From positions 1 to 35,609 of the forward strand of contig JAISBM010000010.1 of the NCBI GenBank assembly GCA_031266185.1: a stretch of DNA of 35,609 nt, written 5' to 3'. The position numbers were made by a program, and so were the translations under genes. Below the pieces are notes generated by a model that saw only the letters and a list, made by a program, of their open reading frames with translations, made no database searches and was not told where the DNA came from. This document shows positions 1 to 35,609 of this stretch, piece by piece. Source of the DNA: Endomicrobium sp. Its GTDB lineage: Bacteria; Elusimicrobiota; Endomicrobiia; Endomicrobiales; Endomicrobiaceae. Numbering within the stretch: position 1 is the first letter of the stretch; each line of letters begins with the position of its first letter.

Positions 1-1185
1 TTCCCATGCTCTACATATCCTCCTATCACTACTTCCCCTTCTTTCATACTCTTTGCTATCCCTCCTACTGCTCTTACTCCCTCTATACTCATCTCTATTC
101 CACTTTTGTACTTGCTACTTTCTCCTTCTACTCCTACAAACACTTCTACCCCTCTCTTCCCTTTCACTGCTCCCACTGCCTCTTCTATCCCTTTTTCTGC
201 TAAAAAGCCTAGCCCTTGTCCTACCACTATCAACCCTGTTGCTCCTACCTCATTTATCTTCTGCGCTTGCGGCGTCGCCTCTTGCCCCTTTATCTTTAAA
301 CTCAACTCCTTCTGTGTCCCTATCCTCTCATGGATCAACTTTACTAACCCACTCCCTTTATACATCTCTATACTCTTTGCTTGTGTTACTCCATCTTCTG
401 CCTCTATCAAGTTTACTCTGTCCCCTTCTTTTACTTCTCCTTCTGCTTTCCCTACTACTACTACTACGGCCTTCTCTAGATCTACTTTCCAGAATCCCAT
501 CATATATTTACTCGTACCTACTACTTTTATCTTTGCCGGCTCGTTTACTCTTACTTTATTAAAATTATAATTCTCAAAGTCTGTTATTCCACTCACTACT
601 ATTTGTCCTTGTGTCTCTATATTCAATATCCCTCCTCTTCCTCCTCCAAATATCATCGTCTCCTTCCCAAATTTCGGGCTCCCCTTTAGTTCTACTACAT
701 TCCCTCCTCCTGGACCACTTCCTCCATATACATTCCCTTCTACTCCTCCTCCTTCTATACTTACTTTGTTTTCTCTTACTATCCTTTCTGTAGCCCCTTC
801 ATTATTACTTTCTATTCTCCCTCCGTATACATCTCCCTTTATATATGCATTTATTATCTCCACCTCATTCCCGTCTACTTTCCCTCTCTGAAAACATTTT
901 CCTCCATATACTTCCCCTTCTACTTTCCCTCCTACTATCCTTACTATATTACTACTTACTACTGTACTAGTATCTCCTACATTTACAACCCCTCCAATCA
1001 CATTCTTTACACTTGCATTATTTATTCTCACTGCATTCGATGTCGCTGTCCCGTTACCCTCTACTCTCCCTCCATATATATTCTCCTGTGTTACTTTTCT
1101 ATCTATTACTACTTCCCTCCCCAGCATATGCCCTCACAGCAAGTAAAATCATCATCATACTTATCACAACCTTCACTTTCTTCAT
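1..1185 (-). pseudogene. Autotransporter adhesin, frameshifted after its signal peptide; runs off the left edge
   Basis: Read on the minus strand, an ATG at 1185 sits 6 nt after a clear Shine-Dalgarno (GGAGG). It begins a typical signal peptide (MKKVKVV, hydrophobic core, ending VRAYAG) that stops at TAG, 1101-1099. One base over, an uninterrupted frame runs from about 1133 to the window edge, about 375 codons. It encodes Gly/Val/Glu-rich passenger repeats of the type VEGNVYGG / IYGGRVEG / VIGGVV. A tail with VEVFVGVEGESSKYKSG resembles the start of an autotransporter beta-barrel (PF03797 type). Removing one G from the GGGGAGGG tract near 1119-1122 would fuse the signal peptide smoothly to GREVVIDRK. 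The pyrimidine-rich plus strand is a by-product of purine-rich codons here. It is either a recent pseudogene, a phase-variable gene or a sequencing slip. The 3' end lies outside the window. Confidence 0.75.
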
Positions 1186-1440
1186 TCTCTTCCTCCTATT
1201 TTTTAAAACTACTCTTTTACTTTACCCTGCTTGCGACACTGCTCTTGCCTTCTTCATTTCCTTTGTTAATGTTCTATCTACCACACATTGGCCATTGGCA
1301 TTATGTACTCTTCATATGACCTTAGTATTTACACAAATTCTCTCATCATATACTACCCCTCAAGTACCTATTTACTCATTAACCATACCATTTTTCTACT
1401 AATTTATCTTTAAAAGAAACAAGGATTAACAAACATATAG

Positions 1441-1731
1441 GGCAAAGAAGTGCAAGTAATACGTTATAACAAAGAAGCAAATCTAGTAAAAGCCAATGTG
1501 CAGGGAGAATATATAGCAGTGATAGGTGAACAAGCAGCAAGTTTAGAAAGAAGGATGTCAGATGGAAGAGATACTTTACTTAACAAAATAGATTCAGGAC
1601 CAGAAGGGCAAGGTATCGCACCAAGTTAGTGGGGAAAAGTTTAAAAAAGGAATTGTAATTTATACTGGAAACGAGCTCGTACCGTTTGGGGGAAATATGA
1701 GGGTAGTGCCAGTAAATTATTTGTGGGAGTA
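1441..1731 (+). pseudogene. Decayed remnant, 3' part a DUF4143/AAA ATPase C-terminus
   Basis: Two short frames abut here with no usable start. Frame 1 (1441-1629) reads GKEVQVIRYNKEANL and on to QGIAPS*, with an ASLERRMSDGRD stretch; I do not recognise it. Frame 2 (about 1625-1731) encodes VSGEKFKKGIVIYTGNEL, then a PFGGNMRVVPVNYLWE end. This matches the usual C-terminus of ATP-binding DUF4143 proteins (gi-vlYtG-e-vpfg--l-avP---LW). The frame change at about 1627 and the absence of the ATPase domain mark it as a leftover. Whether the two pieces come from the same gene is unclear. The region 1186-1440 between it and the autotransporter start holds only short broken frames. Confidence 0.5.
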
Positions 1732-1741
1732 AAACCAAAAC

Positions 1742-2218
1742 CTAACAACCTAAACTAAGCGCTCTTTCTACTTGTTTTAAGTCAGTGTCAGTAGCAGAAC
1801 ATCCGTCTTTTATAAGTGGAACAAACTGTACAGCTAAATTTTTTTCTTTTAGCATTTTAAATGCTAGGTTGCCTTCAAAAAAGCAAGCAATGCCAACAAT
1901 AGCTTGCGGTTTTTGTTCTTGTATAATTTTAGTTATTGTTCTTCCACCTTTTACAACGTATAGTGCCATATAGTTTAACTTTTTTGCAAGTTTGCTAATT
2001 TGAGCTATTTTGCAACCGCCACACTCTGCGCATATATAATAACTATCTTTTTCAATAGCAGTGCACACAGCCGTGTTTCTCATACAGTGGGGAGCAAAAA
2101 CAATACGTGCGTTAAGAGTTACGGAAGCAAATTTTTTCTCTTGTAGTTTGTTTTGCTTAGCTGTAAAAACTATATAGGATTGTTCTTTACTTTTTTTGAC
2201 TAACTCACACAATTTCAT
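1742..2218 (-). CDS. DUF116 family protein (Cys-rich, putative metal or redox protein)
   Basis: A 158-residue protein with the DUF116 signature: FAPHCMRN near the N-terminus, a CAECGGCKI cysteine cluster in the middle, VVKGGRTITK, then IVGIACFFE and a PLIKDGCSATDTD near the C-terminus. The spacing of these Cys motifs fits a metal or Fe-S binding fold. No enzymatic activity has been established for the family to my knowledge. It starts at ATG 2218 without a strong Shine-Dalgarno. It is divergent from glf, so 2219-2324 probably carries promoters for both. It has no evident link to glycan synthesis and may be a housekeeping gene at the locus border. It appears full length. Confidence 0.75.
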   Translation of the reverse strand: MKLCELVKKSKEQSYIVFTAKQNKLQEKKFASVTLNARIVFAPHCMRNTAVCTAIEKDSYYICAECGGCKIAQISKLAKKLNYMALYVVKGGRTITKIIQEQKPQAIVGIACFFEGNLAFKMLKEKNLAVQFVPLIKDGCSATDTDLKQVERALSLGC

Positions 2219-2238
2219 AAAAGAATTCTAACAAAAAG

Positions 2239-2267
2239 TTGATTATAAGATCAAAAAAAGATAGAAT
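2239..2267 (+). promoter_or_regulatory. Sigma-70-like promoter upstream of glf
   Basis: TTGATT at 2239-2244 and TAGAAT at 2262-2267 are separated by exactly 17 nt in the divergent gap between the DUF116 gene and glf. Transcription would begin about 50 nt before the glf ATG and could drive the long same-strand glycan run that follows. This is a consensus match only, in very A+T-rich DNA where chance matches are common. Confidence 0.45.
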
Positions 2268-2324
2268 CGTCTTTATAAATAACACCTGCAATTGCTAAAA
2301 TAATAAATTTAATATGGTAAGAAA

Positions 2325-3428
2325 ATGTCAAAGGTAAAAAATCTTATTGTTGGGTGTGGTTTTTCAGGAGCGACGCTAGCTCGGAAAATAGTGCAAGAGC
2401 GTAAAGAAAAAGTAGTTATCATAGATATTAAAGACCATATAGCAGGTAACTGCTATGATTATAGAGACAACAATGGCATTTGTATTCACAAATACGGTAC
2501 GCATATATTCCATACAAACTTAAAGCCAGTTTGGGACTTTGTTAGCAGATTTACTAAGTGGTATCCTTATCAACACAAGGTAAAGGGACTAGTAGGCGGT
2601 CAACTTGTCCCAATTCCATTTAACCTAAATTCTTTACATCAAGTTTTTCCTAAATCGTTAGCAAACGAAATAGAGTTGTGTCTTCTGGAAAAGTTTGGAT
2701 TTAATAAAAAAGTCCCTATTTTAGAGTTGCGTAAAACAAACGATAAAGATTTAACTTTTTTAGCAGAATATATTTATCAAAAAATTTTCTTAGAATACAC
2801 TTTAAAGCAATGGGGAATGAAGCCAGAAGATATGGACCCTGCAGTTTCTGGGAGAGTGCCTATTTATATTAGTCGTGATGACAGATACTTTCAAGACAAG
2901 TATCAAGGTATCCCTATAGAAGGGTATACAGGGCTTGTGTTAAAAATGTTAGATCATCCAAACATAGAAATTAAACTTTCTACAGTATTTTCAAAAGAAA
3001 TGGAATATGAAAGGTTGTTTTATAGTGGACCAATCGATGAGTTTTTTGAGTACAAGCTGGGTGAGTTGCCATATCGTAGCATAAAGCTAGATTTTTTGGA
3101 ATTTCCATATTCTAAGTTTCAAGAAGCTGCAGTTATAAATTATCCATGCAATTATGATTTTACGCGTATAGGTGAGTACAAATGGTTTTTAAATAATAAG
3201 TCAGACAAAACGGTTGTATCATATGAATATCCAGAAGAATTTAAGATAGGTAAAAATGAAAGATATTATCCAATAGTAAAAGAAGAAAGCCAAACACTTT
3301 ACAACAAATATCTTGAGTTAGCTAAAGGAACACCAAATATATATTTTCTGGGAAGGCTTGGCGACTATAAATATTATGATATGGATAAAGCTGTTGAGCG
3401 GGCATTTAATTTGTTTGAAGAAATTTAA
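2325..3428 (+). CDS. glf: UDP-galactopyranose mutase
   Basis: A flavoenzyme that interconverts UDP-galactopyranose and UDP-galactofuranose in the cytoplasm, supplying Galf for surface glycans. The 367-residue length is typical. The N-terminal FAD-binding GCGFSGATLARKI (residues about 10-22) and the strongly conserved HKYGTHIFHTN follow family order. The C-terminal half has FLGRLGDYKYYDMDKA, the usual end motif that closes the FAD site. The start ATG lies just before the hydrophobic beta strand of the Rossmann fold, as expected. It is the first gene of the plus-strand glycan run. The next gene starts 140 nt later, a gap with no recognisable gene. No defects are visible. Confidence 0.93.
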   Translation: MSKVKNLIVGCGFSGATLARKIVQERKEKVVIIDIKDHIAGNCYDYRDNNGICIHKYGTHIFHTNLKPVWDFVSRFTKWYPYQHKVKGLVGGQLVPIPFNLNSLHQVFPKSLANEIELCLLEKFGFNKKVPILELRKTNDKDLTFLAEYIYQKIFLEYTLKQWGMKPEDMDPAVSGRVPIYISRDDRYFQDKYQGIPIEGYTGLVLKMLDHPNIEIKLSTVFSKEMEYERLFYSGPIDEFFEYKLGELPYRSIKLDFLEFPYSKFQEAAVINYPCNYDFTRIGEYKWFLNNKSDKTVVSYEYPEEFKIGKNERYYPIVKEESQTLYNKYLELAKGTPNIYFLGRLGDYKYYDMDKAVERAFNLFEEI

Positions 3429-3569
3429 AGAAAATGGCCTTACAACTTTAATTTAATCAGGTTTAGGATAAAGGGCAAAGTTTTTATTCAATTGTTTGTT
3501 GATTTAAAAGAATTAAAATGACTTAGACAAATAATTATAAGCAGCGTAAAAATAATATTGGAAATAAAA

Positions 3570-4628
3570 ATGATGAAGCAAAATCCTAAATTATCAGTTA
3601 TAATCCCGATTTATAATACAGAAAAATATTTACGTAAATGTTTAGACAGTGTTATAAACCAAACATTAAAAGATATAGAAATTATATGTATTAATGATTG
3701 CTCGCTAGACAAATCTGCTGACGTGTTAAGCGAATATGCACAAAAAGATAAAAGAATTAAAGTTAGCAACAATGTAAAAAACGAAGGATTATCTTTTACG
3801 CGAAATGTTGGCCTGGACATTGCAAAAGGCGAATATATAGCGTTTGTTGATAGTGATGATTATATAAAACTTAAAGCGTACGAATTAATGTATGATAAGG
3901 CAAAGGTTACAAATGCAGATGTAGTTTGTGGAAAAGTCCAATGTGTACTGGAAACTCAAGATATAGCAAATCAAGAGCTGACTTCAATATTAAAGTCAAA
4001 ACAAGCTTATTTTGACAAGAGTACTTTAAAGGAAGGACTTTATAAAGTTTCAAGGGATATTAACACCATGATAGCAGTTGTATGGAATAAATTGTATAAA
4101 AAGACTATAGTTGACAAATATCATCTACGTTTTCCTGAAGGACTAATAAGAGAAGATGAAGCTTGGCTTTGGTATTACATGTCAAAAATTAAAAGTGTTT
4201 ACTATATAGAAGATGTAATATACGAGTATCTTATAAGACAAGATGGCATTATAAATAATATGAGTAAAGACAATAGCAAGGTTGTTGATTTGATATATAT
4301 CCAAGATTGCATAATAGAACATTTAAAAGAGTATAAACTTTTTAAGAAGTATAAAAAATATGTTGTTGGTATGTTTAGGAGAAATGTTGAAACCTTATAT
4401 AACGAAGCAAAAAATAAGAATCTTATTTACAAAGAATCTAATAAAGTTATAAAGAAGTATGGGTTAAGTATAGATATAAACTATGGCAATGTAAAGAAGA
4501 TATATGTAAAATTTTTAGGCATTAGAGTGTTAAAGATTGTAAAAAGTGATTATAAAATAAAAGTATATTTTTTAAGTTTTATTCCTTTTGTTAGTGTGAT
4601 ATGCAGTAACAAGAATCTTAGTTTGTAG
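3570..4628 (+). CDS. GT2 family glycosyltransferase
   Basis: A cytoplasmic inverting GT-A glycosyltransferase that adds one sugar to the growing lipid-linked repeat unit; donor and acceptor are not predictable. The N-terminal strand SVIIPIYNTEKYLRKCLDS is the family nucleotide-binding start. IEIICINDCSLDKS and IAFVDSDDYI (DxD-like, residues about 90-100) form the donor/metal site. The C-terminal third is Lys/Tyr-rich and ends with the short YVKFLGIRVLKI tail common to this family. A TTG at 3558 could extend the protein, but the ATG pair at 3570/3573, with GGA 7 nt upstream, fits better. It is closely related to the next gene and shares a 31-nt identical segment with it. Confidence 0.88.
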   Translation: MMKQNPKLSVIIPIYNTEKYLRKCLDSVINQTLKDIEIICINDCSLDKSADVLSEYAQKDKRIKVSNNVKNEGLSFTRNVGLDIAKGEYIAFVDSDDYIKLKAYELMYDKAKVTNADVVCGKVQCVLETQDIANQELTSILKSKQAYFDKSTLKEGLYKVSRDINTMIAVVWNKLYKKTIVDKYHLRFPEGLIREDEAWLWYYMSKIKSVYYIEDVIYEYLIRQDGIINNMSKDNSKVVDLIYIQDCIIEHLKEYKLFKKYKKYVVGMFRRNVETLYNEAKNKNLIYKESNKVIKKYGLSIDINYGNVKKIYVKFLGIRVLKIVKSDYKIKVYFLSFIPFVSVICSNKNLSL

Positions 4629-4664
4629 TAAAAATACAATTTGATTAACTTACAAGGTTTGAGT

Positions 4665-5756
4665 GTGAGCCAAGAATTAAAAGTATCCATTGTGGTGCCA
4701 GTATATAATGTAGAAAAATATTTACGACAATGTCTAGACAGTGTTATAAACCAAACATTAAAAGACATTGAGATAGTTATTGTAAATGATGGCTCCACTG
4801 ACAACAGTCTTAAAATAATTAAGGAGTATGGAGATAAAGATACTCGTATAAAAGTTATAGATAAACAGAACGAAGGTTACGGGAAAACAGTAAATCGTGG
4901 GCTTGATATTGCAAAGGGCCAATATGTAGGTATTATAGAGTCAGATGACTGGATTGAACCTGACATGTTTGAAAAGTTATATAACATTGCAAAATCAAAT
5001 GACGTTGACGTTGTAAGGTCTGCATATTATGAGTACTGTTCAACTATATCCAAAAAACAAGATAAAGTTGTAGAGTGGGCGATTCCATATGGCTCTTTAG
5101 ATAGAATAGTTTATCCAACAGAAACAAAAGAAGTATTTTTTAAAGGTCAACAAGTATGGTCATTTATATATGAAAGGGCTTTCCTAAACAATAATAAAAT
5201 ACGTTTTTTGGAAACTCCAGGGGCATCATATCAGGATTTGTCTTTTAGTTTTAAAGTTTTAGCATTGGCTCGATCAGCTTATTTTGTAAAGGATGCCTTT
5301 GTACATTATCGTATAGATAATGTAAATTCGTCAGTAAATAGTAAGAGTAAAGCTTTTTGTGTTTGTGATGAGTTTAAAGAAATTGGTAGATTTATTGATA
5401 AGCACCCTAGTATAAAATCAAAAATAAAAATGGTATCTAATAAGTGTAAGTTTGGTAGTTATAGATGGAATTTTTATAGATTACAAGGCAAAGAAAGGAA
5501 ATCTTTTGCAAAAGCTATGCAAAGAGAGCTTAAATATGATTTAAAAAATGGGAATTTTGATAAATCTTTATATACACGTAGAGAGTATAAGGATTATAAG
5601 TATTTTGCCAATTACGGGAATAAATTGTATGGGGCGTGGTATTATTTCTTAAAAATGTTAAGATCTTTTTTTGATATATTTATTCATGTTGCTACTAATA
5701 GTAATGCAAAGAGAATCTTTGTTTTGGGAATAAGGGTTTATAAGCGTAAAGTATAG
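4665..5756 (+). CDS. GT2 family glycosyltransferase
   Basis: A cytoplasmic GT-A glycosyltransferase of about 363 residues. VSIVVPVYNVEKYLRQCLDS opens the fold, IVIVNDGSTDNS binds nucleotide, and VGIIESDDWIEPDMFEK supplies the DxD-like site. A WSFIYERAFLNNNKIRF segment followed by GASYQDLSF resembles the acceptor half of WaaV/RfaJ-like GT2 proteins. It ends in a Lys/Arg-rich FVLGIRVYKRKV tail. No ATG precedes the conserved strand. GTG 4665, with AGG 7 nt upstream, is my preferred start; TTG 4641 or 4659 are alternatives. It follows the preceding GT by a 36-nt gap. The first 60 codons of the domain look recently duplicated from, or converted by, the neighbour. Confidence 0.85.
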   Translation: MSQELKVSIVVPVYNVEKYLRQCLDSVINQTLKDIEIVIVNDGSTDNSLKIIKEYGDKDTRIKVIDKQNEGYGKTVNRGLDIAKGQYVGIIESDDWIEPDMFEKLYNIAKSNDVDVVRSAYYEYCSTISKKQDKVVEWAIPYGSLDRIVYPTETKEVFFKGQQVWSFIYERAFLNNNKIRFLETPGASYQDLSFSFKVLALARSAYFVKDAFVHYRIDNVNSSVNSKSKAFCVCDEFKEIGRFIDKHPSIKSKIKMVSNKCKFGSYRWNFYRLQGKERKSFAKAMQRELKYDLKNGNFDKSLYTRREYKDYKYFANYGNKLYGAWYYFLKMLRSFFDIFIHVATNSNAKRIFVLGIRVYKRKV

Positions 5757-5804
5757 TTTCTATATGAGATTAAATTATTATTGTTTTTTTGTGAGAATTA
5801 AGAT

Positions 5805-6842
5805 ATGCCGAAAGTATCAGTTATAGTGCCTATATATAATGTAGAAAAGTACTTGTCTAGGTGTTTAGATTCTTTATTGAATCAAACGTTAAGAGATATA
5901 GAAATTATTTGTGTTGAAGATTATTCTACAGATAATTCCAGATCTGTTTTAAAAGAGTATGGGCAAAGAGATTCAAGAGTAAAAATACTCTATAATAAAT
6001 TTAACTCTGGGCTTGCTACAACTCGTAATAATGGTCTTAAAGTAGTCGAATCTGGTTATATTATGTTTTGTGATTCTGATGATTATTATGATCAAAGTAT
6101 GTGCCTTAAATTATATAACGCAATAAATAATTGTAATTGCGAAATAGCTGTATGTGGTATTAATGTAATTTATGAAGATAAAAGCGGGTTGCCCTACAAA
6201 GAAAGCGATAAAAAATATTATGCTATAAAATATGATGGATTAATAAAAGTTACAAATAAGATAGTTTTGAATACTGATGTTTCGAGCTGTAATAAGATTT
6301 TTAAAAGGGAAATAATTGAAGAAAATAACATAACATTTCCGGATGGTCTTTTGTTTGAAGATGCGAGTTTTTACTTTTGTTATATGATATTTTGTAAAAA
6401 TATATTTTTTATAAAAGACAAACTGTATAATTATGTTAGACGAGAAAACGGGATCATGTCAGAGTTAATAGAAAAAAATAGTATTAGAGCGATAGAACAT
6501 CTTTATATAGCAGAGAAAATATATGATTTTTTAGTTATTAAAAATATTTTTAAAAACAATAAAGAGTTATTTTTTGAAATATTTAAAAGTTTCTTTTTGT
6601 TTGCTTTTAATCATAGCCAACAACGAGAACGAATTTATGTAATAAATGAATGTGAAAGTTTTTTAAAGAAAAAAGAATTAACTTTTATAAAACAAGAAAT
6701 GAAATACATTGTTAAAGAAATATATTCTAAACAGAATAAATTTTACCCAATAAAAAGATTTTTTATCAATTTGTTATGTGGTTTAATTCCACATAAAACT
6801 AAAAGAAAGAATCTAAGAAAAAAACTTTTAGAGAGGATATAA
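5805..6842 (+). CDS. GT2 family glycosyltransferase
   Basis: The third tandem GT-A glycosyltransferase, 345 residues. KVSVIVPIYNVEKYLSRCLD, IEIICVEDYSTDNS and YIMFCDSDDYYDQ give the donor-binding half. NKIFKREIIEENNITFPDG followed by FEDASFYF marks the acceptor-side region found in this subfamily. The C-terminus is Lys-rich (RKNLRKKLLERI) and may touch the membrane surface. The ATG start is immediately before the first strand, with only a weak Shine-Dalgarno. It lies 48 nt after the preceding glycosyltransferase and 31 nt before the next. It would add one residue of the oligosaccharide; substrate unknown. Confidence 0.88.
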   Translation: MPKVSVIVPIYNVEKYLSRCLDSLLNQTLRDIEIICVEDYSTDNSRSVLKEYGQRDSRVKILYNKFNSGLATTRNNGLKVVESGYIMFCDSDDYYDQSMCLKLYNAINNCNCEIAVCGINVIYEDKSGLPYKESDKKYYAIKYDGLIKVTNKIVLNTDVSSCNKIFKREIIEENNITFPDGLLFEDASFYFCYMIFCKNIFFIKDKLYNYVRRENGIMSELIEKNSIRAIEHLYIAEKIYDFLVIKNIFKNNKELFFEIFKSFFLFAFNHSQQRERIYVINECESFLKKKELTFIKQEMKYIVKEIYSKQNKFYPIKRFFINLLCGLIPHKTKRKNLRKKLLERI

Positions 6843-6873
6843 GCCAACATAATTTAAGTGTTGGATATTTATT

Positions 6874-7839
6874 ATGTCTAAATTCAAAATTACTTGTGTA
6901 GCCCCAAGCTATAATCATGAAAAGTTTGTAGGATTTTTTATAGAAAGTGTTTTAAATCAAACAGAGCAGAATTTTGAATTGATCATTGTTGATGATGGTT
7001 CGCAAGATAAAAATGTTGATGCAATATTGAAGTTTAAAGATAAAAGAATAAAACTTATCAGGCATGAATATAACAAGGGGATAGGACAAGCATTAAATAC
7101 TGCATTCAAATTTGCAAGAGGGAAGTATATTGTATTTGCTGGGACTGATGATATTTTTGAGCCTGTTCACTTTGAAACAGTATCAAGATATCTTGATACC
7201 AATCCTAATGTTGGTGCATATTATTGTAGTTGTAGTTTGATAGATAACAAAAATAACAAAATAGAAGATCTTAACAATATGTATGTGAGAAAAAATATAA
7301 ATAGATTTGACATTTTGAATACTATATTTTTTTTAGGTAATAATCTCTTAGATCCAGGAAAGGCTATAAGATATAAAATTGTAAAGAAACAGATTCCTTT
7401 TAGTGCTAGCTTATTATCTTTAAGTGATGTACAAAGTCATGTAAAAGTTGCTTTAAATAGTGATATATATACGAGTGATAAAAAACTTGTAAAATATCGC
7501 TTTTCAGGAGTTAGCAATACTAAGTGTGATTTTTTTTATAGAAGAGAACAACTGGAAACAGAGCTGTTGATGGATAGTTTTTTGAAAATAAAAGATATAG
7601 GCTTATTAGAAAAAATATTTAAAAATAAAATCGCAGAAATTAACTTGCTCCCGTTTAAAGACACTATTCCCTACTTTTTGGGTAGGATGGCGTTGTTGTC
7701 GGATAATAATACCAGAAAGGAATGGGGATATAGAACAATTTTAAGATTTTTGGAAAACGAAACAAATTTTTCAGTTGTTTATAAAAGGTATAATCAGGAT
7801 TTTAAAGACTTGTATAATTTGATGAAAGATATTCCATAA
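6874..7839 (+). CDS. GT2 family glycosyltransferase (divergent from the three upstream)
   Basis: A 321-residue GT-A glycosyltransferase with KITCVAPSYNHEKFVGFFIE at the N-terminus, FELIIVDDGSQDKN for nucleotide contact and YIVFAGTDDIFEP in place of the usual SDD (TDD here). The second half differs from the upstream trio. It has an LGNNLLDPGKAIRY stretch and an SDVQSHVKVAL segment, typical of a separate GT2 branch whose acceptors are unknown. It lies 22 nt before rfbB, which suggests co-transcription. The start codon choice is clear (ATG 6874, in phase with the first strand). No truncation is seen. Confidence 0.85.
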   Translation: MSKFKITCVAPSYNHEKFVGFFIESVLNQTEQNFELIIVDDGSQDKNVDAILKFKDKRIKLIRHEYNKGIGQALNTAFKFARGKYIVFAGTDDIFEPVHFETVSRYLDTNPNVGAYYCSCSLIDNKNNKIEDLNNMYVRKNINRFDILNTIFFLGNNLLDPGKAIRYKIVKKQIPFSASLLSLSDVQSHVKVALNSDIYTSDKKLVKYRFSGVSNTKCDFFYRREQLETELLMDSFLKIKDIGLLEKIFKNKIAEINLLPFKDTIPYFLGRMALLSDNNTRKEWGYRTILRFLENETNFSVVYKRYNQDFKDLYNLMKDIP

Positions 7840-7861
7840 AATTAGGTAAGAGAGATGATAT

Positions 7862-8845
7862 ATGAAATTGCTAGTTACAGGCGGAGCTGGTTTTATTGGT
7901 AATTGCTTCATAAGGCACATGTTGAGTAAATATCCAAGTTATAAAATTACTAATTTAGATGCACTTACATATGCAGGGAATTTTGCAAATCTTAACGATG
8001 TAAAAGATAGCCCTAACTATGAGTTTGTTCATGGCAATATATGTGATAAAGAGTTGGTACAACAACTAATTAAAAACATTGATGTAATAGTAAATTTTGC
8101 TGCAGAAAGTCATGTAGATCGTTCAATTACAGGACCTGAAGTTTTTATTGACACAAATGTTAAAGGGACATTAAATCTTTTACAAGCGGCAAAAGATGTT
8201 GAGGTTGGTCGATATCTACAGGTTTCAACAGATGAAGTTTATGGTAGCCTTGGTCCACAAGGTTATTTTTACGAAACAACTCCAGTTGCTCCTAGTTCCC
8301 CATATTCTGCATCAAAAGCAAGTGCAGATATGCTTGCGCGAGCATATTTTGAAACTTACAAACTTCCAGTATTAATTACTAGATGTTCAAATAATTATGG
8401 ACCTTACCAATATCCTGAAAAACTAATACCATTTTTTGTGTTACAGTTGTTAAAAGGAAAAAAAGTGCCAGTTTATGGTGATGGGTTAAATGTTCGTGAT
8501 TGGCTTTATGTTTATGATCACTGTGCGGCTATAGATGTAGTTTTACATAAAGGCAAAATTGGAGAGGTGTATAATGTTGGTGGCCATAATGAAAAAAGTA
8601 ATTTAGAGATTACGCATATTATTCTTAAAGCAATGGGCAAAGATGAAGGTTCAGTTGAGTATGTAAAAGATAGGCTTGGGCATGACCGCAGATATGCAAT
8701 TTGTAATGATAAAATTCAATCAGAGCTTGGGTGGAATCCATCATTTACTTTTGAAGAAGGCATTAAATTGACTATAGATTGGTATTTGAATAATATGAAT
8801 TGGATTGAAGAGATAGAAGCACGAAAAAATAATATTTCAAAGTGA
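7862..8845 (+). CDS. rfbB: dTDP-glucose 4,6-dehydratase
   Basis: An extended short-chain dehydrogenase that converts dTDP-glucose to dTDP-4-keto-6-deoxyglucose, using bound NAD+ as hydride shuttle. The NAD-binding GGAGFIGNCF lies at residues 6-15. NFAAESHVDRSI is the hallmark of the dTDP-glucose branch, STDEVYGSLG (about residue 123) carries the catalytic Thr-Asp-Glu, and PYSASKASADML the catalytic Tyr/Lys. CSNNYGPYQYPEKLIP and the WLYVYDHC segment also match. At 327 residues it is slightly short but complete. It feeds the fdtA/fdtB/acetyltransferase set at 30-32 kb and pairs with rfbA at 11 kb. Unusually, it is separated from rfbA by a methyltransferase and a glycosyltransferase. Confidence 0.93.
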   Translation: MKLLVTGGAGFIGNCFIRHMLSKYPSYKITNLDALTYAGNFANLNDVKDSPNYEFVHGNICDKELVQQLIKNIDVIVNFAAESHVDRSITGPEVFIDTNVKGTLNLLQAAKDVEVGRYLQVSTDEVYGSLGPQGYFYETTPVAPSSPYSASKASADMLARAYFETYKLPVLITRCSNNYGPYQYPEKLIPFFVLQLLKGKKVPVYGDGLNVRDWLYVYDHCAAIDVVLHKGKIGEVYNVGGHNEKSNLEITHIILKAMGKDEGSVEYVKDRLGHDRRYAICNDKIQSELGWNPSFTFEEGIKLTIDWYLNNMNWIEEIEARKNNISK

Positions 8846-8851
8846 GAAAAG

Positions 8852-9726
8852 ATGACTAAAGATTATACAAAGTTCATAAAAAGTGGTGTAAAACGTAAAC
8901 ATAACCGAAAACTATTTCTTTTTATTGTCTTTGTAATTGTACTTTTATGTATAAAATTAATTTATTCAATGTTTTTAGGTATACAAATAAACACCAATTT
9001 TACAAATAAAAATATTGTTCCTTTTTCCAATTTTCCTAAAAGCCGTTTTGTGCTTCCACAAGAGTATGCTGATATATATGAAAAGCATTATTTAGAAAAT
9101 AGAGCAGGGTCAACAATTGTTTCTTCATTATCTTCAAAAGTTGAAGGATGGATGCACTATATGGTTGCTAAAACTGGAGGAAATAAGAAGACTACTCTTG
9201 AAATAGGGGCAGGTACTTTAAACCAAATTGATTATGAAGAGCCTGGTGTTTATGATATTGTTGAACCATATTCTTTCTTATATAAAAACTCTCATCACAT
9301 AAAAAATATACGGAAAACTTACAATAGTATTTTTGAAATACCTTTTACATCTACGCGGTACGATAGAATTATTTCTATTGCTGTTTTAGAGCATGTGCTT
9401 GATCTTCCAGATTTAGTTGCTTACTCTGCTAAGCTCCTCGTGGATGGGGGGGGGTATTTTGTGCGGGAATACCAAACGAGGGTCGTTTTCTTTGGAAATT
9501 TTCGTATAGTGTTACTAGTGCAATAGCATTTAAACAAAGATATGGTTTGGATTATAGCATTATAATGAATTATGAGCATGTAAATACTGCAGATGAAATT
9601 GAAAGAGTGCTGTGTTATTTCTTTGATGATGTTAAAATGTGGATATGTGGAATTAGTAAAACGTTTGCTTTATTTAGGTACTATGAATGTAGAAGTCAAA
9701 TTTTGGGAGGGTTAACATATATTTAA
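8852..9726 (+). pseudogene. Membrane-anchored SAM-dependent methyltransferase, frameshifted at a G9 tract
   Basis: It starts 6 nt after rfbB. The N-terminus has a basic stretch and one membrane segment (about residues 20-45). A class I methyltransferase core follows: TTLEIGAGTLNQ (motif I, about residue 115), YDIVEPYS, and DRIISIAVLEHVLDLPDLVA. At 9446-9454 the frame meets nine consecutive G. Downstream the plus-strand frame gives VREYQTRVVFF and stops at 9526. Shifting by one base restores the family sequence GVFCAGIPNEGRFLWKFSYS, then GLDYSIIMNYEHVN, to a stop at 9726. Seven or ten G would give a complete protein of about 290 residues. So it is a phase-variable gene in an off state, a pseudogene, or a homopolymer sequencing error. 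The methyl acceptor is unknown, presumably a sugar. Confidence 0.82.
9446..9454. repeat. Homopolymeric G9 tract inside the methyltransferase gene
   Basis: Nine consecutive G in otherwise A+T-rich coding DNA, exactly at the point where the methyltransferase reading frame is lost. Tracts of this length are prone to slipped-strand mispairing and are classical phase-variation switches in surface-glycan genes of other bacteria. Confidence 0.95.
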
Positions 9727-9756
9727 ATAAAACTAACTATGGGAGGAAATTATATA

Positions 9757-10722
9757 ATGAAAACAGCAGTGATTATTCCTTGCTATAAAACAAAAAAGTT
9801 TATTTTACCTATCGTTCATAATGTGTTGAGCATGAAAGAAGTGTGGAGATTATATATTGTAGATGATTGTTGTCCTGAAAAAACTGGAGAATATGTAAAG
9901 GAAAATATTCAGGATACTAAATTAATGATTTTATTTAATAATGAAAATCTTGGTGTGGGCGGGGCAACCCTCACAGGCTGGCAACAGGCATGTGTAGATG
10001 GGGCAGAGATTCTGATTAAAATTGACGGGGATGGACAAATGGATATATGTTATATTCCTAAAATAGTCAATCTAATACAAAAACATAAGTATGATTATGT
10101 TAAAGGGCAGAGGTTTTGGAATTTAGAGAGTTTTGTTGATATGCCTAGGAAGAGAGCTTTTGGGAATATGGCTTTATCCTTTATCACAAAGATTTCCAGT
10201 GGTTATTATAATATTTTTGATCCTACTAATGGATATATTGCTATAAATGCCAAAGTTTTCGAAATACTTCCCTCTAAAAAAATTAGCAAAAGTTTTTTCT
10301 TTGAATCAGATATGTTGTTTCACTTAAACATTATAAGAGCTGTTATAAAGGAAGTCCCAATGATTGCTATTTATGGTAAAGAAAAAAGTAATTTAAAGAT
10401 TTCTAAAATTTTATTTGACTTTCCTTACTTGCATATTGTAAATTTTGTGAAAAGAATTGTTTTTAATTATTATCTGAGAGGAATGAGTGTTGGAAGTATT
10501 TCTTTGCCTTTAGGATTGACTTTTTTTGTTTTTGGGATAACTTTTGGGTGTTTTTTTTGGATAAGATCTTTGTGTATAGGGGAAATTGCTACAAGCGGGA
10601 CTGTTATGGTTTCAGCTCTTACAATTATTTGTGGAATTCAGTTTATTTTACTTTTTTTTGTTGAAGATTTTGGGAATGTTCCTAAAACTTCTTTGATTTC
10701 TGAAGATTTTGAGATCAAGTAA
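9757..10722 (+). CDS. GtrB/DPM1-like polyprenyl-phosphate glycosyltransferase
   Basis: A GT2 enzyme predicted to transfer a sugar to undecaprenyl phosphate on the inner face of the membrane. TAVIIPCYKTKKFILP and LYIVDDCCPEKT open the fold, NENLGVGGATLTGWQQA resembles the dolichol-phosphate-mannose synthase loop, and IKIDGDGQMD is the characteristic metal-binding motif. FDPTNGYIAI is also typical of the branch. Two C-terminal membrane spans (about residues 246-270 and 280-305) end the protein. I chose ATG 9757 because GGGAGG at 9741-9746 lies 10 nt upstream. An upstream in-frame ATG at 9739 would place the Shine-Dalgarno inside the gene. It follows the methyltransferase by 30 nt. A sugar-phospholipid partner such as the GtrII or GT-C proteins downstream would use the product. 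Confidence 0.85.
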   Translation: MKTAVIIPCYKTKKFILPIVHNVLSMKEVWRLYIVDDCCPEKTGEYVKENIQDTKLMILFNNENLGVGGATLTGWQQACVDGAEILIKIDGDGQMDICYIPKIVNLIQKHKYDYVKGQRFWNLESFVDMPRKRAFGNMALSFITKISSGYYNIFDPTNGYIAINAKVFEILPSKKISKSFFFESDMLFHLNIIRAVIKEVPMIAIYGKEKSNLKISKILFDFPYLHIVNFVKRIVFNYYLRGMSVGSISLPLGLTFFVFGITFGCFFWIRSLCIGEIATSGTVMVSALTIICGIQFILLFFVEDFGNVPKTSLISEDFEIK

Positions 10723-11044
10723 ACTAATGGAAACTTTATCATTTATGGCATGAGGATGAAGTATTTAAGCAAATCGTAATAGTGAGAATGGATAAAGTCA
10801 GCGTAAAAGTTAGGGGCAGTAGAGATACCAGGAAGGTTTGGAATAGAGTATCCGTCTGAAAGCAGCAGCATATTGAGGTATTTGAGACGAACGATAAAAG
10901 AAGAATATTGTGATTAACATCAATTTATTTAGTTTGAAACGCAAAAATTTGTAAAATGTTATAATATCGGCGTAGTTAAAACGGGCAAGTCAGGTATTAG
11001 GATAATAATAGATTTTCAGAAATAGGGAGAAAGAAGATATTAAC
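10723..11044. other. Gap before rfbA with an unidentified coding remnant and a promoter
   Basis: No intact gene. At 10807-10917 a plus-strand frame without start codon reads KLGAVEIPGRFGIEYP and on to a TIKEEYCD stop. A different frame upstream (about 10728-10800) reads LYHLWHEDEVFKQIVIVRMD. They look like scraps of one decayed gene, but I do not recognise the family. The 3' part carries the candidate rfbA promoter. Confidence 0.4.
10934..10965 (+). promoter_or_regulatory. Candidate promoter for rfbA
   Basis: A perfect TATAAT at 10960-10965 lies 80 nt before the rfbA ATG. The best -35 match is TTGAAA at 10934-10939, giving a longer than ideal 20-nt spacer, so the -35 assignment is weak. The position, in a gap following a decayed gene, supports an independent transcription start here. 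Confidence 0.4.
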
Positions 11045-11980
11045 ATGAAAGGAATTGTCTTAGCAGGTGGTGCAGGTACTAGATTATATCCTATTACAAT
11101 GTCAACTTCAAAACAATTGTTGCCTATTTATGACAAGCCCATGATATATTATCCTCTTTCTGTTTTGATGTTAGCTGGTATTAGAGAAATTCTTATCATT
11201 TCTACTCCACAAGACTTACAAAATTTTAAACATTTGCTAGGAAATGGGCAACAGTTTGGGTTAAAATTATCTTATAAAGAACAACCATCTCCAGATGGTC
11301 TTGCTCAAGCATTTACTTTGGGAGAGGAATTTATTGGCAAAGACAATGTTGCACTTATTTTAGGAGATAACATCTTTTATGGAGCTAATTTTATAGAAAT
11401 TTTACAACAATCTAAAGAAAAAACAAAAAGAGGAACAGCAACAGTTTTTGCTTATAATGTAAAAGATCCGAAAAGATTTGGCATAGTAGAATTTGATGAA
11501 AATGGTAAAGTAAAATCGCTTGAAGAAAAACCTGAAAATCCAAAATCAAATTATGCTGTCACAGGTTTATATTTTTATGATAATAAAGTTGTTGAATACG
11601 CTAGAAATTTAAAGCCTTCAAAACGTGGTGAGTTAGAAATTACAGATTTAAATAATATTTATTTGCAAAAAAATGCTTTGACTGTAGAATGTTTGGGACG
11701 TGGCTTTGCTTGGCTTGATACAGGTACGCCTGATTCTCTTTTACAAGCAGCCTCATATGTACAGACCATAGAGATACATCAAGGCACAAAAATAGCTTGC
11801 CTTGAAGAGATTGCTTACAATATGCAGTTTTTAACAAAGGATGAAGTATTAAATGACATTGAAAAATATAAAAATGCTGAATATTATAAATATGTCAAAA
11901 GCGCTTTAAGTAAAGGTGTTGATAAATTGCATATAGCCAGAGAAAGAATGATGAATATAAAAGAAGCGAAGTTTAATTAA
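11045..11980 (+). CDS. rfbA: Glucose-1-phosphate thymidylyltransferase
   Basis: Makes dTDP-glucose from glucose-1-phosphate and dTTP, the entry step to dTDP-6-deoxyhexoses. [17 protein letters not shown] (residues 2-18) is the nucleotidyl-transfer loop, [18 protein letters not shown] follows, and [10 protein letters not shown]-type [12 protein letters not shown] carries a metal-binding Asp. [20 protein letters not shown] and [14 protein letters not shown] are strongly conserved in this family. At 311 residues it is about 20 longer than the usual enzyme because of a Lys-rich C-terminal extension. It partners rfbB at 7.9 kb. Its stop codon overlaps the start of a truncated fdtA copy, a relic of the common rfbA-fdtA gene order. 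Confidence 0.94.
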
Positions 11981-12246
11981 AAGTTTTTAGTGATACAAGA
12001 GGGTCTTTAATTGCCCTTGAACAAAATAAAAATATACATTTTAATGTTAAAAAAAGGGTGTGTGTAGTATATTTTAATACAAAAAAAGATATGCTAGGGG
12101 TTTTTCATGCACACAAAAATTTAGAACAAATACTCATTTGCATAAAGGGATCTTGCAAAATAAAAGTTGATGATGGGGGAAGTATTAAATTTTTTGATCT
12201 TCTTAGTCCCAATGTAGGGTTATATATAGGCACAATGGTATCGTAA
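11977..12246 (+). pseudogene. fdtA: Truncated copy of fdtA
   Basis: In a frame overlapping the rfbA stop, the sequence [19 protein letters not shown] through GVFHAHKNLEQILICIKG to [11 protein letters not shown] aligns almost residue for residue with positions 12 to about 97 of the intact FdtA at 30.1 kb. The first 11 residues are missing, and the protein ends where the intact copy continues [10 protein letters not shown] (TGG replaced by TCG, then TAA). The paired metal/catalytic histidines of HAHK are kept, but the C-terminal third of the cupin is gone, so a working isomerase is unlikely. The first internal start would be GTG or ATG well inside the domain. Confidence 0.88.
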
Positions 12247-12450
12247 AATTACGTATAATCCTTGTTATTGAGCAATTTGCTGAATCTAAAAGTAGAGTGT
12301 TTATAATGATGCTTGCTTTGAAGATCTTGGGAAATTGTTACAATCCACTGTTATACTAGCACTGTTCTCAATATTTTGGGAATTCTATTTGTTTTTTTGT
12401 TTAAAGATTTTACCAGTGTTCTAAAGGTTCTACTATTGAGGGAGGATTAA
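12247..12450 (+). other. Decayed membrane-protein tail
   Basis: No intact gene. The last stretch, in frame with a TAA at 12448, reads TVLNILGILFVFLFKDFTSV and LKVLLLRED, like the last membrane span and tail of a small membrane protein. Upstream the frame is broken. The family cannot be named. Confidence 0.3.
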
Positions 12451-12451
12451 T

Positions 12452-14353
12452 TTGGATGTTTTAGCATTTTTTGCTTTTATAATTGTTGCCATGGCGATGG
12501 CTTTATTTACAAATGAAGTAATAGAAAAATCTTTTCCTTTGACAGCGCTGAGTTTTATTACAATTTTATTTTTAAGTGGTTTTGTAGGGAATCTTATTGT
12601 TGGTTTATTTGTCATTTATACGTGCGTAAGCTTTTCAATTTGCTATATTATATACAAATTTTCAAAAAACTTTAAGAGAAGTTTTGATTTAATTATTCGT
12701 CCTGGATTTATAGTTATTCTATTTCTATTTCCAATAGCTTTGATTTGGCACAGATATCCAACTTTTGTTTGGGATGAGAAAGTACAGTGGGCTTTAGCTG
12801 TAAAAAATTCTTTTATATTAGATAAATTTGCTGCTTGCCCACTATCTAATAAAAGCTATGCTTCTTATCCTCCTGCCTTGGAATTGTTTCATTATTTTTG
12901 GACAAAAACATGTATGGCGTATAAAGAGAGTTCTCTCTTTGTTAGCATGAATATACTAACGCTGTCATTTTTAGTTTCAATATTGCATAAATTCTCTTGG
13001 AAATACATATTTAGAGGAATTGTTGCTTCAACTCTTGCAGTTGTTCTTCCCTACACTGTGTTTCATGGCTGTTTTTTCAATCTGACACCCTACAGCACTA
13101 TATTTGCGGACCCAATCATGGGGATAGTATTTGGCTGGGTTTTATATACTTATTTCGAAAGTAGAGATAAATTTAATAATACTTCATTTGCATCTATCTC
13201 ATTAGGTCTTTTTATTATTCCCATAATTAAAGATACGGGTATACTTTTTTCATTAGGGGCAATATTTTTAATTTTCATAGATAAGATATCGTTACTTTTT
13301 AAACAGTATCAAAGCAAAGTCCTTAAATTCTATAATTTTAAAATAATTCTTATTCAGATTATAGTTTTACTGATATGTTCGTGCCTTTCAAGGGTTTTGT
13401 GGTCATTACTCATAAATTACTATGGCATAAGACCTCAATGGTCTTGGAGCTTAAATTTTTGTTTTTCTTCTTTACCTGCGCATAGAGTTGCAATGTTCTT
13501 TAACTATTTTCGGGGAATTTTTAATTATAATGTGATAAAAGTTGTGGATTCTGCAAAGTATTTTGTGGGTCCGTTTGTGGTTTCTCCTATAGTATATATT
13601 ATTATGCTAATTTTTTTATCTGCGGGGCTTTTACATCTATATGGAAATGGGAAGAGAATAGAAAAAATACCATTTTTTCTAGGGTTATTTGCTGGTTTGT
13701 TTCTGTATATGAGTTTTATTTTTTTAGTAGAGTTGTTATACTTTAGCGATGGAGAGGCTTCCTTGTGGCACTCAAGATATATCAACACTTATATGGTTGC
13801 AATTTTTTTTCTCTGTGTCTCGCTTTGTTTGAATAAGCTTGCCGTTTCGAAACATCCTCCTAAGCTGGTGTGGTTTTTGGTGTGCATGTATTTGTTGAGT
13901 ATACACATACCCATAAAAGCAACTCCATTGAAATTACTCAATAGAGATGCTATGATAATACAAAAAAGAGCGAATGAAAAAGTTGAAAATCATAAAAGTT
14001 ATTTATCAAAGCTTAAACAATATTTACCGAAAGATGCAATTTTGCACTGTTATGGCAAAGATGTAGATATAGGCACTACGTTGGCTGTCATTGTTCCCAT
14101 TAAGATGGCAACTGCTCTTTGGCAGAGTGGGGATTTTTCATGGTATAGAACTTACTGCAAAATACTAGGCTATACTCATGTGTTTTTTGAAAACATTATT
14201 GAGGAAAAACATATGTTTAGACAAAAGTATAGCGATTTGTTTATAGGTGGCGAGAGGGCTATAAAGGACTATAGTCTCTATAAGGTTGAATGGATTGATG
14301 AGAAGCCAATGTTAAGGTATATTATAACGTTGAAAAGAGATAAAAATGATTAG
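12452..14353 (+). CDS. Polytopic membrane protein, GT-C-like glycosyltransferase or polymerase
   Basis: A 633-residue integral membrane protein with roughly 12 predicted spans and a hydrophilic C-terminal domain from about residue 500. After the third or fourth span, the outside-facing loop has YPTFVWDEKVQWALAVKN and, 25 residues on, ASYPPALELFHYFW. An acidic pair (D108, E109) just outside a span followed by a YPP motif is typical of GT-C fold enzymes that use lipid-linked sugars. It could instead be an O-antigen polymerase; family not certain. It starts at TTG 12452, 6 nt after the excellent Shine-Dalgarno GAGGGAGG. It would act on the periplasmic side with the GtrB-like transferase at 9.8 kb as a possible sugar-lipid source. 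Confidence 0.7.
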   Translation: MDVLAFFAFIIVAMAMALFTNEVIEKSFPLTALSFITILFLSGFVGNLIVGLFVIYTCVSFSICYIIYKFSKNFKRSFDLIIRPGFIVILFLFPIALIWHRYPTFVWDEKVQWALAVKNSFILDKFAACPLSNKSYASYPPALELFHYFWTKTCMAYKESSLFVSMNILTLSFLVSILHKFSWKYIFRGIVASTLAVVLPYTVFHGCFFNLTPYSTIFADPIMGIVFGWVLYTYFESRDKFNNTSFASISLGLFIIPIIKDTGILFSLGAIFLIFIDKISLLFKQYQSKVLKFYNFKIILIQIIVLLICSCLSRVLWSLLINYYGIRPQWSWSLNFCFSSLPAHRVAMFFNYFRGIFNYNVIKVVDSAKYFVGPFVVSPIVYIIMLIFLSAGLLHLYGNGKRIEKIPFFLGLFAGLFLYMSFIFLVELLYFSDGEASLWHSRYINTYMVAIFFLCVSLCLNKLAVSKHPPKLVWFLVCMYLLSIHIPIKATPLKLLNRDAMIIQKRANEKVENHKSYLSKLKQYLPKDAILHCYGKDVDIGTTLAVIVPIKMATALWQSGDFSWYRTYCKILGYTHVFFENIIEEKHMFRQKYSDLFIGGERAIKDYSLYKVEWIDEKPMLRYIITLKRDKND

Positions 14354-14423
14354 CTATAAACTAAATATGAAAAACACTATTTGATTATGATGTTACATTT
14401 CAAGAATAATATGGGGGATGAAT

Positions 14424-14775
14424 ATGATAGATTTGGCTGATTGTTGTAGAAGTACTTATGAAAAAATTCCAAAATATATAAAAAGATCTTTTTTATTAAT
14501 TTTTTTTAGTTCATTAGTTGTTTTTTCATTTAGCATTATTCATTATTTTTTAGGCCGCGAAGATTGGGGTGAGGCAGTCGTTCAAACAGGCTTATTTAAT
14601 TGGAATCTGGTCCGGGGTAGGATTTAAGCAAGCATTAGAATCAGTTAAAGATGCACTAGCCAAGGCAGAACCTTGGCCAGCCATAACATCAGTGCAGATA
14701 AAAAATGATATAATACTCGTAGTTGTAGATAAAAATGCTTTGGCAGAAGCAAAAACCTTGGTAAACTTAAATTAG
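14424..14775 (+). pseudogene. GtrII-like membrane glucosyltransferase with a large internal deletion
   Basis: Start ATG 14424, with a GGGGG Shine-Dalgarno 6 nt upstream (ATG 14418 is also in frame). The first 66 codons read STYEKIPKYIKRSFLLIFF through REDWGEAVVQTGLFNWN to VRGRI*. They align with about residues 70-134 of the intact protein at 18.3 kb (IPSLYKKSFLIIF, HDWGGVLFSREGLFDW). In the next frame, from about 14622, FKQALESVKDALAKAEPWP through IKNDIILVVVDKN to the stop at 14775 aligns with the last 50 residues of the same protein (IAIKDDIMLVVLNEEKL). About 430 codons between are missing and the junction shifts frame. It is a clean internal-deletion relic of a paralog. Confidence 0.85.
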
Positions 14776-14804
14776 AAAAAATCTTATGGTGCCAGGAGGG
14801 GGAT

Positions 14805-15578
14805 ATTAAAGTTTTAATACTAGCTGGGGGTTTAGGGACCAGATTATCTGAAGAAACTGAATTAAAGCCAAAACCAATGGTAGAAATTGGTGGACATCCA
14901 ATACTTTGGCATATAATGAAAATATATTCACATTATGGTTTTAATGATTTTGTAATTTTAACGGGTTATAAATCTCATATTATTAAGGACTATTTTATCA
15001 ATTATTATACAAGGTATTGTGACGTAACAGTTGACATGGCAGCTAATTTTGTAAAAATACATAAGACACGCCAAGAACCTTGGAAAGTTACAATGCTTTA
15101 TACAGGGCAAGAATCTATGACAGGGAGTAGAATCAAAAAAGCGCAAGAATATATAGGAAATGAACCTTTCATGTTAACTTATGGAGATGGAGTTGCAGAT
15201 GTTGATATTAATGCGCTTCTAACGTCTCATAAGAATTCTGAAAAAATTGCCACTATGACGACTGTGCAAATGCCAGGACGTTTTGGTGCTGTTATTATAA
15301 AAAACAACACAGTTACATCTTTTAACGAAAAATACCTTGGAGAAGAAGGCTGGATAAACGGAGGCTTTTTTGTATGTGAAAACAAAGTTTTTGATTATAT
15401 ATCTGCAAATGTAGATAATGTAATTTTTGAAAGAGACCCTTTAGAAAATTTAGCAAAAGAAGGACAATTAAACGCATATAAACATAATGGTTTTTGGCGG
15501 GCAATGGACAATTTGCGTGAAAAGAACTTATTAGATTCAATGTGGCACTCAAGCAAAGTTCCATGGAAGGTTTGGTGA
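14805..15578 (+). CDS. rfbF: Glucose-1-phosphate cytidylyltransferase with an apparent ATT start
   Basis: Makes CDP-glucose from glucose-1-phosphate and CTP. KVLILAGGLGTRLSEET and KPKPMVEIGGHPILWHIMK form the nucleotide-transfer site. FMLTYGDGVADVDI carries the metal-binding Asp, and GWINGGFFVCENK, HNGFWRAMDNLREKN and the final PWKVW are family signatures, so the protein is full length at about 258 residues. The expected ATG is replaced by ATT at 14805-14807. GGAGG (14795-14799) is 5 nt upstream, and no in-frame ATG, GTG or TTG precedes the glycine loop. The first internal ATG (14877) would delete that loop. So either ATT initiates, as in infC of E. coli, or the start was recently lost. A broken rfbG follows immediately. 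Confidence 0.88.
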   Translation: MKVLILAGGLGTRLSEETELKPKPMVEIGGHPILWHIMKIYSHYGFNDFVILTGYKSHIIKDYFINYYTRYCDVTVDMAANFVKIHKTRQEPWKVTMLYTGQESMTGSRIKKAQEYIGNEPFMLTYGDGVADVDINALLTSHKNSEKIATMTTVQMPGRFGAVIIKNNTVTSFNEKYLGEEGWINGGFFVCENKVFDYISANVDNVIFERDPLENLAKEGQLNAYKHNGFWRAMDNLREKNLLDSMWHSSKVPWKVW

Positions 15579-15690
15579 ATGGGTAATTCGCTAGTAATAC
15601 AAAAGCAAGAAAATTTTTACAGGCCATACAGAGTTTAAAGGTTCTTGGCTTTGTTTATGGCTTAAGTTTTTAGGTGTAGATGTTTTTTAA
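15579..15690 (+). pseudogene. rfbG: 5' fragment of rfbG (CDP-glucose 4,6-dehydratase)
   Basis: Directly after rfbF, an ATG at 15579 leads to a frame that breaks. From about 15598 the next frame reads YKSKKIFTGHTEFKGSWLCL and then WLKFLGVDVF*. This is the NAD-binding N-terminus of CDP-glucose 4,6-dehydratase; the intact copy at 22.7 kb has YKRKKIFVTGHTGFKGAWL. The glycine-rich motif has one Gly changed to Glu and one Val lost. The rest of the gene is absent, replaced by oppositely oriented sequence from about 15700. It preserves the ancestral rfbF-rfbG order. Confidence 0.85.
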
Positions 15691-15699
15691 AACCCGAAG

Positions 15700-16318
15700 A
15701 GGAATATATTCCATTAGAATAACTCTATCAAACGCTTTTTACATTCGATTCATAATGTGCCTTATCTTTCCTTAAAGAATCTCCTCTAAAGCATGCTTTA
15801 AACTTTGTATTAATGTTATTGCTTTATTTCGTCTAGTTCTAGTTGTGTAAAACTATTTCTAAAAAAAGCACCTGATGTATGTGCTATTATTTAGAGTAAA
15901 ATTCATAATCTATACTCTTTTCACCAAATATAGGTGATTTTTTTTCGCCATCATCTAGACGTGTATTTGTCGCATATAATGTAAATTCAGGATGAGTTTC
16001 AAGATAATCTTATTGCTGATTGCATTTTAGTAACACCAAGCCAATGATCATCCGGATCTAAAACTGTCCAATACTTAGTCTTTATGAGTTCATATCCTTT
16101 TATCGCAGTAGCAAGTAGTCTTAAGTTTTGTTTATTTTGTATAAATTTTATTAGGATATCTTTCAATATACCCTTGTATTATTTTCACACTATCATCTGT
16201 AGAACAATCATCAATAATAAGGACTTTAATCCAAATTTTACTTCCTGCGCTAAAACAGAATCTAAAGCACGTGAAACATACGGACCTTTATTGTAAACTG
16301 GCATGAATATGTTATTAG
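15700..16318 (-). pseudogene. GT2 glycosyltransferase remnant, inverted, many frameshifts
   Basis: Read on the minus strand from about 16318, NNIFMPVYNKGPYVSRALDS and VLAQEVKFG match the N-terminus of the intact glycosyltransferase at 33.9 kb (TVFMPVYNKELYIACALDS, VLAQEVNFG). After a frameshift come VLIIDDCSTDDSVKIIQ, then NLRLLATAIKGYELIKTKYW, TVLDPDDHWLGVTKMQSA, YLETHPEF, TRLDDGEKKSPIFG, IAHTSGAF, NTKFKACFRGDSL and SNGIY. Each is collinear with the intact protein's first 215 residues but in shifting frames with several stops. No start codon or full domain remains. It lies head to head with the metK remnant. It shows that a second copy of the 33.9-kb gene was once here in inverted orientation. 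Confidence 0.88.
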
Positions 16319-16359
16319 ATTTTACATTTGATTGACAAAGGAACGAAAATATTATATAA

Positions 16360-16841
16360 ATTTGTTTTCTGTATGGTGGACCAGCAGCATACACGGGCCT
16401 TACAGATAGGAATTAGTGGTTGATACCATGGGGTAATGGCAACCCACGTGTAGAGGGGAGCATTTTCATCAGGTAAGGGATTACACAAAGGTAGAGAACT
16501 GCTTGTTGTTATAGGGCAAGGTACATAGCAGAATATAGCCAGCAGCAGGATTTGCCAACAAGTGTACAGTTCGGCTTGCATATATCTTAAGTGTTACAGA
16601 ACCAGTGCCAGTAATGGTGGATACATATCGTTGTGGCAAGGTTTCCGGTATTGTTTTAGAACCTGCTGTAAAAGAGATATTTCCTCTGACGTCGAAAAAA
16701 GGTATTGTGGAATATTTACAGCTTTGCAGATCCATATATGGTCAGACAGCAGCTTATAGACATTTTGAGAGGAGGGAAAAAGATTTTACTTGGAAAGATG
16801 TAAATAAAGGTTCTGAGCTTAAAAAAGCAATGGAAATTTAG
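16360..16841 (+). pseudogene. metK: C-terminal remnant of S-adenosylmethionine synthetase
   Basis: From about 16360, YGGPAAYTGLTDRN matches the MetK motif IGGP--DTGLTGRK. Decayed text corresponding to the glycine-rich loop and the DRSAAYAARYVAKN helix follows in shifting frames (RARYIAEYSQQQ). From about 16605 the frame opens again: PVMVDTYRCGKVSG, then IVEYLQLCRSIYGQTAAYRH, FERREKDFTWKDVNKG and a KKAMEI stop. This is the standard MetK C-terminus (PVS-MVDTFGTGK, RPIY-QTAAYGHFGR, W---). Stops and frameshifts in the first half, and the absence of the N-terminal half, make it non-functional. A housekeeping gene fragment inside a glycan locus suggests a rearrangement breakpoint. Confidence 0.87.
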
Positions 16842-16867
16842 AATACTTTATCTGGGAAGGTATTAAT

Positions 16868-17968
16868 GTGATCATTCGAGCAAAGACAAAAGATTTATTC
16901 GAAGGCAAATCAATTTCTGAGAAACAAAGGCAAAACAGTAAGTTTAATTTATTTGAATTAGAATCAGGAAAAACTGAACTTAGATCATACCCTCGTCGAA
17001 TAGTATTAGAACTTACAAATGCCTGTAATCTAAGCTGTGTTATGTGTGGAAGAAATGCAGTAGACTTTTCTTTAACTCGATTTAGTATGGAAAATTTTTA
17101 TGCTTTAGAGCCATTATTTGATATAGTAGAAGAAGTTACTCTTATGGGTTGGGGTGAACCTACAGTTCATCCTAATTTTGAAGAAATGCTTAAAATCTTA
17201 GACAATCATTCGGTGCGCAAATATTTTTGTACTAATGGAATGCGTCTTAATAAGATAAAGGATGCTATATTTAATTACAATGTAGATGTTTTTGCTGTAA
17301 GTGTAGATGGAGCAACTACAAAAACCAACAGTCAAATAAGACGTGGTTCCGATATTCTAAAAATAAATTCATATCTCAAAGAAATTGTTTTGAAAAAAAA
17401 CCGTAAAAGCTTAAAATATCCATATATAAATTATGTCTTTTGCGCAATGAAACAAAATTTAGATGAACTGCCAGATTTGGTTAATATGGCGGCAGATGTT
17501 GGACTTGATGAGGTGAAGGTTGTTTTTTTAACTGCTTTTGATCAAAGTTTAGCAAGTCAAACTCTTTACGGTGAAGAAGAGAAGGTTCGCGAAGTTTTTA
17601 AAAAAACAGAAGAACGCGCACAAAAGTATGAAATACTTTTAAAACTTCCGTATATCACAAGCAGTGATCCTGCAGGGAATGCTCTGCATAGAGATTGTTT
17701 TGTTGCTTACAGAGATTTTTATTTAGGTTCAGATGGGTATGTTCGACCTTGCATGTCTACTTCGCAGAAATTTTTTAAATTTGATAAATATCGTAAATTT
17801 TTTGATATGTGGAATTCAGAAGAATTTAAAAAGCATCGTAAAAGTGTAAATACACCAAATATGCCCAATTCTTGTAAAAATTGTTATCAATCTTCTCATT
17901 GCAACTGGAATAATAAAAAATCTTATATCCAAATAAAGGAAGATTTTGCGCCCGATTGGAAGAGATAA
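16868..17968 (+). CDS. Radical SAM/SPASM domain protein
   Basis: A cytoplasmic iron-sulfur enzyme of 366 residues. LELTNACNLSCVMCGRNAV places CxxxCxxC at C53, C57 and C60 to bind the radical SAM [4Fe-4S] cluster. VTLMGWGEPTVHPNFEEM is the SAM-contacting GGE-like motif (WGEP). CTNGMRLN and VFAVSVDGATTKT follow the usual barrel order. The C-terminal part has HRDC, VRPC, then SCKNCYQSSHCNWN, a Cys array typical of a SPASM auxiliary cluster. Start GTG 16868 has GGGAAGG 7 nt upstream. It follows the metK remnant by 26 nt. Its substrate is unknown. In a polysaccharide locus it may act on a nucleotide sugar or on a protein-linked group, but that is inference. Confidence 0.85.
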   Translation: MIIRAKTKDLFEGKSISEKQRQNSKFNLFELESGKTELRSYPRRIVLELTNACNLSCVMCGRNAVDFSLTRFSMENFYALEPLFDIVEEVTLMGWGEPTVHPNFEEMLKILDNHSVRKYFCTNGMRLNKIKDAIFNYNVDVFAVSVDGATTKTNSQIRRGSDILKINSYLKEIVLKKNRKSLKYPYINYVFCAMKQNLDELPDLVNMAADVGLDEVKVVFLTAFDQSLASQTLYGEEEKVREVFKKTEERAQKYEILLKLPYITSSDPAGNALHRDCFVAYRDFYLGSDGYVRPCMSTSQKFFKFDKYRKFFDMWNSEEFKKHRKSVNTPNMPNSCKNCYQSSHCNWNNKKSYIQIKEDFAPDWKR

Positions 17969-18290
17969 ATAAATAACAAAGGTTCAAAACAACAGTTAGA
18001 TGTAAGGAAAGAATAAAAATGATAAGATAAAAGAAAGAGAATAATATATAAAATGTTCACTCATAAAAAGACTGAATGTGGGAATTAAATCGATAAGCTC
18101 AGGGCTTAATGATAAATTTAAGAAAGAGTCTGAAAGCTTTGTTAGATGCGAAATATGCATTGACTACAAATTTAAGTTCTTCAGCAAACTTGCTTGCGAT
18201 ATCTATCGGTTTTGACTTCACATAAGATTGGTGGCAGAAGATTAAATAAAGACGAAGAGTAGGTTATAACAACAGGAAAAGGGTATTTTT
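17969..18290. other. Gene-free gap before the GtrII-like gene
   Basis: No open frame of credible length or recognisable remnant on either strand. The composition is A+T-rich with many stops. A GGAAAAGGG stretch at its 3' end probably serves as the ribosome binding region of the next gene. I see no convincing terminator hairpin. Confidence 0.4.
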
Positions 18291-20141
18291 ATGATAAAAA
18301 AGATTATAAAATCCAAAACATATTGTTTTTTTATGTTAGTTGGGCTATCATTTTGTGTTAGTTTATGGGTTTTGGCGAAGTACCCTGTATGGAAAGTGAG
18401 TATTGGAGAAAGTGTTGTATGTAGAATAATTACTCTTATGTTTCTGGTTTTATTTTTGTTGGCAGACCCAGTCCGTAGGTTTTTATTAGCAGATAAGGAT
18501 TGGATTGTTTGTATAAAGCAAATATGGCTTAAAATCCCTTCGTTGTATAAAAAATCCTTTTTAATAATTTTTGTTGGATTGAATGTGGTTTTTTTGTTCA
18601 ATACTGTAACATATGTTTTTGGTGATCACGATTGGGGAGGAGTACTGTTTAGTAGAGAAGGGCTTTTTGACTGGCGTGTGGCTATGGGGAGATATTTTTA
18701 TAGTTTTATAAATTTCTTTTTTCTGGATGGGTATAAGATTCTTCCTGTCGCACAAAACTTATTAAGGTTTACGTTTCTTTCTTTAGCGGCAGTTTTACTG
18801 TGTTATTATTGGAAATTACCTAAATCTTGTTTTTTGTATTCACTTATTGGGCTGCTTTTTGTTCTTCAACCTTACGTACTTGAACTAGTATGTTTATGGG
18901 ATAACAATTGCAGTTATCTATATTTTTTTGTGTTAGTAGGCTTTATTTGCTGTGATAACGTTATTAGGCAAAATGGTTGGTTAAAAAGAGTTTTACTTTT
19001 CATGTGCTCTATTATTTCTCTTTGGGTCTCGGTTGGTTCCCATGCGTCTACTGTATCTACAATGGCGATTGTTATATTAGGGAGAATAAGTATTGATTTT
19101 ATATTTTCCGATAAGAATGAAGTTGGCATTAAAGATATTTTATACTCTCACATCTTATCAATATCTGCTGTAGTTAGTGCATGTCTGATCCATGGCGGAG
19201 TGTGTTTATACTTAAAGAAAGAGGGTATTCTTATGAGTTTTTACGTGGTTGATCTTTTAAAATTTAGTGATATTCCACACAGAGTACTGGATATTCTAAA
19301 GTGTATACCTGATTATTTGTTAAACTATTCTCTTCCATTTTTTCCTACATCTTTTACGTATCTTTTTACAATTCTGTTTTTTATGGCATTGGTGGTAAGT
19401 ACCATTAAATGTTTTGAAGATAGTGTATCTTTTAGAAAAAAATTATTAACAGTTTCCATTGTAGTAGTAATGTTTTTTTTGATTTTATTGGCTTGTTTTT
19501 TATCTAGTTATATTACAAAACGCAACATGCTGTTTTACCCTAGAATAGATTTTTTTGGTATGATGTGTTTTCACATTTTTATTGTTGTTATCATTTTTAA
19601 TCAAAGAATCAAATTTGTTAAAAACATTGCTCTTGTTATTTGTATTCTGCTTATACACATATCTGCAGTACAAGATTTCTATGTGCAAAAAATATGGAAA
19701 TTGGGGTTTGATGCTGAGAAAGATCAATGGCAAAGGATTATTTCAAGGATAGAAACAATGCCGGATTATAGAGATACCAAAGATTATCGCGTATTAATGC
19801 TTGGAGCAACACGGCCATACGGCGAGTTCTTTTACACCGGTGTAGACGACCCGAAAAGACTACCAAGCTTCTCCTTTGATTCTCATGTAGGAGGCTGGGG
19901 TACAAATTCTATAATACCCCTTTTGGTATATACTTGCCATTCGAAATATGGTATATGGCGACAAATACCTCCTGATTGGGCGCCAGATGAATACAACAAA
20001 CTCAGTAAAGTTATGTCTGAAGAAATAAAAAATGCGGAGGTATTTCCCTCGTCTAAGTCTATAGCAATTAAAGATGATATAATGCTTGTTGTTCTTAATG
20101 AAGAAAAGTTATTGCAAGCTCAAAAGTTGTTGGAAAATTGA
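18291..20141 (+). CDS. GtrII-like polytopic membrane glucosyltransferase
   Basis: A 616-residue membrane protein with about 10-12 predicted spans. After the third span the loop VFGDHDWGGVLFSREGLFDW followed by GRYFYSFINFFFLDG resembles the Glucos_trans_II (GtrII, PF14264) family, in which an acidic outside loop acts on lipid-linked sugar. The last 130 residues form a soluble domain (YRVLMLGATRPYGEFFYTG, GGWGTNSIIPLLVYTCHS) ending IAIKDDIMLVVLNEEKL. In such systems a GtrB-type transferase makes undecaprenyl-phosphate-sugar and GtrII attaches the sugar to the O-antigen in the periplasm. Two GtrB-like genes (9.8 and 28.8 kb) could supply it. It appears intact. A deletion-ruined paralog lies at 14.4 kb. 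The family assignment is by motif shape. Confidence 0.72.
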   Translation: MIKKIIKSKTYCFFMLVGLSFCVSLWVLAKYPVWKVSIGESVVCRIITLMFLVLFLLADPVRRFLLADKDWIVCIKQIWLKIPSLYKKSFLIIFVGLNVVFLFNTVTYVFGDHDWGGVLFSREGLFDWRVAMGRYFYSFINFFFLDGYKILPVAQNLLRFTFLSLAAVLLCYYWKLPKSCFLYSLIGLLFVLQPYVLELVCLWDNNCSYLYFFVLVGFICCDNVIRQNGWLKRVLLFMCSIISLWVSVGSHASTVSTMAIVILGRISIDFIFSDKNEVGIKDILYSHILSISAVVSACLIHGGVCLYLKKEGILMSFYVVDLLKFSDIPHRVLDILKCIPDYLLNYSLPFFPTSFTYLFTILFFMALVVSTIKCFEDSVSFRKKLLTVSIVVVMFFLILLACFLSSYITKRNMLFYPRIDFFGMMCFHIFIVVIIFNQRIKFVKNIALVICILLIHISAVQDFYVQKIWKLGFDAEKDQWQRIISRIETMPDYRDTKDYRVLMLGATRPYGEFFYTGVDDPKRLPSFSFDSHVGGWGTNSIIPLLVYTCHSKYGIWRQIPPDWAPDEYNKLSKVMSEEIKNAEVFPSSKSIAIKDDIMLVVLNEEKLLQAQKLLEN

Positions 20142-20579
20142 TTTGAAAATGAAGGATAGTTTATCATCTAAAAATAATTGTTAGGATATTATTATAACCA
20201 TTTTAAGTGTGCCCGCTATTTTGGCATAGAACGAGAGTATTTAATAAAAGTTAAAAAATGAAAAGGTTAGCTGAAATGGTGAATTTACAAAGTTGTATAG
20301 TTTAATTTTAGAGTGAAGGGAATTTTTCAAAAAAAATTCTCTTAGCAGTATCGGTGTATATTTGTTGTCCGAGAGACTTTAGACAAACAAAATTAAAGTG
20401 GGTTGTTAAGTTTAGTTATTTTTATAAATGTCTCTATACAAAAGAATATTTGGTATAGTGTTATAGTTAAGATTTGAGGAGAGTTAAATAATAGAGCTTT
20501 TAGTGTAGGAGCCTAACAAGTAATGTAAAAACAGATTTTTTCTTGAAAATTTATAAAAAGGGCAAACCATGGTATAAAA
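20142..20579. other. Gene-free stretch after the GtrII-like gene
   Basis: No intact gene and no remnant I can name in this 438-base part of an 821-base gap. Stops are frequent in all frames. The part nearest 20540 may contain badly decayed sequence of the rfbF copy that becomes recognisable from about 20580. Confidence 0.4.
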
Positions 20580-20763
20580 GATTTTGAGGAAAACTATAAA
20601 GATGGAGATTAAGTATCCTTGAACGTTCTCTATTGGAAGGATTGCTAAAGAAGGGAAGTTGAGAGCATTTAAACACAGTGGGTTTGATACACTTAGAGAT
20701 AAGATTGAAGTGACGGAGATGTGGCGGCGGCGTACACATCCATGGCATGGGCTTTGTGGTTAA
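20580..20763 (+). pseudogene. rfbF: 3' remnant of a second rfbF
   Basis: In two shifting frames the sequence reads ENYKDGD, then SILERSLLEGLLKKG, KLRAFKHSGFDTLRDKIEVT and EMWRRRTHPWHGLCG before TAA at 20761-20763. This tracks the C-terminus of glucose-1-phosphate cytidylyltransferase; the intact copy at 14.8 kb has FERDPLENLAKEGQLNAYKH, NGFWRAMDNLREKN, MWHSSKVPWKVW. The conserved GFW-x-MD has lost several residues (GFDTLRD). No nucleotide-binding half is left. Its position upstream of the intact rfbG (with a ThDP gene between) mirrors the rfbF-rfbG order of the other copy. The next 199 bases up to 20962 contain nothing recognisable. Confidence 0.82.
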
Positions 20764-20962
20764 TGAGATATAAATACATCATCACTTTGTGTTTGATGTG
20801 GGTTGGTAGGAATAGAAGGGTATGAAAGGGGCAGATTCATGCAATGTGAATGTGATATTGTTGCTATCAATCTTCTTTTGCTAAGTGTAACTTTGCCAGG
20901 TTGATAATAATTTTTTGTTTAAATGGAGAAGATAAGCCTTATAAATAAATTTATAGGTAAAT

Positions 20963-22663
20963 ATGACGACAGTATCTGAATATATTTTTGATTTTTTACA
21001 AAAAAAAGGTATTAATACAGTATTCATGGTATCCGGTAGTTCTGCTATGTGGCTTACTGATGCGCTAAAGCGTAAAGATAATCTAAAAGCTATTTGTAAT
21101 CAGCACGAACAAGTATGCGTTATGTCAGCGGATATATATGGCAGACTAAACAACACACCTGGTGTAGCGCTTGTTACCATAGGGCCTGGTGCTACTAATG
21201 CAATTACTGGCGTAGCAGGAGCTTGGACTGATTCAAGTCCTCTTATCGTTCTTTCTGGCAATGCAAGTTCGAAGTTACTTAAATATGAACAGGATACTGC
21301 TATAAGGCAGCATGGTACACAGAGTCTAGACTTATCTAATATAGTGTCTCACATAACAAAATATTTTGCTGTGATAATGCAGCCAGAAGAAACACGTTAT
21401 CATGTAGAACGTGCTTACTTTGAAGCTATGGAAGGACGGCGTGGACCTGTTTGGCTTGATGTGCCTGTAGATATTCAAAATAAACAAGTTCCAGAAAATA
21501 TGGAAAGATTTACTCCTCCTGTTACAAATTATGAGATTATTGATACAGTTACAATCAACAGACTGTTATCAAATAGCAAAAAGCCACTTATAATTGCTGG
21601 AGGAGGCGCGACACAAAATGAAATTACTACATTAAGCCACACTTTCTCTATTCCGGTGGTTACATCTAGGATGGGTATAGATAATATTGTATCATCTGAT
21701 TCTCTTTTCGTTGGACGTCCTGGCGCTTATGGAGATCGAGCTTCACATTTTGCTATTCAGCAGTGCGATTTGCTTTTGATACTGGGTTGTCGTTTATCGG
21801 TTTCTACCATCGGGTATTACCCGGTCAGATTAGGTTTAAATGCGATTAAAGTTCAAGTCGATGTAGATGCCAAAGAACTAGCCAAGACAGATGTTCCTGT
21901 TGATTACAAATTTTGTACAACTGTAGGTAAGTTTGTAGAAGCAGTTAAAAATATAAAATTAGATCTAAATCTAAAAGAATGGATAGAACATTGCACAGAA
22001 ATGCGAGTCAAGTATCCAGTCGTATTAGAAGAATACAAAAATAGAAACCCGCTGAATGCATATTATTTTACTCACTTGTTATCTGAACTTGTTCCAGACA
22101 ACACAGTAATTACCGTTGATACCGGTAGCGTTAGTAATATTGTTTCGCAAACGTGGAACTTAAAAAAAGGGCAGCGATATTTTATTTCAGGTGGTCTTGC
22201 TTGCATGGGATTTTGGGCAGGAGCAATAGGTTGTCTTGACAAGCCGGCGATAGCATTAACAGGTGATGGTGCGTGTGCAATGAATATACAAGAATTTGCC
22301 ACACTAAAATATTACAGATTGCCAATTAAAGTATTTGTGTATCAAAATAATGGATATATGTTAATTCGTCATAATCAGCATAACTATATGAATGACAGAT
22401 TCCTTGGTGTAGGACCCGATAGTGGAGTTCAAACACCTGATTATTGCAAGGTAGCGGGAGCGTTCGGTCTTCCATCTGTTCGGATCCATGCCGATGACGA
22501 TATTCAAAATAAAATAAATGAAGTGTTAACTACAAAAGGGCCTGTAATTTGCGAGGTAATGTTGGAAAATTTTGGAGAAATATCTCCTCGTATTGCGTCA
22601 CGAGTTATGCCAGATGGTAGTCTTAAAGCCTGTGAGTTTGATGATTTATTTCCATTTTTATAA
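20963..22663 (+). CDS. ThDP-dependent enzyme, acetolactate synthase-like (YerE-type candidate)
   Basis: A 566-residue thiamine-diphosphate enzyme with the full three-domain layout. The N-terminal PYR domain has FMVSGSSAMWL and a catalytic Glu (E49) in NQHEQVC. GPGATNAITGVAGAWTDSSP follows. The middle domain begins near NSKKPLIIAGGG, and the C-terminal PP domain carries GDGACAMN (about residue 434) with QNNGYML about 27 residues later, the ThDP/Mg motif. Enzymes of this class transfer an acetaldehyde unit from pyruvate to a keto acceptor. Lying 20 nt before rfbG, it could add a two-carbon branch to CDP-4-keto-6-deoxyglucose, as YerE does in yersiniose synthesis. True acetolactate synthase for amino acids is less likely in this setting. 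Confidence 0.85.
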   Translation: MTTVSEYIFDFLQKKGINTVFMVSGSSAMWLTDALKRKDNLKAICNQHEQVCVMSADIYGRLNNTPGVALVTIGPGATNAITGVAGAWTDSSPLIVLSGNASSKLLKYEQDTAIRQHGTQSLDLSNIVSHITKYFAVIMQPEETRYHVERAYFEAMEGRRGPVWLDVPVDIQNKQVPENMERFTPPVTNYEIIDTVTINRLLSNSKKPLIIAGGGATQNEITTLSHTFSIPVVTSRMGIDNIVSSDSLFVGRPGAYGDRASHFAIQQCDLLLILGCRLSVSTIGYYPVRLGLNAIKVQVDVDAKELAKTDVPVDYKFCTTVGKFVEAVKNIKLDLNLKEWIEHCTEMRVKYPVVLEEYKNRNPLNAYYFTHLLSELVPDNTVITVDTGSVSNIVSQTWNLKKGQRYFISGGLACMGFWAGAIGCLDKPAIALTGDGACAMNIQEFATLKYYRLPIKVFVYQNNGYMLIRHNQHNYMNDRFLGVGPDSGVQTPDYCKVAGAFGLPSVRIHADDDIQNKINEVLTTKGPVICEVMLENFGEISPRIASRVMPDGSLKACEFDDLFPFL

Positions 22664-22683
22664 AAGGAAGGACAACTGCAACG

Positions 22684-23760
22684 ATGAGTATAAAGAAAGC
22701 CAGTCAGAAAAATAAAGAATTCTATAAAAGGAAAAAAATTTTTGTGACCGGGCATACAGGTTTTAAAGGAGCGTGGCTTATAGCAGTGCTCCATGAAGTC
22801 GATGCAGATACTATGGGTTATGCGCTTGCAGCTGAACCGGGATCTTTGTTTGAGAAAATTGATGGGAGCTCACTAATAAAGAGTGTCATTGGCGATGTAA
22901 GAGACTTTAATAAATTAAAAGAAGCGCTATGTAGCTTTAATCCTGAGATTGTGATTCATTTAGCGGCTCAAGCGAATGTAAATGATTGCTTTAATAATCC
23001 AAAATATACTTACGAAACGAATTTAATGGGAACCGTTAATTTGTTTGAGGCTATTCGTGCTTGCGAAAGTGTTAAAAGCGTTTTAGTAGTCACAACAGAT
23101 AAAGTCTATGAAAATAGGGGAGACGGAGGAGCGTATAATGAAAAAGATAAACTTGGCGGAATTGAGCCATATTCAAGCAGTAAAGCATGTATGGAATTTA
23201 TTACCGATACTTACAAACACTCTTATTTGCTAACAGATAAAAGGCATGTTGGTGTTTCAACAGCTAGGGCAAGCAATGTAATTGGAGGTGGGGACCACGT
23301 TCAAGCACGACTAATCCCATCAATCCTTAATTCATTTGTGCGAAACAAAGCTGTAGAGCTGCGAAATCCCGATCAGTTTCGACCATGGCAATCGGTATTA
23401 GATGCGTTGAATGGATATCTCTCTATTGCTAGATTGACATATGAAGCACCGGAAAGATATTCAAGTCAATGGAACATAGGTCCATTAAAAAAAGGAATAC
23501 GAACAGTTCTTGAAGTTGTAAGAAAAATGCAACACTATTATTACAAACGAGATGTCGGTTATGTGAAAACCAAGACTTTTAGTGTAGTTGAATCTAAAAC
23601 ATTAGGATTGGATATAACAAAATCATTAGAGCAACTTGATTGGGAACCGGAATTATCCCTAGATCAGATGTTGCGTGACTTGGTTGAATTTTTTAAACAA
23701 CAACAGGTAGGAGAGTCTGAACAAAGTATTCTAATGAAGCAAATACGCAAATTTTTTTGA
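22684..23760 (+). CDS. rfbG: CDP-glucose 4,6-dehydratase
   Basis: Converts CDP-glucose to CDP-4-keto-6-deoxyglucose. KIFVTGHTGFKGAWLIAVLH is the distinctive NAD-binding loop of this branch (GHTGFKG rather than GGAGFIG). VIHLAAQANVNDCFNNP, VVTTDKVYENR (catalytic Thr-Asp-Lys) and EPYSSSKACMEF (catalytic Tyr/Lys) follow. ARASNVIGGGDHVQARLIPS and FRPWQSVLDALNGYL are also family-specific. At 358 residues it is full length. The GGAAGG Shine-Dalgarno is 12 nt from the ATG. It starts 20 nt after the ThDP gene. It is the only complete rfbG in the window and depends on the rfbF at 14.8 kb for substrate. Confidence 0.94.
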   Translation: MSIKKASQKNKEFYKRKKIFVTGHTGFKGAWLIAVLHEVDADTMGYALAAEPGSLFEKIDGSSLIKSVIGDVRDFNKLKEALCSFNPEIVIHLAAQANVNDCFNNPKYTYETNLMGTVNLFEAIRACESVKSVLVVTTDKVYENRGDGGAYNEKDKLGGIEPYSSSKACMEFITDTYKHSYLLTDKRHVGVSTARASNVIGGGDHVQARLIPSILNSFVRNKAVELRNPDQFRPWQSVLDALNGYLSIARLTYEAPERYSSQWNIGPLKKGIRTVLEVVRKMQHYYYKRDVGYVKTKTFSVVESKTLGLDITKSLEQLDWEPELSLDQMLRDLVEFFKQQQVGESEQSILMKQIRKFF

Positions 23761-23779
23761 TTGGATATGAGGGGCTAAC

Positions 23780-24108
23780 ATGGAGAAGAAGAATTACTCA
23801 AATAAGTCTGCAGTCCTTTTTGACAAGGTAACCAAAGATTACGACGAAGAGAAGCGCAGGTCTCTTAAGCTGTCAAAATCTTTTGACATAAAGTTATTTT
23901 ATAAGTATAAATGTAAGATTGTTAAGAATATTTATGCAAACTTCCTTGTTTTTACGGATGTGGCATTTCAGAGGAGTCGTTGAAAGTGGCAAGAACACAA
24001 TATTGTTATTGTAAATTTGATTGCATTAATATTTCTAGTGATATTGAAAGCATGTTATCTTGGTTGTCGTTGGGAGCTCAGTATTATTGTTTGGGAGAGA
24101 AATTTTAA
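23780..24108 (+). pseudogene. N-terminal fragment of a SAM-dependent methyltransferase, frameshifted
   Basis: Starting at ATG 23780, SAVLFDKVTKDYDEEKRRSL and KSFDIKLFYKYK look like the N-terminal cap of a class I sugar methyltransferase. The frame is lost near 23950. In the neighbouring frame FYGCGISEESLKVARTQYCY, then FDCINISSDIESM gives motif I (GCGISEESL) and the following acidic strand. It ends at a TAA (24106-24108) just after SLGAQYYCLGEKF, well before the catalytic half. The remaining two thirds of the methyltransferase are missing. The downstream cupin gene begins 3 nt later, consistent with a deletion that joined the two. Confidence 0.75.
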
Positions 24109-24111
24109 ACT

Positions 24112-24684
24112 ATGCCAATATCCATATCTTCTACAAATTTTCAAGGACTCGCGTTAATAACAGCGCATCATTTTAATGATGGTGCTTTCTTTCTAACAAA
24201 GTATTACCGAAAGACTGATTTTGAGCGATATGGACTACCATGTGATTATACCGAAAGTAGTGTTATTTCATATAAAAAAGGAACACTTCGTGGATTGCAT
24301 TATCAAAACCAGCCTTCGCAAGCTAAATTAATATATATTATATCTGGCTCAATTTTTTTAGTTGCATTAGATTTGAGATATAATTTGACTACTTTTGGTC
24401 ACTATCAAAGCTGGATATTTAATGCAAATGAGAATAAAGCTATATTTTTCCCTGAGCTGGTTGCTATGGGCATTCTTGCATTACAAGATACAATTATCTC
24501 GTTTAATTGTACAGGTGAGTATATATCGGAAAAATGCAGTGGAATAATTTGGAGTGACAGGGAGTTAAATATCCCATGGCCGATTGATAGGGTAAAAAGC
24601 CCTATTTTATTATCAGAAAAAGATAAAAACTTGCAGACATTTAAAGAGTATAAAAAAATAGGGCTCATTAATATAGCAAATTGA
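24112..24684 (+). CDS. RmlC-like cupin sugar epimerase with altered active site
   Basis: A 190-residue member of the dTDP-4-dehydrorhamnose 3,5-epimerase fold. SVISYKKGTLRGLHYQNQPS has the family's RGLHYQ with the catalytic His, LIYIISGSIFLVALDLR the central cupin strand, and GIIWSDRELNIPWPI the C-terminal signature. Two family-invariant positions differ: the usual GFAHGF region reads LVAMGI (His to Met), and the catalytic Tyr of the LYK segment appears as Phe (ISFNCTGEY). The protein may therefore catalyse a different epimerisation, a single epimerisation, or be failing. It follows rfbG, so a CDP-4-keto sugar is its likeliest substrate. The residue equivalences are from memory of the family. 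Confidence 0.72.
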   Translation: MPISISSTNFQGLALITAHHFNDGAFFLTKYYRKTDFERYGLPCDYTESSVISYKKGTLRGLHYQNQPSQAKLIYIISGSIFLVALDLRYNLTTFGHYQSWIFNANENKAIFFPELVAMGILALQDTIISFNCTGEYISEKCSGIIWSDRELNIPWPIDRVKSPILLSEKDKNLQTFKEYKKIGLINIAN

Positions 24685-24812
24685 ACTTGCAGTATTTTAC
24701 AGTGTGTTGTAAATTGTAGGTTTTGGTGAAATATATCGAGTTGAGAAAATGAGAGAAGCTATGATAATTATCAAGGTGTTGCCATTTGATAGAAAAAGGG
24801 AGGGGATGATTA

Positions 24813-25865
24813 ATGTCATTAGAAAATCGTGTTTGTTTGCTTGATTGTACTTTGCGTGACGGAGGTCAGGGTATAGAAATTGCTGCAAAAAAAGGATATG
24901 ATAGAACATTTTCGCAAACAGAAAGAACTAGAATGACAGAATTGCTTGAAAAATCAAATATTGAATATATAGAAGTCGGGGTAGTGAAGAATTCAATTGA
25001 TGATCTTCATAAATATTCCATCTATAAGTCTATTGAGGATGTATCAAATTCCATTCCGCAAAAAACTGTAAAGTCCTCAGAATATGCAGCAATGTTTGTA
25101 GGTCCGGACACTCCATATGGAGATTTGCCAGAATATAAAGAAGGAATGTGTGAATGTATACGAGTAATGCTTAGGTATTCAGAGTTAAAAAAATCATTGG
25201 ACTTTTGCAAGGTATTGTCAAAAAAGGGATATAAAGTTTTTGTGCAACCCACAGTAACTGCGCGTTTTACAAATGATGATTTAAATTTAGTTTTAGATGC
25301 CGCAAACGACATAAACGCTCATGCTGTATATTTTGTTGACTCTTACGGCTTCTTCAATAGTGATGATATTAAACAGTATTTTGAGCTTTTTGACAAAAAA
25401 CTTAACAAAGGGATAAAGGTTGGTTTTCACGCGCACAACAACTTAAGTCTTGCTTTACCAAATGCAATGGAGTTGCTAAATATTGAATCAGAGCGAAAAA
25501 TTATTATCGACTCCTGTTTGCTTGGTATGGGGCAGGGCGCAGGCAATCTTCAAACTGAACTGATAAGTATATATTTGAATGAAAATTATGGTAAAGAGTA
25601 CGATTATTGTGCTATACTTGATGCATGTGAATTAATAGACAAATTTTCTGATGAGATGCTTCGTGGAAACTCACTTAAAACAACCATTCCCGCAGTATGC
25701 AAAGTTGCTTATCAAAATTCGTATGAATTGCGAGATAATTTAAAGTTTTCGTACTCAGATATTTATCGTATATTAAGCGATATTCCAGATGAAATTTTAG
25801 AAATTAAATATAGATTCACACAAAATGACCTAAAAAAACTAATCGAATATTTTAGAACAAAATGA
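24813..25865 (+). CDS. DRE-TIM metallolyase aldolase (HMG-CoA lyase / 4-hydroxy-2-oxovalerate aldolase-like)
   Basis: A 350-residue (beta/alpha)8-barrel aldolase. LLDCTLRDGGQGIEI (residues 9-23) has the Arg15-Asp16 catalytic and metal pair, and VGFHAHNNLSLAL (about residue 204) gives the HxH metal ligands. IIDSCLLGMGQGAGNLQTEL matches the conserved DxSxxGMGxGAGN of 4-hydroxy-2-oxovalerate aldolases. Enzymes of this type make or break a C-C bond to pyruvate. The preceding GGGAGGGG gives a strong Shine-Dalgarno. Its TGA overlaps the next ATG (ATGA), so it is translationally coupled to the split ThDP pair. Its place between sugar enzymes suggests a role in building or using a branched or extended sugar; the exact reaction is unknown. 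Confidence 0.85.
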   Translation: MSLENRVCLLDCTLRDGGQGIEIAAKKGYDRTFSQTERTRMTELLEKSNIEYIEVGVVKNSIDDLHKYSIYKSIEDVSNSIPQKTVKSSEYAAMFVGPDTPYGDLPEYKEGMCECIRVMLRYSELKKSLDFCKVLSKKGYKVFVQPTVTARFTNDDLNLVLDAANDINAHAVYFVDSYGFFNSDDIKQYFELFDKKLNKGIKVGFHAHNNLSLALPNAMELLNIESERKIIIDSCLLGMGQGAGNLQTELISIYLNENYGKEYDYCAILDACELIDKFSDEMLRGNSLKTTIPAVCKVAYQNSYELRDNLKFSYSDIYRILSDIPDEILEIKYRFTQNDLKKLIEYFRTK

Positions 25866-26374
25866 AAATTTCTGATTATATAATTGATTATCTTATTAAA
25901 CAAGGCGTAAGTCATATTTTTGGCATACCAGGAAGTGTTGTTCTTGATTTTGTTAACTCCGCAAGCAAAAGAGAAGAAATTAAGCTTCATTTAAATTTTC
26001 ATGAACAGTGCTCAGCGTATGCAGCAGTTGGATTTTCACAAGTAAGCGGAAAATTATGCGTTGCTTATTCAACAAAGGGTCCGGGACTGACAAATATGAT
26101 TACAGCAATAGCTGATGCATATTATGATTCGATACCTTCAATATTTATTACAAGTCACTCTAAAAAATTCTTTACTTCTAATAAACGTTCCATTGCAAAA
26201 CAAGAATTTGATTCCATAGAACTTGTTAAACAGATTACTAAATATTCTGTTCGTATTGAATCGTGTGAAATGGTAAAAGAAGCACTTGAATATACTTGTA
26301 ATATTGCAATAACCAAACGCCCAGGACCTGTTTTTCTTGATTTTCTCTCAGGAGTGTTTAGCAATGAAATTTAA
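25862..26374 (+). CDS. ThDP enzyme, PYR-domain subunit (separate gene)
   Basis: A 170-residue protein equal to only the N-terminal domain of acetolactate synthase-type enzymes. IKQGVSHIFGIPGSVVLDF begins the domain, and FHEQCSAYAAVGFSQVSGK holds the catalytic Glu (E48). STKGPGLTNMITAIADAY and RPGPVFLDFLSGVF (domain end) follow. It stops at a natural domain boundary, without the 30-residue linker seen in the fused enzyme at 21 kb. It overlaps the aldolase stop by 4 nt and the next gene's ATG by 11 nt. Separately encoded PYR and PP domains occur in sulfopyruvate decarboxylase (ComD/ComE), so this may be a true two-subunit enzyme. A frameshift of a formerly fused gene is the alternative. Confidence 0.8.
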   Translation: MKISDYIIDYLIKQGVSHIFGIPGSVVLDFVNSASKREEIKLHLNFHEQCSAYAAVGFSQVSGKLCVAYSTKGPGLTNMITAIADAYYDSIPSIFITSHSKKFFTSNKRSIAKQEFDSIELVKQITKYSVRIESCEMVKEALEYTCNIAITKRPGPVFLDFLSGVFSNEI

Positions 26375-27452
26375 ATCACTTATTTATGAAATAAATGAAA
26401 ATTTATCAAATTCTAAACGCCCTGTAATCCTTATCGGCGATGGGATTAGGCAATCGGGTACAATCGACGATTTTCTTGGATTAGCAAAGAAAATTGAAAT
26501 TCCTGTTTTGTCTAGTCGATTTGCTCAGGATATAATTTCTGCTGCAGAAAATTTTTACGGATATATTGGCTCTCATGGAACACGTTATTCTAACAGGATT
26601 CTTTATGAGTCGGACACTATCATTTCTATTGGCAATCGGCTTGATTTTGAGCCAACATCTGCAACATTCGGCAGTATAGCAGAAAAGATAAAGATACGCA
26701 TAGATTGCGATAAAAACGAATTCTCGGACAAGTTGCCAAACTGCAAGAGTTTTTTATACGATTTACGCGAAATAATGCCGGAGTTAGCGCAAAATATATC
26801 TTCACACAGTAAAAAAAGTTGGAATAAATTTTGTAACGAATTGAAAACAGAACTATTTGCAAGCGACATAGCTTACCCATTAACAGCAATAACAAAAATC
26901 CTGCAAAGTATTTCAAAAGACTCAATTATTGTAAGTGATGTAGGTAATAATGAGCTATATCTATGCCGTGCTTACGAATATGTTCAAATAAAAAATCGTA
27001 AGATTCATTCAAAGTCATTCGGCACAGTAGGCAGTTCTTTACCTAAAGCAATTGGTGCTTATTATGCCAAAAATGTACCTGTAATTTGCTTTACTGGTGA
27101 TCAAGGGCTAATGTTTAACAGTCAAGAACTCCAGTTTATTATGGCAAACAAATTACCAATAAGTATAATATTAATCAATAACCAATCTCTAAATATGATA
27201 AAGGACGAACAGACGAGAAGAAAAATAGATTTTATTCATTCAACAATAGAATCGGGATACTCAGTGCCAAATTTTGAGAAAGTTGTACGTGCTTATGGAA
27301 TGATGCATCATTATATGTATGAAGACCGAACAGATTTTAGTGATGTATTAAAGTTAGGAATGGTGCTGATTGAAGTAGTTGCTGAACCTGATGAATATAA
27401 AAATCCGTATTTGCCAAAAGGTAATAAATGTTGGGACTTTGTAACAAAATGA
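26364..27452 (+). CDS. ThDP enzyme, middle and PP-domain subunit (separate gene)
   Basis: A protein of about 362 residues with the rest of the ThDP enzyme. RPVILIGDGIRQSGTIDDF opens the middle domain, and GSHGTRYSNRILYESDTIIS, IGNRLDFEP is its nucleotide-fold part. The PP domain has VSDVGNNELYLCR, KSFGTVGSSLPKAIGAYYA, FTGDQGLMFNSQELQF (GDQG instead of GDG, about residue 245) and ILINNQSLNMI, the paired ThDP/Mg ligands. GGAG 10 nt upstream of ATG 26364 supports genuine initiation, although the frame is open further upstream. With the preceding gene it reconstitutes a complete active site. Its stop overlaps the next start (ATGA). Likely a carboligase acting on a pyruvate-derived donor in this cluster. 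Confidence 0.8.
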   Translation: MKFKSLIYEINENLSNSKRPVILIGDGIRQSGTIDDFLGLAKKIEIPVLSSRFAQDIISAAENFYGYIGSHGTRYSNRILYESDTIISIGNRLDFEPTSATFGSIAEKIKIRIDCDKNEFSDKLPNCKSFLYDLREIMPELAQNISSHSKKSWNKFCNELKTELFASDIAYPLTAITKILQSISKDSIIVSDVGNNELYLCRAYEYVQIKNRKIHSKSFGTVGSSLPKAIGAYYAKNVPVICFTGDQGLMFNSQELQFIMANKLPISIILINNQSLNMIKDEQTRRKIDFIHSTIESGYSVPNFEKVVRAYGMMHHYMYEDRTDFSDVLKLGMVLIEVVAEPDEYKNPYLPKGNKCWDFVTK

Positions 27453-28495
27453 AAAAATCAAATTTTTTATCCAACAGAATAATTCGAGAAGATATGGATG
27501 ACATATATGCAAGGTATAATTTTTGGGAACGACTAAATAACAAAACTGTAATGGTAACAGGTTCGTATGGAATGTTGGCTTCTTACTTTGTATATTTCTT
27601 AATTTATCTGAATGAAGTTAAAGGATTAAATATAAAAATAATTTCACTTTCAAGAAATGAGGACAAATTCTATAAGAGGTTTGGTGTTTATGCCGAGCGC
27701 GAATATTTAACAAACCTCACTGACGATATAAACAAACCATTTAATATAGCATGTGAAATTGATTTTATTATCCACGCTGCAAGTTTGGCAGATCTTCAAG
27801 ATTGCAGTACAAACCCTATAGGTGTTGCTTTACCAAATGTGTTAGGAACGTACAATTTATTGGAACTTGCTAATGAAAAAAATGTTGAAAGTTTTTTGTT
27901 TTTCAGCTCTATAGCCATTTACGGCGAGACAAGTAAAAATATAGTTTCTGAAAAAGACTATGGGGTAATCGACCCTCTTGATATTTTCTCTTCGTACAGC
28001 GAGTCTAAAAAAATGGGAGAAACTTTGCTTAATTGCTATTTAAATCAGTATTGTATACCTGTAAAGATAGTCCGTTTTTTTTGCGGAATAGGTCCAACGC
28101 TGGATTTAGAGCATGGGAACAACGCTTTATGCGATTTTTGCAGAAATGCGTTAAACGGTCAAAATATAGAAATAAAAAGCGAAGGTTTAGCAAAACGCTC
28201 ATATTGTTATATTGCAGACACTACTGCAGCGGAATTTAAAGTTTTGCTTGATGGGAATAATGAAGCATATAACGTTTGCAATACTGATGAATTTATATCA
28301 ATCAGAGAGTTGGCTGAACTTATAGCAAATATTGTCGATTGTAATGTAATAAGTACGCATTACGATGAAAAACACATTGAACCTCCAAGATACTCAAATT
28401 ATAACAACAGTAAACTGCGCAAACTCGGTTGGGAATGTAAATATTCAATTGAAAATGGATTCAGACGAATTATACAAAGTCACCTTGAAAAATAA
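27449..28495 (+). CDS. NAD-dependent epimerase/dehydratase (extended SDR)
   Basis: An extended short-chain dehydrogenase of about 348 residues acting on a nucleotide sugar. KTVMVTGSYGMLASYFVYF is the dinucleotide fold (GSYGML), IIHAASLADLQDCSTNPI the second strand region, FFSSIAIYGETS the catalytic Ser, and SSYSESKKMGETLL the Tyr-x-x-x-Lys pair. IGPTLDLEHGNNALCDF and SEGLAKRSYCYIADTTAAEF are usual for UDP/CDP-sugar epimerases or reductases. I set the start at ATG 27449, which overlaps the previous stop as ATGA; an in-frame ATG at 27428 is less likely. It continues the aldolase/split-ThDP operon and may reduce or epimerise the branched product. A fragment of a relative lies at 29.7 kb. Confidence 0.85.
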   Translation: MKKSNFLSNRIIREDMDDIYARYNFWERLNNKTVMVTGSYGMLASYFVYFLIYLNEVKGLNIKIISLSRNEDKFYKRFGVYAEREYLTNLTDDINKPFNIACEIDFIIHAASLADLQDCSTNPIGVALPNVLGTYNLLELANEKNVESFLFFSSIAIYGETSKNIVSEKDYGVIDPLDIFSSYSESKKMGETLLNCYLNQYCIPVKIVRFFCGIGPTLDLEHGNNALCDFCRNALNGQNIEIKSEGLAKRSYCYIADTTAAEFKVLLDGNNEAYNVCNTDEFISIRELAELIANIVDCNVISTHYDEKHIEPPRYSNYNNSKLRKLGWECKYSIENGFRRIIQSHLEK

Positions 28496-28751
28496 TATTA
28501 ACTCTAGACCCGATGTGAATGGAAATGATAAACTGATAAGTATGAGGATAAAAGGATGAATAAGCATCCAGTGTTTGAGATATATGAAAGGAACGGACGA
28601 GTATAGAGATAGTACTCAGTGTAACGAAGCAACTTTATATTAATAAGGAGATAAATTAAGATAGCTATTTTTCTATTGAAGCGTCAAATAATATTAATAT
28701 ATATAAAAATTAGATTTTTCTATAATAAGTTCAGATAGTAGAGTTATTTTT

Positions 28752-29705
28752 ATGAATGTTAGAAACAAAAAAATTAATATTTTAATTCCCTGTTATAATG
28801 AGGAAGGCAATATCCTGGATATATATAATACTGTAAAAGATATTTTGGATAAAAAGTTGCCTTCTTATAATTATGAGATAATATTTATTGACAACTTTTC
28901 GACAGATACTACTCGTATTTTAATTCGTAACATCTGTGACAGAGACCCCAAAGTAAAGGCAATCTTTAACATACGAAATTTTGGTTCTGCAACCTCTTCA
29001 TACTACGGCATTTGTCAAACAACCGGTGATTGTACCATTTTGTTATCTGCTGATTTTCAGGAGCCGATTGAACTAATTTCAACCTTTGTCAACGAATGGG
29101 AAAAGGGCTATAAGCTTGTTATTGGCATAAAACATAAAAGCAAAGAAAACCCAATAAAACGACAGTTGCGGACTCTTTACTATAAGTTATTTAAAAAAAT
29201 ATCTGAAAATGTGGATCAAATAGAACATTTTGATGGGTTTGGGTTATATGATAAATCATTTGTTGATGTAATGCGTAATTTACATGAACCGACCCCATAT
29301 ATAAAGACTATTGTTGCAGAATTCGGGTCTAAACATAAATATGTTTATTACACTCAGCAAAGAAGAAAGAGTGGCAAGTCTCATATAAGTTGGTATACGT
29401 TGTACGATGATGCAATGCTGACTTTCACAACTTACACAAAAATTGGTCCACGTATTGCTGTTTTGGTTGGATTTATTATTTCAATTATTTCATTTGGTCT
29501 CTTTTTTTTGTATTTAATAATTAAGTTAATATACTGGGACTTGTTCATAATTGGACAAGCTCTTTTAATAATAGGAATGGTTTTTTTAGGTGCATTACAA
29601 CTTTTTTTTATCGGACTGCTTGGCGAATATGTTATGTCAATCAACGCTCGTGTAATGAACCGACCCCTTGTTATTGAGGAAGAAAGAATAAATTTTGAGG
29701 AATAG
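28752..29705 (+). CDS. GtrB/ArnC-like polyprenyl-phosphate glycosyltransferase
   Basis: A 317-residue GT2 protein of the DPM1/ArnC/GtrB branch. INILIPCYNEEGNILDIYNT, YEIIFIDNFSTDTT and ILLSADFQEPIELI (donor site, usually xxDLQDPPE) are present. FDGFGLYDKSFVD and TQQRRKSGKSHISWY are recurrent features of GtrB. Two C-terminal membrane spans (about residues 238-262 and 268-295) precede LLGEYVMSINARVMNRPLVI, the canonical end. It would put a sugar, possibly the product of the preceding cluster, onto undecaprenyl phosphate. It starts 256 nt after the epimerase; that gap has no recognisable gene. This is the second enzyme of its kind in the window. Confidence 0.88.
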   Translation: MNVRNKKINILIPCYNEEGNILDIYNTVKDILDKKLPSYNYEIIFIDNFSTDTTRILIRNICDRDPKVKAIFNIRNFGSATSSYYGICQTTGDCTILLSADFQEPIELISTFVNEWEKGYKLVIGIKHKSKENPIKRQLRTLYYKLFKKISENVDQIEHFDGFGLYDKSFVDVMRNLHEPTPYIKTIVAEFGSKHKYVYYTQQRRKSGKSHISWYTLYDDAMLTFTTYTKIGPRIAVLVGFIISIISFGLFFLYLIIKLIYWDLFIIGQALLIIGMVFLGALQLFFIGLLGEYVMSINARVMNRPLVIEEERINFEE

Positions 29706-29708
29706 TCC

Positions 29709-29970
29709 ATGAAAAAACTTGTTATTACTGGAGCAACAAGTATGATTGGGTTTGCTCTTGCAAAATGTGCAGTAAGTCTGGGTATGGAAGTTTTATGTAT
29801 TGTTAGAAAAAGCTCTAAAAGTTAAATTTAAAAATGTTGTAAATCCAAATTATATTCGCTCATCGTCAACGAATGCATCTCTAAATACCGATAAAGTTAA
29901 GAAGCTTGGGTGGAGACAGAAAATTCATATAGAGGAAGGATTTAAACGTATGATTAAAAGTTATAGATAA
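29709..29970 (+). pseudogene. NAD-dependent epimerase remnant with internal deletion
   Basis: Starting 3 nt after the glycosyltransferase, ATG 29709 begins KKLVITGATSMIGFALAKCA, VSLGMEVLCIVRKSSKS*, the first 38 residues of an extended SDR. In another frame, NVVNPNYIRSSSTNASLNTD followed by KVKKLGWRQKIHIEEGFKRM, IKSYR* gives the C-terminal 45 residues, similar to the end of the epimerase at 27.4 kb (NNSKLRKLGWECKYSIENGF). About 230 codons between them are absent. It is a deletion relic of the same shape as the GtrII copy at 14.4 kb. Confidence 0.85.
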
Positions 29971-30064
29971 ATTCACCTGACTTGACCGTTTTAAGGAAAA
30001 AGTAAGATTTTATTCATAAAAAAGTCAGTTAGAGGCAATACAAACTGTCAAGTCAAGTGAATTT
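29969..30064. repeat. 96-bp element with 23-bp inverted repeats (MITE-like or stem-loop)
   Basis: The arm at 29969-29991 (AAATTCACCTGACTTGACC...) and the arm at 30042-30064 are reverse complements with 2 mismatches in 23 positions; 50 nt separate them. No ORF fits inside. The element starts in the stop codon of the epimerase remnant and ends 42 nt before fdtA. It could be a small non-autonomous transposable element, a recombination scar or an RNA stem-loop. I did not see a second copy in the window. Confidence 0.7.
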
Positions 30065-30106
30065 GTCAGTTTAGTAGAGCTTCAATGGTCAAAGTGGAAA
30101 AACAAA

Positions 30107-30529
30107 ATGAAAAAGATTGAAAAAGTTAAATTGATTAAACTAAAAGTTTTTGGTGATACAAGAGGGGCTTTAATTTCTTTAGAGCAATATAAAGATATTC
30201 CTTTCGGTATTAAAAGAGTCTATTATATTTTTGATACAAAAAGAGATACACCGAGAGGGTTTCATGCACATAAAACTTTAGAACAAGTACTTATATGTGT
30301 AAATGGGTCTTGCAAGATAAAAGTTGATGACGGTAAAAATGTTGATATTTTTGATCTTTGTAGTCAAAATGTAGGATTATATATAGGCACAATGGTATGG
30401 CGTGAAATGTTTGCTTTTTCACAAGGATGTGTATTGCTTGTTTTGGCCAGCCGATATTATGATCCTAAAGAATATATAAAAGACTATAATGAGTTTTTAA
30501 GAAGTGTAAGCTGTACTAATAGAGAGTGA
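30107..30529 (+). CDS. fdtA: dTDP-4-keto-6-deoxyglucose 3,4-ketoisomerase (FdtA/QdtA type)
   Basis: A 140-residue cupin that moves the keto group from C4 to C3 of dTDP-6-deoxyhexulose, the step before amination. [20 protein letters not shown] begins the fold, [11 protein letters not shown] carries the paired His (H53, H55), [20 protein letters not shown] and [18 protein letters not shown] follow, and [17 protein letters not shown] is the family end. The sequence does not tell me whether the galacto (Fuc3N) or gluco (Qui3N) isomer is made. Its stop overlaps a GTG of the next gene. A truncated paralog is attached to rfbA at 12.0 kb. Substrate comes from rfbA and rfbB. Confidence 0.9.
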
Positions 30530-30531
30530 GT

Positions 30532-31620
30532 ATGATAAAATTTTTAGATTTATATAAAATAAATCAACGATATAGAAATGAAATTGATACAACGATAAAA
30601 CGAGTGCTTGACAGTGGGTGGTATTTGTCAGGCAAAGAAAATGAAAATTTTTGTAAAAATTTTGCAGATTATTGTGGAGTTAAGTATTGTATAGGTGTTG
30701 CTAATGGATTAGATGCTTTAAATATTATTATTAAAGCGTATGGTTTTAGTACTGGAGACGAAATTATTGTACCCGCAAATACTTATATAGCTTCAATTCT
30801 TGCAATTTCTCAAAACGGTTGTGCTCCAATTTTAGTTGAGCCGAATATAGATACATATACTATTGATCCAGATTTAATAGAAGAAAAAATAACATCAAAA
30901 ACCAAAGCAATAATGGTGGTACATTTATATGGACAAGTCGTTGTGATGGACAAGATTTGGCATTTGTCAAAAGAGTATAATTTAAAAATTATAGAAGATT
31001 CAGCTCAAGCGCATGGAGCAATGTATAATGGAAAACGAACAGGGAATTTAGGCGATGCAAGTGGTTTTTCTTTTTACCCAAGTAAAGACTTGGGTGCATT
31101 AGGCGATGGTGGGGCAATAACAACGAATGATAAAGATCTGTATGAAAAAGTAAAAGCTATTGCTAATTATGGTTCATACGTAAAGTACCATAATATATAT
31201 AAAGGTATGAACTCACGCCTTGATGAAATTCAAGCAGCTGTTTTAAATGTAAAACTTAAGTTTTTAGATGAAGATAATAAAACAAGAAGAAAAATAGCTA
31301 AGTTTTATATAGAAAATATCAAAAGTCCTAACATTGTAACGCCAAAAGTAAATAATGAAGATTCTCACGTGTGGCATGTGTTTGTAATAAGGACAAAAAG
31401 GAGAAATGAATTGCGTAAGTATCTTGAGGATAATGGTGTTCAAACAGTAATACATTATCCAATACCTCCTCATAAACAGGTGGCATATAAAGAATGGAAT
31501 AATTTGTCGTTTCCTGTAACAGAAAAGATACATAATGAAGTGTTATCTTTACCAATAAGTCCTGTTATGACAAAAGAAGAAGTACGAAAAGTAGTAGAGT
31601 TAGTAAATATATGGGAATAA
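30532..31620 (+). CDS. fdtB: dTDP-3-keto-6-deoxyhexose aminotransferase (DegT family, FdtB/QdtB)
   Basis: A PLP enzyme that installs a 3-amino group on dTDP-3-keto-6-deoxyhexose. [18 protein letters not shown] and [13 protein letters not shown] are the N-terminal signatures, [20 protein letters not shown] the PLP-phosphate region, [24 protein letters not shown], and [19 protein letters not shown] holds the Schiff-base lysine (K185). [12 protein letters not shown] and HYPIPPHKQ are typical. I take ATG 30532, 2 nt after the fdtA stop; GTG 30526 is the in-frame alternative and overlaps it. Full length at about 362 residues. Operonic with fdtA and the acetyltransferase. Confidence 0.92.
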
Positions 31621-31661
31621 TAATTTATTGTTAATAAAATTTAGGAGCGTATTATATATAA

Positions 31662-32114
31662 ATGATACATAAACTTGCTGACGTCCTTTCAAGCAATATA
31701 GGTAATGGAACAAGAATTTGGCAATTTTGTGTTGTTTTGCCAGGAGCAAAAATCGGCGCAAATTGTAACATATGTGCAAGTGTTTTTATAGAAAATGAAG
31801 TTGTGATAGGCAATAATGTTACTGTTAAGTGTGGAGTACAATTATGGGATGGAACAATTATAGAAGATAATGTTTTTATTGGACCTAACACTACTTTTTG
31901 TAATGATAAACATCCAAAACCTGGAAACAAAAATTTCAAGAAGGAAGGCGTTGTAGTAAAAGAAGGAGCATCTATAGGTGCTAATGCTACTATTTTGCCA
32001 GGAATTGTAATAGGGAAAAATGCTGTTATAGGTGCTGGTGCAGTGGTAGTAAAAGACGTTAAAGATAATGCTATTGTTATTGGAAATCCTGCAAAAGTTG
32101 TTACAAAAAAATGA
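31662..32114 (+). CDS. Hexapeptide acetyltransferase (FdtC-type)
   Basis: A 150-residue left-handed beta-helix acyltransferase. Repeats of the [IV]GxNxx[IV] type run through [58 protein letters not shown] and [30 protein letters not shown] is the usual end. [12 protein letters not shown] is the loop of sugar N-acetyltransferases of the WbbJ/FdtC/QdtC kind. It lies 41 nt after fdtB, so it most likely acetylates dTDP-3-amino-3,6-dideoxyhexose with acetyl-CoA to give Fuc3NAc or Qui3NAc. No truncation is seen. Confidence 0.88.
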
Positions 32115-32137
32115 AAGATTATATATCTTTTCTCTAA

Positions 32138-33553
32138 ATGGATATTATTGTGGCAAAAATATTTTTGAGTTTTTTTAATGGAATACAAGATTATGAAAGA
32201 AATAATAAAATTCCATCTTTTTATGAAAGTTTTATAAATGGTTTAAAAAATTTTGGCAATGATGTCTTTGCGTATTATGACAATGCTTGGCATAAAGAAT
32301 TTAAATCAATTCCAGAAAAATTGTTAAAAGAGATAAAAGTTTTTAATCCAGATATTATTATATTATTTAACAATTATTTTTATGATGTTTCTGGATACTT
32401 TGAGTGTCCTATTATAATTTTTGAAGTAGATAGCCCTATATATTTTTGGAATAAAGACAAAATTGTATCTAACCCGAATAGATATAAGTTTTTTGTTTGT
32501 CAAACTGAAAGTTTAGAATATATTAGTAATGTTTTTGATGTTTCAAAAAAGAATATTGTTAAAGTTCCTTTTTTTACAGAGGTGAAGGCAAAAAATATTC
32601 CTCAAGCACATAATATATCTTTTATAGGTACGTTTTTCCATTATGGGATTTTTGTAAACGAGTTTATGTTAAATAATCCAGAAAAAGATGATATAAACCA
32701 GATGCAAAAAGTATTTGAGTATATATTGAAAAATCCCTTTATAACGGAAAAAGGTATTATTGATAAGTTAAATATAACTTCAATCAAGATAACTAAATGT
32801 TTAGATATAGAACGCATTGTTGGATTCTTGAGTTCAAAAAATAGAATAAAAGTTCTGTCTGCAGTTGCTGATTTAGGCTTAAAGTTGTATGGAACAAGAA
32901 CGTGGTTAACCGAACTTAATTTTTATCCGGAGATTGCGTTTTCGTACGATACTAAACAAATTTGTTCAACAGAAGAGCAAGAGGAAGTTTATAATGCATC
33001 AAAGTTGTCTATTAGTATTTCTCATATCCAAGCACAATCAGGCTTCCCTTGGAGAATTTGTGATATTATGGCATCTAATTCTTGTTTAGTGTCGGACTAT
33101 CATCTAAATTTTGAAAGCAGTTTCCCTGGTGTAAAAATTCCTACCTTTAATAATCCTTACGAAGCAAGAGAAGTTTGCAAAAAACTTTTGCAGGAAAAGA
33201 ATATGCGAAAAGATATTGTTTTGAGTTGTCAAGAGATAATAAATAAAAAATTTAGGTTTAAAAATATTTTGGGCATTATGGAGTATTTTTTAGACACTAA
33301 ATTAAAAACAGAAAAGATAGGAACAGCAAAAATTTTGAATGAGCAACGTTTTTTGCAAAAACTGAAAGAGAATAATATTGGGGCTGGGCATAAAAGAGTA
33401 AATTTTATTGAGAAGTTAAAAATGAAAAAGAGAATTAAAATGCTTGGATATTTATTCTTTTTGATGTTAGGACAAATTCCAATACTTGATTTGCTTATTA
33501 ATAGAAAAACAAGAGAAAGATTATATGGAAAGATCAGAAAGTATTATCGCTAG
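32138..33553 (+). CDS. Glycosyltransferase, CgeB-like (GT4/GT1 fold)
   Basis: A 471-residue GT-B type transferase. The N-terminal half (IIILFNNYFYDVSGYFECP, IIFEVDSPIYFW, YKFFVCQTESLEYI, NISFIGTFFHYG) follows the DUF3880/CgeB pattern. The donor half has QEEVYNASKLSISISHIQAQ and SGFPWRICDIMASNSCLVSD, where the E/G-rich nucleotide-sugar motif of GT4 normally lies (compare SxxPxRxFEAxAxGxFLLTD). The C-terminal 80 residues are Lys/Arg-rich with one hydrophobic stretch (MLGYLFFLMLGQIPILDLLI), perhaps a membrane contact. It follows the acetyltransferase by 23 nt and would add the dTDP-sugar or another residue; donor unknown. Confidence 0.75.
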   Translation: MDIIVAKIFLSFFNGIQDYERNNKIPSFYESFINGLKNFGNDVFAYYDNAWHKEFKSIPEKLLKEIKVFNPDIIILFNNYFYDVSGYFECPIIIFEVDSPIYFWNKDKIVSNPNRYKFFVCQTESLEYISNVFDVSKKNIVKVPFFTEVKAKNIPQAHNISFIGTFFHYGIFVNEFMLNNPEKDDINQMQKVFEYILKNPFITEKGIIDKLNITSIKITKCLDIERIVGFLSSKNRIKVLSAVADLGLKLYGTRTWLTELNFYPEIAFSYDTKQICSTEEQEEVYNASKLSISISHIQAQSGFPWRICDIMASNSCLVSDYHLNFESSFPGVKIPTFNNPYEAREVCKKLLQEKNMRKDIVLSCQEIINKKFRFKNILGIMEYFLDTKLKTEKIGTAKILNEQRFLQKLKENNIGAGHKRVNFIEKLKMKKRIKMLGYLFFLMLGQIPILDLLINRKTRERLYGKIRKYYR

Positions 33554-33632
33554 TGCTTAAGTTGAGCGAGTGTTTGATTCTTGATCAAATAAATAGTTTA
33601 ACAACAGAGTCAAAAAGTCACAAGGGGATAAA

Positions 33633-33923
33633 ATGATCAAAAACAGAAAAAATGTTACAAATTTTTTTGAAAGTATACTGTGTATAAAAAATGAAGATAT
33701 TTATAAAGTAATAGGGATTTTTGGTATAAGAATTGAAATTAAAATTAAACATAAAGAAATTTTGAAATTTTTTGTAGGTCTTAAGCAAAATATTGATACT
33801 CTTAAACAGCAGCAAATGCAGCAGCAAATGCAGCAGCAAATGCAGCAACAAATGCAGCAACAAAGTTTATTACTACAACAATTGTTGTTTTATATTGAGA
33901 AAGAAAATGAGGATAAAAAATAG
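33633..33923 (+). CDS. Small protein with glutamine-rich QQQM repeats
   Basis: A 96-residue protein of unknown function. The first half has YKVIGIFGIRIEIKIKHKEI, which resembles the short tails at the end of several GT2 enzymes here (VKFLGIRVLKI, FVLGIRVYKRK). The second half, LKQNIDTLKQQQMQQQMQ and on, is a Gln/Met repeat likely to form a helix or coiled coil, followed by SLLLQQLLFYIEKENEDKK. It lies 3 nt before the next glycosyltransferase gene and is likely co-translated. It may be a detached tail or an assembly partner of a glycosyltransferase. It could also be a remnant of a larger gene. Confidence 0.6.
   Translation: MIKNRKNVTNFFESILCIKNEDIYKVIGIFGIRIEIKIKHKEILKFFVGLKQNIDTLKQQQMQQQMQQQMQQQMQQQSLLLQQLLFYIEKENEDKK
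33807..33866 (+). repeat. 12-bp tandem repeat coding QQQM
   Basis: Three identical copies of CAGCAGCAAATG, one variant copy (CAGCAACAAATG) and a final degenerate copy (CAGCAACAAAGT) are in tandem within the small ORF. A 12-bp unit keeps the reading frame, so copy number changes would lengthen or shorten the Gln/Met segment without truncation. Confidence 0.95.
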
Positions 33924-33926
33924 TTT

Positions 33927-35279
33927 ATGTATCCAACTAATTATAGGAATAAAGAAAAGCTAGTAACAGTCTTTATGCCGGTATATAACAAAGAGCTCTA
34001 TATTGCCTGTGCCTTGGATTCTGTTTTAGCTCAAGAAGTTAATTTTGGATATGAAATTTTTATTATCGATGATTGTTCTACGGACAATAGTACAAAAATA
34101 ATACAAGAATATATTGGAAAGTATCCTGACAAAATAAAGTTTATACAGAATGAAAAAAACTTAAAGCTACTTGCTACTGCAACAAAAGGATATGAGCTTA
34201 TAAAAACTAAATATTGGACTGTTTTAGATCCAGACGATTATTGGCTAGGTACTACAAAAATGCAGTCAGCAATAAATTATCTTGAAGCTCATCCAGCATT
34301 TACTGGATATGCAACAAACACATATTTGGATGATGGGAAAAAAGAAAAATTGCCCATGTTTGGTGACAAAAATATGGATTATGATTTTTACACCTGCGGC
34401 ATATATATTGCACATACATCTGGCTCTTTTTTTAGAAATGTTTTTACGCAAGAGGAAATAGACACAATAAAAGAGTATCTTAATACAAAATTTGAAAGTT
34501 CTTTTAGAGGAGATTCTTTTCGAAATTTTTATCACCTTCGAAAAGGTAAGATACATTTTGAGAACAAGTTAGAAAGTGTTTACCGTATGCTAGAATCTGG
34601 AATTTATGGTGGACTTACTAATTTAGGAAGAAACTTTTTGAATCTAAAGTTTTTTTATATAATGTTTATTTATTTTCAACAAGAAAATACTAACATGTTT
34701 TTAAATACGAGTTGGTTTTATATTAATAAAATATTTTTTGTTGGTTACAAAACACTTAAGTTGTTAACAGATGTGGACAAAGATAGTATAAATGACATAT
34801 CAAAGATAGTAGAAAAAGTTATTAAATACAAAAATGAATTTGGTCTTTTATTTGATCCATCAGTTAGTAAAAATTTTTGTTTTTATTTGCCTTCACATGA
34901 TGTTTGTGAATATGCAGAACTATTTGTTGCGCTTTCAAAATATTTATCCGAACAACTTGGCTTCGATGTATACTACATTGATTATAAAGATGGATTTGCT
35001 ATTAGACAATTAAAAAATTCAGAAGTAAAATTTATATATTACACAGATGGGATGGAAGTTGTGGAGCAAAATATACCATTTAATATTATTTTACCTGCCA
35101 CTCTTGCATTTCAAGTGCCTAGATTAAAAAATGCATTATCTAAAGTTGTTTTTTTATTTGAGCATTATAAATTTGAGAATTTGGCTAAGATGCAAGTTGT
35201 AGTTGATGAGAATCAATCAAAATTATTTTTATTATTAAAGTGTTTTGTATGGATATTTGAAGTGATAAAAAGGTTTTGA
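33927..35279 (+). CDS. GT2 glycosyltransferase with a second C-terminal domain
   Basis: A 450-residue protein. The first 120 residues are a GT2 core: VTVFMPVYNKELYIACALDS, YEIFIIDDCSTDNSTKII, YWTVLDPDDYWLGTTKM (DPDD donor site). FRGDSFRNFYHLRKGKIHFE and YRMLESGIYGG follow. From about residue 310 a separate alpha/beta segment appears (FCFYLPSHDVCEYAELFVAL, LGFDVYYIDYKDGF, VKFIYYTDGMEVVEQNIPF, ILPATLAFQVPRLKN). It looks like the first Rossmann half of a GT4-type transferase. It may be truncated, because the protein ends soon after in a basic hydrophobic tail. A shattered copy of its first half lies inverted at 15.7-16.3 kb. Confidence 0.8.
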   Translation: MYPTNYRNKEKLVTVFMPVYNKELYIACALDSVLAQEVNFGYEIFIIDDCSTDNSTKIIQEYIGKYPDKIKFIQNEKNLKLLATATKGYELIKTKYWTVLDPDDYWLGTTKMQSAINYLEAHPAFTGYATNTYLDDGKKEKLPMFGDKNMDYDFYTCGIYIAHTSGSFFRNVFTQEEIDTIKEYLNTKFESSFRGDSFRNFYHLRKGKIHFENKLESVYRMLESGIYGGLTNLGRNFLNLKFFYIMFIYFQQENTNMFLNTSWFYINKIFFVGYKTLKLLTDVDKDSINDISKIVEKVIKYKNEFGLLFDPSVSKNFCFYLPSHDVCEYAELFVALSKYLSEQLGFDVYYIDYKDGFAIRQLKNSEVKFIYYTDGMEVVEQNIPFNIILPATLAFQVPRLKNALSKVVFLFEHYKFENLAKMQVVVDENQSKLFLLLKCFVWIFEVIKRF

Positions 35280-35308
35280 TTAAGTTGTTATTATTAAGGA
35301 AGGCGTAA

Positions 35309-35609
35309 ATGATTGAGCAAGAAAGTTTAATGCTAAAGCGATCAATATCCAAAAATCCAAATAAAAAGCTAAGTCTTTTAGTTATAGGTGGAGGGTATGT
35401 AGGGTTAACTATGGCAGTATGTTTTGCAGATATTGGATGTAATGTTGTTTGTGTTGACAAACAAAAAGCAAAAATAGATAGTCTTTCTAAAGGCAAATTA
35501 ACAATATTTGAAAAAGACCTAGATAGGTTGCTTGTTAAGAATTTAAAGTCTAAAAGATTAGAGTTTAAATTGCTCGTTAATAGTGGTGATATAGAAAGCA
35601 GTGACATCA
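35309..35609 (+). CDS. UDP-glucose 6-dehydrogenase-like protein, 5' part only
   Basis: Runs off the right edge after 100 codons. SLLVIGGGYVGLTMAVCFAD and IGCNVVCVDKQKAKIDSLSK give the NAD-binding GxGYVG of nucleotide-sugar dehydrogenases. GKLTIFEKDLDRLLVKNLKS matches the Ugd-type segment (G-IPIYEPGLEELL) but has lost the Glu-Pro-Gly. These enzymes oxidise UDP-glucose, or UDP-HexNAc in relatives, to the uronic acid. An N-terminal extension of about 20 residues precedes the first strand. The AAGGAAGG Shine-Dalgarno is 6 nt from the ATG. It could equally be a UDP-N-acetylhexosamine dehydrogenase; the distinguishing part lies outside. Confidence 0.8.
   Translation, partial: MIEQESLMLKRSISKNPNKKLSLLVIGGGYVGLTMAVCFADIGCNVVCVDKQKAKIDSLSKGKLTIFEKDLDRLLVKNLKSKRLEFKLLVNSGDIESSDI

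Follow-up and report, generated by a model that had tools for sequence, protein, structure and literature searches.

What sugar might be made by a gene cluster in which two ThDP enzymes and a pyruvate-type aldolase stand beside genes for CDP-glucose synthesis and dehydration? The question is raised by a 35,609-nucleotide stretch of DNA from Endomicrobium sp. (the window), whose parent genome is 52% complete. To our knowledge, only a few long-branch sugar pathways have been described, and these use 3,6-dideoxy sugars as acceptors. The module analyzed here probably grafts a pyruvate-built carbon chain on a cell-surface sugar while skipping the usual 3-deoxygenation step.

The seven genes of the locus, all on the forward strand, form the series read from the letters in an earlier note, and the ORF list and profile searches confirmed their frames and domains. 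They encode ThDP1, a YerE/ErwE-like carboligase with N, M and C ThDP domains (20963–22663); the CDP-glucose 4,6-dehydratase RfbG (22684–23760); an RmlC-like cupin (24112–24684); a DRE-TIM (HMGL-like) pyruvate-type aldolase (24813–25865); the two halves of a second ThDP enzyme, ThDP2, of which one is the PYR half (25862–26374) and the other combines the central and PP domains (26364–27452); and an SDR (27449–28495, in an ORF that opens at 27428). The overlaps claimed for the last four genes are likewise present: ATGA between the aldolase and the PYR half (25862–25865), 11 nt between the two halves (ATGAAATTTAA, 26364–26374), with AGGAG upstream of the true PP start, the ATG at 26364, and ATGA again between the PP half and the SDR, provided that the latter starts at 27449, as its homologues suggest. 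A GT2 glycosyltransferase follows (28752–29705, PF00535), and the sole complete copy in the genome of RfbF, the glucose-1-phosphate cytidylyltransferase, lies at 14805–15578.

The CDP-glucose enzymes are clearly assigned. RfbF, read from 14805, matches TIGR02623 along its full length (residues 1–255 of 255) at 380 bits, above the cut-off of 300, and at 331 bits when read from 14877; its apparent start is ATT, and inspection of the ORF found no in-frame ATG, GTG or TTG upstream. RfbG scores 361.5 bits with TIGR02622 (cut-off 278.45). The cupin matches PF00908 at 128 bits and stays below the cut-off of the RmlC 3,5-epimerase model (TIGR01221, 133 bits against 155.75), which makes it RmlC-like only; by its sequence, it is probably a 3- and/or 5-epimerase of a 4-keto sugar. 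A cupin ortholog adjoins ThDP1-rfbG in the congener locus L080 and in the Spirochaetia contig L087.

ThDP1, with orthologs in the same two loci (86% and 77%, respectively), has the PYR-M-PP architecture and the HEQ and GDG motifs expected of YerE-like members of the decarboxylase superfamily. Its closest solved relative is JanthE (8rph; 295 bits, next 225 bits), and in the tree it falls within the large clade containing JanthE, separate from the acetolactate synthases; with the biosynthetic acetolactate synthase model TIGR00118, it scores 293 bits against a cut-off of 538. ThDP1 may have a role in the pathway. We rejected it as the sole partner of the aldolase because ThDP2 follows the aldolase in most loci of aldolase clade II, to which the window enzyme belongs, and most of these are without ThDP1.

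The aldolase (PF00682, 74 bits) has the features of DRE-TIM enzymes, namely an R-D pair after TL, HxH ligands and, in the predicted model, a TIM-barrel fold match; R15 and the metal ligands D16, H206 and H208 are invariant among relatives. The model (pLDDT 89.5) matches 3dxi first and then 4-hydroxy-2-oxovalerate aldolases. The enzyme shares with DmpG the fold, the metal-binding residues and, likely, pyruvate enolate chemistry, but it lacks the His that follows DG in sequences of the DmpG type, has no DmpF partner gene and scores 77 bits with TIGR03217 (cut-off 286). No acylating acetaldehyde dehydrogenase was found near it among the window ORFs; such a gene is next door in L040, L041, L045 and L076. 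The SDR (PF01370, 104 bits) is probably, judging by sequence, a reductase or epimerase of the branched product, and SDRs adjoin aldolase-ThDP2 in seven other loci (L083, L085, L086, L096, L116, L214 and L242).

ThDP2 distributes the same three ThDP domains over two chains, keeping the catalytic Glu in HEQ and replacing GDG with the unusual GDQ. Its PYR half matches PF02776 (TPP_enzyme_N only, 104 bits) and shares 56% identity with the corresponding region of the fused protein in L087. The second half matches PF00205 and PF02775 (TPP_enzyme_M and C), and its AlphaFold model (pLDDT 78.7) has as best fold match JanthE, which also carries a changed ThDP motif (CDG) but is fused and only about 25% identical to it. 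With TIGR00118, the two halves score 121 and 145 bits, respectively, far below the acetolactate synthase cut-off. ThDP2 and its fused relatives form a clade of their own (support 100/100) with the motif GDQ, once GDV; the placement of this clade relative to PpYerE and the acetolactate synthases rests on midpoint rooting and long branches. The window branch, at 1.04, is fairly long (others 0.49–1.08). Every relative examined is fused, so the split is unique to the window copy and is neither a common trait of the module nor the pathway feature for which the earlier note had taken it. A plain sequencing frameshift is disfavoured as its cause because about 15 linker residues found in relatives are absent rather than shifted to another frame.

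The module is rare and occurs in several unrelated phyla, as a gene-neighbourhood search for the aldolase and ThDP pair beside rfbFG, proposed as a check of the pathway, revealed. Gut Firmicutes and Spirochaetia share the core order rfbF-rfbG-aldolase-ThDP2-SDR, as do one Campylobacteraceae genome and another genome from the phylum to which the window belongs; a Prevotellaceae genome has the aldolase-ThDP2-SDR portion only. Six loci (L083, L084, L096, L214, L216 and L242) have the rfbF-rfbG-aldolase-ThDP2 order, sometimes with one gene interposed, and in L086 aldolase-ThDP2 is flanked by rfbF and rfbG on either side. L087 reproduces the exact window order ThDP1-rfbG-cupin-aldolase-ThDP2-SDR; genome G872 (93% complete) has the minimal five-gene core and no extra carboligase. 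The cupin and ThDP1 are additions found in the window and L087, and elsewhere that position holds a DXS-like enzyme or, in L096 and L214, a split transketolase, whereas in G872 it is empty. A GT2 similar to that of the window recurs in L084, L086, L116 and L214.

The module is linked to the loss of RfbH (DdhC). A search with G004, G026 and G157 as positive controls found no RfbH match in 11 genomes with a clade II aldolase (G150–G156, G229, G214, G724 and G872). Related cassettes combining an aldolase with a YerE-like enzyme mostly have RfbH: rfbH is present in one and absent from seven of the ThDP2 loci, against 18 and two, respectively, of the related ThDP1-only loci (Fisher p = 2e-4, with kinship ignored). 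DdhC in the locus or genome, expected of YerE-like enzymes because they act on CDP-3,6-dideoxy-4-keto-glucose, was thus not detected in these 11 genomes, and the window, from a genome about half complete, has fragments only.

We lean towards the interpretation, drawn from sequence comparison, that the five-gene module makes a C-branched 6-deoxyhexose on CDP by a DdhC-independent variant of the long-branch pathway. RfbF would form CDP-glucose, and RfbG would convert it to CDP-4-keto-6-deoxyglucose. The aldolase would join pyruvate and an aldehyde into a 4-hydroxy-2-oxo acid, which ThDP2 would decarboxylate, attaching its acyl unit at the ketone on C-4 in the manner of ErwE but with the 3-OH retained. 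The SDR would then reduce the branch ketone or epimerise the product, and the GT2 could transfer it. In this scheme we infer the substrates, including the donor aldehyde, the product, the reaction order and the activity of the window's split copy. The occurrence of relatives beside rfbF and rfbG, together with the genome-wide absence of RfbH, makes plausible the DdhC-free route from CDP-4-keto-6-deoxyglucose with pyruvate-derived carbon that the earlier note had proposed; its split carboligase as part of the pathway was not supported, and its claim of novelty went too far. More tentatively, the module could have spread horizontally and, with a new GDQ ThDP clade whose ligase is obligately two-subunit in the window, yield an undescribed class of 3-hydroxylated long C-4-branched 6-deoxyhexoses. 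If true, a DdhC-free version across several phyla would extend what is known of surface-sugar chemistry in bacteria and define a new clade of ketone-accepting ThDP enzymes with their own donor-making aldolase; the five-gene set of G872 is compact enough for rebuilding and testing in vitro.

An aldolase and a ThDP enzyme acting on a CDP-4-keto sugar are of an already known kind, and to call the pathway uncovered by known ones was too strong: ErwE (erwiniose, Pectobacterium atrosepticum) and MMAR_2332 (caryophyllose, Mycobacterium marinum), which has an ErwE-like donor preference, use 4-hydroxy-2-oxo acids as donors for CDP-4-keto sugars (PMC12247030). The module would share with ErwE the CDP-4-keto sugar acceptor, the YerE-like ThDP enzyme and the donor, whereas the known ErwE acceptor is a 3,6-dideoxy sugar; compared with ErwE, the window module is without DdhC and acetaldehyde dehydrogenase and has an aldolase of another clade and a separate GDQ ThDP clade. 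The congener cassette L040 (rfbF-rfbG-rfbH-AcDH-DmpG-ThDP) looks like the ErwE type. The caryophyllose system resembles the module in its long hydroxylated C-4 branch and YerE-like enzyme, but its product is 3,6-dideoxy (PMC5706390). YerE, to whose broad group ThDP1 belongs, also carboligates at C-4 of a CDP-4-keto sugar; in yersiniose A synthesis, however, the donor is pyruvate, the branch is C2, there is no aldolase and the acceptor is the DdhC/DdhD product.

The window locus itself is a mosaic that includes decayed pieces of rfbH and rfbG. Although the earlier note was right that no intact DdhC-like gene is visible, pieces of two remain: a frame-broken fragment covering rfbH residues 67–120 (18118–18286; blastx 62% and 57% to L040 RfbH) and the start of a second, L080-type rfbH, the remainder of which is gone (20568–20605, from DNA identity to L080). 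The latter belongs to a stretch homologous to L080 positions 233–444 (88% DNA identity; L080 rfbH starts at 408), and this homology ends at 20605 and picks up again at 20942. A C-terminal rfbF fragment occupies the place of the lost rfbH (20638–20745; blastx 45% to RfbF residues 215–254), an N-terminal rfbG fragment lies immediately 3' of rfbF (15598–15684; blastx 67–70% to L040 and L041 RfbG), and SDR and glycosyltransferase fragments also lie between the genes. The window is a concrete case of rearrangement, in which remnants of a cassette of the rfbH type adjoin one that has no rfbH.

These fragments, along with an rfbF that opens at ATT, raise the possibility that the copy in the window is failing. 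It is possible, if doubtful, that rfbH loss, the ThDP2 break and the ATT start are all steps of decay, with no branched sugar made here and the module functional elsewhere. ThDP2 lacks, besides the linker, about 20 C-terminal residues, and the window proteins depart from otherwise invariant columns more often than any relative compared (aldolase, 6 of 52; ThDP2, 12 of 97). The loss of the aldolase "WGYS" is weakened as proof of decay, its Trp being missing also in G872. Against decay, the main frames are all open, dN/dS relative to L080 is 0.13–0.18 for ThDP1, RfbG and the cupin, the PP half has its own AGGAG and ATG and overlaps the PYR stop, both halves retain catalytic and metal residues as well as a similar identity to relatives, and the rfbH-free arrangement is known from L087.

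It is unlikely that the locus belongs to an ordinary 3,6-dideoxy pathway of the erwiniose or caryophyllose type with rfbH in the missing half of the genome. Incompleteness makes an rfbH elsewhere possible, congener G004 has rfbH directly 5' of a ThDP1-rfbG-cupin block 83–85% identical in DNA to that of the window, and L116 combines the module with RfbH; yet L087, with the whole module, G872, with the core, and the remaining clade II genomes had no RfbH anywhere searched.

Direct addition of pyruvate by the aldolase to the C-4 ketone of the CDP-sugar, with the branched 2-oxo acid then serving ThDP2 as donor or acceptor, is similarly improbable. Shewanellose carries a C3 pyruvate-like branch at C-4, and ThDP2 resembles acetolactate synthases, enzymes of a kind that accepts 2-oxo acids. 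However, our literature search found no description of such an aldolase, and the ErwE precedent points to a free 4-hydroxy-2-oxo acid donor (PMC12247030). The reading of these genes as catabolic or branched-chain amino-acid enzymes placed in a sugar locus by chance, suggested by their best NCBIfam names (acetolactate synthase and 4-hydroxy-2-oxovalerate aldolase) and named in advance as what would refute the pathway, is largely refuted by the scores far under curated cut-offs, by further ThDP-enzyme genes elsewhere in the genome, one grouping with E. coli acetolactate synthase, and by relatives that form a module in CDP-sugar loci.

A link to bradyrhizose was also dropped, as PMC4743980 mentions no aldolase, rfbF or ThDP gene. 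Split-gene transketolases like those beside the module in L096 and L214 have been proposed in miharamycin and amipurimycin synthesis (PMC12247030); those belong to Streptomyces secondary metabolism, whereas that of the module is optional and absent from the window. A tblastn search of plasmids returned only a distant aldolase in Desulfobaculum, adjoining rfbH and a split transketolase.

The seven open reading frames set out in the earlier note were recovered, and their stated domains were detected by profile search. They encode a YerE/ErwE-like ThDP carboligase (ThDP1, 20963–22663), a CDP-glucose 4,6-dehydratase, genuine as judged by its score above the curated cut-off (RfbG, 22684–23760), a cupin (24112–24684), an aldolase (24813–25865), the PYR (25862–26374) and PP (26364–27452) halves of a second ThDP enzyme (ThDP2), and an SDR (27449–28495). 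ATGA overlaps join the aldolase to PYR and, if the SDR starts at 27449, PP to the SDR. PYR and PP overlap by 11 nt; the PP start at 26364 is preceded by AGGAG at ~9 nt. The sole complete rfbF copy among this genome's contigs (14805–15578) starts with ATT, preceded by a strong AGGAGG-type site; further upstream the frame contains no ATG, GTG or TTG.

Relatives were collected by a scan with one genome per species and then by further searches. The window aldolase falls in a clade of 10 rows (SH-aLRT 99); that of genome G872, found later, is absent from this tree. The neighborhood recurs elsewhere, mostly as aldolase–ThDP2 beside rfbFG, with ThDP2 fused. The gene orders are rfbF-rfbG-GT8-aldolase-ThDP2-SDR-DXS-like (L083), rfbF-rfbG-aldolase-ThDP2-DXS-like-GT2 (L084), aldolase-ThDP2-SDR at a contig end (L085), rfbF-GT2-SDR-aldolase-ThDP2-DXS-like-rfbG (L086), ThDP1-rfbG-cupin-aldolase-ThDP2-SDR with rfbF upstream (L087), rfbF-rfbG-(254 aa)-aldolase-ThDP2-split transketolase-SDR-GT2 (L214), rfbF-rfbG-(383 aa)-aldolase-ThDP2-(248 aa)-DXS-like (L216) and, in G872, from the phylum of the window, rfbF-rfbG-aldolase-ThDP2-SDR (L242). 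At L088 and L215 the aldolase adjoins rfbFG without ThDP2, and at L096 (Campylobacteraceae) and L116 (Spirochaetia) the aldolase found with ThDP2 is more distantly related. Such modules are rare: among the genomes sampled, aldolases at ortholog level (>440 bits) occur in 2 of 397 from Lachnospiraceae, 3 of 297 from the class Spirochaetia and 2 of 341 from the window's phylum.

That no DdhC-like gene is visible holds for an intact gene of this 3-deoxygenation enzyme (RfbH), which is absent from the window and from its genome's contigs (52% complete). RfbH searches of the genomes of L083–L088, L096, L214, L215, L216 and L242 gave no true match: the best were ~370-aa aminotransferase paralogs below 170 bits, versus 477–1049 bits in positive controls. 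Only the L116 genome, among the module-related genomes searched, has RfbH. At loci uncut by contig ends, rfbH is present at one and absent from seven with ThDP2, compared to 18 and two, respectively, for aldolase loci with a ThDP1-like enzyme only (Fisher p 2e-4, only a guide because the rows are related).

In a 63-row ThDP tree, ThDP1 groups with the L080 and L087 enzymes (100/100) and next with those of L040, L041 and L043 (100/99), and the window PYR+PP groups with the fused ThDP2 proteins (100/100). ThDP2 carries the motif GDQ (GDV in L087), as opposed to GDG in YerE-like and acetolactate enzymes and CDG in JanthE, an enzyme of solved structure. JanthE is the top solved match of the predicted PP structure, a ThDP fold (pLDDT 78.7). 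The window ThDP2 has lost ~15 PYR-M linker residues and ~20 C-terminal residues. A split carboligase is not a feature of the pathway: since all relatives are fused, the split is, on present data, private to this genome. The window aldolase retains the arginine, aspartate and HxH metal site. Its top solved match by sequence and fold is the uncharacterized 3dxi, followed by 4-hydroxy-2-oxovalerate aldolases, and by the curated cut-off, which it fails, it is not DmpG. It deviates at 6 of 52 columns invariant in relatives, which may reflect divergence or relaxed constraint.

We modestly favor a reading in which the aldolase would form a 4-hydroxy-2-oxo acid, ThDP2 would attach the acyl portion of this acid at C-4 of CDP-4-keto-6-deoxyglucose, and the SDR would then reduce the product. 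The main support is the minimal G872 cluster, because no other recognized gene there could make the carbon–carbon step; no extra carboligase was found within the 20 kb examined. ThDP1 (in the window and L087) or the DXS-like or transketolase partner might provide a second C2 addition, aldehyde supply or an alternative ligase. The original observation is confirmed and its interpretation partly supported. As to novelty, a made-to-order 2-oxo acid donor used by a YerE-like enzyme is known, as for ErwE in erwiniose synthesis; a literature search of limited reach found no description of the DdhC-free version or the GDQ clade.

Whether the window's own copy functions is about an even call. The window is a mosaic in which an old, partly decayed rfbH-bearing locus is combined with an rfbH-free cassette, given the break in homology to L080 (congener G004; rfbH-ThDP1-rfbG-cupin) and the rfbF, rfbH, rfbG and SDR fragments. 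ThDP1-rfbG and the cupin share 83–85% DNA identity with L080, and the pre-rfbH flank also matches; homology stops at 20605, ~12 codons into rfbH, and restarts at 20942, ahead of ThDP1, with an rfbF C-terminal fragment in between. Fragments of rfbH (18118–18286), rfbG (15598–15684) and two SDRs (29706–30106) match L040 of congener G026. This cassette (rfbF-rfbG-rfbH-acylating acetaldehyde dehydrogenase-DmpG aldolase-ThDP-GT2-SDR-SDR, the dehydrogenase and DmpG named by reading their sequences) looks erwiniose-type. Decayed glycosyltransferase, rfbG, rfbH, rfbF and SDR fragments lie in the gaps between genes (14354–14804, 15579–16867, 17969–18290, 20142–20962 and 29706–30106), and the locus has therefore been rearranged repeatedly. 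A radical-SAM-type protein (16868–17968; CxxxCxxC-like motif by eye) lies between decayed stretches. Relative to L080, dN/dS values of 0.13 (ThDP1), 0.18 (RfbG) and 0.155 (cupin), at dS ~0.63, show purifying selection, as averages across both branches that give no date for rfbH loss. The L080 cluster also holds a second, fused ThDP enzyme (7391–9154), encoded behind a probable NUDIX gene; in the tree this enzyme falls outside the ThDP2 orthologs.

Other aldolase–ThDP combinations were also observed. Six loci from the window's phylum (L069, L070, L072, L073, L074 and L081) place a YerE-like ThDP enzyme, an HpcH/HpaI aldolase and a HAD phosphatase (domains checked in L070 and L072 only) beside rfbF-rfbG-rfbH, perhaps another donor-making route. 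L219 and L221 pair an aldolase with a 535-aa ThDP enzyme; the L219 set adjoins rmlA/rmlB and a cupin rather than rfbFG, which suggests equivalent chemistry on a dTDP sugar. Roughly one in four of the Lachnospiraceae genomes sampled carries a related aldolase (loci L186–L213 among others), mostly as ~530-aa frames with an extra ~190-aa C-terminal part. At L156, a 1054-aa ORF with an aldolase domain (9998–13162) is flanked by two split transketolase pairs and adjoins rfbF-rfbG-rfbH.
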